Positions 1 through 64,000 of a stretch of 64,000 nucleotides of DNA are shown one piece after another; the stretch's first letter is position 1; the number at the start of each line of letters is the position of its first letter. This DNA is from Zygnema cylindricum (Eukaryota; Streptophyta; Zygnematophyceae; Zygnematales; Zygnemataceae). A program made the translations under genes and the position numbers. The notes beneath the pieces were generated by a model. That model saw only the letters and a list, made by a program, of their open reading frames with translations, was not told the DNA's origin and did no database searches. The stretch is taken from assembly GCA_037447655.1 (NCBI GenBank), contig JBBHKE010000926.1:54496-118495 (forward strand), read 5' to 3'.

Positions 1-99
1 TATAACAAAAAGGTACAAACTTTGGGAGAAGGAATACGGCCATATTAATAATGCTTGTTTGTGGAATTCCTAAAACTGATGTCGGCTTAAGTTCGGGTC

Positions 100-360
100 A
101 GTGTTAGGATTAAGGTCAAGATTAGGGATAGTTAGGGTTAAGGTTTAATTTTAGATTAGGGTTAGGGTTGGGGTTAGGGTTAGGTTTAGGGTTGGAGTTG
201 GAGTTAGAGTTAGGGTTAGGGTTAGGGTTAAGTTTAGACTAGGATTAGGAGTAGGCTTCGGGTTAGCTTCGGGGTTAGGTTTATATTTGGAGCTAGGGCT
301 AGAATTAGGTTAAGAATAGGTTCAGGCCAGAGTTAAGGTTAGACTCAGGTTTCAGGAACA
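100..360. repeat. Degenerate telomere-like repeat tract
   Basis: Many GTTAGGG/GGTTAGGGTTA units mixed with TTTAGGG and drifted variants (GTTGGGG, GTTAGAG, CTAGGAT). A short further run lies at about 470-490. The drift and lack of uniform units suggest an old interstitial or subtelomeric tract rather than a live chromosome end. No gene is visible between 1 and 551. Confidence 0.7.
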
Positions 361-643
361 GCTCACTCAGGGTAAAAAACGATCAAAAGTCTCCTGAATT
401 AGACTTTCAATGTTCCAACGAAAAACTTAATACCAGGAAAATTGTAACTTTCGAAGGAGAAAAAATACAGATTAGGGTTAGGGTTTAGAGAGACTGCACT
501 TTTGTTCATAGTTAAAAGTGTACGTACTGTACTGATGTTTTGATGTACTTAGGGTATGGTTACATCAGAAGGTCTCTGTAATAGTACGGACAGCAAAGTT
601 TATGTATTACAGAGGCGTCGGTTACATCGCGTATCGTCTGTAA

Positions 644-1284
644 CATAGTTCAAAAGTAGGCGTTTTTATGGTAGGCCTTTGGTAGGCGCACAAAACTTGG
701 CACAAAACTCGCGTAGAGTAGGCATATTGTATGGGTGTGAGTTGCGGACACTCTTGTATGATCGTACGAATATGACGTATGATCATAGTACAGCGCACGC
801 CACCTGACGAAATTTTTTCAGCGAACTGACGCGGCGTAGGATGGCATTCCGCCGGAAAAAAAACCCGGAAAAAAAAAAAAAAACGCGGACGGGCAACCTG
901 GTTGGTCAATTCGAGGCTTTATTTAGTGTGGCCTTCAAAATTGCAGACGCTAATATGACAAATTGTCCTATCGTAAGTTGTGTTACGGGCTTTTCATGTG
1001 ATCTTCTTAAGATAGCTACTTTGATCAGCGACCGTGTGATCGTCTAAATCTGACGGTTGAAATAAAAAACACCTCAAAATTCACAGAAAAAATATTTTTT
1101 GTCCGATTTTTTTTCAAAATTTAGACATGCCGTTTAATTCTCTATCGATCGATGTGCAACTCAACCCTCTTAACCTTTTTTTTCATTTTTCGACCAATAC
1201 AATATGGGTCTTAAGGGCATATTGTATGTTTTGCACACAATAGGCATACTGTATGGGCCTACTTTCACCTACTTTTGAACTATG
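644..1284. mobile_element. hAT-like non-autonomous element, copy 1
   Basis: Terminal inverted repeats CATAGTTCAAAAGTAGG and its complement bound 641 bp. An exact 8-bp duplication GTCTGTAA lies at 636-643 and 1285-1292. An 8-bp TSD fits the hAT superfamily. No transposase ORF is present; the short reading frames inside look spurious. It is nested in the Harbinger-like element. Confidence 0.8.
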
Positions 1285-1621
1285 GTCTGTAAACAAGATT
1301 TTACATACGTGTTTTGATTTGAGTGGCTCCACGTAAGTTGACGATCAAATCTCTAAAATCGTCAAAGATTTGGAAACCGACCATTTTCGTATGGAAATCC
1401 GTACTTGCGTATTACCTACGTGTACTTCACAAGTGTACCGTGTCAACCTACCTCAGAGATCTCCTTCACTCTGCTGACTTTCAGGAAAAAACCGTATTTC
1501 TTTTCGGCAAAGATTTTACGGTCACCTTGTCCGAAGGCACGTGACTTTGGGGACGTGTGAAAATTTTCATTTTTCATCGACGGAAGTGTTTATCGTCCAG
1601 GTGTAGCGAATTGACCGGTTT

Positions 1622-1660
1622 TGTATTGGTGAACCCACCTCAAGTGGGTTCACCAATACA
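1622..1660. repeat. Perfect 17-bp inverted repeat
   Basis: Arms 1622-1638 and 1644-1660 are perfect complements around a 5-nt loop (CTCAA). It lies in the internal part of the Harbinger-like element, between the two hAT-like insertions. Confidence 0.8.
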
Positions 1661-1748
1661 GAGGCGGATGGAGCGATTGCTTCGCAGATGAAGACGAGAA
1701 TGTAATCGGACGGTCGATGTTTTCTCCCGGATACTTGGAGAATCGTAA

Positions 1749-3028
1749 CATAGTTCAAAAGTAGGCGTTTTTATGGTAGGCCTTTGGTCGGCGCCTTTAT
1801 CGTAAGTTGTGTTATGGGCTTTCCATGTGATCTTCTTAGATCGCTACTTTGATCAGCGACCGTCCGATCGTCCGAATCTGACGGTGTAAATAACAAATTT
1901 TTGTCCGAATGTTTTAGGGCGTGTCCCCAAGTAACCGAAACTTTGAAACGTTACTTTGGATTTTAGCGCCGATTTTACGGTGTACTTTTCAAAGTGTGCC
2001 TATGTCAATCGTTACTTGTGCGTTCATAACTTCGAATATGTGAGAATTGTATACGTCTACAAAATGTGCGACAGTCTACGAAACGAAATGTAGACGAGTA
2101 CGAAACTACGAAATTCCCTAAAAACGGCAACGCTAACTACGAAACTTCCTAAAAACGGCGACGGTTGTAGACGTCGAGGTTTTTGTGACGTTGTAGATGT
2201 TTAGGGTTTTATGACACAGCGAAGTCATGCTACCATGTGACGTCATCAGTACGTACATTTTCCGCCATGGCTTTCCGATTTCGTTTTCTTATCTTTTATC
2301 ATTCGATATGCCATCAAACTTAGACAACAAATATTCAAAATATATATATATATATATATACCTTTCATTTGATACTATTATTGCTGCATCTCGTGTAAAT
2401 ATGAGAGAAAGAAGAGTGGTCAAGTGAGAAAGAGGGGGAGAGACGAGGACGCCGTAAAATTTCGCAGAGGACCCATGAAGGAAGGTGGAGGTCCGCGACC
2501 CCTGCAAATTTTTTTTCGTACATGTTTGTCATTTTCCTATGTGCATGTGCGTGACGAGGAGTGAAAAAATAGCGTGTACTTTCCTTCGTGCATTTTTTTA
2601 CGAAAACGTTTGGCACGTGCAATCCCGGTTTTCTATTCGTCAATAGAGTAGTATTTTGATTAAAATCAAGTCTCGATTTGATTTTAGTGCAAGTGTGAAG
2701 ATGAGCTGGAAGTGGGTCGCGATGATAATAACGCCAAATTGCCGTACCTTTCAAGTTCCAACATGACGCAAAATGTACTTGTGTTTTTGCCCATTTTTCG
2801 TACGGCGTAATATTTTCTCGTTGGAAGGCCCATTTTCTGTGAAAACGACGGAAAAAAACCCTTACTTGAACACATGGGGACACGCCCTTAATTGGTCCAA
2901 TTTGTGGTCTGAATGTTTTAATTGGTCCGAATAGGTCCGAATACAATATGGGTCTTAAGGTCATATTGTATGTTTTGCATACAATAGGCATATTGTATGG
3001 GCCTACTTTCACCTACTTTTGAACTATG
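1749..3028. mobile_element. hAT-like non-autonomous element, copy 2
   Basis: It has the same 17-bp TIRs as copy 1 and an exact 8-bp duplication AATCGTAA (1741-1748, 3029-3036). At 1280 bp it is twice the length of copy 1. It contains a (TA)10 microsatellite at 2341-2360. A 215-codon minus-strand frame at 2365-3012 has no recognisable domain and runs into the TIR, so I do not treat it as a gene. Confidence 0.8.
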
Positions 3029-3190
3029 AATCGTAATCTTATTTTTTGTTATAATATTTTCAAGAAACTCACGAAAATATAGTACGGAATGGTACTGGAA
3101 ATTACAAAATTATGTAGTAAACCTCACTTTTCGTCTGATGTAACCATACCCTTAGAATACGTTTTTTTTTAACGTCTTCCACGGTAACTA

Positions 3191-3401
3191 CACCTTGAAT
3201 CGTTATTAGAGTATAATTTTTTTTAGCGTATAGGAATAATTACCGTTATTAACGCTAATTGGGAATTTGGAAAATTTCAAAGAAAACGCCTACTCTAATT
3301 AAGAATTAGGGTTTTTTAAATAGTATGGATGATTCTATTTGAGAATCTGAAAAAAAAGGTACCTGAATTAGCGTTCAATGCGCTTACAACGATTCACGGT
3401 G
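3191..3401. mobile_element. TA-flanked MITE, family A (short form)
   Basis: The left end CACCTTGAATCGTTATTAG and right end ACGATTCACGGTG are imperfect inverted repeats, each flanked by TA (3189-3190, 3402-3403). Other members lie at 3485, 5334, 19903, 45944 and 55106. A TA target duplication is compatible with Tc1/mariner-type mobilisation. It is 211 bp and non-coding. Confidence 0.65.
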
Positions 3402-3484
3402 TACAGTAGGAATAAAATTGAAATCCCAATGTTTGCATGATACAATTTACTGCATGTTTCAAAAAAGTATGAATTACTACAGTA

Positions 3485-3701
3485 CACCGTGAATCGCTAT
3501 TAGTGTTAATGTTTTTTTTGCCGCTTGAAACATTTTTTCTCCGTACACGTATGTTGGATTTTGGATTTGACGGTTGCAATTAAAAGCCAAGATTCTCACC
3601 GTCCCATCGGCGGTCTCTATATGAAAAGCGGACAAGTATGTACGTAGAAAAGATGTTTTAAGTGGCAAAAAGACTACTAACACTAATAGCGATAAACGGT
3701 G
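3485..3701. mobile_element. TA-flanked MITE, family A (217-bp subgroup)
   Basis: The left TIR CACCGTGAATCGCTATTAG pairs with CTAATAGCGATAAACGGTG at the right, flanked by TA at 3483-3484 and 3702-3703. The interior (a TTTTTTCTCCGTACAC block followed by a GACGGTTGCAAT block) matches the element at 55106-55322, which is also 217 bp. Confidence 0.7.
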
Positions 3702-3717
3702 TACGCCGCGAATCGTT

Positions 3718-3903
3718 ACTAGGGTGCCGTTCCATCAGACGAAAAGTGAGGTTGTTTACAGATATACGTACTACGCCGTACCTCTTATTTTGTTTTTATG
3801 AGCGAACATTACTAGGGTGGCGTTCCATCAGACGAAAAGTGAGGTTGTTTACAGATATACGTACTCCACCGTACCTCTTATTTTGTTTTTATCAGCGAAC
3901 AAC
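3718..3903. repeat. Two direct 93-bp repeats with Harbinger-like end sequence
   Basis: A unit starting ACTAGGGTG(C/G)CGTTCC occurs at 3718 and 3811 with few differences. Each unit contains CCATCAGACGAAAAGTGAGG, which resembles the terminal and subterminal sequence of the Harbinger-like elements. It looks like a duplicated element end without a partner terminus. Confidence 0.65.
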
Positions 3904-3992
3904 ATTACAGAGAATCTTGCCAATATTCTCCAATGGTCTGGGAGGTAACAATGACCGTTGGACGTTTTTTCGCGAAGCATTCGCTTCGAAAG

Positions 3993-4043
3993 TTTCTGTA
4001 AATGGTGATGTACCTCGAGGAGGTACATCACCATTTACAGAAA
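3993..4043. repeat. Perfect 24-bp hairpin
   Basis: Arms 3993-4016 and 4020-4043 are perfect complements separated by GAG. No terminator or small-RNA context is recognisable around it. Confidence 0.85.
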
Positions 4044-5333
4044 AAATTGAGCCGCGACACGCTGGATAATGAATGTACGTGTCACGAAGGCAAACCAACG
4101 AAAATCAAAAAATGTTTCGTTCGCCGGCTATCGGGGCAGAGTCCAGGAAAATATTTTCCTTGGCTGTCAAAAATTTGAAATCTCGGGGTCAATATTTGCC
4201 TTCGCTGGTGGTTGCCGCACGTGTAAGTTTCGATTTGCTTGGCTTCGTTTAGCGACTATGGACGATGCTGTACGAAATGTTTGGAATTTTCTTATTAATG
4301 TTGAAATATTCATAAATGCTTGATTCTATTCCGGACCGGAATTCGTGCATGTATGAACCGGGAAAGCCCAATTTTAATTCGGGTCACTGACTATTGTACT
4401 GTACTGTAGTGACCACATTACAGTACAGTATTGTACTGTATTGTACAATTGAGTGACACCACGGTACGGTACACCACTGTTTAGTAGAACATATTACAAT
4501 TTAGAATGGATTTTTGTCGGTTATTCAATAGTATATGGCAATGATTGCTTTTCATGGGAATTTCCATTCGCAACCTCGGGACTCTAAAAGTTAAAGCGTC
4601 ACGCCGGAGAAAGGTTTAAACGTTTTTGTGACGTTTTCCTAAATTTTAACACATACGACAGCCTCTGAGATTGCGTTGTGTTTCAAAGGAAATTTCCCTG
4701 GCCGCACCTTCGTTTCTTCTTTCTTTATTTAGGGTGCCATCACGAACATACTGGAATCTGTTTCAGTTTCGGGTTAAGGGTCGTAATTGTTAAGGGTCTA
4801 GTAAACAAGTTAGGGCGTTATTTTAGACGGATTCGACAAAAGGAATATGTTCGACAAATAAACAGATTAAAATATGATCGGAACGGAAATCCTCCCCTAC
4901 TGTTTCCCAGCAGACATTGATTACTGTAGCACCGTTCTTCCTAACGGCCTGTAATTATGTACAAACACATTTCACATGTTTTTTAAATATTTTGTACGAA
5001 TGGGATGCCGACAAAAGAAGTTGACGTACGCGGTTGAATGCTTAACATAATAAAATCAGATTGAATCTCAGTGCGCCAAAGCCCGAAAGTCTACCACAAT
5101 CCGTACATTTTTGTCACCTTTCAGTCGAAGCCAGCACTTCTAGATATTTCTTCAGTTCATTACAGTACAGTACTGTACTTCATTAACACAATATTGACAA
5201 GTGACAACACACGTCACAGTATAGTGGAGGGAAATACTGTGCACACCAACAAGAATTGCTTCGCATTCCAGCCTCCAGGCTAAGGCGTATCCGTTGTCAA
5301 ACGTGGCGTCAGCTGCCGAATATTCCACAATTA
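4044..5333. other. Intergenic stretch, no gene recognised
   Basis: Short open frames occur but none shows a domain. Two patches (about 4395-4448 and 5160-5185) are rich in overlapping GTAC/ACAGTAC/TGTACTG units, forming locally palindromic simple sequence. Confidence 0.6.
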
Positions 5334-5829
5334 CACCGCGAATCGTAATTAGAGTAATGAAAAAATTAGAGTACAAAAACTAAAAAAATGAATTAGAGTA
5401 TTGAACGCTAATTTATGTGATAGAGCTGTTTCAACTATGAAGTTTAATCTATTTAAGTACTCTAATTTGGCACGCTAATATCCTCTACTGTAAATAAGGT
5501 ATTCGTACAGAATTTGGCAAAACGTACAGTTTATCGTCACTATGACGTTTGCACTACGCGGTTTGTTAAAACGCAGTTACATGATAACGACCTGTATTAA
5601 ATCATTATTTGTACTTTTTTACTTAATAAAGTACAATTTTGCACGGTCGGAGGTCGTCCGTACTCCACACTATTTAAAACGAACCTATATTATAATTAAA
5701 AACGCTAATTAAACTATACCTTAAATAGAATAATGATAAAATTAAAATCATTTACTCTATTTCATGTGATAGAGTCCAAATTTTGAGCGACCGAATTAGA
5801 GTAATTTACTCTAATTACGATTCGCGGTG
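5334..5829. mobile_element. TA-flanked MITE, family A (496 bp)
   Basis: Starts CACCGCGAATCGTAATTAG and ends with its near-perfect complement, flanked by TA at 5332-5333 and 5830-5831. The interior is AT-rich and non-coding. Confidence 0.75.
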
Positions 5830-5889
5830 TAGTTTATGGGTTCGTCTTTAGTAAGCTTAGGGCTTTTTCATTTGTGTTTTTTTTTTGTC

Positions 5890-6030
5890 GTGCATCGCTA
5901 GGATTTTTCCGCTAATCGATATGTCATTTTTTTTGGCCTATCGATAACCGATATATTGGCACGATCTATCGCTATCGGTGTTATCGCGATAAAAAGCCGA
6001 TATTGTCGGTTTTTTATCGCAAATGTAATA
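5890..6030. repeat. Fragment of the TATCGATA-rich TIR family D
   Basis: Dense TATCGATA/CGATAT/TATCGCGATAA motifs resemble the interiors of the elements at 34211-45943 and 58163-58972. The left side keeps a TGCATCGCTAGG-like remnant where those elements have their TIR. No complete termini are present. Confidence 0.5.
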
Positions 6031-6109
6031 TACATAAATTATAAGTCCCCCCCAAAAAACGCATATCGATCATTTGGAAGCCTGCGCAACACTATACCAT
6101 GTTATTATG

Positions 6110-6271
6110 TTGCGACTTCTTTTTGCCAAAAATCACATTACAGTGATAGTAACACTATTTAAGGAGGTGGACTACAATCTGCCACGTATCCTAACACTAA
6201 TTAGTGTTATTAATTTAAATTCGCTCAGCACTAATAAATCCTTATTGCTAATAACGATGGGCGGTGCAATG
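6110..6271. repeat. Partial copy of a TA-flanked MITE (family G)
   Basis: The right terminus CGATGGGCGGTGCAATG is followed by TA. The interior (CTATTTAAGGAGGTGGACTA) matches the element at 25497-25697. The left terminus is missing or unrecognisable. Confidence 0.5.
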
Positions 6272-6429
6272 TAGTTTTTAGATTTTTCCAGGTATAGTTA
6301 AGATTTTATTTTTTTATTTTCTAATATGTTTTTCCATCAGTATATAAATAAGAGTCTTTCAGACGCCTTTGTGGAAAGCCTTATATAGGCGGTGTGTCTG
6401 ACAAGGATTTTTTCTGTCCGAGGTACGGA

Positions 6430-7103
6430 AGGCCGTACCGTTGGCACGATGTAGCCTTGCCGCCCGTCGCTGTGCAAGCCGCTGTACCGCTGGCATAATT
6501 CCACGCTGCCGCCAGCCGGTTGGCGTAATGCTACGCTGCCGCCGTTGGCGTAATTTAACGATGCCGGCAGCTGGCGTAATTCTACGCTGCCGGCCGCTGG
6601 CGTAATTCTACGCTGCCGGCTGATGGCGTAATTTTACGCTGCCGCCTCCCAGCTGGCAGTTTTCTACGCTGCCGGCCGTTGGCGTAATTCTACGCTGCCG
6701 GCTGCTGGCGTAATTCTACGCTGCCGCCGGGTGGCGTAATTTCTACGTTGCCGGCCGCTGGCGTAAATCTACGCTGCCGGCTGCTGGCGTAATTCTACGC
6801 TGCCGCCTGCAAGCTGGCAGTTTTCTACGCTGCCGGCCGCTGGCGTGATTTTACGTAATATATTTTTGCCAGCGTCGCATTATAGAGCGCCGTACCAATG
6901 GCGTAATATATAATTGCCAACCGTCGCTGTGCAAATCGCCGTACGGTTGGCGTAATGTTATACTGCCAACCGTCGATGTGCAAATCGCCATACGACAAGC
7001 ATATTGTTACGCTGACAGCCGTCGGTGTACAGACTGCCGTATGGCTGGCGTAATGTTACACTGACAACCGTCGGTGTACAGACGCCGTACCGCTACAGTA
7101 TTA
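6430..7103. repeat. GC-rich tandem array, left part
   Basis: Repeated units of the type GGCGTAATTCTACGCTGCCG at roughly 30-bp spacing pass into longer units containing CGTCGGTGTACAGACGCC. Related units resume at 19799-19900 and 21981-22085, so the array was contiguous before C1 and a TIR element inserted. No coding potential is evident. Confidence 0.7.
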
Positions 7104-8087
7104 TGTTGATTTGAGGCAGCTGGTGCCACTGAAGAAGATGAAGAAGCACCGGCAGTTGCCATGATAATCAATTGTGTAAAGAGGAAACTCTCACGAAATC
7201 CCACAAACAACCAACTTCACAATGAAGCCCCAAACAAACCAGACACAGGCTAAGTCTGCAAATTTGCCACAATATAAAATATACACCAAAAAACCCACAT
7301 GCAAAATTTCACAAAGTTCTGCCAAAAGATCACAATGATCTTATAATTCAAACACACCCAAAAACTGCTTCACAATTTTTCCTACACAACAATCCTACTT
7401 TTCCTAAAGTAATCTAAGTCCTATATATACAAGTGAGCCTACGGTTGATCACACCGTACTACAACTAGCGTGGTCAAATGGTACACTACTCTTCATTAAC
7501 AAAAATCCCACCGTCGAATGCACATAATTATTTCCACCAATCAGACAGCAGCTAGAAATGAAATAGTACGCGGTTTAAAGTTCGTCCGCTGAAATGATGG
7601 TACAGTCAATACTTCTCTTCCAAAAATGACGGCGGACTTCGTCCGCTTTCCACGTATTCTTTCATCACCGAAGATGAACCTCCACGTATAAATTTGGTCC
7701 TCAAATGTAACTGTACCTTTTCTTTTAGAACAACCAAACTTGACTTTCTCACGGACCGACACGTGTGCCTAAAGTGCACCGAATCTGTGTACTCCCTTTC
7801 TAGTTACATACTCACTTAATCATGTCCCCGTCAATTTATCTTCACACAAACTGACTCATATTCAGAACACCTTTCTTGCGCATACTTCTATGACTGCTAT
7901 GACTGTTATGATCTGTCAGCGCAGCTGTGATATTAGAGCAGCGCAACTGCGATGTCAGATCAGAGCACCATAGCAGCACAGCAACAAGTGTAGAGTGCTC
8001 AAGGTTTATAGCTGCGATGTCAGACTTAGCGCAGCATGGCAACATAGCAGCAAGATATAGAGAGAACTTAAGGTTTCCAAAACAACA
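7104..8087 (-). repeat. C1 3' LTR
   Basis: The plus strand reads TGTTGATTTGAGG to CCAAAACAACA, with TG/CA termini, and matches 18788-19798. It retains an open N-terminal gag frame starting ATGGCAACTGCC (about 7160, read leftwards on the minus strand). The 5' LTR copy has lost one base from that frame. Confidence 0.85.
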
Positions 8088-8110
8088 CTCCCCTAAACCT
8101 TTAGACTCTC

Positions 8111-11100
8111 TCAGCCACTGAGTCCACATTCCTCTCTACAGAACTTCAACTTAGGTGCAGGTAAAGACTTAGTCATCATATCTGCTACCATTTTCTCAGC
8201 CGGAAGATAACTTAGCTTTAAAAATCTGTTCATCACCTTCTCTCTTACAAAATGCAGCTTGATGTCAATGTGCTTGCTTTTGAAGTGATGACTCGGGTTG
8301 GATGCAATCGCAATAGCTGCTTGGTTGTCACACCACACTATTTGAGGTCCGGATTGCATAAAATGAAGTTCTTGGAGGAGCGACTTCACCCATAGTAACT
8401 CCTTGACAGCTGAGCTTGCTGCCATATATTCAGCCTCCATTGTAGACTGAGCTGTTACCTTTTGAAGCTTGCTGCTCCAGCAGCATGTTCCAGTTCCAAT
8501 CTTCAAAATGAATCCAGTGGTGGAACGGCGGCTTGGCATGTCTCCATAGCTAGCATCGCTCCATGTCTGAATTTTGACTTCATCTCCACCGAGAGCAAGT
8601 CTAAGATTCCGTGTTCCTACAAGGTACCGAAGAACCCTCTTTGCGGCCTCCCAATCTGTTTTCCTTGGATTCTGCAAACTTCGACTCAAAGCGCCAACTG
8701 CTGCCGCAATATCCGGCCTTGTGCAGTTCATGAAGTAAATTAGGCTACCAACAATCTGTTGGTATGGAATGGTGGCCATAAAATCTGCCTCCCCTGACTC
8801 TAAGGTATCGTCAAAAATGATTCCACCATCGGTCTCCATGCCTTCCACTTTCTGCTTAAATTCCAAGGGAGTGGCACTTCCGTTTGCCTCAGCAATGCCA
8901 AACTTTTCAAGCACATTTCCTATCGCTTCACGTTGCGTTAGATGGATTGTTCTCCTATCTCTATCCCTTTCTACTTGAATTCCAAGAATATACTTTGCCT
9001 CACCTAAGTCCTTCATCTCAAATCTTGAATTTAAGGCTGCCTTTATTTTGTTAATTTCATTTAATGACTTGCTTAACAACAGCAAATCATCTACATATAC
9101 CGCAATGTACATAATCCCATCTTTCCCTTCCATAACATAGACTGAGTGATCTGAGTCAATCTTGACGAATCCTAGAGTGGTAAGAAACTCATCTAGTTTT
9201 AGGTTCCACTGACGTGGAGCCTGCTTCAAACCATACAGGGATTTCAACAGTTTACAGACCAGATTTTCTTTTCCAGTCTCTTCATACCTTTCAGGCTGCT
9301 TCATATAAATTACTTCCTCTAAATCTCCATGCAAGAAAGCTGTCTTAACATCCATTTGATGTAGTTCCATATTCTCAATGGCCGCTAAGGATAATAAAAT
9401 TATAACAGTTGGAAATCGGACAACCGGAGAAAAAGTCTCTTCATAGTCAATTCCCTCCTTCTGACTATAGCCTTTAGCAACAAGCCTAGCCTTATATCTT
9501 TCAATAGAGTTATCTGGATTCAGCTTTACTTTAAAGACCCTTTTACAGCCGATGGCTTTTCGGTCTGGTGGAAGCTCCATAAGCTCCCAAGTTTGAGCCT
9601 CCATTATCGATCGCATTTCATCGTTAGCCGCAGCGATCCATTGATCTTTTTCCGGAGCTGAAAAGGCTTCTTGTATTGTGACTGGTTCCATCATGCTGGC
9701 AGATAATAGAGCAGTTTTGCAGCTTCGCAATTTCGCAGCGTTGCAGCTTTGCAGCTTCGCAGCCTCGCAGCTTTGCAGCTTCGCAGCGTCGCAGCTTTCC
9801 AGCTTCGCAGCATCGCAGCTTCGCAGTTTCGCAGCGTCGCAGTTTTCAGTCAGATCCACTGATCCGACAGAAAATAGCGCAGCTTCGCAGTGTCGCAGCC
9901 TGCTGCTTTGCCTTTTTCCCCCCGGAAAATCTGAGGCTGGAATTGTTAAATCCGTAGGTTGCCGCCGAGGAGGAGGTGGTGGAGGAGGAGGATGATTCTC
10001 CACAAGGGGACCAGTCGGAGGGTCCAAAGTGGGACTAGAAGAAGCAAGAGGAACACTTTCAAAAATAACATATTCTTTGATTTTGAAATCTTTTTCAAAA
10101 TCTGTCATACGAAAAACATCTACCGATCTGCTCTCTTCCTTAACCTGAATATTTATACCAGTCTGAAGAGTATTCCTATCCCTATTAAATACTCTATAGC
10201 CCACGGATTCATCATCATAACCCATAAAAATTCCTGGAATCGATTTTGGACTAAGCTTAGAAATAGGGAGATTATCCAAAATAAAACATTTACTCCGAAA
10301 AACTCGGAAGTGACTAACATTCGGTTTTCTTCTGGTCCACACTTCATATGGTGTTTTCCCTTTTACTGCTTTAGTCTCTATTCTATTTTTAATATACGAC
10401 GCACACGAGAAAGCTTCACCCCAAAATTTGAAATCTATTCCTTTATCTAGTAACCTAGATTTTGCACTTTCTGTTAGAGTTCGGTTGAGTCTTTCGGATA
10501 CTCCATTCTGTTCCGAAGTATAAAGAACTGTAAATTGCCGAGAAATGCCATTGTCTTTTAAGTATTCAGAAAATGCATGAGAAATAAATTCCCCTCCGTT
10601 GTCGGACCGAAGGGAAAGGATCGGTTTCCCATGAAGTTTTTCGGCCCATACCCGAAAATGCTTGAAGTGAGTGAGCACTTCACTCTTTTCTTTCATAAAA
10701 TAAACCTTGCTATATCTTGAGAAGTCATCCGTAAAAGTGACCAAAAACCTGTTGCCACTGAGTGAAGGAACTTTTGATGGCCCCCACACATCCGAATGAA
10801 TAATTTGCAGCAAATCCGTTGCCCGGTTATCCGCTGTCTGAGGTAGTGGCAGCTTATGAAGTTTTCCCAAAGCACATCCATCACATACATGGGAATATGT
10901 TTCTCCTAAATTAACACCATCTATCATATTTTGCTTTACCATATTATCAAGCCTTTCATGATGAACATGACCGAGCCTCTTATGCCACAAAACATTTTCC
11001 GGAAGGACACTAGAGTATGCAAAGTCAATTTCATTAGCGAAGTCCATCCGGTACAACAAGTTTGGGCCTCTAGTTCCTACCAAAGCTACCTTCCCATCTT

Positions 11101-11470
11101 TGCTTACTACATTTTTCCCATTCTTTTGTAAAATTTCAAAACCTTTCATTTCTGCTACCGAAGTGGAAAACAATTTTTTTGTAAACTTTGGGATATAGAG
11201 AACATCATGCAAGGTTCTCTTTACAATCTGACCATTGATGTCACATGCTAACTCCACGCTTCCCTTTGCCGTAGCCTCCACACCGCTGTCATCCGCGTAA
11301 TAAATGGGACGAGTGGGAATTGGAGTAAGCGTTTTGAAGTAAGCCCGGTTGCCGCACATGTGGGAGGAGTATCCGGAGTCCATAATCCATATGTTCTCTC
11401 GAGGTCCCTCCATGAGATCTTTTGCAAGAGCAAAGAACTCGTCATCATCCGATTGCGGAAATCTGACCAC
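8111..11470 (-). CDS. pol: Copia polyprotein (protease-integrase-RT-RNase H), element C1
   Basis: An uninterrupted 1119-codon frame. Aspartic protease active site DSG at residues 31-33; integrase zinc finger H163/H168/C196/C199; integrase catalytic D227, D290 and E326 (D-X35-E spacing); RT YVDD at 791-794; RNase H with TWSDASYG and a late CDNQAA motif. Products would act in a cytoplasmic virus-like particle and then in the nucleus for integration. The first codon here is not the native start: the frame is open upstream to the C2 insertion at 11565 and resumes at 18008. Between integrase and RT it has a proline run and a five-unit Cys-rich repeat. Pol looks intact, but gag is broken, so autonomous activity is unlikely. 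Confidence 0.93.
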   Translation of the reverse strand: MVRFPQSDDDEFFALAKDLMEGPRENIWIMDSGYSSHMCGNRAYFKTLTPIPTRPIYYADDSGVEATAKGSVELACDINGQIVKRTLHDVLYIPKFTKKLFSTSVAEMKGFEILQKNGKNVVSKDGKVALVGTRGPNLLYRMDFANEIDFAYSSVLPENVLWHKRLGHVHHERLDNMVKQNMIDGVNLGETYSHVCDGCALGKLHKLPLPQTADNRATDLLQIIHSDVWGPSKVPSLSGNRFLVTFTDDFSRYSKVYFMKEKSEVLTHFKHFRVWAEKLHGKPILSLRSDNGGEFISHAFSEYLKDNGISRQFTVLYTSEQNGVSERLNRTLTESAKSRLLDKGIDFKFWGEAFSCASYIKNRIETKAVKGKTPYEVWTRRKPNVSHFRVFRSKCFILDNLPISKLSPKSIPGIFMGYDDESVGYRVFNRDRNTLQTGINIQVKEESRSVDVFRMTDFEKDFKIKEYVIFESVPLASSSPTLDPPTGPLVENHPPPPPPPPRRQPTDLTIPASDFPGGKRQSSRLRHCEAALFSVGSVDLTENCDAAKLRSCDAAKLESCDAAKLQSCEAAKLQSCNAAKLRSCKTALLSASMMEPVTIQEAFSAPEKDQWIAAANDEMRSIMEAQTWELMELPPDRKAIGCKRVFKVKLNPDNSIERYKARLVAKGYSQKEGIDYEETFSPVVRFPTVIILLSLAAIENMELHQMDVKTAFLHGDLEEVIYMKQPERYEETGKENLVCKLLKSLYGLKQAPRQWNLKLDEFLTTLGFVKIDSDHSVYVMEGKDGIMYIAVYVDDLLLLSKSLNEINKIKAALNSRFEMKDLGEAKYILGIQVERDRDRRTIHLTQREAIGNVLEKFGIAEANGSATPLEFKQKVEGMETDGGIIFDDTLESGEADFMATIPYQQIVGSLIYFMNCTRPDIAAAVGALSRSLQNPRKTDWEAAKRVLRYLVGTRNLRLALGGDEVKIQTWSDASYGDMPSRRSTTGFILKIGTGTCCWSSKLQKVTAQSTMEAEYMAASSAVKELLWVKSLLQELHFMQSGPQIVWCDNQAAIAIASNPSHHFKSKHIDIKLHFVREKVMNRFLKLSYLPAEKMVADMMTKSLPAPKLKFCREECGLSG
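9725..9844 (-). repeat. In-frame 24-bp minisatellite inside C1 pol
   Basis: Five consecutive 8-residue units of consensus C(D/E/N)AAKL(R/Q/E)S occupy residues 543-582. On the plus strand this is a GCAGCTTCGCAGC-type 24-bp repeat. Because the unit is a multiple of three, expansion keeps the frame open. It lies in the non-conserved linker between integrase and RT. Confidence 0.85.
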
Positions 11471-11565
11471 ATCTTTTTTTTCTTCCGGTGGTTCATCTTG
11501 TGACGTCTCATCAAATGCAAGGAATGCCGCATTTTTAATCGGCAGTTTTGATGTCGGAAATTTTG

Positions 11566-12614
11566 TGTAACTCTGAGACCTCCATTAGTCCTCAGAGTGG
11601 ACAGCTTCCAAGAAGCCTCTAGGATAATCCTGACCCCTTTGTGTTTAAGCAAAAATAACTGCCACCCTGGCAGACAAAAACTCTGACCAACTTCACCCCT
11701 GTGAAGGCAAGACTCCCCTGAGTCGATAGCAAAAAGAATCTCTGAATTTGCTCCCCTGAGCAGTAAGTTATGGAGGGTCAAAGTTGACCTTTTGTACAGA
11801 AGCTCTCTGGGAGAGAGGGTCCTATCTTCTAATTTTTCTAAGTCCTATCTCTCTCACAAACTCTATCTACTGATGTACTGAACCAATCAGAATTGAGTTC
11901 CGTACGCAAAAGTACAGCTGCCGGTGTACTTTATGTACGGACATTGTACGACATGGCCAAAATGTCGACACATGTCAAATCCGAATTCGGTGCCATAATC
12001 TCCGGAGATTCCACAATGCAACGGAATTTCGCCACGCGTCATCTGATGTGGCTATGGCCACAAACCGCCGAAATCTTCCTCCGCGATCTCGGCGCGAATT
12101 CCGGCCGTCCGATTAAATTCGGCTTTAATCGTAGCCGTAATAAATACATGCGCGGTATTTGTTTCATTTACGAAACAAATGCGCGGTACTGATTTGTGTC
12201 CGTACCGTAAGTCGTACATTATTTATTACTGGATCTATGTATCCCGTAATTCATTTCAGTTAAATGATTTATCGCACGTATACATATTTAAATAAATATC
12301 AAACTATATGCTATGTAACACTACTGCTAGACTTAACGGCTAAGGCTACCGGCTATTTCCTATCTGCCGGCCGGTAGGTACATGGATCAAATCCTGCCGC
12401 CGGCACATACCTTTTAATTAAATAAATAAACCCTAACATAAAATTCCCGTAAACCTCAGGATAGCCAAGGTAGCCATGGCTCTAGCTTCCTCTCCAATTT
12501 CTCAGTGACTGCGACAAGTTTGAGAGTTGGAGAGAGAAGTTAGAGATAGACTGCCTCGACTTCTATATTTCTTTTCAGACCTAGAAAATACTAATAAAAC
12601 CATTAGTTTCTACA
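11566..12614 (-). repeat. C2 3' LTR
   Basis: Plus strand TGTAACTCTGAG to TTAGTTTCTACA. Adjacent internal sequence has the sense-strand purine tract AATAAGGGGAG. An open 99-codon frame on the opposite strand (11893-12192) is shared with the other LTRs of this family. It also holds a short TTTGTTTC/GAAACAAA inverted repeat near 12163-12185. Confidence 0.9.
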
Positions 12615-12627
12615 CTCCCCTTATTTT

Positions 12628-15600
12628 CTAGTCAATCTTTAATTTCAGACCACACTTCTCCCTGCAAAAAATTAGCTTAGGGGAAGGCACAAGTTTGGTC
12701 ATCATATCTGCTACCATCTCACTATCTGGTCTGTACTCTAAACTGATTATTTTGTTTTCTACTTTCTCTCTAACAAAGCTGAGTCTGATGTCCATGTGTT
12801 TGGCTTTAAAATGATGTTTAGGATTGGCAGAAATAGCAATTGCTGCCTGATTATCATAAAAACTTTTCTGCACACCACTCTTAAGGTGACCAAGCTCATC
12901 AATCAAAGACTTGACCCACATCAATTATTTTACAGCCGAGCAAGAGGCCATATACTCAGCCTCCATGGTGGATTGAGCAATAACTCTTTGCTGTTTGCTA
13001 CTCCAACAGCAAGCCCCATCACCCACATATAATACATATCCAGAAGTGCATCTCCTCATCGGAGCATCACCATAACTGGCATCACTCCAAGTAGTGATGT
13101 CTGTATTCTCCCCACCCAAATGCAACCATATATCCCTAGTTCCTATCAAATATCTAAGGACTCTCTTAGCTGCCTCCCAATCCTTCTTAGTGGGAGCATT
13201 TAGACTTCTACTCAGCACTCCTACTGCTGCAGCTAAATCCGGCCGGGTACAATTCATAAAATAGATTAGATTTCCCACTACTTGCCTGTAAAGAATAGTC
13301 TGCATGAACTTCTATTCTTCAGGAAATAATTCCTCGTCTAAGACTATGACTCCTTCTTCCTCACTTCCCTTCTTAAACTCCATTGGAGTTGTACAACTAT
13401 TAGCTTTATCCAATTGAAATTTTTCAAGCATGTTCCCTATTGCTTCCTTTTGAGTGAGTCTTATAATTTTCCTTTTTCGGTCTCTCTCTACTTGAATTCC
13501 CAAAATATATTTTGCTTCTCCCATATCTTTCATTTCAAATCTCCGTTTAAGATCGGTTTTCAATTAATTAATTTTTTCTATTGATTTACTTAAAACAAGC
13601 AAATCATCAACATAAATTGCAATAAATAAAAAACCTTCCTCATCTTCGAAAATATAGATTGAGTGATCTGAGCTGATTCGAATATATCCCAGACCGGTAA
13701 GAAACACATCAAGCTTGTTATTCCATCGTCGAGGCGCCTGTTTCAAACCATAAAGAGTTTTAATCAGCCTGCATACCTTACTCTCCTCTCCTTCCTCCAC
13801 AAATCATTCGGGTTGTCGCATGAAGATCTCCTCTTCCAATTCTCCATGCAAAAAGGCTTTCTTGATGTCCATCTGATGCACTTCCATGTCTTCCGCTGCT
13901 GCTAAACTGAGAAGTATGCGGACGGAGGGAATCTGACCACCGGGGCAAAGGTTTCCTCGTAGTCAATTCCTTCCTTTTGTGTAAATCCCTTTGCCACTAA
14001 TCTGGCCTTGTAGCGCTCGATTGTGTTATCTGGGTTCAGTTTTAGTTTGAAAACCCACTTACAACCGATTGGTTTTCGGTTAGGTGGACAGTCCACCAGC
14101 TCCCAAGTATCGGCTGCCATGATTGAAGCCATCTCCTCATTGATGGCTGTCTTCCACCGGTTTCTTTCTGGACAAGTCATCGCCTCTCCATAAGTTTGAG
14201 GTTCATCTTGATGAGATAGTTTAGTTACCTTGTTATTAACCTGTTTTTCTTGCAGTCTTTTGCTACTTCTCCTCCCCCCTTCAAAATCTGAGGCCGGAAT
14301 AGATGGTTCTCGTGGATTCTTTCGAACAAACTCGGCTTCTCCCCTATCCCTTAATTCCGAATCAATTTCCACCACGTCTTCCGCTTCGAGTAGAGTTGTC
14401 ACTGGAGTTTCCACAGCCGAGTCCTTTTCAGTCTGATTTGTTCCTGCAAGAATGTCATCTTCTCTAAAACTTGGATAGTTAGGAAGCTCAAAGTCATCGC
14501 AATTTTCTGACTCAAATCTGATTTTTACTGACTTCGTATATTTGAAGGGATCTACAGACTTTCCTTCATCCATTACTACTAGATGCTTTACTAAGATTAT
14601 ATCTTCCCTTTTTAGATCATAAACTCTATATCCTTTAACATCTTCATCATATCCTAATAAGTATCCTGGTTTTCCTTTAGGATCTAGCTTCCAATTGGAC
14701 CGATCAGTATCTAGACTGATCACTTAACTGCCGAAAACCTTTAAGTGAGATATGTCTAGTTTCCGGCCTGTCCATCTCTCATAAGGTGTTTGATCTTTTA
14801 TAGCTGAAATAAGAACTCTATTCTTGAGGTAATTAGCACAGTTCATTGCTTCTGCCCAAAACCTTTTCCCTATCTTTTTATCTGACAACATACTTCTAGC
14901 ACTATCACTTAGTGTTCTATTTAACCTTTCAGCTACCCCATTCTGTTCAGGATTTTCTGGCATTGTCTTTTGGTGTTGAACCCCATCTTCCCTCAGAAAA
15001 TCCTCAAACTGGTTAGAAGTATACTCTCCACCATTGTCACTCCTTACTCTCTTGATTGGAGTTTCATGGAGTTTTTCGCTCCATGCTTTATATTGTCTAA
15101 AACAATCCTCAGCTTCGGACTTGTTTTTCAAAAAATATACCCGGGAATACCGAGACCAATCATCAGTTATAGTCATCATAAATCTCTTCCCCCCCGGTGA
15201 GGGCACTTTAGCCGGTCCCCAAATATCTGTGTGTACTAGATCTAGAATTTTTTCTCCCTTATAGGTGGCTGACTTAGGAAAGGGTAATCTGTGTGCTTTA
15301 CCTTGAGCACATCCACTACAATCACTTATATCATCACTCTCACTGAACTGAATCCCTTCCACCACTCCCATCTTTTTCATCTCTCTTAACTTATCTAGAT
15401 TGACATGCCCAAGCCTCTTATGCCACATCATAATATCATGAACACCAGCATAATAAAGTTTCTTCTTTTCATTACTTAAGATCAGCCTAAACATCCCATG
15501 GCTACCTTTCTCAGCAATGAAATAGACATCATCCTCAAAACTAGCAGTAAAGACTCCTTCCCTAGTGCTAGTAAAAAAACCCTTATCATCTAATACTGAT

Positions 15601-16978
15601 GTAGAGATAAGATTTTTGTTCAGCTCCGGAATAAACAATACATCGGAGAATGTTAATATGGATGTCTTTCCTTCTACTAACACTTTTAGATTCTATCGAT
15701 CCTACCAGAGTAGTGGTGACTATCCTCCCATCCCCGTACTCTATCTCTACGGTGGGAATCTTTCTTATCTTAGTGAACAGGTGTTTATCCTTACACATGT
15801 GCATGGAGGCACCTGAATCTACAATCCAGCCTGCTTCACCTTTCAATCAACCGTAAGCACATTTCTGCCTTCGTGGAATTTCGACCTCATTTTTCGCCTC
15901 CAACTCCTCATCCAAAAAGAGCTCATCGTCCTCGTCCTCGGATTCAGCCTCAAGTACCTGTGTGACAAGGGCCTTTTTCTTTCCTCTCGGGGTACCACTG
16001 GTCTGCCCCTCCTTTAACCGAAGCTCGGTTAGCTTAGTGCACTCTGCCATATAGTGCCCCGGTTTCTTACAAAAATGACATAGTCCTTTGGGAGCCCTTG
16101 GTTCGAACTCATCGGCCTGTTTTTTTCTGCTCCCTACCCCCATAGTTTCCGACCGGTTTTCGAGAATCCCTGTTCCTCCAATCAGTCGCTGTTGCCAAGG
16201 CTTGGCCACTCTTTCCTCCCCTTCGGATCTCAATTGTATTCTCTTGAACGAGAATCATTCCTACCACTGAGTTCCATATCCACCTTGAGTCAGGCAACTC
16301 CTGCACACGGTAAACTATGTTCACGAACTCATCAGGTAACTTCATCAGTAAACAGTTAACCTTTTCTTTTTCACTAAAATCTTTTCCCGCACTCTGTAGC
16401 TCCATGAAGAGTGTAGCAAGCTCATTGCAAAAATTTAACATATTTCCCCCGTTGTATACATACTCCTTAACTTTCTGATCAGCCAACTGTTGTTGCTGAA
16501 TCGTACCACTTCGGTACATCTCTATAAGAGCCATCCAAAGATCGGATGCCCTTTCTACCGGCAAATGAGGACATGCAAGTCCTTGAGTGAGATGGCGTAG
16601 GATGAAGTGCTTTGCCGCCATATTATTGAAGTCCCAGGTTTCAGTATCATTCTCCTCGTTCCTCGGAATAGGTGACATGAATGCTAAACCAGTTGCTATT
16701 GGTGTGGTCGCCTCCTTCTCCTTTCCTTTGTCCACCACCTCTCCTTCCTTTGTTTCCTCCGTTGAAGGTGAATCCTCTTTCCTAGTGAATCTGCTTCCTC
16801 CAAACCCTGGAGGAATTCCAAGACTTGATGGACGCCCCAATCGTCCACTCACTATCCCCCAAAACCTTTTTTCGCATAGAGCTCCTATCATCATACTTTC
16901 CCAGTATATGAAGCCAGTTCCATTAAAGATTGGTACCCTAGAGGGTGGGCCCATAACCTGTAACTCTGAGACCTCCAT
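12628..16978 (-). pseudogene. Decayed Copia gag-pol of element C2
   Basis: Homologous throughout to C3. From the 5' side: gag starting at 16978 within the LTR, CCHC knuckle (CHFCKKPGHYMAEC) near 16060-16100, protease DSG near 15820, integrase about 14730-15450 with EQNGVAERLNR intact, RT about 13560-14140 with YVDD near 13600, RNase H to 12628. The frame changes at least three times (about 16.1-16.2 kb, 15.6-15.7 kb and 13.8-13.9 kb). In-frame stops also separate the pieces that end at 12925, 13312 and 13564. It cannot make a full polyprotein. Confidence 0.9.
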
Positions 16979-18007
16979 AAGTCCTCAGAGTGGACAGCTT
17001 CTAAGAAGCCTCTAGGATAATCCTGACCCCTTTGTGTTTAAGCAGAAATAACTGCCACCCTGGCAGACAAAAACTCTGACCAACTTTACCCCTGTGAAGG
17101 CAAGACTCCCCTGAGTCGATAGCAAAAAGAATCTCTGAATTTGCTCCCCTGAGCAGTAAGTTATGGAGGGTCAAAGTTGACCTTTTGTACAGAAGCTCTC
17201 TGGGAGAGAGGGTCCTATCTTCTAATTTTTCTAAGTCCTATCTCTCTCACAAACTCTATCTACTGATGTACGGAACCAATCAGAATTGAGTTCCGTACGC
17301 AAAAGTACAGCTGCCGGTGTACTTTATGTACGGACATTGTACGACATGGCCAAAATGTCGACACATGTCAAATCCGGATTCGGTGCCATAATCTCCGGAG
17401 ATTCCACAATGCAACGGAATTTTGCCACGCGTCATCCGATGTGGCTATGGCCACAAACCGCCGAAATCTTCCTCCGCGATCTCGGCGCGAATTCCGGCAG
17501 TCCGATTAAATTCGGCTTTAATCGTAGCCGTAATAAATATATGCGCGGTATTTGTTTCATTTACGAAACAAATGCGCGGTACTGATTTGTGTCCGTACCG
17601 TAAGTCGTACATTATTTATTACTGGATCTATGTATCCCGTAATTCATTTCAGTTAAATGATTTATCGCACGTATACATATTTAAATAAATATCAAACTAT
17701 ATGCTATGTAACACTCCTGCTAGACTTAACGGCTAAGGCTACCGGCTATTTCCTATCTGCCGGCCGGTAGGTACATGGATCAAATCCTGCCGCCGGCACA
17801 TACCTTTTAATTAAATAAATAAACCCTAACATAAAATTCCCGTAAACCTCAGGATAGCCAAGGTAGCCATGGCTCTAGCTTCCTCTCCAATTTCTCAGTG
17901 ACTGCGACAAGTTTGAGAGTTGGAGAGAGAAGTTAGAGATAGACTGCCTCGACTTCTATATTTCTTTTCAGACCTAGAAAATACTAATAAAACCATTAGT
18001 TTCTACA
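16959..18007 (-). repeat. C2 5' LTR with adjoining primer-binding site
   Basis: Near-identical to 11566-12614. Immediately inside it (16944-16958) the sense strand reads GGTTATGGGCCCACC. This is complementary to the anticodon arm of the plant-type initiator tRNA-Met, as I recall that sequence. The gag ATG lies inside this LTR at 16978. The opposite-strand 99-codon frame is at 17286-17585. Confidence 0.9.
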
Positions 18008-18845
18008 TTTTGGTGATGAATCCTCCGATCGCACCCTCCATCCCGCACGATAAATTCCTGTTTCACACGCTTTTATAAATGTCGGACACAGTCGGAAAAC
18101 ATGACCTTGACCAAAGCAATAGACACACCTATCATATTGAAAATAATTCAGATTGGGGGTAAAGTTTCTATTTCCAGAAAAACCTGCCGGCTTATATGTC
18201 TGTGCATTGTAAGCAACCACTGATTGACCACCATTTAATGTTATCTGAGTAGCCTCTTCGTCTAGGATATAAGCCTGAGCTACTGCTATATTCTTTTAAC
18301 TCTTCTCTAACCGTCTTAGCTGCTTCGCTGCTCCTCTATATTCAGTAGGAAGCCCTCTCATTAGAATCATAGCTTGATGATAAGGAGGAAAACTCTCCCC
18401 GAAACATGCATTCTTGATAATATAAGATTCAAGCCATTACAATATGAGTTCATGTCACCCCCAGTATATACATAGTCCCAAATTTTTCCAGCAGTAACAA
18501 CCTCATTCTGCTCACTAGCTAAGACATAAGATTCACTTAAGGCCTTCCATATTTCACATGCCGTAGAGATATTGATATATGTCATGTTAAGATCTTCTGA
18601 CAAAAGTAACTTCAACACATGCAATGCATCTTCACTTTTCTTTCTAAACTTCGGATCTGTATCCGGAAGAATACTAGAAATCACATCATATAATTTCACT
18701 TGTTTCAAATAAGACTTAGTCAAATCCGCCCAATAAAGATACTTTTGCCCATTAAACACCAGGATCCGTGAGGGAGGGCCCGTGACCTGTTGATTTGAGG
18801 CGCTGGTGACACTGAAGAAGATGAAGAAGCAGCGGCAGTTGCCAT
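18008..18845 (-). pseudogene. gag: Gag of Copia element C1 (broken)
   Basis: The N-terminal part (18367-18759) reads FNGQKYLYW then a Copia capsid-like region with a YVYTGGDMNSYCN segment, aligning with YVYKGGNMLDFCN in C3. The CCHC zinc knuckle (CVYCFGQGHVFRLC) is near 18080-18130. The likely start is the ATG at 18845 inside the 5' LTR, so gag is translated across the LTR edge and primer-binding site as in C2/C3. Damage seen: a 1-base loss near the LTR edge relative to the 3' LTR, a frameshift near 18430 and an in-frame TAA near 18297. The 3' end joins in frame to pol once C2 is removed. Confidence 0.8.
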
Positions 18846-19798
18846 GATAATCAATTGTGCAAAGAGGAAACTCTCACGAAATCCCACAAACAACCAACTT
18901 CACAATGAAGCCCCAAACAAACCAGACACACGCTAAGTCTGCAAATTTGCCACAATATAAAATATACACCAAAGAACCCACATGCAAAATTTCATAAAGT
19001 TCTGCCAAAAGATCACAATGATCTTATAATTCAAACACACCCAAAAACTGCTTCACAGTTTTTCCTACACAACAATCCTACTTTTCCTAAAGTAATCTAA
19101 GTCCTATATATACAAGTGAGCCTACGGTTGATCACACCGTACTACAACTAGCGTGGTCAAATGGTACACTTCTCTTCATTAACAAAAATCCCACCGTCGA
19201 ATGCACATAATTATTTCCACCAATCAGACAGCAGCTAGAAATGAAATATTACGCGGTTAAAGTTCGTCCGTTGAAATGACGCTACAGTCAATACTTCTCT
19301 TCCAAAAATGACGGCGGACTCCGTACGCTTTCCACGTATTCTTTCATCACCGAAGATGAACCTCCACGTGTAACTTTGGTCCTCAAATGTAATTGTACCT
19401 TTTCTTCTAGAACAACCAAACTTAACTTTCTCACGGACCGACACGTGTGCTTGGAGTGCACCAAATCTGTGTACTCCCTTTCGAGTTTACATACTCACTA
19501 GATCATGTCCTCGTCAATTTATCTACACACAAACTGACTCATATTCAGAACACCTTTCTTGCGCAGACTGGTATAGCTGCTATGACTCTGCTACGACTGC
19601 TATGACTGCTATGACTGCTATGATATGTCAGCGCAGCTGTGATATTAGAGCAGCGCAGCTGCGATGTCAGATCAGAGCAGCATAGCAGCACAGCAACAAG
19701 TGTAGAGTGCTCAAGGTTTCTAGCTGCGATGTCAGACTTAGCGCAGCATGGCAGCATAGCAGCAAGATATAGAGAGAACTCAAGGTTTCCAAAACAAC
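18788..19798 (-). repeat. C1 5' LTR
   Basis: Matches 7104-8087. It is slightly longer because of extra CTGCTATGA-type tandem units at about 19565-19625. The adjacent primer-binding region (18773-18787, sense GGTCACGGGCCCTCC) is a three-mismatch version of the C2/C3 site. Confidence 0.85.
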
Positions 19799-19900
19799 TA
19801 TTGTAGCGTTGCCTGTGTCGCGGTAAAGACAATCGTACGGCTAGCACAATGTAGCATTGTCGTGCGTCGCGGTACAAACCGCCGTACGACTGGCACAATG
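19799..19900. repeat. GC-rich tandem array, middle part
   Basis: Roughly 50-bp units containing GTAGCGTTG(T/C)C, GTCGCGGTA and GCCGTACG(A/G)CT. It continues the array at 6430-7103 on the far side of C1. Confidence 0.65.
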
Positions 19901-20282
19901 TACACCGAGAATCGTTATTAATGTCAAAGTTTAAATATTGTTGAAGAAAATTTACCGTAATTGATGCTAATTAAGATTTTTTTTTTTTTTTTTTAAAGGT
20001 GTATTATAATTTCGGTTTAATGGTAATTTGGGAACAACAAAAATGGAATATTCGCCGTACGATTATATACATAAATATACGTATTTATACAAAATATTAG
20101 AAATCGTACGCCGTCGTGAAAGTTAAATATCTGTACAGGTCCGGCTAATCTACGTGTCATAATAATCTCGTTTTAATCCCGTTTTTTTAGCGCACATTCT
20201 TATGAGTGAGCATATGATTTAATTCATTTTGTGTAAAATTTTCACTTAGAGAAGTACATTTATGTACGGTCAAACATCGACC

Positions 20283-21806
20283 TGTCGTGCATGAGAGGCA
20301 AACAAGCGAACATGCATCACATCCAGCAAAGTCATGCTCACAAACATATATACAAATGAACATAAATATGAAAAGATAAGAAATAAATACACCATGAAAG
20401 GTATAAAGGTGAAAATGACACAAAGAGAAAAAGGGAAAGAATACTCCCCTAAAGTGAAGTAAACCCAATAATTCAATGCTAAGCCAGGAGGTAGCCACTA
20501 GGCTCTCTGGTCTTTATCACATTCTCTAAAAGAGTTATCCCGTTACGACAGCAAAGTAAGAAATATTCCCACCGGAACAAGGGAAAATCCAAATCCGATC
20601 AAAAATACACTCCTTTCAAGCCAACCGAAATACAAACAAGACACAAACACACAACCAAACCGTCAAGCTGCCCGAGGAAAGCACTGCAAGGTCCAGATGT
20701 GCTCCCCCACGATCTCCAATTCCACACTTCCACCAAAAGACAAACTTTGGAGGGAAACCTTCCGGACGTGGCCTTAGGCCGTGTGGATTAAAAACGTGGG
20801 CAGAAATAAAAGGGGAAATGTTCTTAACCTATCTAGCCTCTACAACTAGCTAGCAAGGAGAAGAAAGACACGTGGGCAATCGGTGAGAGAGAGAGCAAGA
20901 GAAAAGCTCCGCTGCCAAGAGAAAATTCTTGTCCAAAAGCTAAATTCTCTAAGTCTGAGAATTAGGCTAAGTAAGAGCTACACTAGGCCTAAGCAAAATT
21001 AGCCTACGTCTACTCTACTTTACATGCATGAAACTACTAAAGATGTTGGCCAATAGGCGGCCAACATCGTCTGCCGTTTGCCTGACAAAATCCACCATCC
21101 AAGGGTAAAAACCCTCCCTAACTACATGTGCGCGAACCTACATGGGTTCGCGACTTAAATAAATAAAAGGTATCAAAGCGCCGCCGATACCACCGGGAAT
21201 CGCGATTCGTCGCCAAACGATACCGCGCGTCGATACTCACAAAATTGCGTGCATACGCACGAAACAAAACATGTCGCACGAATTGAAACGTATCGTCTGA
21301 AATATTCCCGGAAATCGCGCCGCGTCGATACTTCCAAAATCGTGTACCTTGAAAAAAAACAAAACAAAACGTGCGCACGAAATTAGTATGCATTTAATCG
21401 TACGTGAACGCAAATCGCGTTCACATCATAAACACATGAACCGACGAAAACTCGCACGTGGGAACGCAAATTATGCACGCGTGCCAAAATCATGCGTGCA
21501 TGCATAAAATCGCGCGTGCAGGCATGAAACCTCGCGCGCGTGCTTTAAACTGCGCGTGCATACAAAATACTGCGCGTGCGTGAAAAATACTGCGCGTGCG
21601 AGCTGAATACCGCGCGTGCGTAAGAAAAACTGCGCGTGCATGGGTAATACCGTGCATGCGTGTGAAATACCGCGCGTGCGTAAGAAAAACTGCGCGTGCG
21701 TGGGAAATACTGCGCGTACGGGCATTATATCGTGCGCAAGCGCCGAATATCGCGCGTGCCTGCATGATATCGTGCGCGCAAGCAATCGACACGCTGCGGC
21801 ATGACA
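20283..21806. repeat. Solo LTR related to the Gypsy-methyltransferase element
   Basis: Starts TGTCGTGCATG and ends CGGCATGACA, the same termini as the LTR at 34418-35727. It shares blocks such as TAGCCACTAGGCTC and GGCCAATAGGCG. The 4-bp duplication GACC lies at 20279-20282 and 21807-21810. The sibling MITE at 45944 shows the unoccupied site (CATCAACCGTACACC). At 1524 bp it is longer than the 1310-bp relative, partly through a 20-bp tandem repeat. Confidence 0.85.
21540..21785. repeat. 20-bp tandem repeat in the solo LTR
   Basis: About twelve units of the form AATACYGCGCGTGCGTRAGA with strict 20-bp spacing and internal drift. Both strands stay open as Arg/Ala/Cys-rich frames (21471-21819), which is a consequence of the repeat and not evidence of a gene. 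Confidence 0.75.
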
Positions 21807-21980
21807 GACCGTACATCACACTATTTAGATCTTATTGTATTTTCGTTCTTTACCCTATTTTATACGGTACCTTAATTAACGTCAAAGAAAAATTAAAATC
21901 ATCTAATCCTATTTGAGGAAAAAAATCAAAATTTAAAAAACCCAAAATAGTGACTTTGACACTAATAACGATTCACAATG

Positions 21981-22085
21981 TAGCGTTGTCGTGGGTCGCA
22001 GTACGGACCGCCGTACCGCTAGCACAATGTAGCGTTGTCGTGCGTCGCAATACAGAGCCGTACGCCTGACACAATCTAAAGTTGC
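21981..22085. repeat. GC-rich tandem array, right part
   Basis: Units GTAGCGTTGTCGTG(G/C)GTCGC, GTACGGACCGCCGTACCGCT and CACAATG continue those at 19799-19900, beyond the inserted TIR element. Confidence 0.65.
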
Positions 22086-24587
22086 CAACAGTCCCCAGCA
22101 AAGACTACCACCCGTACCGGCCCCTAAAAAAGCGTCGTTAAAAGTAAGTGCGGTCCGCCAAAAGTGACGCATAGCGTGCAGATTGACCATAGATGTCCCG
22201 TGCGCATAATACGCACGAAACAAACGAGCGAATACTATGCACGATACGCATTTAACGTTGAATAAAATGTTATAAAATGCGTATCTGCCTATGTAGCAAT
22301 ACATTTTTGTACATTTCCTGACGATGTCCCTACACTTTGCACCTTTAAGGGTTATTTATAGGATTTTTAGGGCTTTAGAGTACCTTTCCTTGCATTGCGT
22401 ATGTTTCAGTATAACTGCTCCACACTTTTCATACATGTAAGTACATCGTCCGTAGTTTACGTACCTGTTAAGGTTACATATTTTAGGGTTTGAAGGGTTC
22501 ATTTCCGTACAGTCCCGTATATTTCAATACAGCTACGCTATACTTTTCGTACAGTTACGTACACAGGTCGTACATTTTCGTACATATTAAGGTAATTAAA
22601 GGGCCGATTTTAGGGTTTTTAGGGTACACTGTCGTACATTCCTTTATATTTGAGTACGACTGCCAAAAAATTGTTTTACCATTAGGTTTTGTATGGTACA
22701 CTTTCCGTATATTACTGTACATTTTTGTTAATTTTCTGTACATTTTAAGATTTTTTCAGGATTTTCTATGATTACGCTCTCCGTACATTTTTGTACATGT
22801 TCGTACAGCGGAAACTAAACGGATTTTAAGAAAAGTATAAAAGTCGCGAATACTACGTTAAAATCGGAAAAAAATCCAAATCAGTACAAATTGGACAATT
22901 AGGGCTCAAACCATTACATTGGTTAAAAACTGTATACAAGCATAAACACACACAACAAGAAACTGGCCCGTGTAACGGGCTCATTTTGTCTTGTTCAATA
23001 AAAAACGGCCCGAATCGATCTGCCAGAATTGGCGCATGTGCGAAAAAAGCTTCGCGCGCGCACGGCCAATGGTGTCTTCGAGGCTAAAATTTGATTCTGC
23101 CAAGGTCCTACAACTGTTGACTTCCAAAAGTTAACGCCTCCTGAAAATAGGCGAAAACGTTTGCCGCCTAGTTTGTGGCCGTCACTGGCATGTTTCTGCC
23201 AGTTGTGTCTGTACGGTACTAACTACTGGGCCTCGTAAGGAACCTAGGCTGTACTATACCTGGCTGGACTATTGTAGTGTGCAAGTAAATCTCCTTGTGT
23301 GCGCGGCTATTTTCATGTTCATCATATTTGTATTTTTACCTTTGTTGTATCATCTTTAACGAGAATTCTCCGACGTGTCACAGGTGTCCTCACGGAAAAA
23401 CATAAATTGATTAAATGTATACCACTTGTGAAGCGACAGGCGGCAAATTTGACATCAAACGTGGCTTTTGCCACGTGGATTTGAAAAAGACCTGTCGAGT
23501 GACAAGTGTCAACCGGACCTTCGAAGTTTCCGATTTTGAGATCGGCTTCGAAACTGTTTCAAGGGAAGCTACTGCAGTCAGAGGCAATAAAAGTTACTGT
23601 ACTTTTACGTACGAAAGAGAAAAGACAACGCGTAACAAGCTGGCAACAATTTGCTTTTTGTGCCTTCGCGATTGGCTGGCACTGTTCGATCAACTGACCA
23701 ATTTGGTAAATTCTGTTGCACTATGAAATTTTGGAAGGTAATTTTTTTTTGTGCACTTTCTTCGTTGCTTCGTCTTCAAACCTTCTTTCTTTCTTTAGCT
23801 TTTATGCACTTTTTTTGTTTTGTCATTTTTGTTTTTACTTTTCTGTTTCTTCTGTTTTTCTGTCTTTTTGTCCACTCCATTGTCTGTTTGATTACATTAA
23901 TAATTTATTGTTTTCGACCTTTCGTAGTTCGTTGGGGAGTCACTTTCAAGTATCTAGCAACAATTTGTTTTGGTATCAATACCAAAAGTTTGTGGCTGAC
24001 CGTAACGATTTATCGTAAACAGTCATAAACTTCCGAAACATTTTTGTCCAGAATTTCCGCAGAGAAGTCATGTATTTACTATTTAGTAATCACCGTTGCT
24101 CTCCGTGAATCAATGACTATCGTCAACTTTTTTATCCGTATTCGAACTTGCGTAATCCGTACATATAAAGATATCAATCTCCGTCGTTTTCGAAACATTC
24201 CAGATCTCCGGCGGCTGCAAATTCTATAGTCTTGACAAATGTCTCCTGATTCGGCAGTCAATGTATTTGTCCGTATCCGGAACAGACCACACGAACGGGT
24301 TTTGAAATTAGCGTATAAGCCTATAAGGGTTTGAACTTCGTGTTGGCGACGTTTTCTTTAATCCAAGTAGTATTTTAAATTTTAATTTTTGGACAATTGG
24401 CGATGCGGTCTTCACGGATACGTTGCTTCTCTTGCGGCGGTGAATACGGGAGTGACGGCTCGGGACGCCGCAGCTTCACAGAAACGGAAAACATTTTGTA
24501 AAACGTGCGATGGAGAGCCACACAGAGACCCGGCAGACCATTTCGTCCCGTTTGCAGTGTAGGTCATATCTTTAAAGTTTAAACAAA
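22086..24587. other. Intergenic region with diverged ~120-bp GTAC-rich repeats
   Basis: Between about 22325 and 22800 the blocks TTAAGG, then TTTTAGGG or GGATTTT, then multiple CGTACA/GTACATT motifs recur near 22345, 22464, 22584 and 22741, suggesting old tandem duplication. From 22.8 to 24.6 kb nothing was identified. A 103-codon frame (23415-23726) and a T-rich 125-codon frame (23651-24028) have no recognised domain. Confidence 0.5.
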
Positions 24588-25468
24588 GGGAATTGCTAAT
24601 CGCAGGGACGATTTTTGCTACGCGCAGGTAGTTGTCAGAAAATGTACAACTGAAGTACATTTTTTTACAAACTAAGTACCTTTAAGTTTAGATTTGACGG
24701 TCAATCCGTCAAACAACTTTGACTGGCGAAATGTTGTAACGGCTGTTAAAAAGTGTCACGTTGCGAACGTCGACCGTCATTAAAAAAAAACAATTCATAC
24801 GGCCGGCGCAAGTTACTGTAACGGAACTGTGGTAGCCACATATAAATAAAAATGGCTGCGCGCAGGTAGTTTCTCACTTCACGTGAGCTCCAAACACCGA
24901 CATTTGACTTAGGCACTTAGCCGCAAAAATATAACCTAATCGCGAACCGTTATAAACTAAAGGACGACGTGCGACATCTATAAACTCGCACGAAACGAAA
25001 TTAAGTTCATACAAAATCAAAAGTTGATTTTGTATGAACATAATTTCGTTTCGTGCGAGTTTATAGATGTGTTACGTCGTCCTTTAATTTATAACGGTTA
25101 TAACGGTTCGCGATTAGGTTATATTTTTGCGGCTAAGTGCCTAAGTCAAATGTCGGTGTGTGGAGCTCACGTGAAGTGAGAAACTACCTGCGCGCAGCCA
25201 TTTTTATTTATATGTGGCTGCCACAGTTCCGTTACAGTAAACTTGCGCCGGCCGTGTGAATTGTTTTTTTTTTATGACGGTCGACGTTCGCAACGGGACA
25301 CTTTTTTAACAGCCGTTAAAACATTTCGCCAGTCAAAGTTGTTTGACGGATTGACCGTCAAATCTAAACTTAAAGGTACTTAGTTTGTACGAAAATGTAC
25401 TTCAGTTGTACGTTTTCTGACAACTACCTGCGCGAAGCAAAAATAGTCTCTGCGATTAGCAATTCCCT
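24588..25468. mobile_element. Foldback element with ~430-bp inverted arms and 8-bp TSD
   Basis: Left arm from 24588 (GGGAATTGCTAATCGCAG) pairs along nearly its whole length with the right arm ending 25468 (GCGATTAGCAATTCCC). The centre is near 25020-25027 (ATCAAAAGTTGAT). An exact 8-bp duplication TAAACAAA lies at 24580-24587 and 25469-25476. Very long TIRs with 8-9-bp TSDs suggest a MULE-type or foldback non-autonomous element. No transposase is encoded. Confidence 0.85.
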
Positions 25469-25496
25469 AAACAAATCCTTAAATGACTTTCGCTAC

Positions 25497-25697
25497 ATTG
25501 CCCATCGTTATTAGAGTTGATATCACTCATTCGGTCACTACATTTTCCGGCCAAAAATCAGAAAATAGTATTAAGACCGCTATTTAAGGAAGTGGACTAC
25601 AATCGGCCACGCTCCCTTGCACTAAATTAGTATAAGTAATTATAATTTCTTTGGCATTAACACTAATAAACCATAACGTTCAAAACGATGGGCGTTG
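25497..25697. mobile_element. TA-flanked MITE, family G
   Basis: Starts CATTGCCCATCGTTATTAG and ends CGATGGGCGTTG, flanked by TA (25495-25496, 25698-25699). The interior GGACTACAATC(T/G)GCCACG is shared with the partial copy at 6110-6271. About 200 bp, non-coding. Confidence 0.65.
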
Positions 25698-25851
25698 TAG
25701 TGTTAATGAAAAAATAAAGTGTAACGCATATTTAGTAGAAGAACGTGTCAAATAGCAACCCACTCCCCTAAACTAGTGTTGTTAACACTATAACGAGACT
25801 TTTCTATGATTCCAACCAGAAAAAGTAGCGGCCTTGTTATTATTATTACCT

Positions 25852-26376
25852 CTAATGACAATAGGCATTAACTGGGGTGTGCACAAAAAACTTTGGAATC
25901 CAAGCGTTTGGAGAGTCCTCCGTCAATTCTTCTAATTCCATTCGACCGCCAGTGTGTATTGGTGTCCCTTCGGTAAGCCAAGGCTCAACCCTCCTTGGGC
26001 GAAGCACAACAACCGATGACAAGCAGGGCCTTCCGCATTTTCTTCGAAAATTGATAAAAAAAAAATCCTCCTTTTTGTACTTAATTGCGTTTTCCATCCC
26101 CAGTGGGCCCATCATTTTTATTGGATCCTCGAAAAGATTGTGCATACAACTCAATGAGTAAATGTAGTGACGCGTCATAATTTGAAGCTTAACATGAATT
26201 TTAAATATAGTTTTCACTAACAATATGCAAATGCATTTTATGTTATGAAAAAGAAGACCCTCGTTCATTTGCAAGTTTATCAATTTGCAATTCGCTCCAA
26301 AAGGGATGCCAATGTCTAAGGAAAGAAAGGTAGCACGAGGGGCACGTTTGTCAAAGGCGTTATAAAGCATAAACAT
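25852..26376 (-). CDS. Hypothetical 174-codon ORF, unrecognised
   Basis: The longest open frame here outside recognised mobile elements and the mTERF locus. The C-terminal part is hydrophilic and acidic (RMELEELTEDSPNAW); the N-terminal part is mixed and Cys/Ile-rich. I recognise no domain, signal peptide or homology. It could be an exon or chance in AT-rich sequence; no splice model could be tested. The flanks on both sides (25.7-27.0 kb) hold nothing else identifiable. Confidence 0.15.
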   Translation of the reverse strand: MFMLYNAFDKRAPRATFLSLDIGIPFGANCKLINLQMNEGLLFHNIKCICILLVKTIFKIHVKLQIMTRHYIYSLSCMHNLFEDPIKMMGPLGMENAIKYKKEDFFFINFRRKCGRPCLSSVVVLRPRRVEPWLTEGTPIHTGGRMELEELTEDSPNAWIPKFFVHTPVNAYCH

Positions 26377-27011
26377 TTTGTCGAGATAATTGTGACAAAT
26401 AACATAATAATGACTAAAACGTAGTTTTATAAGAAGGACGTAAAAACATGATAGTAGTTATTAAGGTGCGACAATTACCAATGGTTAACGCCCCTCGTTA
26501 TAATTGGATATTGTACACTATATCTTCATGTATTTAGGAATGTTTATAGAATGATTTACAAGCCATCTCAAGCAAGTCGTCATTCACACAGTAACGCATT
26601 GCCAGTTAGGAACGCTTCACTGGTTTTTTTTTCCTTCTTTCTTTCCCTTGGTATTACTAATAATCGCTTTCTTTCAATTTCGATGGAGGAGTGCATCCCG
26701 TATCGATTGTAATGGATAATTATATTGAGATAATTTATAACCTAATATTAAGCCAACGTTATTAACACGTGATAGTGAAGTGACCCATTATTAGTGCGCA
26801 TTAAACAATTAATACACAAACCAACGTTGATATGCATGATTGAAAATGTTGAGTTGTGTTTGTTTTACAACCATATTCTTTATTATGTTATAATTGATGT
26901 TGTTTTTTTTATCCATTTTCCAAATGCTTTGCACTTATTGTTTGTTTGGCGAAAGCTAATCTCTTGGTTTTTTGTCCTCCTAAGACATTTGTGTTTTCTT
27001 TAGAAGCTTAA

Positions 27012-28061
27012 TGTAGAAACTAATGGTTTTATTAGTATTTTCTAGGTCTGAAAAAGAAATATAGAAGTCGAGGTAGTCTATCTCTAACTTCTCTCTCCAA
27101 CTCTCAAACTTGTCGCAGTCACTGAGAAATTGGAGAGGAAGCTAGAGCCATGGCTACCTTGGCTATCCTGAGGTTTACGGGAATTTTATATTAGGGTTTA
27201 TATATTTAATTAAGATGTATGTGCCGGCGGCAGGATTTGATCCTTGTACCTGCCGGCCGGCAGACACAATGTAGCCGGTAGCCTTAGCCGTTTCATCTAG
27301 CGGTAATGTTACATAGCATTTAGTTTGATAATTATTTATATATGTATACAAGCGATAAACCATTTAACTAGAATTAATTACGGGATACATAGATCCAGTA
27401 ATATGTAATGTACGACTTACGGTACGGACATAAATCAGTACCGCGCATTTGTTTCGTAAATGAAACAAATATCGCGCATGTATTTATTACGGCTACGATT
27501 AAAGCCGAATTTAATCGGACGGCCGGGATTAGCGCCGAGATCGCGGAGGAAGATTTCGGCGGTTTGTGGCCATCGCCACATCGGATGACGCGTGGCAAAA
27601 TTCCGTTGGATTGTGGAAACTCCGGAGATTATGGCACCGAATCCGGATTTGACATGTGTCGACATTTTGGCCATGTCGTACAATGTCCGTACATAAAGTA
27701 CACCGGCAGCTATACTTTTGCGTACAGGACTCAATTCTGATTGGTTCCGTACATCAGTAGATAGAGTCTGTGAGAGAGATAGGACTTAGAAAAATTAGAA
27801 GATAGGACCCTCTCTCCCAGAGAGCTTCTGTACAAAAGGTCAACTTTGACCCTCCATAACTTACTGCTCAGGGGAGAAAATTCAGAGATTCTTTTTGCTA
27901 TCGACTCAGGGGAGTCTTGTCTTCACAGGGGTGAAGTTGGTCAGAGTTTTTGTCTGCCAGGGTGGCAGTTATTTTTGCTTAAACACAAAGGGGTCAGGAT
28001 TATCCTAGAGGCTTCTTGGAAGCTGTCCACTCTGAGGACTTATGGAGGTCTCAGAGTTTCA
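27012..28061 (+). repeat. C3 5' LTR
   Basis: Matches 32413-33462 with about ten differences by eye. It contains the gag ATG at 28042, 20 bp from the LTR end. The opposite strand keeps the family's 99-codon frame (27435-27734), and the sense strand is open for 110 codons at 27408-27740. Confidence 0.92.
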
Positions 28062-30084
28062 GGTTATGGGCCCACCCTCTAGGGTACCAATATTTAATGG
28101 AACTGGCTTCATATACTGGGAAAGTATGATGATAGGAGCTCTATGCGAAAAAAGGTTTTGGGGGATAGTGAGTGGACGATTGGGGCGTCCATCAAGTCTT
28201 GGAATTCCTCCAGGGTTTAAAGGAAGCAGATTCACTAGGAAAGAGGATTCACCTTCAACGGAGGAAACAAAGGAAGGAGAGGTGGTGGACAAAGGAAAGG
28301 AGAAAGAGGCGACCACACCAATAGCAACTGGTTTAGCATTCATGTCACCTATTCCGAGGAACGAGGAGAATGATACTGAAACCTGGGACTTCAACAATAT
28401 GGCGGCAAAGCACTTCATCCTACGCCATCTCACTCAAGGACTTGCATGTCCTCATTTGCAGGTAGAGAGGGCATCCGATCTTTGGATGGCTCTCATAGAG
28501 ATGTACCGAAGTGGTACGATTCAGCAACAACAGTTGGCTGATCAGAAAGTTAAGGAGTATGTATACAAAGGGGGAAATATGTTGGATTTTTGCAATGAGC
28601 TTGCTACACTCTTCATGGAGCTAGAGAGTGCGGGTAAAGTTTTTAGTGAAAAAGAAAAAGTTAACTGTTTACTAATGAAGTTACCTGATGAGTTCGAGAA
28701 CATAGTCAACCGTGTGCAGGACTTGCCGGACTCAAGGTGGATATGGAACTCAGTGGTAGGGATGATTCTCGTTCGAGAGAATACGATTGAGATCCGAAGG
28801 GGAGGAAAGAGTGGCCAAGCCTTGGCAACAGCGACCGATTGGAGGAACAAGGATTCCCGGAAACCAGTCAGAAACTATGGGGGTAGGGAGCGGGAAAAAC
28901 AGGTTGGCGAGTTCGAACCAAGGGCTCCCAAAGGTTTATGTCATTTTTGTAAGAAACCTGGGCACTATATGGCAGAGTGCACCAAGCTAACCGAGCTTCG
29001 GTTAAAGGAGGGGCAGACCGGTGGTACCCCGAGAGGAAAGAAAAAGGCCCTTGTCACACAGGTACTTGAGGCGGAATCCGAGGACGAGGACGATGAGCTC
29101 CTTTTGGATGAGGAGTTGGAGGCGAAAACTGAGGTTGAAATTCCACGAAGGCAGAAATGTGCTTACGGTGGATTGAAAGGTGAAGCAGGCTGGATTATAG
29201 ATTCAGGTGCCTCAATGCACATGTGTAAGGATAGACACCTGTTCACTAAGATAAGAAAGATTCCCACCGTAGAGATAGAGTACGGGGATGGGAGGATAGT
29301 CACCACTACTCTTGTAGGATCGGTAGATCTGAAAGTGTTAGTTGAAGGAAAGACATCCATATTAACATTCTCCGATGTATTGTTTATTCGGGAGCTGAAC
29401 AAAAACCTTATCTCTACATTAGTATTAGATGATAAGGGTTTTTTCACTAGCACTAGGGAAGGAGTCTTTACTGCTAGTTTTGAGGAGGATGTCTATTTCA
29501 TTGCTGAGAAAGGTAGCCATGGGATGTTTAGGCTGATCTTAAGTAATGAAACGAAGAAACTTTATTATGCTGGTGTTCATGATATTATGATGTGGCATAA
29601 GAGGCTTGGGCATGTGAATCTAGATAAGTTAAGAGAGATGAAAAAGATGGGAGTGGTGGAAGGGATTCAGTTCAGTGAGAGTGATGATATAAGTGATTGT
29701 AGTGGGTGTGCTCAAGGTAAAGCACACAGATTACCCTTTCCAAAAACAGCCACCTACAAGGGAGAAAAACTTCTAGATCTAGTACACACAGATATTTGGG
29801 GACCGGCTAGAGTGCCCTCACCGGGGGGGAAGAGATTTATGATGACTATAACTGATGATTGGTCTCGGTATTCCCGAGTATATTTTTTGAAAAACAAGTC
29901 AGAAGCTGAGGACTGTTTTAGACAATATAAAGCATGGAGCGAAAAACTCCATGAAACTCCAATCAAGAGAGTAAGGAGTGACAATGGTGGAGAGTATACT
30001 TCTAACCAGTTTGAGGATTTTTTGAGGGAAGATGGGGTTCAACACCAAAAGACAGTGCCAGAAAATCCTGAACAGAATGGGTAG
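28042..30084 (+). CDS. gag-pol: Copia Gag-protease-integrase (N-terminal part of C3 polyprotein)
   Basis: 680 codons. Gag capsid region spans residues 1 to about 295; CCHC zinc knuckle (CHFCKKPGHYMAEC) 300-313; an acidic stretch EAESEDEDDE follows; protease DSG 387-389. Next come the integrase HHCC finger (WHKRLGHVNLDKL through CSGCAQGKAHR), integrase Asp in VHTDIWGP and in RSDNGGEY. The frame ends at TAG right after PENPEQNG, just before the integrase catalytic Glu. C2 has four G residues at this place and C3 has three, so the stop results from a 1-base loss in a G run. The ATG lies in the LTR, so residues 8-12 are encoded by the primer-binding site. Confidence 0.93.
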   Translation: MEVSEFQVMGPPSRVPIFNGTGFIYWESMMIGALCEKRFWGIVSGRLGRPSSLGIPPGFKGSRFTRKEDSPSTEETKEGEVVDKGKEKEATTPIATGLAFMSPIPRNEENDTETWDFNNMAAKHFILRHLTQGLACPHLQVERASDLWMALIEMYRSGTIQQQQLADQKVKEYVYKGGNMLDFCNELATLFMELESAGKVFSEKEKVNCLLMKLPDEFENIVNRVQDLPDSRWIWNSVVGMILVRENTIEIRRGGKSGQALATATDWRNKDSRKPVRNYGGREREKQVGEFEPRAPKGLCHFCKKPGHYMAECTKLTELRLKEGQTGGTPRGKKKALVTQVLEAESEDEDDELLLDEELEAKTEVEIPRRQKCAYGGLKGEAGWIIDSGASMHMCKDRHLFTKIRKIPTVEIEYGDGRIVTTTLVGSVDLKVLVEGKTSILTFSDVLFIRELNKNLISTLVLDDKGFFTSTREGVFTASFEEDVYFIAEKGSHGMFRLILSNETKKLYYAGVHDIMMWHKRLGHVNLDKLREMKKMGVVEGIQFSESDDISDCSGCAQGKAHRLPFPKTATYKGEKLLDLVHTDIWGPARVPSPGGKRFMMTITDDWSRYSRVYFLKNKSEAEDCFRQYKAWSEKLHETPIKRVRSDNGGEYTSNQFEDFLREDGVQHQKTVPENPEQNG

Positions 30085-30125
30085 CTGAAAGGTTAAATAG
30101 AACACTAAGTGATAGTGCTAGAAGT

Positions 30126-32399
30126 ATGTTGTCGGATAAGAAGATAGGAAAAAGGTTTTGGGCAGAAGCAATGAACTGTGCTAATTACCTCAAAAATAGA
30201 GTTCTTACTTCAGCTATAAAAGATCAAACACCTTATGAGAGATGGACAGGCCGGAAACCAGACTTATCTCATTTAAAGGTTTTCGGCAGTCAAGTATTCA
30301 GTCTAGATACTGATCGGTCCAATTGGAAGCTAGATCCTAAAGGAAAACCGGGATACTTATTAGGATATGATGAGGATGTTAAAGGATATAGAGTTTATGA
30401 TCTAAAAAGAGAAGATATAATCTTAGTAAAGCATCTAGTAGTTATGGATGAAGGAAAGTCTGTGGATCCCTTCAAATATACAAAGTCAGTAAAAATCAGA
30501 TTTGAGTCAGAAAATTCTGATGACTTTGAGCTTCCTAACTATCCAGGTTTTAGAGACGATGACATTCTTGCAGGAACAAATCAGACCGAAAAGGACTCGG
30601 CTGTGGAAACTCCAGTGACAACTCTACTCGAAGCGGAAGACGTGGTGGAAATTGATTCGGAATCAAGGGATAGGGGAGAAGCCGAGTTTGTTCGAAAGAA
30701 TCCACGAGAACCATCTATTCCGGCCTCAGATTTTGAGGGAGGGAGGAGAAGTAGCAAAAGACTGCAAGAAAAACAGGTTAATAACAAGGTAACTAAACTA
30801 TCTCATCAAGATGAACCTCAAACTTATCGAGAGGCGATGACTTGTCCAGAAAGAAACCGGTGGAAGACAGCCATCAATGAGGAGATGGCTTCAATCATGG
30901 CAGCCGATACTTGGGAGCTGGTGGACTGTCCACCTAACCGAAAACCAATCAGTTGTAAGTGGGTTTTCAAACTGAAACTGAACCCAGACAACACAATCGA
31001 GCGCTACAAGGCCAGATTAGTGGCAAAGGGATTTACACAAAAGGAAGGAATTGACTACGAGGAAACCTTTGCCCCGGTGGTCAGATTTCCCTCCGTCCGC
31101 ATACTTCTCAGTTTAGCAGCGGCGGAAGACATGGAAGTGCACCAGATGGACATCAAAACAGCCTTTTTGCATGGAGAATTAGAAGAGGAGATCTTCATGC
31201 GACAACCCGAAGGGTTTGTGGAAGAAGGAGAGGAGAGTAAGGTATGCCGGCTGATTAAATCTCTTTATGGTTTGAAACAGGCGCCCCGACAGTGGAATAA
31301 GAAGCTTGATGAGTTTCTTACCGGTCTAGGATATATTCGGATCAGCTCAGATCACTCAATCTATGTTTTCGAAGATGAGGAAGGTTTTATATTTATTGCA
31401 ATTTATGTTGATGATTTGCTTGTTTTAAGTAAATCAATGGAAAAAATTAATAAACTGAAAACCGATCTTAAGGGGAGATTTGAAATGAAGGATATGGGGG
31501 AAGCAAAATATATTTTGGGAATTGAAGTAGAGAGAGACCGAAAAAGAAAAATTACAAGATTGACTCAAAAGGAAGCAATAGGAAACATGCTTGAAAAATT
31601 TCAAATGGATAAAGCTAATAGTTGTACAACTCCAATGGAATTGAAGAAGGGAAGTGAGGGGAGTGAGGAAGAAGGAGTCATAGTCTTAGACGAGGAATTA
31701 TCTCCTGAAGAACAGAAGTTCATGCAGACTATTCCTTACAGGCAAGTAGTGGGAAGTCTAATCTATTTTATGAATTGTACCCGGCCGGATTTAGCTGCAG
31801 CTGTAGGAGTGCTGAGTAGAAGTCTAAATGCTCCCACTAAGAAGGATTGGGAGGCAGCTAAGAGAGTCCTTAGATACTTGGTAGGAACTAGAGATCTATG
31901 GTTGCATTTGGGTGGGGAGAATACTGACATCACTACTTGGAGTGATGCCAGTTATGGTGATGCTCCGATGAGGAGATGTACTTCTGGATATGTATTATAT
32001 GTGGGTGATGGGGCTTGCTGTTGGAGTAGCAAACAGCAAAAGGTTATTGCTCAGTCCACCATGGAGGCTGAGTATATGGCCTCTTGCTCTGCTGTAAAAG
32101 AATTGATGTGGGTCAAGTCTTTGCTTGGTGAGCTTGGTCACCTTAAGAGTGGTGTGCAGAAAATATTTTGTGATAATCAGGCAGCAATCGCTATTTCTGC
32201 CAATCCTAAACACCATTTTAAAGCCAAACACATGGACATCAGACTCAGCTTTGTTAGAGAGAAAGTAGAAAACAAAATAATCAGTTTAGAGTACAGACCA
32301 GATAGTGAGATGGTAGCAGATATGATGACCAAACCTGTGCCTTCCCCTAAGCTAATTTTTTGCAGGGAGAAGTGTGGTCTGAAATTAAAGATTGACTAG
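30126..32399 (+). CDS. pol: Copia integrase C-terminus-RT-RNase H (C-terminal part of C3 polyprotein)
   Basis: 757 codons in a different frame from the upstream part, starting at an internal Met a few codons after the integrase catalytic region. Integrase C-terminal segment about 1-60; a variable acidic linker about 115-230 containing PSIPASDFEGG; RT from about 260 with FKLKLNPDNTIERYKAR, HQMDIKTAFLHGELEE and YVDD at 427-430; RNase H with TWSDASYGDAP, CDNQAAIAI and HMDIRLSFVREKV near the end. No internal stops. With the single upstream frameshift as the only lesion noticed, C3 is the best-preserved retrotransposon in the window. Confidence 0.93.
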   Translation: MLSDKKIGKRFWAEAMNCANYLKNRVLTSAIKDQTPYERWTGRKPDLSHLKVFGSQVFSLDTDRSNWKLDPKGKPGYLLGYDEDVKGYRVYDLKREDIILVKHLVVMDEGKSVDPFKYTKSVKIRFESENSDDFELPNYPGFRDDDILAGTNQTEKDSAVETPVTTLLEAEDVVEIDSESRDRGEAEFVRKNPREPSIPASDFEGGRRSSKRLQEKQVNNKVTKLSHQDEPQTYREAMTCPERNRWKTAINEEMASIMAADTWELVDCPPNRKPISCKWVFKLKLNPDNTIERYKARLVAKGFTQKEGIDYEETFAPVVRFPSVRILLSLAAAEDMEVHQMDIKTAFLHGELEEEIFMRQPEGFVEEGEESKVCRLIKSLYGLKQAPRQWNKKLDEFLTGLGYIRISSDHSIYVFEDEEGFIFIAIYVDDLLVLSKSMEKINKLKTDLKGRFEMKDMGEAKYILGIEVERDRKRKITRLTQKEAIGNMLEKFQMDKANSCTTPMELKKGSEGSEEEGVIVLDEELSPEEQKFMQTIPYRQVVGSLIYFMNCTRPDLAAAVGVLSRSLNAPTKKDWEAAKRVLRYLVGTRDLWLHLGGENTDITTWSDASYGDAPMRRCTSGYVLYVGDGACCWSSKQQKVIAQSTMEAEYMASCSAVKELMWVKSLLGELGHLKSGVQKIFCDNQAAIAISANPKHHFKAKHMDIRLSFVREKVENKIISLEYRPDSEMVADMMTKPVPSPKLIFCREKCGLKLKID

Positions 32400-32412
32400 A
32401 AAATAAGGGGAG

Positions 32413-33462
32413 TGTAGAAACTAATGGTTTTATTAGTATTTTCTAGGTCTGAAAAAGAAATATAGAAGTCGAGGTAGTCTATCTCTAACTTCTCTCTCCA
32501 ACTCTCAAACTTGTCGCAGTCACTGAGAAATTGGAGAGGAAGCTAGAGCCATGGCTACCTTGGCTATCCTGAGGTTTACGGGAATTTTATATTAGGGTTT
32601 ATATATTTAATTAAAATGTATGTGCCGGCGGCAGGATTTGATCCTTGTACCTGCCGGCCGGCAGACACAATGTAGCCGGTAGCCTTAGCCGTTTCATCTA
32701 GCGGTAGTGTTACATAGCATATAGTTTGATAATTATTTATATATGTATACAAGCGATAAACCATTTAACTAGAATTAATTACGGGATACATAGATCCAGT
32801 AATATGTAATGTACGACTTACGGTACGGACATAAATCAGTACCGCGCATTTGTTTCGTAAATGAAACAAATATCGCGCATGTATTTATTACGGCTACGAT
32901 TAAAGCCGAATTTAATCGGACGGCCGCGATTAGCGCCGAGATCGCGGAGGAAGATTTCGGCGGTTTGTGGCCATCGCCACATCGGATGACGCGTGGGAAA
33001 ATTCCGTTGGATTGTGGAAACTCCGGAGATTATGGCACCGAATCCGGATTTGACATGTGTCGACATTTTGGCCATGTCGTACAATGTCCGTACATAAAGT
33101 ACACCGGCAGCTATACTTTTGCGTACGGAACTCAATTCTGATTGGTTCCGTACATCAGTAGATAGAGTCTGTGAGAGAGATAGGACTTAGAAAAATTAGA
33201 AGATAGGACCCTCTCTCCCAGAGAGCTTCTGTACAAAAGGTCAACTTTGACCCTCCATAACTTACTGCTCAGGGGAGCAAATTCAGAGATTCTTTTTGCT
33301 ATCGACTCAGGGGAGTCTTGTCTTCACAGGGGTGAAGTTGGTCAGAGTTTTTATCTGCCAGGGTGGCAGTTATTTTTGCTTAAACACAAAGGGGTCAGGA
33401 TTATCCTAGAGGCTTCTTGGAAGCTGTCCACTCTGAGGACTTATGGAGGTCTCAGAGTTTCA
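32413..33462 (+). repeat. C3 3' LTR
   Basis: Near-identical to 27012-28061. The opposite-strand 99-codon frame is at 32836-33135. The sequence following (33463-34210) is AT-rich with no recognised feature. Confidence 0.92.
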
Positions 33463-34210
33463 GACACATTTGTATTGTTTTTTTTTTAAGTATCAAAGTT
33501 CTCTTATTACACGTAACGCACAATTTGAAATTACACATGTTTAAATTTCGAACATAACCATTTGCGTATGGATTGATACCTTTAAACTTTCATGCAAGGA
33601 AAAAATTATAACATAACAGGTTATAAGTAGATTTATCACACTTTTTTTTTAATAAATAAATATTATTAACAATATATCAACAATGAAAAGAGAAAAAAAT
33701 CGACATGAAAACCCATGTTAAAGTTTTAGAATGCTTTTACCACTACTCATCAAAGCTTGTATATCAACGAACATTGCAATCCTACACATTGTCTAAATAT
33801 ACATAAGTTATTTAATTAATCTGTGAGATGCCTCAAATAACATTAAAGACCATAAAACAAGTAGCGAAAGACATTTAATAAATTGATCAGAACCACGAAT
33901 TTTGTCAAATGCCACGTAAGAAAAAACAAAATTCAAGCTTCGAACATTCCTTCTATTTTGTCAACCTTTCAAATATTAATATCAAAAGATATTGGAAGCT
34001 GGCGATATCTGGTGTTAACAATGTGCGAGAATTGTACAGATATCAATATGTTTGCAGTCGATTATAAATCAGTTCGAGCCGCAGCATCAAACTTGCGGAC
34101 TATATTATACTGCCCTCCAGTAGAAAGGTTTGATTTCGTACCCTTTAGATCCAACACGGCGCACAGTTCAAAATAAGTGCGTAACTATGCACACACATCA
34201 AAGTAATTTG
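33463..34210. other. AT-rich intergenic stretch
   Basis: One 97-codon frame (33883-34176) lacks any recognisable domain. Nothing else was identified. Confidence 0.5.
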
Positions 34211-34417
34211 TAGTGTTGTGTATAGGTAAAAACGTTATCGCGATAACACCGATACCGATAGTTATCGGTTATCAAAATGTCAAAGGTCTCGATATATTTG
34301 TACTTTTTGTACTTTATGTCTGGAGTACTTCCTGTCCGTAAACTGAACGGAAATTTTATGAGAAATGTACGGTTTTTTACTGGAAATGCACGGAGTTTGA
34401 TGAAAAATACGTCCCAC

Positions 34418-35727
34418 TGTCGTGCATGTGACCAAAAGGGATGGCAAACATGCAACACAATCAGCTGCAAAATAAATAATAAACAAATAAGCGAGAAAGT
34501 CATGAACATCTCAGAAAACGAGTGAGAATAATTATGTACAAGCAGTAAGCAGCAAATAAACATATCATAAGAAAAATAAAGGTAGAGTGAGAGAGGAAGT
34601 TAGGAGGCTCAGTTTATTATTAAGCCAAAGGATAGCCACTAGGCTCCTTGGTCAGTTTATATTCCTTACGAAGTTCAATAAATAAAGATTTAACTCAATA
34701 TCACAACACACCAACTGAAACTCTAGCAAACTGCGAGCAAATCTGAGATAACCAGAATTAGTCACACACGAAACATACGAGGAAAGCCAATTCTAATCTA
34801 GTAGCACGCAGTAAACCATACAAGCAAACCCAAAACTGTCCAATCACAATCTAGGGTTCAGCGAGAGCTTGAGAAAGAAGACCGAGCAGCAATCCACTTG
34901 ATAGGACGCGAGAAGAAGTGAAGGGAAATCGGTTAGGCTTCGGCGTGAGCCGCGTAGATTAATTTGTAGGGCAAGTTTACAAAGAAACAAAGTAAGAGCT
35001 AAGCAGCAGAACGCTCAATGACCAAAAAAGTAGTCACTAAAACTATCCTGACAATTGAACAAGAAAAATACTCAAAGTTTAGGTCAAATCTTCCAAAATG
35101 AGAATTCCTGTGCTCTTGAAATTGTGAGCACAGAATTCACCTAACATTCGCTAAGTACAAAGTCTACAGTTGAGAGTCTACCTTACTACGCCTACATGCG
35201 TTCTATGTAGTTGTTTGCGCTTAGTTTGGATTCTGGCCAATAGGCGACCAGAATCGTGTGCCTTACGTTACAAAATCTACAGCCTACGGATAAAAACCCT
35301 TCCTACGCTACATGTGAATATGTGCGACCTCCAAGGGTCCACGACTTAAAATGGTCCTGCGTGCAGTTCGCATCTGGACCGTCCATTCGTCTGCATCCTT
35401 TGTGGCCGTAGATTCGCGTTCGAATCCACGCTGGCGTCGACATCACTTGGAGTTGATGTTTCGGTTTGCGATCGTCCGTACATCGATCCAAACTGGTTGC
35501 GGAAATTTTGGCCGACGAAGTATGTTGGTTCGCCAAAATTCCCAGACAGACGGCTTCGCGGACAGAAACTGAAACTGTCCGCGGGTTTCAAGGCGTCAAC
35601 GACAATTTTTACGGTCTTGTCGCCACCGAAACATACCAAAATACAAATTAGTGTGGCATAAATTTTACAGACCGTTTATATGCGATTAAAATGCGGTTAA
35701 AATGCGACGACGTGATACGGCATGACA
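34418..35727 (-). repeat. Gypsy 3' LTR (1310 bp)
   Basis: Plus strand TGTCGTGCATG to CGGCATGACA. From about 34617 to 35727 it matches 44170-45284. The first 200 bp (sense U5 end) are absent from the 5' LTR but repeated at 35730-35930. Confidence 0.85.
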
Positions 35728-35729
35728 GG

Positions 35730-35930
35730 TGTCGTGCATGTGACCAAAAAGGATGGTAAACATGCAACACAATCAGTTGCAAAACAAATAATAAACAAAT
35801 AAGCGAGAAAGTCATGAACATCTCAGAAAACGAGTGAGAATAATTATGTACAAGCAGCAAGCAGCAAATAAACATATCATAAGAAAAATAAAGGTAGAGT
35901 GAGAGAGGAAGTTAGGAGGCTCTGTTTATT
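35730..35930 (-). repeat. Extra copy of the Gypsy LTR terminal 200 bp
   Basis: Nearly identical to 34418-34617, separated from the full LTR by only GG. On the sense strand the order is G9 purine tract, this U5-like block ending CACGACA, CC, then TGTCATGCC of the 3' LTR. Confidence 0.8.
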
Positions 35931-35945
35931 CCCCCCCCCAGCTCT

Positions 35946-37145
35946 TTAGCCTGCCGAATAGCTAGCCAATACGAGTGGTAACTCCCGGCAGCCGTGACAA
36001 AACCAATGACCGTCTAGAACTGCTGTTAACGGAGGAACCAAACACTCCATGTGAAATCCTTCGTTGCAATGGTCGCATAGAAGCATTGATGTTTCTCCGT
36101 CGGCTCGGTTGCAAAGTGTGCATTCTGTAGCCTCAGTGATAGGCATACGCCTAGGGTCCATGTCTTCGGAAATATCCGGTAAATAACATGGAGCACAGTT
36201 CTTCGAATGCTCCTGCAAGGTTGGCGTATCTGCTCTTTGAAGTCCGAGCATGCCATTCGTGTCTACTTCGATTATTCGGAGAATATGAGGTGAAACATCT
36301 GTGTCCAAGGTATCGAAGGATTGGCGCCGTAAGTAGACATAATCTCCCACTCGATAAGGCTTCTGCTGGGGCCGGTAGCCGCCGCTGCGTGTAGTGGCAA
36401 AGCGCAAAGTATCTCTGTGCTGGGCGATTTGCAGGTTGTCAAAAGCCATGGGCATCTCTCGGGCAAAAAGCAACGCCCTGTTAGTAAGTTCTTCCAGAAA
36501 AACCCCGTCAGACAGTAAGGGAAGAGGAAAGCTTGCGGCTTTGTGGATATTCCTACCCAGCAAGGGTTGACGCCCAAATAAGACATAGTAAGCACTGAAA
36601 TTAGCAAGACTCGTATGTACCGACATTCGATACCCCATGGCAATATAGCCCAGTGACTCGTCCCACACTGTTATATGTTTCTCCAAGCAATGCTGGCGTA
36701 ATGCCCGCTTGAAGGTCTGAACTGCACGTTCTGCCAATCCATCAGCCCATGGATGATCGCGTCTTGTTCGACGATGGTCTATGAGAGCGTCATCTAGCAT
36801 TTATTGGAATTCTCCGCGGAATTCAGTCCTTTGATCTGTGAGGACTTCGGCTGGAGCGATGTATCTCATTAGGACATGTTCTTTAAAAGAAGCGGTGGTG
36901 AGCTTAGCAGTTTTGTTTGGTAACGCTACAACTTCAACCCATTTGCTAAAATTTTCAATCATGATTATTATATACTTTTTCCCCCTCCGAGACATCAGAA
37001 AAAGGCCTGTCAAATCGCACGACCAGCAGTAAATTAACCCCTTGATGGGTAATGGTTGGAGGGTAGTCTGCTGGTTGCTAAAAGAGGGATGTAGACGATC
37101 ACATATTGCAAACTTGTGCAATACCGCTGCGACATCAGATTGCAT
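35946..37145 (-). pseudogene. Gypsy integrase core with C-terminal PHD finger
   Basis: From the 5' side: integrase core with catalytic Asp in SCDLTG and LTDQRTEF (36801-37145), an in-frame TAA at 36801, then catalytic Glu at residue 24 of the 35946-36800 frame (GLAERAVQTFKR). An SH3-like C-terminal region (YRVGDYVYLRR) follows about residues 149-180. The last 60 residues form a complete C4HC3 PHD finger: C227, C230, C242, C245, H250, C253, C268, C271. The frame ends soon after, at 35946. PHD fingers commonly bind histone H3 tails; a targeting role in integration is inferred by analogy with chromodomains of chromoviral integrases. Stops make this copy non-functional. Confidence 0.88.
35988..36122 (-). 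other. PHD finger domain at the integrase C-terminus
   Basis: Spacing is C-x2-C-x11-C-x2-C-x4-H-x2-C-x14-C-x2-C, with the aromatic Trp two residues before the last CxxC pair (GHWFCHGC), as in canonical PHD fingers. All eight metal ligands are retained although the element carries stops elsewhere. It lies 4-16 residues before the end of the polyprotein. Confidence 0.88.
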
Positions 37146-37166
37146 CCCAGACCACCAATAGCGTGC

Positions 37167-38901
37167 CTACAGTAAGCTTAAGGTGGGCTTGGTCCCATAG
37201 TGACCCAGCTCGGAGTGAATTTGTTCAATCAACCAGAGGCGTTCAGTCGCGCGAGGCACGTGTCTGTGACTACTGTCCGCTAACAATCGAACTAGCGAAC
37301 CACCTAACCAAAGATAATTTTTAGCCCTTTTCTTTACTCGTTCCTCCTCCTCGGATGTAATGCGTGGTGGGAAGGCTTGTGAGGAGAGGAAAACAATTAG
37401 TGCTCCGTCTCGCCATGGATCCGGAGTAGAACGAGAGTGGGACAGCGATGCTAAAGAATGTGTGATATAAAATCCGGCTGACATAGTAGCTAAGTCGTAA
37501 TCGAAATCCTGCCGAACTCCATTGTCTGTGGTTCTTGGCAAAGGGTTTCGGGAAATGTCGTCTGCATTCAAACTAAGTAATCCTGGACGGTGAATTATTT
37601 CCACATGATATTCTTGTAAAATTAATGCCCAGCGCGCTAATTTTCCTGACAGTTTATCGTTGGTCATCTGCCAATGTAAAGGCTGATGGTCGGTTAGAAG
37701 AGTAAACGGTTTTCCGTAAATGTAGTGACGAAAGTGTACAATACCCCAAACTGCTGCAGGACATTCTCCTTCATAACTAGTGTAATTTGACTTCGCACGA
37801 TTATTACTCCTGCTTGCGTAAGCGACCACGTATTCTTCTCCTGTTAGTTCACGCTGAGTTAAGATGGCCGCAATGCCAGGCTTTCCGAAGTCTGTTTGTA
37901 GGCAGAAAGGTAATTTGTGATTAGGAGGTCGGAGGATTGGAGCACTGGAGTGGGCATCTTTCAACTTCTCAAAAGCCAAAATATGATCAGGTCCCCAAAC
38001 GAAAGGAACTTCTTTCTTGAGCAGATTGTTCAATGGTGAAGCGATAGTGCTGAAACTAGGGACAAATCTGCGATAATAATTAGCTAATCCTAGGAAGGCT
38101 CGAAGACTCGTGAGATCAACGGGGGTTGGCAGTTTGCTGATAGCCTCGGTTTTTGCTTCAAGTGGTGTGATTCCCTCAGAGGAAATGAAATGTCCAAGGT
38201 AAGGCACACCCACGGACACGAAAGTACATTTAGCTGGATGACATTTTAATCCGACCTTTTTCAGTTCTGTTAGGACCCATTCAATATGAGTTGTGTGATC
38301 TTCGATTGTGGAGGAGGCGATAATCAAATCATCGATATAACATCGTGCAAACTTGCAACCACCTAAAACTAAATCCATTACTTTTTGAAAAACTGCGTGG
38401 GTGTTCTTAAGTCCAAAAGGCATGACAGACCACTCCCAATGACCATCACTACCCCAAAAGGCGGTTTTATGCCTATCCTTCTCCTCTATTTCAATCTAGT
38501 TAAAGCCTTGTCGTAAATCCAGAATACTGAAATATTTAACGCCTCCTATATGATCAAATATTTCTTCGGCCAATGGCATTGGATGTCAATCATTTATCGT
38601 TCTAGCATTGAGTTCCCAGTAATCGCCGCACATCCGACGATCGGTAAAGTTTTCTTTCGGCATCTTTTTTCCTGGGCATGACAGTGGGTGCTGCAAAAGT
38701 AGAATCCGACCGATAAATGAGGCCAACTTCCTCCAGTTCAGCGCAGCGTTGGTCCACTAATTCCCATTCTGTTTCGGATAGGCGGTGTTTCGGCTTGAAA
38801 ATGGGACGATCGTCTTCAAGATCTATAGACATTTTATAGGTGGTATGGAGACCAAGATCATTCATAGAGAAAGCCAAAGCGTCGATATTTTGAAGAATCA
38901 T
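37167..38901 (-). pseudogene. Gypsy reverse transcriptase, RNase H and integrase zinc finger
   Basis: The N-terminal RT piece is at 38602-38901 (FKPKHRLSETEWELV, AAPTVMPRKKDA). A frameshift follows near 38660. A segment with two in-frame stops (about 38450-38600) still reads as GDYWELNARTIND and YFSILDLRQGFN. Then 37167-38423 holds MPFGLKN, YIDD (residues 29-32), GLANYYRRF and RNase H-type LLTDHQPLHWQ. After that come HRPGLLSLNADDISR and the start of the integrase finger (IHSELGHYG). An in-frame TAG near 37167 separates this from the integrase core. RT motifs are Ty3/Gypsy-like. Confidence 0.88.
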
Positions 38902-38919
38902 TTCGTTCAGTAGATCATG

Positions 38920-39588
38920 TTAAGATTGAGAGAGATTAGAGCCAAGTTTCCATTTAGGAGATTTCGAACCTTTAATCGTCATTGCTTCCATGGCTTGTGC
39001 AAAAGCTAGTTGTTTATCCGCGATAAGTGACTGACCTAATGAGTAAACAACCGGTGTTTCTTGTAAGCAGTTTGTCCAATGGTGCCAGCTGCGAGTAGGA
39101 AAGGCTGCAGTCCAGTGAGGAGGTGTTGACATATGAGTACAGGGAGCAGATTGGGCAGCAGTATATGCTGGAATGGACCATGACATGTGGCTAAGGTTTA
39201 AGAAATCGTAGACTGTGACATCAGGAGAAGGTTTTATAGAGGATGGGAAAAGGAAAAATTGAGAAGGTGTCCCTCTAAGGGTGACAATGTGTTTAGAAAT
39301 AGGTGGTGCATCCCCCCCCCCAACTGGTTGAGACGGATGGGTTTGTGCGTAACGACCTGCTGCAAATCCGAGGCCTAAGACAAATGAGAGGGATTGAGGG
39401 TCTATGACACGACCTAAAAGGATGCAGCGTTGTCGTTCTGTGAGACCATGGGCAGCCGTAGTGTTGGGAAGGAAATGCATAAGGTGTTCTCGTTCTGTGG
39501 CTGTAGGTTCATCTAGGCCGCCTGTGTGAATATTTTTGAGCAGGCCAGGCCCATCACCAGAGAAGGCGTGAGAGTGTGGATAAGACAC
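38920..39588 (-). pseudogene. Methyltransferase C-terminus plus linker to RT (Gypsy)
   Basis: 222 codons in the frame that continues past an in-frame TAA at 38920 into RT. Residues 30-76 contain an EREHLMHFLPNTT, GLTERQRCILLGR, VIDPQSL series. It resembles the DNMT3 C-terminal region, where a short target-recognition segment is followed by an RQRLLGRSW-type motif and the last strand. The rest, to the RT, is a linker with no recognised domain. A frameshift near 39590-39600 separates it from the preceding methyltransferase piece. Confidence 0.75.
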
Positions 39589-41144
39589 TAGAGTGGGGAG
39601 AACTTTGAGTGGTTGGCCTGAGACGTTAATGTTGTAATTCGGTGGGTGATCAGGCTGCAGACAGGTTTGGACTTTGTGAAAAGGAAGAGTGCAGTCCGAA
39701 TATCTGTAAAAGGAGGTTTGACAGAAAGATTTCCTTCCCCAAGGCGTCCAATATCAATCAAGTTGGTCCATTTAGATCGAACCCGATGAGCTAACGACCC
39801 GTGACGAGCAGCATCAATGATAAGAGGAGGACCAATTAATGCCTCTATCCGCTTGTAATCAGCTAACACTGTAGGTCGATGATCGTTATAGGCTACCACG
39901 TTTTCTAGAATATATCCCAATGGGCGATCGAAAGATTATAAAAAATGCATGATACAAAGTAATTCAAAGAATAATTTGGTGCGGGGATCAGCTAAGCCGA
40001 GACCTTTGCTTGCTCGTGACATTCCCTGACACTCCCAACCGACAAAGAGAAGATCGATTGGTTCTACATAGAGAAGGTGTTGGTTTCCTATCAAACGAAT
40101 ATCTTGAGGTAATGCTGTATGCATGTGAGCAAAAGCGGATTTAGGGAAAATATGTGGATATTGTCCGTGTAAAATATTACAGTGATGTTTTTGGGCTTTC
40201 CGAGCTAAAGGGTCAGTGTCAACTGAGTAGTACTGTTTGATAAGTAATCTGTTGCGAAGGCATGAGAGTAGAGAGGTACCTATGCCTGCGAACAGGTCTA
40301 AAATGACTAGACCATCTTGATGAGGTTTTACCTGAATTGGTTTCCAATTAATGGGAAGAAATCCGGAAGGATCTACAGAAATAAGAGGCAAAGGTGGAAC
40401 CCGCGATAAAGGAATCTGAAGTGTGTGTTTGTAGATGTGATCGAACTCGTGAGAATCGATAATAAAACCCGGATTATCGAAAAGTTCAGGCAAAGAAGGA
40501 CTATCGGGAAGAATTTCCTCTGCGGAAAGAGAATGAAAAAATTCAAATCCCACCAAATTTTCGGAACAAGCAAGGACAGATTGGGATGCGTGCGCCATAA
40601 TGGGCATGGATTGGCGTGCAGAAATTAGAGGGAGACAAATTTTCTTTTCCGGATAATTGGTAGGACGGGAGGAAAAAGTTTGATCGTACATATCAACGCC
40701 GCCTCCTACTGTGAAAATCACATCTTGCCCTACTAAACACTCGTAATCACTACATTTGGTGACCAATGCGTGTGCACGAACTTCCGCAAAATCAGATTCT
40801 GTACCATTTTGAAACCTAAAGCAGAGTGGATCCTTCGTAATGCCCAAAACTGGTTTGGTTGTTTCCGCTGAGGTGAGTAAACGTGTGGAAGTGGACTGGA
40901 GTTTATCAGCTGTCAGACCTAGTTTCAGTGCAAAAGATGACCCCAAAATAATTGGTTTTGCACCGGTGTCCATAAGTGGTAATGACGGTACGACACCATT
41001 GACTGAAAATGCACCCTTCCCATTATCTAGAAAACTGATGTGTGGGTCAAGTGAACTACGCTCGTCGGTAGAGATAAGCCTAAGAGCGTCAAGATTACGG
41101 TTCATTTGTAAAGCCTGTAATGCTGCAAATGGGATGGATGTCAC
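39588..41144 (-). pseudogene. Gypsy aspartic protease fused to DNMT3-like C5 cytosine methyltransferase
   Basis: The first frame (39936-41144, 402 codons) has a retropepsin-like DTG at residues 59-61. Methyltransferase motif I DLFAGIG is at 283-289 (SAM binding), a YYSVDTDPLARK segment at 305-316, and motif IV WECQGMS with candidate catalytic Cys372. GLADPRTKLFFEL follows, matching the GLYEGTGRLFFEF region of DNMT3. After an in-frame TAA (39936) the same frame continues 39588-39920 with DRPLGYILENVV (motif VI) and IDAARHGSLAHRVRSKW (motif VIII, like the DNMT3 IDA-AHRARYFWGN region). The predicted role is cytosine methylation of DNA; RNA or RNA/DNA-hybrid targets cannot be excluded. The copy is interrupted. 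Confidence 0.87.
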
Positions 41145-41162
41145 CGTAGATTTTAGGTTGGG

Positions 41163-41882
41163 TTAATCGGAAATCATAGTAGACAAAATGCATAATCTTT
41201 CTTTAACCCTATGGCTGTCCTGAATGGAGCGGTCAAGAATAATGAGTGCTTCCGCCGTGATGGTGGAAGCTGTTTCGGGTAAATTGGTTGTGGTTTCTTT
41301 GGAAAATGATAATGGTAGACGTGTGCTACTCTGTTTACCCTCGCGATTGTGATCAATTGTCCCCTTGTCAAACGTGGTTGCCCTCTTTTGAATGGTTGAA
41401 TCTCGTAAAACTCGACCTGCTAGCGTGGGCAGGTGGACAACTATACGAGCCATACCAATTAGGTGAGTGGACGGTTTCATTTGAGCCATAAGGGCTACAA
41501 ACTGGTCTTTAATCATAGCGACCATTTGGTCTTTAATCATAGCGGCCATTTGAGTTTGCATTTCCTCTCTCTCTTTTTCTCTCCGAGACAATTTAGGTGA
41601 AGAGTTTTTTTCTGACTCTTTATCTGGTTGGACTACTTTGGCAGATCTAGCCGGTATGCCACCATTTCGAATCTGATTTTGATATGAAAATTCAGGGTTT
41701 TTGATGTGACAACGATACACAAAGTGGCCAGTCTGTTTGCAGTGTGTACAGGTCGCACATTTATCCGGGCACATCCGAGCATCATGCCTGATCTTGCCAC
41801 ATCGGAAACAAATCCGATTGGATGGTTGATTTGGTGGGGTTCCCATAGCTGGGACTCTTGGTGGCCGATTATTTGGCCCCAA
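41163..41882 (-). pseudogene. Gypsy nucleocapsid region with two CCHC zinc knuckles
   Basis: Two adjacent knuckles near residues 17-55: CFRCGKIRHDARMC and CTHCKQTGHFVYRC. These are the nucleic-acid-binding motifs of Gag nucleocapsid. A Lys/Glu-rich segment with a repeated MIKDQ(M/F)VA(M/L) stretch follows. The frame ends at TAA (41163) only a few codons upstream of the protease frame and in the same phase. This stop could be a nonsense mutation or a Gag/Pol boundary. Confidence 0.8.
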
Positions 41883-42072
41883 GTTACGAGGATTTGGTGA
41901 ATTGAAAGGGTTAGGTTCTCTCTGATGGGACTTTTGGTCGATCGTGGGCCTCCCACCAACAATTCGTCATCTCGTATTCTACAGCGTATTGAGCTGCCTA
42001 GTCAAATGTAAATTTGAGACCGTATGTTTGGCTAAGATGGCTTTGAAAAAATTTCTTTGATTGGAAAGGAAA

Positions 42073-43071
42073 CTATCCAACAAACTTTTGGACAGCTTCG
42101 GCATCTGATATGAAATCGGGTAACGCTTCCCGCAAGGTCTCCATGCGGTCTCTTAAACCGGGAGCAGTTTCGCCCGGTTTACGCTCAAAATTCATTAATT
42201 CCTTAACTTGGTCAGGATTCTGTATGCGATACTCCTCTTGTAACAAATTAAACATTATGGTGAGAGGGTCTCGTAACAGAATAGTCATCCCGCGTTGTGC
42301 CGGGACGGCGGCTCGGGCTGCAATGGCATATTGGTGGGGAACCTCTGCTAGAGCTTTTTAAATAACATTGCTAAGCGCATCTTAGACCTATGGAATAGCA
42401 GCTTGATAAGGAATTTCTGCTTGACCTATTACCTCAAGCATACTAGGAAACTGTGGAGAATATTCGGTCATCGCAAGTATGCCATCATACTTGCGGGAAT
42501 ATAAGGTAAGGGCGGACCCGCGAAGGTAACGCCCGAGAAGGGAGAAAGCGACACGCATGTCAAATCTATCTTGATAAAGGAAAACTAGATCTCGCATTTC
42601 AGTGTCGAATAGCATTCGAAAATGAGATAAACTCATGGTATCCTTCATTCCGGAAAAGCAGAATTGAAGTTTACCAGGAGTACCCTCCGATGTGGAGGCT
42701 ATAAAAAGAGACGAGTTAGTCAAATTCAAAGCCTGAATCGGTGCTAACGGAAACCAAAAAGAAAGAAAATTTGAATTGGGTTCCCTTTCGTTATCAACCT
42801 CTTCCACAGATAGCGTGGAAAGAATGGATGACAAAGATGAGAGAGTGGTTAAATCTGAACGGGAAGAAGACGCTATAGATTCGATTAAAGGACTTAACGT
42901 CAAAGAAACCAAATTTGATAAATTCGATTGATCAAAATTTGAGGAAGGGAAAGTTCCACCACTACGTGTAGATCTGTATGAGTGGTCAAGATTCTCCCAA
43001 TCAGTGGGCATAAAAATGACTGAGATAACAACTAATCCGCTAATGGATACGCCCAATACGAGGTGCAACAA
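42073..43071 (-). pseudogene. gag: Gypsy Gag capsid region (interrupted)
   Basis: Two open pieces in the same phase, 42388-43071 and 42073-42288, are separated by three in-frame stops. The second piece (LQEEYRIQ, VKELMNFERKPGE, LRDRMETLREALP) resembles the retrotransposon gag capsid C-terminal segment with its RKPGE-type motif. The first is Ser-rich at its start, then LYQDRFDMRVAFSLLGRYL. A further frameshift lies between 42073 and the zinc-knuckle frame. Start uncertain. The 5' leader (43072-43700) has no recognised motif. Confidence 0.7.
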
Positions 43072-43699
43072 ATGCTAAACCATACCACATACGTAGGCAA
43101 TAATCTCAAACAGTCTCTAACAATGCCACGATGGCCAGATGTAGTCAAGAGGCCGCTTTTACGGAAACCTCTACCCTGCAAACGAGTGGGCAAGGCCAAA
43201 GGGCCAGATCTATAAAGGGTGAAACTTGCTAACAAGCACCCGGAGGTGCAAATCTAAAGCTCCACAGGCAGAAAATAGTTCTATCCAAGGCCACCAACGG
43301 CCAGATCTAACAATAAAATTCCACGCCAAACAGACAACAAGAAAAACACAAGGCCACTCACGGCCAGATGGCAAGCATGGAAAGCGTGGACAGTGCAAGT
43401 GCTCAATACAATTAGGTCCAAGTGAACCCAATCCACTCATGTACCCTCTACACGATCAACAACTATCCTGACAAGCGCTTGCACTCACAAGGCATCGTGA
43501 ACTTACAAACCACTCTTAGCGATCTGGCAATTGCCAAGGGTGAACAACGGTTGTTCTCTCCAACCGGAGTTTTGCAGAGCTCCCAAAAACGAATCAGCTC
43601 CACTATCTCCAGTCCAAATTGTCGAGTACACACCACAACTCAATTACCAACTTAGTTAGTAGCCTGTTAAGGCACGCGTATCAGCACTATGCCACGCTC

Positions 43700-44169
43700 C
43701 GCCCGTCTATAAAGCAATAGTAATTTTATGTGATAAGTCGTGCAACCTAATATATATATTTATATATATCTTAGGGGTGTTTTTTTTTTTTTTTTTTTTT
43801 TTAAAGTTTGCTAGGTTTTCTGAGTGAGTTAATCCGGTAGGAAAAAATAATAGAAAACGATACCGGATAGTTCAGCAATCTCAGATTTAACAACTCAAAA
43901 ACAAACTAGACAACAAATGAAATAAAAACAAAACATGGCAAAAATTTAAACATGCATACAAAAACTAGATAGAGAAACCAATTGACACAAGGAATAACGA
44001 ACCTTTGAAAAATTGACAATTTCAAATTGCAGAAAATGGAGCAAAACTGAAAATGTCAAATTGCAGTAAATAGATGAAAAATTGACAATTTCAAATTGCA
44101 GAAAATGGAGCAAAACTGAAAATGTTAAATTGTCGTAAATAGAAGAAAAATTGACAATTTCAAGAGCAC
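43700..44169. repeat. Gypsy 5' LTR border region with simple and 69-bp repeats
   Basis: Contains an AT microsatellite (about 43750-43770), a run of about 22 T (43781-43802), and a 69-bp tandem repeat starting GAAAAATTGAC at 44007, 44076 and 44145. It occupies the position where the sense U5 end of the 5' LTR should be but shows no similarity to 34418-34617. A primer-binding site could not be placed. Confidence 0.6.
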
Positions 44170-45284
44170 AAGAATATTAAGCCAACGGATAGCCACTAGG
44201 CTCCTTGGTCAGTTTATATTCCTTACAGGAGTTCAATAAATAAAGATTTAACTCGATATCACAACACACCAACTGAAACTGTAGCAAACTGCGAGCAAAT
44301 CTGAGATAACCAGATTTAGTCACACACAAAACATACGAGGAAAGCCAATTCTAATCCACTATCACGCAGTAAACCACACAAGCAAACCCAAAACTGTCCA
44401 ATCACAATCTAGGGTTCAGCGACAGCCTGAGAAAGAAGACTGAGCAGCAATCCACTTGATAGGACGCGAGAAGAAGTGAAGGGAAACTGGTTAGGCTTCG
44501 CCGTGAGCCGCGTAGATTAATTTGTAGGGCAGGTTTACAGAGAAAGAAACTAAGAGCTAAGCAGCAGAACGCTCAATGACCAAAAAAGTAGTCACTAAAC
44601 TATCCTGACAATTTCACAAGAAAAATACTCAAAGTTTAGGTCAAATCTTCCAAAATGAGAATTCTTGTGCTCTTAAAATTGTGAGCACAGAATTCACCTA
44701 ACATTCGCTAAGTACAAAGTCTACAGCTGAAAGTCTACCTTACTACGCCTACATGCGTTATATGTAGTTGTCTGCGCTTAGTTTGGATTCTGGCCAATAG
44801 GCGACCAGAATCGTGTGCCTTACGTTACAAAATCTAGAACCTACAGATAAAAACCCTTCCTACGCTACATGTGAATGCGTGCGACCTCCAAGGGTCCACG
44901 ACTTAAAATGGTCCGGCGTGCGGTTCGCATCTGGACCGTCCATTCGTCTGCATCCTTCGTGGCTGTAGATTCGTGTTCGAATCCACGCTAGCGTCGACAT
45001 CACTTGGAGTTGATGTTTCGGTTCGCGATCGTCCATACATCGATCCAAACTGGTCGCGGAAATTCCGACAGATGAAGTATGTCGGTTCGCCAAAATTCCC
45101 GGACAGACGACTTCGCGGACAGAAATTGAAACTGTCCGCGGGTTTCACGGCGTCAATGACAATTTGTACGGTCCTGTCGCCACCGAAACATACCAAAATA
45201 CAAATTAGTGTGGCGTAAATTTTACAGACCGTTTATATGCGATTAAAATGCGGTTAAAATGCGAAGACGTGATACGGCATGACA
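44170..45284 (-). repeat. Gypsy 5' LTR (U3-R part)
   Basis: Collinear with 34617-35727 (starting TTAAGCCAACGGATAGCC, ending CGGCATGACA) with scattered differences. It lacks the last ~200 bp of the sense LTR found in the 3' copy. Confidence 0.85.
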
Positions 45285-45943
45285 CCACTTTGTAGTACTT
45301 TCTGGCCGGTTAACTCCACAGAAATTGTACGGGAACGTACGACATTGTAGTGACAAATTGATGGTCATGGATCGGAAAAAGGACGGCGGACACAAAGTAC
45401 AACGGACGCAAAAGAACATTATGCGCGGCGTTGAAATCGAAAGGACGACTTTCAATGAGAAAATACGAGCGGACGGCCAGCTTTGGCGGCTTAGGCCAAA
45501 AATTAGACGGATTGACACGTGGCAGGTTTCCAGTGGATCTCAGGGAAGAAAATGACAAAGCCATGGCGCTGGATGTGAAAGGTACATCGTTTTAACTGGA
45601 GTCGTACTAAAGTCATACATATCTTACGCCGACAACTGTACTTTCGGCTTGTACAAATGATATGATCGGTAGGCACCTCAATAGATAGGGGTTGTGAGTA
45701 GGGCGCGTCGGGGGAATAACACGTACAGTTGAGTGAAATGGCTGTACATTTATATGTATGGTCCATACATATATCGCCGATAGTTATCGATATCGGTGTT
45801 ATTGCCGATAATAACCGATAAATATCGGTTATTTATCGGCGATAATACAGATAACGATATATCGTACCAATATATCGATTATCGGCTACCCAAAAAAAGG
45901 CCCATATTGGTTATCGGCAAATCCTTACCGATACACTACACTA

Positions 45944-46483
45944 CACCGCGAATCGTTATTAGTGTCAAAGTTTAAATAGTGTTGAAGAAAATTTACCGTA
46001 ATTGATTTTAATTAAGAATTTGAATTTTTTCAAAGAAAAGGTGTATTCTAATTTCGGCGTTTATGTTAATTTGGGAACAACAAAAATGGAATATTCGTCG
46101 TACAATTATATTCATTAATATATGTATCCATACAAAATATAGGAAATCGTACGCCGTCGCGAATTTAAAATATCCGTACATGCTATACTAATTTACGTGT
46201 CAGACAAATCCCGTTTTTTTGAGCGCACGTTCCTATGCGTGCGCGTCTGATTTAATTCATTTTTGGTAAATTTTCACTTGAAAAGGTACATTTGTGTACG
46301 GTCTGACATCAACCGTACACCACACTATTTATATTTTATTGTACTTTCAGGCTTTACTTTATTTTGTACGGTACCTTAATTAACGTCAAGGAAAGTTTAA
46401 AATAATGTATCCTATATGAAAAAAAAAATCAAAATTTAAAGAACCCAAATTAGTGACTTTGACACTAATAACGATTCGCGGTG
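45944..46483. mobile_element. TA-flanked MITE, family A (540 bp, empty-site reference)
   Basis: CACCGCGAATCGTTATTAG at the left and its complement at the right, flanked by TA (45942-45943, 46484-46485). It aligns along its length with the element at 19903-21980 minus the solo LTR. It abuts the right terminus of the family D element. Confidence 0.85.
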
Positions 46484-46485
46484 TA

Positions 46486-46773
46486 CCATTTTGTACGGAC
46501 TGACATGACCGGAAGCTGAGAATCCTATCTTTCAATCGCAACTGTCAGATCCACAATCCTAAAAGTGTCTACCGATAAAAGATGTTTTAAGTGGCAATAA
46601 TAGCGATGCATGCCGTAGTTTCGAATTGTAGGGCATTTTTCCATCGTACCTTAATGTTTTTTTACGCTTCTTGGACCGGAAAACTACAGTAAACGACACA
46701 CGACATTCCACATACAATAGTCGAACGACGGCGTAACAAAAAGCTTTATCTACAATGAAAAAGGTCTTTGTAA
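46486..46773. repeat. Remnant of the 217-bp family A subgroup, otherwise nothing recognised
   Basis: GGAAGCTGAGAATC, ATCCACAATCC and AAAGATGTTTTAAGTGGCAA match interiors of 55106-55322 and 3485-3701, but termini are missing. Confidence 0.4.
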
Positions 46774-48239
46774 GGGTGAACCTCCATTAGGCGAAAAGTG
46801 GGGTTCTTTACTAGAAAAAATGTACTTTCGTACAGATCCAGCTCATTTCCGTACAGAAGCGTACTGATTTTTTTTATTTTTTTTTAACATGATTACTGTC
46901 GGCACGTCAAGATTTTCCAAACTTCTGGGCGACAACGTCGACCGTCCGATAACGTGTTTTCAAAGCAAGCGGTCACGTCGTCCAGCGATTAAGGGTAACC
47001 TTCCATCAGGTGAAAAGTGGGGTTGTTTACTGGAGAAAGTACCTTTCCGTACTAGGACGTACTGTTTTTTTTTTACAAAGATGTTTACTAAAATCGTTGA
47101 GATTCTCGAATTCTTGGAAAAAATACCACCCGTCGATTTTCAATTTCGTATGGCACTTCTTCTTTCCATCAGCTAGTCTCTCCGGCGTCCTGGGGAGAGA
47201 GTTTGCGGATGCTGGGCCGTGTTTTGGTCCACTTAAAGTCGAATGATCCGACAAGCGTGAAGCGATAAACACATGTGGCGGTGGGTGTCGAGTGTGACAT
47301 AAAAGCTAGCCTGTTCGACGACAGAAAAATCTTGGTTGTATAGCCAGCTTGTTCGACGACAAAATAAACTTGGTTATAGGACATCCGGTGACATCTCCTT
47401 CATAAATGTGCGATACAGAGATTCACGTACAAATGGTACATTCTTCGACATTTGTACAAACTTTAATTTTGCAACGGTTTTCGTGGCCGTTGATACCACA
47501 ACAACCCTAAGAACGTTTAGATTGTACATTAGCGTGACGCTACTAGATATTTTAATTGGCGTCTGCCCGTACACATACGCAACTGCGATTTTGTCCTTTT
47601 GGAAATGATGATTATTCCCGGGCGGCTCAACAGGTCCTACGTGGTACCAATCGCAAACTAACACCTCATTCACTGACCTGATGGAAGGGTGATACAAGTA
47701 AACGTGTTCGTACGATTACTGGGAACGCCTGATGGAAGGTTACCCTAATTACTCTCCTCAGGGAGGAGAGTCATCAATCACCGGACGTGTAAAATGTTTA
47801 CGCGTGGAATGGTGACGTACGGGCCGCGCGCCTTCGGACAGGCGGGAATAAAATCCAACGAAAAACCACCAAATAAAATATTTGTTGAAGAATGTGTCGT
47901 GACGCCTCTTCCACGATCCGCTGACATCCGGAATTTATGGCGCCACGACGAAACACGAACAACGAAACAACTACAAAAAATACAAAACACGAACGTACAA
48001 ATCGTACATTCACGCAATTTAATTTTTCGGCTGGATATACGGATACAAGTTCAGATATTGTGCTTTTGGAATCTATGACTGCTCGTCGTCAGAACCTGAA
48101 CCTACGTGCGTCCAATTGAAAGAAAGCACATACGCGATAGATTCCATTGCTGACACAACCTGATGGAGAAGTGAACGAAGTATTACTGCCAGTAAACGTT
48201 TCCGTAAGATTATTGTCGGCGCCTAATGGAGGGTTACCC
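46774..48239. mobile_element. PIF/Harbinger-like element (outer)
   Basis: TIRs GGGTGAACCTCCATTAGGCG and the complement of GGGTAACCCTCCATTAGGCG (two mismatches), flanked by the 3-bp duplication TAA (46771-46773, 48240-48242). Without the nested relative it is about 0.71 kb. No transposase is encoded; open frames inside (for example 47794-48078) have no recognised domain. Confidence 0.78.
46993..47745. mobile_element. PIF/Harbinger-like element (inner, nested in its relative)
   Basis: TIRs GGGTAACCTTCCATCAGG with complement at the right end, duplication TAA at 46990-46992 and 47746-47748. 753 bp. Subterminal AAAAGTGGGGTTGTTTACT is shared with the outer element and with 552-3151. Confidence 0.8.
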
Positions 48240-48242
48240 TAA

Positions 48243-49830
48243 CAGAGTTGTGAACATCGCCATCATCCGATTCCATATCTTTACAAACCCAACATTAAAA
48301 CACCCACATTCTAGCCGGTAACCTTCATGCAATCTAGCGTGGTATCTACGGCTTTCGTATGTGCACCGTACATGTACATCTTTTATCTGATTCTATCACA
48401 TCTTTGATTGTTTGTCAAATACTTGTATTGCTGCATGACGTCAAGTCATGTTTTGTCGTTTTACTTAAAGAACATGTTTATTTGTAAAACACGCAATCCC
48501 ATTCCCTAGACCAAATGGTTCACACAAACACATTGTGAGCAGAAGAACAATTGTTGTTATCTTGGTAAGTGAAGCAAATAAAAAAATCTTAGCTTAGAAC
48601 CATTTCTATTCTCTTTGCCAATACAAATTTCTTTCATATGACAATATTCTCTTAACAGATTTCGACAATGGATTGGTAGACGTTATCCACTTAGATAAAA
48701 TGAAGTTTTTTTATTCAACGTTTGCTCAGGAGAGATTTATTCCCAACAAAGTTTTTGCAAAAGATTAAGAAATACAGAAATAGGACCAACATTTGAACTT
48801 TTCCAATCTTGACAAGATGTCAAGGTAACTTATAAATAGTACAAGTGGTTGCTTGCAAAAAATAACATAAAGGAATTGCAATTTCTCCCGAAAGACATAA
48901 TAAGTTAGACTGCTTTTGGTCGTCAAATTGTATCAAATACAATATTTGATGTAAATCGAGTTGAACAATATATTCCAAGACCTTCAAAATAAGTTTTCAT
49001 AGGTAATGTAAGTGGTAGGTTGGAAGACATTAACTCAGTGCATGCTTCATATGTACTTACTAGAGACAGCAAAGAAAGGTTATACCTCCAATCCATGCAA
49101 CAAATAATAAAGTTTACCATTTCCTGTTCCAAGATATCTTTTTGAAGAAGAACGGACAAATGTAGAACAAAGATATGCTTTTGTTCGGACAAAGGTAATC
49201 CGTGATACTCTATTATTCATTCGTGTTTTAGTGACTCATGTAGACAGGCATAAAAAGACAACCATATCCACGCCAATTGAAACGAAATTCTATGTTCACT
49301 CCCGCGTCACATATGCGCGCCTAGGAATACCCACGAAATGGCATTCAAAATTTGATTTTACTTTGAATGAGTTGCGTACCCAAAATCGCACAAAAATCTT
49401 TAACGCATGCACCGAAAAGATGTACTATTTCGTTTGCCATCCAACATACATTGAGCCTTAAACTGCAATGGTAGTTTCAACATGAACTCGCTACAGTATG
49501 CACCTGATTATGTAAATTTGACCTCAAAGGTTTCTTAGATACACCAATCTTCATATCTTCCTGAATATATTTCCGATCTTAGTGATTCTTTCACGGTTCT
49601 TTCAAAAATACCTTCTATATATTTGAAACCTTTAAATACACATATAAATCAAATAAATCCTCTCTACTGTTACAATATCCCACTTAGTGGACAAGTTAAA
49701 AAAAAGAGTTAAACCAAATACCACCTACAACATCATCTAATGTTGCTTCAAGTGGAGACAACTTTCCATAGTAAAGTACCACTTATCCCCACTTTGTTGA
49801 CGAGTTAAAAGAAACATTCAGGAATATTAA
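48243..49830. other. AT-rich region without recognised gene
   Basis: Frames at 48923-49192 (minus) and 49231-49461 (plus) lack recognisable domains. A stretch at 49680-49815 (CCCACTTAGTGGACAAGTTAA and related) shows weak similarity to 61515-61640. Confidence 0.45.
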
Positions 49831-50272
49831 TTTAATCTCCATGTACCAACGAATTCACCATCACACACTTACAAGCATCTTATCTTCAAATTTGTTGGAA
49901 AGAATATTTCCTCAAATCTTCCCTGAGCGATGGATGGAGCGACCTTCAAGGTAACTTGTGACGGGCAAAGAGCATTGCTCTCACTTTCATCCTCTCTTCA
50001 CATTCTCTTTATCTTGAATTTACAAGTACAGCCACAAATCTCCTAGTAAGCTCACTCTTTCAATGTTGGTAGAAAATAAGGAAGAAAGCATATAAATACA
50101 CCAAAAAACACGTCTCCACAATTGATCCAACCGCAGTCCACAACAACAGATAGTTTTTCTGATTTCCTCCATTGTCTTTGACGCACCAAACCACAGCGAG
50201 TGTACAAAACACCAATGTAACGAATGAAGACAAGAAAACACCTGTAACGAGAAAATGCATGATTTTTCAAAC

Positions 50273-51230
50273 TCAGACTTTCCTATGCGGTAAAGAAACT
50301 CCAAATTTGCTTTCAAATGCCTCGTTTTTCAGATTGAATATTGTTGATAAGGAATAAATATTGATATCTATATTTGCCTTCATGAGGGCATCGTAACTTG
50401 GCCTCAATCGATTGTCAAGAAATAATCCACGGATCGATGAGTTTGTAGCCACATCCTCTATACTCCATCCCATTTCCTTCACCAAAAACTCCAATTTAGG
50501 GTTGATGGTGTCCCAAGAGCTACCTAAAAGGTTTGGTTGGATCTGTGCAATTCTCATGCATCTCTCTTTTCCAAAATGGTGTTGAAGTTGTTTGTATGTA
50601 CGTTGGATTGTGGAAAGAGGAGCTTAGAGAATCCCCGGGTGCCTCACCAAAAGTCGTTGTGCAATGTCAATGCCAAACATCTCTTGGACCCCATTGGCCC
50701 TTTCTAGTAAGGATTGGCTTTTTTTACAAGCAAGAACAGGAAATTTTGAAAGGATAACTGTACCAAGTTGATCGGTTAAAATCAAATTGATTGCCACTAT
50801 CCCTTCCACAATGGTTTCTCACTAAGGGCCAAGATTACTGGATATGTCTCCACCATGCGAGGAGTCCAAGGCACACCTAAATTTGACCACAGCTGCAATT
50901 TGGAATCAAGAGTGGTTGTAAGATAATTCAATATATTTGGGAAACAACCGACCATTTTCCCCAAATTCTGCACTTTCAGAGTTTCTTGGAGATAGTTGAG
51001 AACCGATTCATGTCGCTCATCTGGAGCGCAAAGGAAATGTTGTGATGGATTTGAATATTTCTTCAAAGCCTTAAGGAAGTGTTGTAATTCCGTACAGACT
51101 GAAAATGGCCGCCTTCCGAAGAATATGTTGTTTGCCTAGTACTGCAAGGGCGACTGACTTTTTCTTCAAAATCTGTTCTAATTACGGCATGAAAACCCAG
51201 AAATTGGGAAAAAAACTTTAATCATCGGCC
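50273..51230 (-). pseudogene. mTERF-like pseudogene, copy A
   Basis: Homologous to the mTERF copy at 53226-54523. From the 5' side it reads KKKSVALAVLGKQHILRKAA (about 51110-51180), a frameshift near 51085, then 50797-51066 (KYSNPSQHFLCAPDERHESV, LGVPWTPRMVETYPVI). A frameshift near 50810-50820 follows, then 50624-50809 (GIDIAQRLLVRHPGIL), another break, and 50273-50557 (NPKLEFLVKEMGWSIEDVA). The N-terminal targeting region is missing. Several independent lesions mark it as a pseudogene. mTERF proteins are helical-repeat nucleic-acid-binding proteins of mitochondria and chloroplasts. Confidence 0.8.
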
Positions 51231-51280
51231 TACAGAAGTTGAAAACTTGGAATATTTTTTTTTTAATTATTTTAGAGCAA

Positions 51281-52760
51281 TCCTAACAGTATGACAAAAC
51301 AATGTACGCATAACATACTTATAACATAACATAACGTACTTATAACATACTTATGACTTAATACTATGCATTCATAACATACTTGTGACATCACACAACG
51401 TACTCATAACATACTTATGACATAACATGGCATGTTCATAAGATACTCATGACATAGCACAATGTAATCATAACACACTCATGACAAAAAATAATGTATT
51501 CATAACACACTTATGGCATCGCATAATGGGGTTATAACATATGACAAACATAACACACTCATAAGATTCTTTTGTTTTTCAGGTCGGTATTCACCCGTGA
51601 GCCGCGGAGGAGTTTGTTACCATGCGAACGCCTTCTCATCGCGTCCCGCCCGGTGGACATGCGAGAGCAACAGCCTGAACACAATTTACTATGGAGACCA
51701 TTACTCTGACAAATCGTCTCTAATTCACACAGAATCAATGAAGTTGCAAGAGGAATTTGGTTTACCACTTCTTTTAACTTTCGACTAAAAAAAGGTTTGA
51801 ATTACGGGTGTCATATAGCCTATTGTTTGACAATGTCTAGTCGAACATTGTGGCTTATTAATCTAGGTTGTTTAGTAAATTTTTAGATTTGCTTTTTTCT
51901 TGTTGTGTTATTGCGTTTGACATTATGATGAAAATTGGACTTTTATGCAAAGTTCGGTAAATATGGGAAAGCAACAACTTGAGACGGGTTTTGAAGCCTT
52001 TCCGTTTTTTCAGTAATGATGATATGATATTGTATGTTTGCATTTGTGCATACCAATGTTGCGTGTTATTAGCTTCCATGCATTTGTTTCTTCCACGGTG
52101 TTTTCATTTTAGTTTGCTTCTGCTAGTGTCTCGGTTTTTCAGTTTTGCTTTAGCTTTTCATTTCTTTTGTTCCCATAAACTCGAATGGTTTACAATAATA
52201 ATGAGCTCAGATGGTTAGTCGCACTTTTTTCGCACATAAAAACCATAACAAATTTCAAAATAACATTTACTTTTTGAGGCACTTGAAATAGAGACAAACA
52301 TCACCACAACACTTACGCGTCGAAACTTAGTTGCAAATATATGATATGAATCCTACCTTAATTAGAGCCATTTTTCAGATGTCTCGACATGTTCGAATGG
52401 TCGCGCGTGAGACTTTTAGGAAAAAATAGTGTAATTATGCACACCATGATGATGTGGATGGCTTATTCTGACGACGGTGTTAGGAGTTGCTTTGAATGAG
52501 TTCTGCTGTTCTTTTGGTCGTTGTTCTTTTAAGAGGAGGGCCCTTGGGAGTCCTTTTTTACTTTTGGTCGGCGCTCTTTTAAGTGGGGGGCCCTTGGGAG
52601 TCTTAAAGCTTTGATCTTTGCTTCTTTTTACCGTCAGCGTTTATCTATGACTTTGCAGCGAGTGCAAGCTTCTACCCTACTTCAATTTACTAGTAATATT
52701 ATGGATCGTCGAACTGAACAAAAACTCCCTCAACGTGCTCCACCGAGCCTATGGGATTTA
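51281..52760 (+). repeat. Dispersed repeat R, forward copy
   Basis: In order: CCTAACAGTATGACAAAAC, eight or so ~30-bp units of ACTTATAACATACTTATGACAT type (51300-51560), a GCGTCCCGCCCGGTGGACATG segment (about 51640), a GCATACCAATG segment (about 52055), a TCGGTTTTTCAG to TGGTTTACAATAATA segment (52130-52200), and AACTCCCTCAACGTGCTCCA (52725). The same blocks appear in inverted order and orientation at 59830-61900. It lies between the two mTERF copies. Confidence 0.65.
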
Positions 52761-52832
52761 AGGTACCCATCCCACACACATCTTATCTTCAAATTTATTG
52801 CAATGGCATTTCCTCCGGTCTATTTCCTCTAG
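52605..52832 (+). pseudogene. Fragment of a repeat-encoded ORF (SFYRQRLSMTLQRVQAS)
   Basis: Reads SFYRQRLSMTLQRVQASTLL, then LPQRAPPSLWDL. It resembles, from memory, the tail of reverse-transcriptase-associated ORFs repeated in bryophyte and streptophyte-algal genomes, where an IPMAVEVFGCL segment precedes an FYRQR-S-LQR-QAS segment. The companion segment is found at 60288-60665 in the inverted copy of this repeat. No catalytic motif is present here. The identification is tentative. Confidence 0.35.
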
Positions 52833-53225
52833 TCTATTTCCTCCGGTTTATTCCTCCGGTCTCCCAAGCCTCACAAACGAGTGACAGATGGAGCAAATTT
52901 AGAAGGCAACTTGTGACGGAACCCCACTTGTTATTAACCTCTCCTCACCTTCACTTCATCCTTATGTCTACAAGTATAACTGCAAATCTCCTAATAAGTT
53001 CACTATTTCAACATTGATATGTAAGAATTGAAAAGCACACGAATAAATCAAAAACTACGTTTCCACAATTGATTCAAAAACTTACAACAACAATGGACCG
53101 TCATTTTTCAAGGCCAAATTTTTGTTCGCCGCATTGCAAAAATACCGATAGAATACATTAAAACAAACAAACACCTCAAATTCTGAGGTTAAAATCATTA
53201 TGAGAGAATGAACACCTTTTTGAAC

Positions 53226-54523
53226 TCACACTTTATCACAAAATAAAGAAACGTCAAATCTTCTTTCAAACGCCTCGTTTGTTGGATTGAAGATGACTTG
53301 CAAGGAATGGTGCCTCCCATCTATTCCGGTTTTTATGAGTGCATTATATCGTGGCTTCAATCGATTTTCAAGCGATAAGTTAAGAACCGCTGGGTACGAA
53401 GCCACATCCTCTAATGTGCATCCCATTTCGTTAACAAGAAACTCTAATTTCGGGTTGATGGTATCCCAAGAGTTGCCCACAAGTTTTGCTTGCACTTGCA
53501 CGATTTTCATGCATCTCTCTTTTCCAAAATGTTCAAGAAGTTGTTTGTATGTACATTGGATTGTGGAAAGAGGAGCTAAGAGAATCCCCGGGTTCTTCAC
53601 CAAAAGTCGTTGTGCAAAGTCAATGCCAAACAACTCTTGTATCCCATTGGCCCTTTCGTGCAAGACATGGCCTTTTCTACTGGCCAGAATGGGAAATTTA
53701 GAAAGGATATCTATACCAAGTTGATCGGGGAAATTCAAATTGATTGCCTCTATCCCTTCTGCCACAGTTTTCTCACTAACGCCAACATTGCTGGATTCTT
53801 CTCCACCAAGGAAGGAGTGAGACGCACACCAAGACTTGACCACAAATGCAATTTGGAATGAATAGTGGTTGGAAGTAAACTCAATATATTTGGGAAACGA
53901 CTCACAATTTTCCCCAAATTTTCCACTTTTAAAGTTTCTTGGAGATAGTTGAGTACCGACACGTGTCGCTCGTCTGGAGCGCAAAGGAAATGTTGCGATG
54001 GATTCGAATATTTCTCCAAAGCCTTGAGGAAGCAATGTGATTCGATTCCGTACGCACTGAAAATGGCAGCCTTCCTTAAAATATGTTGTTTGCCTTGTAC
54101 TGCAAGAGTTACTGATTTTTTCTTCAAATTTTTTTCTAACTGCGGCATAGAACACCCCAAGCTCAGCAAGATCCTTGTGAAGTCTGCCACGTCAGATTCA
54201 AATATTGTCGCTTCTGTAGTAACCTTTGCCACGTCAGCTTCGAGCTTGACCACGCCACGTCTTCGATTTGTGACGTGACATTTGTCATCCGCCACGTCAG
54301 CCTCCTCGTTACCCTCTCTTAGGGCCGGGAGTGGGCGGCGAGGGAGAGAGTTCAGTCCGGGGAACTTCTGACAGGAGGACAGGTGGCGGAGTGGTGATGT
54401 ATTAGGTTGTGGCACGTGTGGAGGGACAGCTGGCGGCTTGTTATAGGAGGGAGAGAATGAAGCGAGGAGACAAGCTCGAGAGCCAAAAAAAAGGTGGAGA
54501 AAGCTAAAGGAAGACCAGGCCAT
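53226..54523 (-). pseudogene. mTERF-family gene, copy B (one frameshift)
   Basis: The first frame (53750-54523, 257 codons) starts MAWSSFSFLHLFFGSRACLL, an Arg-poor hydrophobic and Ser/Pro-rich N-terminus compatible with organelle targeting. mTERF-like helical repeats follow (QLEKNLKKKSVTLAV; RFPNILSLLPTTIHSKL; LGVRLTPSLVEKNPAMLAL). A frameshift near 53785 moves to the frame ending at 53226, which carries LGIDILSKFPILASRK, GIDFAQRLLVKNPGILL, NPKLEFLVNEMGCTLEDVASYP and LSLENRLKPRYNALI. The total of about 430 codons is usual for a plant mTERF. A 1-base assembly error would restore a full gene, so pseudogene status is provisional. mTERF proteins act in organelle transcription, RNA splicing or translation. 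Confidence 0.8.
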
Positions 54524-55105
54524 TGGATTGCAGAGAGGGAGGGAAGGGAGAGGAGAGAGGAAAAGAGGTAAGGTTGAAGGAGAGGGAGGGGAAATTAAAA
54601 GGAAAGGAAGGTAGAGAAAGGAGAGGCGAAGAGGGAAACAATAATTTTTGAAATAAAGAATTTAAAACGTTTCAATATGGTCCATGGAAATTGACACGTG
54701 TGTCAAATACAGGAAATGATAATCACACTCGTCATTTTGGTTTGGCACAACCACCTACGTCAGCTTGTACGATATTGTATTTGAAGGTACATAATAGTAC
54801 AATTAAGATTGGGAGGCCAATATGTGGAGTACAATGTGTGTCGTTAGCACCGAAGATATTTTTATCGTCACTATAAGCATCTTTTCTCGTGCACACCTGT
54901 CGGAATTTTTTTTTTTTTTTTGCTGACCGGCAATCGGTCTTGTGGAATTTTGCCGCGAATTGTACTTTGTAAATGACGTCCGTCATGTGAATACGACAAT
55001 CGACATGCCTGTCCAAATGTTAGCTATAATACTATATTGTGTGGAGCACATGAAAAAAAAGTGCTTGACAGTTGACACAAACAACGCAAGTACAGAAAAG
55101 AAGTA
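54524..55105. other. Region upstream of mTERF copy B
   Basis: 54530-54650 is a purine-rich tract (GAGGGAGGGAAGGGAGAGG and similar) directly 5' of the start codon on the coding side. It could be promoter/5'-UTR sequence, but no motif can be assigned. A run of about 15 T lies near 54907. No gene recognised. Confidence 0.45.
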
Positions 55106-55322
55106 CACCCTGCATCGCTATTAGTGTTACTAGTTTTTTCGCCACTTTAAACATCTTTTCTCCGTACACATTTGCCCGATTTTTAATTTGAGACTGGCAA
55201 TCGGAAGCTGAGAATAAAACCTTTAAATCGCGACCGTCGGATCCACAATCCGACATGTGTGTACAGAGAAAAGACGATTTAGGAGACCAGAAAAACATTA
55301 ACGCTAATGGCGATTCACGGTA
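55106..55322. mobile_element. TA-flanked MITE, family A (217-bp subgroup)
   Basis: Left CACCCTGCATCGCTATTAG, right CTAATGGCGATTCACGGTA, flanked by TA (55104-55105, 55323-55324). Same length as and similar interior to 3485-3701. Confidence 0.7.
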
Positions 55323-55504
55323 TACAAAACAATAAATCACAAGCTCGCATGAGCTCACATGAACGAAATAGTGTGGATACTTTTTCTTCAGAATAGTCAC
55401 AAAGTGGAAGCACTTTTTGTCTTTTTCCAAATAAATTGTCCATCCATCACATCGTCTGTCTGGAGAACAGTGTCGCCTCCCATCCTCAACTCTCACTACA
55501 CTTT

Positions 55505-55760
55505 TAGGGTTTAAGGTTTTCTTTACGACAGTTAAGAGTTAGGGTGAACGTAAGGTTTGGCTTACGGTTAGGATCACGGTTAGGGTTAGATTAGATTAGG
55601 GTTAGAATTAATGTTAAGGTTCGGGTTAATGTTAGGGTTGGGGTTAGGTTTTCTTGACACCTTAAGGTTAGAAGCTAAATTAAAAGTTGCAACTTCGATT
55701 TAGGGTTGCCACGTCATGGTAAAGCTAGAGCTAAGGTTAGGTTTTCCTGCCTAAATAGTG
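55505..55760. repeat. Second degenerate telomere-like tract
   Basis: GGTTAGGGTTAG, GTTAGGGTTGGGGTTAGG and related units recur between non-repeat segments. The quality is similar to 100-360, consistent with interstitial or subtelomeric repeats. Confidence 0.6.
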
Positions 55761-55874
55761 TGAGAGTTAAAGGTACAATTATTGGTCATGTTGAGAAGCT
55801 TTGCAGGTAAGGGTGGGGCTATAAAATTAGGTTTTTGAGTTATTAGAGAAGGAGAGCTAGAGATTGAGGGAGCC

Positions 55875-56480
55875 GTTTGCTCTCTCTCCCTCTCCCTCTC
55901 CATCTCCCTCTCCCTCTCCCCCTCCCTCTCTCTCTCCTTGCCCCTCATTCCCTCTCAAATACAGTGGCAAAGGTAGATGGAGAAGGGGACAAGGGTAAAA
56001 AGGTGAGGGGAGTTTATGGGGGGAAGGAGAGAGCGAGAGTGAAGGGGAGAAGGAAAGAGAGAGGGAGGGAGGAAAGGAAGGAGGAAGGAACGGAAGGAGG
56101 GGGGAGGGGGAGGGGGAGAGGGAGAGGGAAAGAGAGCAGGAGGGAGGGGAAGAGAGGGGGAGAGGGGGTGAGAGAGGGAGAGAAGGAGAGAGAGGGGGAG
56201 AGGGGTGAGAGAGGGAGAGGAGAGAGAGGGGGGAGAGGGGTGAGAGAGGGAGAGGAGGAGAGAGAGGGTGAGAGAGGGAGAGGAGGAGAGAGAGGGTGAG
56301 AGGGAGAAAGGGAAAGGGGGCGAGGAGCGAAGGGGGAGGGGGAGGGGGAGGGGGAGTTGGAGGGGGGGGGGAGAAGGGGAGGGGGAGGTAGGGGGAGAGG
56401 GGGGGTAGGGGGAGAGGGGAAGGGGGAGGGCAAGGGAGAGGGAGAGGGAGGGGAGAGGGAGAAAGAGGGAGAGAGGGAGA
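55875..56480. repeat. 600-bp polypurine/polypyrimidine tract
   Basis: A pyrimidine block (CTCTCCCTCTCC, 55875-55950) is followed by an almost uninterrupted G/A tract (about 56020-56480). It gives long Pro/Leu/Ser frames on the minus strand (55857-56559) and Glu/Arg/Gly frames on the plus strand that are low-complexity artefacts. Confidence 0.85.
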
Positions 56481-56880
56481 TGATAAGATCGATAGCAGCA
56501 AAACTCACCCAAACAGAAGCACTAGCACAACAAATTACACCGCCATACACATAATACATTCGACCATTTCACATACACTGTTGAAACGATTCTCCCACTC
56601 TCTCTCACTCAATAATTCTAACTTAGTCTCCAAAACATAAACACTACACCGCGAATCGTTATTAGCGTGTAAGTTTTTTTAGGGGAGACGGAGAAAGAGG
56701 GAGAGAGGGAGATGATAAGATCGATAGCAGCAAAACTCACCCAAGCTGAAACACTAGCACAACAAATTACACCGCCATACACATATAATACATTCGACCA
56801 TTTCACATACATTATGTGGAAACGATGCTCTCACTCTCTCTCACTCAATAATTCTAACTTAGTCTCCAAAACATAAATAC
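56456..56880. repeat. Direct ~190-bp duplication around a MITE terminus
   Basis: GAGAAAGAGGGAGAGAGGG through CTCCAAAACATAAA occurs at about 56456-56640 and 56690-56875. The family A terminus CACCGCGAATCGTTATTAG lies between the copies (from about 56647) without a matching right terminus. 56881-57170 holds nothing recognised. Confidence 0.7.
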
Positions 56881-57174
56881 TAGTATTCATGCCACTGAAA
56901 AGGTGCCCCACTAACACTCCATTGCAAAGTAAGAGGTGGACACTTCGACACCATAGTGACCCGAAATAGTGAGTTGGACCGAAAGTGCGGTTCCACGCAA
57001 CATTAAATATCAAATGAAAGAAAATGTGCCGCTAGCAAACTGCGGTATTGAAAGAACAAAGCCACAGCATACCGATACAATTACGTGGACAAGAAATCCT
57101 TGCCAATACGTTGATTCATCGAAAAACCGATTCCACAATGTTTCCCATGTGGAATCCCCTCACATCATAGCAAG

Positions 57175-58140
57175 CTTAGCTTAGGTTTGCCTCTTACAAA
57201 TACATCTTGCATAGCTAACTTAGTAGGCATGTCAACTGCCTCTTCAACAGTAGGAATAAAGACAAATTCTAACTCCATATCTCTCACAAGATCTTGAATA
57301 ACATACTATTGAGTCCTAATATGTCGTGTCCTCTTATGAAACACAAGATTCCTAATTGATGTCGTAAAAGTCACGCTGTTTGAAAAGACTCGTACAACAA
57401 AACAGATTTGCTTAACTCTCTAAGCATGTTTTCTCCAAATGAGTAGCCATTGCCGCATGACAAGCGGCCATACATGCGGCCTTTGTAGAACTAAAGGCCA
57501 CAATTGTCTAGAGCCAAGAACTCCTCGAAATTGTCGTTCCACCGAATGCGAATTCATAATTAGAAGTCGTGTTTTCGAAATCAACATCTCCTCCACCAAT
57601 CTATATCACAAGGCCCAAAAACACCCCTAATCTCCACTCAATTGAAACACCAATCCCATACTCAATGTGTATACCAAATATAGGGTGAATCGCTTCACGA
57701 CCTAAGGAATATTTTACAATGCCTGTAAATACTTGCTAACAATCAAACGTCTACCATAATATCCAACCTCTTTCCAACGATAAGGTACTTGAGGCATACA
57801 ATGGCCTCCTATTACGAAACGTTTACTTCTCCCTTCACATACACGCCCGAATCTAACTTTGTCTTTACAAATCCGAATTCCAACCACACTTTGTTAATGT
57901 GCACGTACTAGGTTCGCAATGCGTGCTTCAGTCGATTGAGCGATTTCCATAACTGCGGCACCGTTCCAAGCTTTGCCGTCACCCTCTCACAAACTTTCAC
58001 GAACCGTTTCTCCTCAAGATCCCCTTTTGAAAACGTCATCTCGTCATCCATCTGGTGAAGATGTTCCTCTCCGGTTGTTGTGAAGGCCACTTTCACCAAA
58101 TCAACATTTGCTTTGTGAGCACATATTTTCATATATTAAA
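57175..58140 (-). pseudogene. Decayed Copia pol fragment (RT to RNase H)
   Basis: The minus strand at 57908-58132 reads HQMDDEMTFSKGDLEEKRF then LWKSLNRLKHALRT. These align with HQMDVKTAFLHGDLEE and KSLYGLKQAPR of Copia RT. Further on (57175-57560) pieces such as PLSSTKAACMAA and NLVFHKRTRHIRTQ, then VDMPTKLAM, recall the Copia RNase H tail. Multiple stops and indels. It is more diverged than C1-C3 and a separate lineage. Confidence 0.6.
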
Positions 58141-58497
58141 CTCCCTCTATCAATTGAATTCTAAGTGTTGTGTATCGTTAAGGTTTTGGCGACAATCGAT
58201 ATGTCCCTTTTTTGGCTTACCAATAATCGATGCATTGGAACGATATACTAGTACTGGTGTTATCGCGATAAAAAACGGATAATATCGGTTTTTCATCGCA
58301 ATAACACCGGTACCGATGATTGTACGGTTTATTCCGTATAGCTGTACAGATACCTGCACATACTAAACTCCCCTCATACATAGTACAAAATAGATTGTCA
58401 TACGTGGCATGCCACGCTATATACAGTAAGTAATATAATATATTATAAAGTACTATTATATAGCGTACTGTACATTTTTCTACTTATTGCTTATACG

Positions 58498-58859
58498 TAG
58501 TGTTGGGTATCGAAGACCTATTGCCGATATTCAATATACATCCAATTTTAGGTATCCGATAATCGATATATCGAATCCATGTACCTAGAAGCAAAATATC
58601 CAGTTATTTATGCGATTTATTTTTTTTCGATTTTTTTTTTCAAACCCCCCCCCCCCTGTCCCTGTGGCGCGCGCTCCGGGGGGGGGGGGGTCGTACGATT
58701 TTCCGTACTTTAACTGTACGAACACCCATTTTTTGCGATATATATCGCCATGATATATGTTGGTCTCGGTACGATATATCGAGGAGTTTGCTTGATCGAT
58801 ATTCGATATATCGAATATCGAAATTATCGCGATATGAATTTACCCGATACCCAACACTA
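58498..58859. mobile_element. Family D TIR element (inner, 362 bp)
   Basis: Perfect 15-bp TIRs TAGTGTTGGGTATCG and complement. The 8-bp flanks CTTATACG (58490-58497) and CTTATAAG (58860-58867) differ at one base. It contains a C12/G13 hairpin at 58645-58690 and dense ATATCGAATATCG palindromes. Confidence 0.78.
58645..58690. repeat. C12...G13 homopolymer hairpin
   Basis: Twelve C, a 21-nt GC-rich spacer containing GGCGCGCGC, then thirteen G. It is a potential very stable hairpin or quadruplex-forming site inside the 362-bp TIR element. Confidence 0.85.
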
Positions 58860-59324
58860 CTTATAAGGAATTTGTTGGTTTCAGAGCGATATATCGGGAA
58901 CCCTCATCGTTCGGTAACCGATAACTATCGGTATCGATATCGCGATAAGTTTCTTGCCGATACACAACACTAGAAATTCCTTACAAACGAGCCGCGCCTT
59001 GTACTTTATCACATCACTTGACGATCCTATCTTTGTTTTGAAGACCAATTTTACATCAATCTCCTTCTTTTAGTTGATAATTCAACCTCCTCCAAATTCC
59101 GATTGTCAACCACTAACTTGTACTCCTTTTTGCTTGTTAACTTCCCACTTCATGTCCTAACCACCAAAGTGTTTCGCTTCAATTTAAGAGAGCAGGTCCC
59201 CTGACATATTTTCAAATTCTAATTTTTGAATGGCTTCTCTCTAGGCCGACGAGACGGTATTGAAGAACTCGGCCAGCTGATGGGAAAGTGTCCCTTTCTT
59301 CTTCCTTTCCATCACTCTTTTGAA

Positions 59325-59374
59325 GAGATTGAAAGAGAAAGAGAGGGAGAGAAAAAGTGAGAGAGAGATCCCCC

Positions 59375-59414
<40 letters not shown>

Positions 59415-59981
59415 TCCCCCTCTCTCTCTTTCCCCTCTCTTTCCCCTCTCACCTATGTTTCTCTCTCTTTTTCTTAATTTTTTTTTGCTAATATACTTTT
59501 TGTATTTTTTTGTACTTTTTTCTTTTCTTTTACTCTACCATTTGAATACATAATATAAATAGCAGGATAAATTAAAAAGCACGATGGTAACCCATCTGAG
59601 TCAAGGGGTACAAAAGGGGTGGCATGGCCAAAACTGAAAAACTACAATAAAAAAACAAATAGAGCGATGGGAACACAACAAAAAAAGAGAAAAGAAAAGA
59701 AACAATCAACAAAGAAAACATAAACACCCAAACTCAAAATGAAAAGCACGTCAACCCACAAAACCAAGGCTACAACCCCCACCCCAAATAAATTAAATAT
59801 CTACGAAAAGCAACCCCGTAAGTCCCCCCAGCCTGGTGGAGCACGTTGAGGGAGTTCTCTCTTTCCCCTCTCTTTCCCCTCTCACCTCTCTTTCTCTCTC
59901 TTTTTCTTAACTTTTTTACTAATTTACTTTTTGTATTTTTTGTTCTTTTTTCTTTTCTTTTACTTTACCATTTGAATACAT
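59325..59981. repeat. Microsatellite block and direct ~125-bp duplication
   Basis: (GA)n, (CT)n and (CA)n runs at 59330-59415. The segment CTCTCTTTCCCCTCTC through CCATTTGAATACAT occurs at about 59425-59550 and again at 59857-59981. No gene is recognised in 58973-59830. Confidence 0.7.
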
Positions 59982-61900
59982 GGGAAAAAAAGACAAAGAG
60001 GAAACTGAAATTTGGACTCGTAAGGAAACAAAAAAAAAGGAGAAACAGTGCGAAAGAAACAAACACACAAACAAGGCCAAGCCAAGAAAACACATTGACA
60101 GGAACTACAAACACGTAAACGACAACAAAATAGCTTACCCAAAACATAACTACCGCATCAAGCCTCAACATATCTTATAGGTCTTACAAAAGAAACAGGT
60201 TGAAGATCCATAACAGCAATAGCTGATCGAAGGAGGATATAATCTTGCACTCTATAAATCTTCAAATAAAGTTGACAACAAATTGAATTAAGGACCGAAA
60301 CGGGAGGTTTTCGAAGGCCCCTCGTCCCGAAAGAATTCCGACCACAAACTAGTGAGGAACTCATCCAAAGCAACTCCCAAGCAACCAAATATCTCAACCG
60401 CCATTGGAATAAAGTCATCCTTTAGCATTGCAGTGTGTATAATTACACTCCTCTCTATGTTCTTCAAGCTCGGCCACTCTAATATAGGTCGAGCCGTCTG
60501 ATGAATGACTGTAACTAAGGAGGGTTTCTTTGTAATAATGCACGAATTGTGAACGCATTTTTGACATCCTTTCCAATAGGTGACAATGGATTTTTCGTTC
60601 GAAGTTCGATGACTCTTGTTGGATGACTTTCCAAAGTTTTTGTTTTTGTCTATATACATAATCATGAAACTGCGCCCAAGTTTGGAAACATTGGTTTTGA
60701 TGATGCTTGTGCGTATCTTAAGCTCCTAAAAAGATGAGCGTTATTTTAGTATTATTATTGTTTAAATTGCGACAAAAGATGGACTGTAGACAATCTAAGG
60801 TCACAACGATTGTAAACCACCCGAGTTCATGGAAATAAAAGAAACGATAAGCCAAAACAAAACCGAGAAACCGAGACACGGGCGGAAACAAACTATAATG
60901 AAAAACATCGCAAAAAAAACTAAAAACAGAAACTAACACCACGAAACATTGGTATGCACGAATGCAAAACGATATGTTTGCCTTAGTGCATACCAATGTT
61001 TAGTATGGATACCAATGCAAACATAACGTTTTGCATCATCATTCCTAAAAAAAAGATTCGCCTCAAGATCTTTTTGCATTATCATTACTAGAAAAAAAAT
61101 AAAAAAGGCCATCAAAATCTGTTTCAAGTCGTTCCTTTCCCAAAACGGCCAAATTTCGTATGGAAGTCGAATTTTTATCATTATGTCATACACAATAATA
61201 CAACTCCATAAAAGTAAATCTCAAAATATATTAAACAGCGTAAATTAAAAAGCCACGATGTACACAAAGTTTGAAAAGACACTGTGAAACAATAGACTAT
61301 ATAGACACCCCTAATCCCTCTCAACTACTACTTCATCATTTTTCCTCTCTACCACTCCCTCTTTTTCCACATTCTTTTCTTCGACAACCAATTTACTTTC
61401 TATAGTAGCCCAGAGTACAAAATCGACAATATCGACCAATTGAGAAAAACATCTGATTGGCCACAATTCTCGAAAATAACCGGAAAATCCTTTTGTAGGA
61501 AATTTCAAACCTCTTAGTGGGAAAATCCCACTTAACCCCATTTAGTCGATGAGTTAAAAGAAAAGTTAAACCAAACATGTCTTACAACCTCACTAATTAT
61601 GCATGAACTAGAGACGACTTTTCAAAGTAACCGTCTCCATAGTATATTGAATTCAGGCGGTTGCTTTGGCATGTCCACCGGGGGGGACGCGACGAGAAGG
61701 CGTTCGCATGGTAACAAACTCCTCGGCGGCTGACGGGTGAATACCGACCTGAAAAAAAAAAAAAGTTATGAGAATGATATGTTTTGTCATAAGTATGTTA
61801 CGAGAAGTTTTGTTATAAGTATGTTATGACTAGGTTATATTCTCTCGTAAGAATGTTATGAGTACGCTATGTTTTGTCATACTGTTAAGATTTGTCTAAA
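59830..61900 (-). repeat. Dispersed repeat R, inverted copy
   Basis: The complement of the block order listed for 51281-52760: TGGAGCACGTTGAGGGAGTT (about 59837), the 60288-60665 ORF, a TTGTAAACCA to CTGAAAAACCGA-like segment (60800-60880), GCATACCAATG (about 60987), a CATGTCCACCGGG segment (about 61668), ~30-bp TTATAAGTATGTTATGAC units (61765-61875) and TTTGTCATACTGTTAAG (61875). Confidence 0.6.
60288..60665 (-). pseudogene. Fragment of a repeat-encoded ORF (IPMAVEIFGCLGVALDEF)
   Basis: 125 codons with PSLVTVIHQTARPILEWPSL, then DDFIPMAVEIFGCL, ALDEFLTSLWSEFF. I recall an IPMAVEVFGCL segment in the tail of RT-associated ORFs repeated in bryophyte and streptophyte-algal genomes. The next expected piece (FYRQRLSMTLQRVQAS) is found in the forward copy of the same repeat at 52605. 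No catalytic RT motif is present in this fragment. The identification is tentative. Confidence 0.4.
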
Positions 61901-64000
61901 ATCATTTATAAAAAATTATTTCAACTTCTGTAATCAATGGCACCGATTGATAAAGCAGTAGCATGATAGCAAAAATCTCAAGTTGTGACTTTCTACGATC
62001 AATGCTGTAAATCGATGGTTTGAGGGTAAAATAGGACCTCTTAGTCAAAGACTAGACAGACATAACTGACAAAGTCCATAAAGAACCCACAAGAATTTGA
62101 CCATGTAATAATAATGATAATAATAATTGTTTTGTATAAAAAAAGGTGTGATGATTGGCCCAGATTGTACACAATGTTGCAAGGGAATGTAAAACATATT
62201 GAGATGCGTATTGTATCAGATCCTACGATAATCGATACAGGAGGAAAAGGACCACAGTGTTATGTACCATAATAGACCCATGATATTAGATTATCGCAAA
62301 CGGGCCACTGCTTTTAGATATAATCATAAATGGGCCCATGATAATGGTAGTAAAAGGATCATAAATGAGTCCATAGTATTAGACGTGGTAATAGATACAT
62401 AAAAAAAGAAAAAGACTTTATTGCATAACTCGCGATGGGTAACCCATTAAAAGTACAAAAATAATTGAAGGGAAATGTTTTTGAGGAACATTAAAGGCTA
62501 GAGATGAAAAATTATACAAACTATACGTAAAACAGAAACTAAAATCATTGAAGAAAATGGCTACTACCTCTAGAATTTCCTCTATAACCTAAACGAGGTT
62601 AATGCGAAAGAGGACAGCATATACATACAGAAGCAAGCCATGAAATGGGACAATAAGAGGGAGGGAGGGAGGGCCGGAGAAAGGTAGGAGGGAGGGAGAG
62701 TGGGAGGGAGGGAGAGTGGGATGGAGGGAGAGAGGGAGAGAGGGAGGGAGGGAGGGAGGGAGGGAACTTACCGTAGAATCAAAATGTTTCTTTGTGGCTC
62801 CAGCTTTCAACGCAACCGCAATTCCCTGAAAAGAAATCCCAATTGTGAACTCGAAATTGGTCTCCATCGTGAATTGTATTTAGCATTAATAACACTAATT
62901 CAGTGCCCGTTCTTTTTGCTCTCTAACCAAATAATAGAGTGAAAAATACTACTTGGTTGTTTTTTATTCACACTAATTCTTTAAATGGATCAAAAACAAC
63001 CACGTCAATCGGAATTAATTCAATATTCATTTAGAGTCAAGAACACTAAAATAAAATCCAAGCTGATGAATTCTTTACTCTGATATTTATTTGTGCGTTT
63101 AACCCATACTATACGTATACTAAGTAGACTTTTAAAGTATAATACGCATTTAGAATAAAGAAACCACATATAATGTTTCCAACTACACTACTACTACTAC
63201 TACTTCCAGTACTACTACTACCTACCACCATTCCCCACTACCCATTTCTTCCTTCCATTCCTACTTACCTACCCACCTTCCTTCTTCATTTACTATGATG
63301 CAAAATTTATATTATGCAATTTCAACAAAAGTGCAAATTAGAAGACTAGATATACATAACAATCTTGTGTACTACAACATTTATTTCTTCTGGAGTAAAT
63401 AACGCCAATTCGGTTAGACGTTCTTCTGACCTATAAATAGTGTAAATAGTGCCGCTAAACAGTATTAATAACACTAATTAAAGCTGTGCATAAGAAACTT
63501 TCAAGTTATTTTGCCTTATGTTTTATTCCTGATTATAAATTGACCTTAATTTTGACAACAATTTTAACGAGTAGACTCATAAATATATAATACTTTAATA
63601 TAATATTTTAATGATGGTGATGCTTAAGTAAAACTTATTATTATTGAATAGTACTCTAATAGGAATGAACGGTGTAATAGTCGTCTCATGCAAAATGATC
63701 GACTTCAAACTCCCCCTCCATCCACTCACACAAGAAGGGAAGAAGAGAGAGGGAGACAAGAAAGAGAGGGAGAGAGGCAGTGGAGTGAGGGAAGCCCCTT
63801 CTCCATCACTTGACACAAAGAAATACAAACAGACAAGAACAAGAGAGAGAGAGAGAGAGAAACAAGAACAAGAGAGAGAAATGGAGAGGGAGTGAGGGAA
63901 TCCTCCTCCACTCACACACAGAAACACAGTACAATAAAGAGCGAGATGAGAGAGAGGGAGAAAGAAAGGAAGAAAGAGAGGGGGGGTGGGAAGACCAAAA
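61901..64000. other. AT-rich region with purine-rich simple repeats, no gene recognised
   Basis: GGGA-type tract at 62655-62764 (GGGAGGGAGGGAGGGAGG), a CTA/ACT trinucleotide patch at 63187-63225, and GA-rich tracts at 63735-63890 and 63940-64000. The rest is AT-rich with short frames only. Confidence 0.6.

Follow-up and report, generated by a model that had tools for sequence, protein, structure and literature searches.

Here we show that a stretch of 64,000 nucleotides of Zygnema cylindricum DNA (hereafter the window; C693:54496-118495, in a host genome of 352.8 Mb in 2,689 contigs) contains a decayed relic of a still young Ty3/Gypsy family, in whose pol polyprotein lies a methyltransferase domain with supported kinship to DNMT3. 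The reading that we prefer, and to which we assign a probability of about 0.5, is a joint one: a young Gypsy family equipped with DNMT3 and PHD modules would methylate its own DNA, would be targeted through its PHD finger, and would be inserted by an integrase cutting at a palindrome where repeats B and A meet. Methyltransferase-bearing Gypsy elements are not confined to Klebsormidium, domain relatives being found in liverworts and in another algal genus. Where enough flanking sequence is available, these relatives adjoin a protease, an RT or an integrase, and they occupy one of two places in pol.

A preliminary description, made from the letters of the window, had placed a DNMT3-like methyltransferase between the protease and the RT of a Gypsy pol. 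Reading of the open reading frames located every motif it named, on the minus strand and in the order claimed: ORF 41162-39939 (-) holds DLFAGIG and WECQGMS; past a stop codon (39938-39936 (-)) that frame continues with DRPLGYILENVV and IDAARHGSLAHRVRSKW; QRCILLGR stands in ORF 39753-38923 (-). The last lies in a different frame from DLFAGIG and WECQGMS, so the domain is interrupted by a frameshift (near 39.7 kb) as well as by the stop. The span first proposed, 39361..40313, was right in location but slightly short, the limits indicated by motifs, Pfam and a family profile being 39322..40352 (-). ORF 41162-39939 matches PF00145 (E 4.7e-5, 23.4 bits, cut-off 22), and Pfam gave no match for the other two methyltransferase pieces of the window. 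A chance match, conceivable from a single weak Pfam hit in this copy, was rejected because all three pieces are matched in order by the profile built from relatives (E 1e-44, 3e-19 and 1e-28).

The setting in pol also stood as described, with a protease motif upstream of the methyltransferase and RT/RNase H downstream. From the 5' side of the element (all features on the minus strand) these parts are an open frame in the gag region (42391..43074), for which Pfam gave no match; a CCHC zinc knuckle region (41709..41753; E 0.012, under the Pfam cut-off); an aspartic protease (40851..41006; DTGA at 40970, DTG 40970-40962; PF13650 E 0.0016, under the cut-off); beyond the methyltransferase, the C-terminal part of RT, in frame and with YIDD, together with RNase H (37608..38489; PF00078 E 5.8e-17, PF17917 E 1.7e-31); integrase remains in several frames with approximate limits (36690..37300; PF13683 weak at E 0.037, the rest inferred from the order in the intact copy described below); and a PHD finger at the integrase C-terminus (35988..36122; PF00628 E 8.4e-11). 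Further breaks occur elsewhere in the copy. The preliminary description had missed the PHD finger, the repeats in A-coding-B-A-B arrangement, the target duplications of 4 bp and a second family in the genome.

In the host genome, a PF00145 search returned at least 123 matches (123 scored, all above the cut-off, from 782 candidates), six of them in frames that run unbroken for over 1,100 residues. A search with the window frame comprising protease and methyltransferase yielded 102 scored matches, many with stops, out of 1,946 first-look candidates. The domain is not missing from other copies: 84 of the 102, the window included, span both protease and methyltransferase (query residues from 60 or lower to 380 or higher, counted by hand), which assigns the methyltransferase to a protease-adjacent place in the element. 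Sixteen loci of ten kb were fetched, nine of them window-like with the motif ECQ (type A) and seven with PCQ (type B or B-like). An uninterrupted version, which the preliminary description had proposed to look for, exists in L009 (on C1344), a natural single frame of 2395 residues in the order CCHC-DNMT-RT-RH-H2C2-rve-PHD; its protease region aligns without stops to that of the window, and Pfam is silent on the protease there. Frames of about 1,520 residues in L012 and L013 show DNMT-RT-RH-H2C2-rve with a weaker PHD match, under the cut-off; L013 has a DTGA motif in frame immediately upstream of the methyltransferase, and protease matches under the Pfam cut-off occur in L010, L011 and L016. 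The host copies thus have Gypsy-type RT/RNase H and an rve integrase in the order protease-RT-RNase H-integrase, with the DNMT inserted, and Pfam matched no tyrosine recombinase in the long frames.

The PHD finger is present in both families, type A and type B. In the PDB it is most closely related to PHF12, KDM5 (lid), BAZ2B, WSTF and PHF21A, and most such PHD fingers bind unmodified H3. By sequence, the finger is closest to readers of unmodified H3, and its own binding to H3 is putative. Chromoviruses are Gypsy elements with a chromodomain, a histone-reading module, at the integrase C-terminus; the present family resembles them in carrying such a module in that place and differs from them in that the module is a PHD finger, not a chromodomain. 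As a member of the class reading the unmodified H3 tail, the finger could direct the integrase to chromatin without active marks.

The DNMT3-like identity of the methyltransferase is supported by a PDB profile search, by the predicted fold and by phylogeny. With a profile of 43 domains as query, the PDB search ranked DNMT3A (E 1.5e-24) and DNMT3B (2e-21) ahead of 4onj (6e-12; titled only 'DNA methyltransferase', presumably plant DRM), DRM2 (2.4e-10), HhaI (8e-8) and DNMT2 (4e-6). The AlphaFold model of the domain (mean pLDDT 86.7) predicts a complete fold, and among the Foldseek matches listed (50 of 948) all are DNMT3A, DNMT3B or DNMT3C structures, some complexed with 3L. E-values start at 7e-18, and isolated domains reach TM-scores, normalised by target length, of 0.77-0.83. 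The motifs stand in unrearranged order and the fold is closest to DNMT3. In a 42-row tree, human DNMT3A (the one DNMT3 reference, on a long branch) and all retrotransposon domains share one side of a branch with 100/100 support, while HhaI, DNMT1, six viral-contig enzymes and two unplaced ones occupy the other; DNMT3A takes no resolved position within the retrotransposon domains, a placement compatible with one capture of DNMT3 or with two.

Acquisition of the domain from a phage or bacterium, instead of a eukaryotic DNMT3, appears to us scarcely credible. It would fit the bacterial MAG label (Candidatus Obscuribacterales) of P0001, the only homolog in the first search, and the 29 viral-contig loci that match parts of the domain at 28-53%; however, six of the 29 viral enzymes are among those that the 100/100 branch separates, with HhaI and DNMT1, from DNMT3A and the retrotransposon domains, and P0001 itself nests within the retrotransposon family in a 94-row tree, its contig having probably been misbinned. 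The substrate of DNMT2-type relatives is tRNA, and a domain that methylates RNA in place of DNA, be it the genomic transcript itself or a tRNA serving as primer, might be considered on that ground. The idea has been raised for LINE-type elements (PMC5890265, available portion), but the profile lies far nearer DNMT3 than DNMT2 (1.5e-24 vs 4e-6), and we hold it to be very improbable here.

The claim of DNMT3-typical motifs held for their order and for the catalytic Cys, but not for motif IV, which reads ECQ where DNMT3A has PCN. The PC dipeptide of this motif is EC in type A and PC (PCQ) in type B. The signature AHRxRxxW.N (motif VIII) is common to DNMT3A and the family, and occurs in 85 of 125 relatives, many of which are fragments. 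With Glu in place of Pro ahead of the catalytic Cys, the type A enzyme could be a DNA methylase no longer active, kept in pol for a structural or nucleic-acid-binding role. All ten type A sequences showing the motif have ECQ, type A copies lack CpG depletion (see below), and the Klebsormidium nitens domain had no activity in yeast, a result that its authors deem inconclusive (PMC5890265, available portion). On the other hand, type A domains conserve the Cys, ENV/ENI and AHRxRxxWTN, the predicted fold is complete, and ECQ is found in 21 of 125 relatives from both position clades (motif IV being absent in 29 of the 125), which marks it as a tolerated variant. Selection likewise speaks for function: in pairs with unsaturated dS, methyltransferase dN/dS stays well below 1, at 0.10-0.30 for type A copies and 0.12-0.41 for type B, with 0.04-0.37 for RT. 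We therefore regard loss of DNA methylase activity as unlikely. The sole pair above 1 is the window and L018 (dN/dS 1.74 over 137 codons, dS 0.034), as expected from the decay of a relic. Between L009 and L011, protein identity is 78% in the methyltransferase vs 92% in RT.

On the preferred reading of an active enzyme, the element probably methylates its own DNA. The pol-embedded methyltransferase would act on the cDNA of the element or on the fresh insertion, and new copies might then resemble silent host DNA rather than foreign DNA. CpG depletion, sought as a mark of self-methylation, was not seen in type A copies (observed/expected 0.88-0.92 vs 0.93 for the whole window), which accordingly bear no trace of long self-methylation; ratios are lower elsewhere, at 0.62-0.63 in type B and 0.49 and 0.69 in two Copia elements. 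In the A repeat pair of the window, 32 of 39 transitions fall at CG or CHG (background 43%, p 7e-7), a sign that cytosines of this copy were methylated in a plant-like host, with no indication of the author of the modification. The excess is weaker or nil in five other pairs (C1915 5/6, C829 0/3, C2602 9/18, C1374 5/12, C449 37/68; backgrounds 37-52%).

Several copies are young. The A repeats are identical over 931 nt in C1344 (100%), 99.5% alike in C1915 and 99.6% alike over the part fetched in C829, which points to recent insertion of all three; such near-identical repeat pairs in host copies make it testable whether DNA methylation benefits the element. It has also been put forward that retrotransposon methylases slow the element to the benefit of the host, or serve against rival elements or viruses (PMC5890265, PMC6338049, available portions); the young copies argue against strong self-limitation, and for this family we rate the proposal as improbable.

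The ends of the element are its two unlike repeats, A1 and B2, in place of two identical LTRs. On the minus strand of the window, A1 (the 5' LTR-like part, 44175..45284) starts with TGTCATGC at 45284 and is followed in the leader by a short tandem repeat (44006..44163 (-)); after the coding region come B1 (35730..35930), immediately behind a PPT-like G run, A2 (34618..35727), and B2 (34418..34618), the 3' end, which terminates in CATGCACGACA. A1 and A2 are 94.7% identical over 1111 nt and B1 and B2 97.0%; the B1|A2 junction reads GACACCTGTC in the window (35724..35733 (-)). The element starts with TGTC and ends with GACA, giving CA-3' ends, and flank reading shows a target duplication, GTGG in element sense, on the 5' side (45285..45288) and on the 3' side (34414..34417). 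A simple two-LTR model, under which the target duplications were not convincing, was abandoned once a second repeat, B, was found past the 3' repeat.

Flanks were read for eight type A copies besides the window and for two type B copies. The complete A-coding-B-A-B plan occurs in the window and in type A copies C1344, C1915, C829, C449 and C2602; C1407 ends in B-A-B, its A1 not having been found, and no paired repeats of this plan were seen in the fetched stretches of C783 and C2577. Type B copy C1374 follows the plan with B present three times, and no clear repeat pair was found in the fetched stretch of C544, also type B. Exact 4-bp target duplications flank six of the eight type A copies for which both ends were found (the window, C1344, C1915, C829, C2602 and C1063), and in the other two, C449 and C232 (the latter with an atypical 3' end), three of the four duplicated bases match; C1413, whose 5' end lies beyond the fetched piece, is outside this count. 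The flanks of C1374, the one type B copy read for this feature, show no target duplication. The 4-bp duplications indicate that a DDE integrase inserted the copies. A run of at least nine G stands directly or two bases before B1 in all six copies inspected, and the TGG of a tRNA-type primer site is absent directly after A1.

Outside the window the B1|A2 junction is the palindrome GACAGCTGTC, in each of the seven further copies read, of which one is type B. The junction was the only part of the repeats searched genome-wide at the DNA level; with up to two mismatches, 434 sites were found (238+196) and none with a reversed control. Of 100 listed junctions, 19 are preceded on their own strand, at a distance of 2-7 kb, by a methyltransferase match (0 and 0 in two controls), and the remaining 81 have no listed methyltransferase match nearby, the 207 methyltransferase places used in this comparison being a lower bound. 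Some junctions may belong to related elements without the domain.

Repeats are more alike within copies than between them, B pairs being 95.7-100% identical within (seven copies) and 73-95% between copies, and A pairs 89-100% and 74-96%, so that as a rule both A and B appear to be renewed in each cycle. The near-duplicates C1344 and C1407, with 100% identical B, are an exception among the between-copy values. C449 is another exception, its A1 being 89.4% identical to its own A2 vs 96.2% to the A1 of C2602. In this copy (L011/L033/L034), A1 and A2 are about 80-89% alike, B1 and B2 95.7%, while its methyltransferase and that of C2602 are 99% alike; the combination suggests, by sequence comparison, a chimeric copy formed by template switching.

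The family raises the question of how split repeats arise, without a tyrosine recombinase, in an element that has a DDE integrase and target duplications. In the mechanism that we propose, reverse transcription would yield a normal element whose LTR equals B+A, the G run ahead of B1 serving as polypurine tract; the cDNA ends would then join or become permuted, the integrase would cut the palindrome GACA-GC-TGTC within the LTR, removing GC, and insertion with 4-bp duplications would produce A-coding-B-A-B. The arithmetic is exact: an LTR of B+A with joined ends, cut at GACA|GC|TGTC, gives this plan with CA-3' ends. We infer that the integrase cuts circular or permuted cDNA at the B|A palindrome. 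The main rival is a PAT/DIRS-like course, in which no circles form: A and B are restored by transcription and template switching, and what integrates is a linear cDNA that has TGTC/GACA ends. We consider it a serious contender, though with the odds against it. A-coding-B-A-B is the plan of PAT elements; as far as the available portion of PMC4157794 describes them, PAT and Toc of the DIRS group have split direct repeats A1-B1-A2-B2 and a tyrosine recombinase. The Klebsormidium element, too, is described as DIRS-like (PMC5890265, available portion). The window family, however, encodes an rve integrase whose use the 4-bp duplications indicate, and shows neither of the marks of DIRS/PAT elements, a tyrosine recombinase and the lack of a target duplication, the former being absent among the Pfam matches of its long frames. 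In addition, a palindrome with two extra bases resembles a joined-end junction.

Outside the host, successive protein searches returned one relative, then at least 84 (query included), then at least 44, the best approximately 8,000 candidates having been scored in each of the last two. The named sources are Marchantia polymorpha, Calypogeia fissa, Closterium sp. NIES-53 and NIES-54, and Klebsormidium nitens; one EukProt entry and one bacterial MAG are added to these, and the remainder are metagenomic or without a name. Among 128 proteins, judged by placeable domains, the DNMT precedes RT in 10 and follows RNase H in 18 (17 of the 18 with integrase parts after it), precedes integrase parts alone in 8, and is the only placeable domain in 92. 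The Marchantia proteins show a protease motif ahead of the methyltransferase and no RT in that frame. The two positions correspond to two groups, supported at 98 in the 94-row DNMT tree, 100/100 in the 42-row DNMT tree and 99/98 in a 33-row RT tree; in the DNMT trees an upstream protease motif was labelled as first position (in the 42-row tree also grouping with such proteins), and 39 of the 94 rows fall in neither group. On these sequence criteria, elements whose methyltransferase follows RNase H and precedes integrase form a second, separate clade. The PHD finger is found in 16 of 16 proteins of the RNase H-DNMT-integrase order with an rve core, and in one of six DNMT-RT proteins with an rve core, P0088, which both the DNMT and the RT tree give as the nearest outside relative of type A. 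In P0117, a metagenomic pol, a PHD finger and a chromodomain are both listed beside the methyltransferase.

Elements of this kind have been described before, as the preliminary description noted for charophytes and dinoflagellates. According to the available portion of PMC5890265 (de Mendoza et al. 2018), KnitGypsy-Dnmt3 of K. nitens has a DNMT3-type domain in a Gypsy pol frame, under purifying selection, and its repeats are called DIRS-like (A-coding-B-A-B), with Gypsy domains, in a figure legend; SymbioDIRS-Dnmt3 and SymbioLINE-Dnmt of Symbiodinium are retrotransposons with cytosine methyltransferases, the DIRS type being A-coding-B-A-B. The window family shares with KnitGypsy-Dnmt3 the DNMT3 in a Gypsy pol and the DIRS-like repeats, and its DDE integrase sets it apart from the tyrosine-recombinase or LINE machinery of the Symbiodinium elements and from the tyrosine recombinase of PAT and Toc, as do its 4-bp duplications from the latter. 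The K. nitens protein P0119 (KFL_009030040), presumably the published element, has the order DNMT-RT-RH-integrase and falls in the RT tree, like the window, on the side where DNMT precedes RT; its sequence is distant from that of the window element, and neither a PHD finger nor a protease motif was found in this protein, which is annotated as partial. The available portion of PMC5890265 describes neither target duplications nor the junction palindrome, and in the main text of that paper no word begins with PHD, protease, split or Marchantia. PMC12344493, in its available portion, cites retrotransposon DNMT3s without details of a PHD finger, second clade or repeats, and among open-access titles and the opening parts of abstracts we recognised none on PHD fingers in such elements or on target duplications of split-repeat Gypsy elements. 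Relative to the available portion of PMC5890265, the PHD finger, the RNase H-DNMT-integrase clade and the repeat anatomy are new, the kind of element itself being known.

In host DNMT3, an H3-reading finger and a methyltransferase are likewise joined in one protein. A wider reading, which we offer tentatively and with considerable doubt, is an old green-lineage Gypsy clade combining a methylation writer, a reader of unmodified H3 and a DDE integrase acting on circular or permuted cDNA by a cut at the palindromic junction within its LTR; such an element would install silent chromatin at its insertion site, convergent with host DNMT3.

The window also holds Copia elements and a gene. A Copia pol of 1157 residues occupies a single frame at 8114-11584 (-) and carries, from integrase to RT, a run of in-frame repeats that are nearly identical (RSCDAAKLESCDAAKL...). 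Another pair of Copia elements, similar by eye and of one family, lies in opposite orientations at 28036-32396 (+), nearly intact in two frames, and 13902-16984 (-). A Copia frame on C82 (L018:7949-9901 (+)), which starts like the copy at 28036, lies a few kb from a type A element. Finally, an mTERF-like gene, likely a host gene, is found in two overlapping frames at 53226-54661 (-) (PF02536 E 4.4e-20 and 6e-4).
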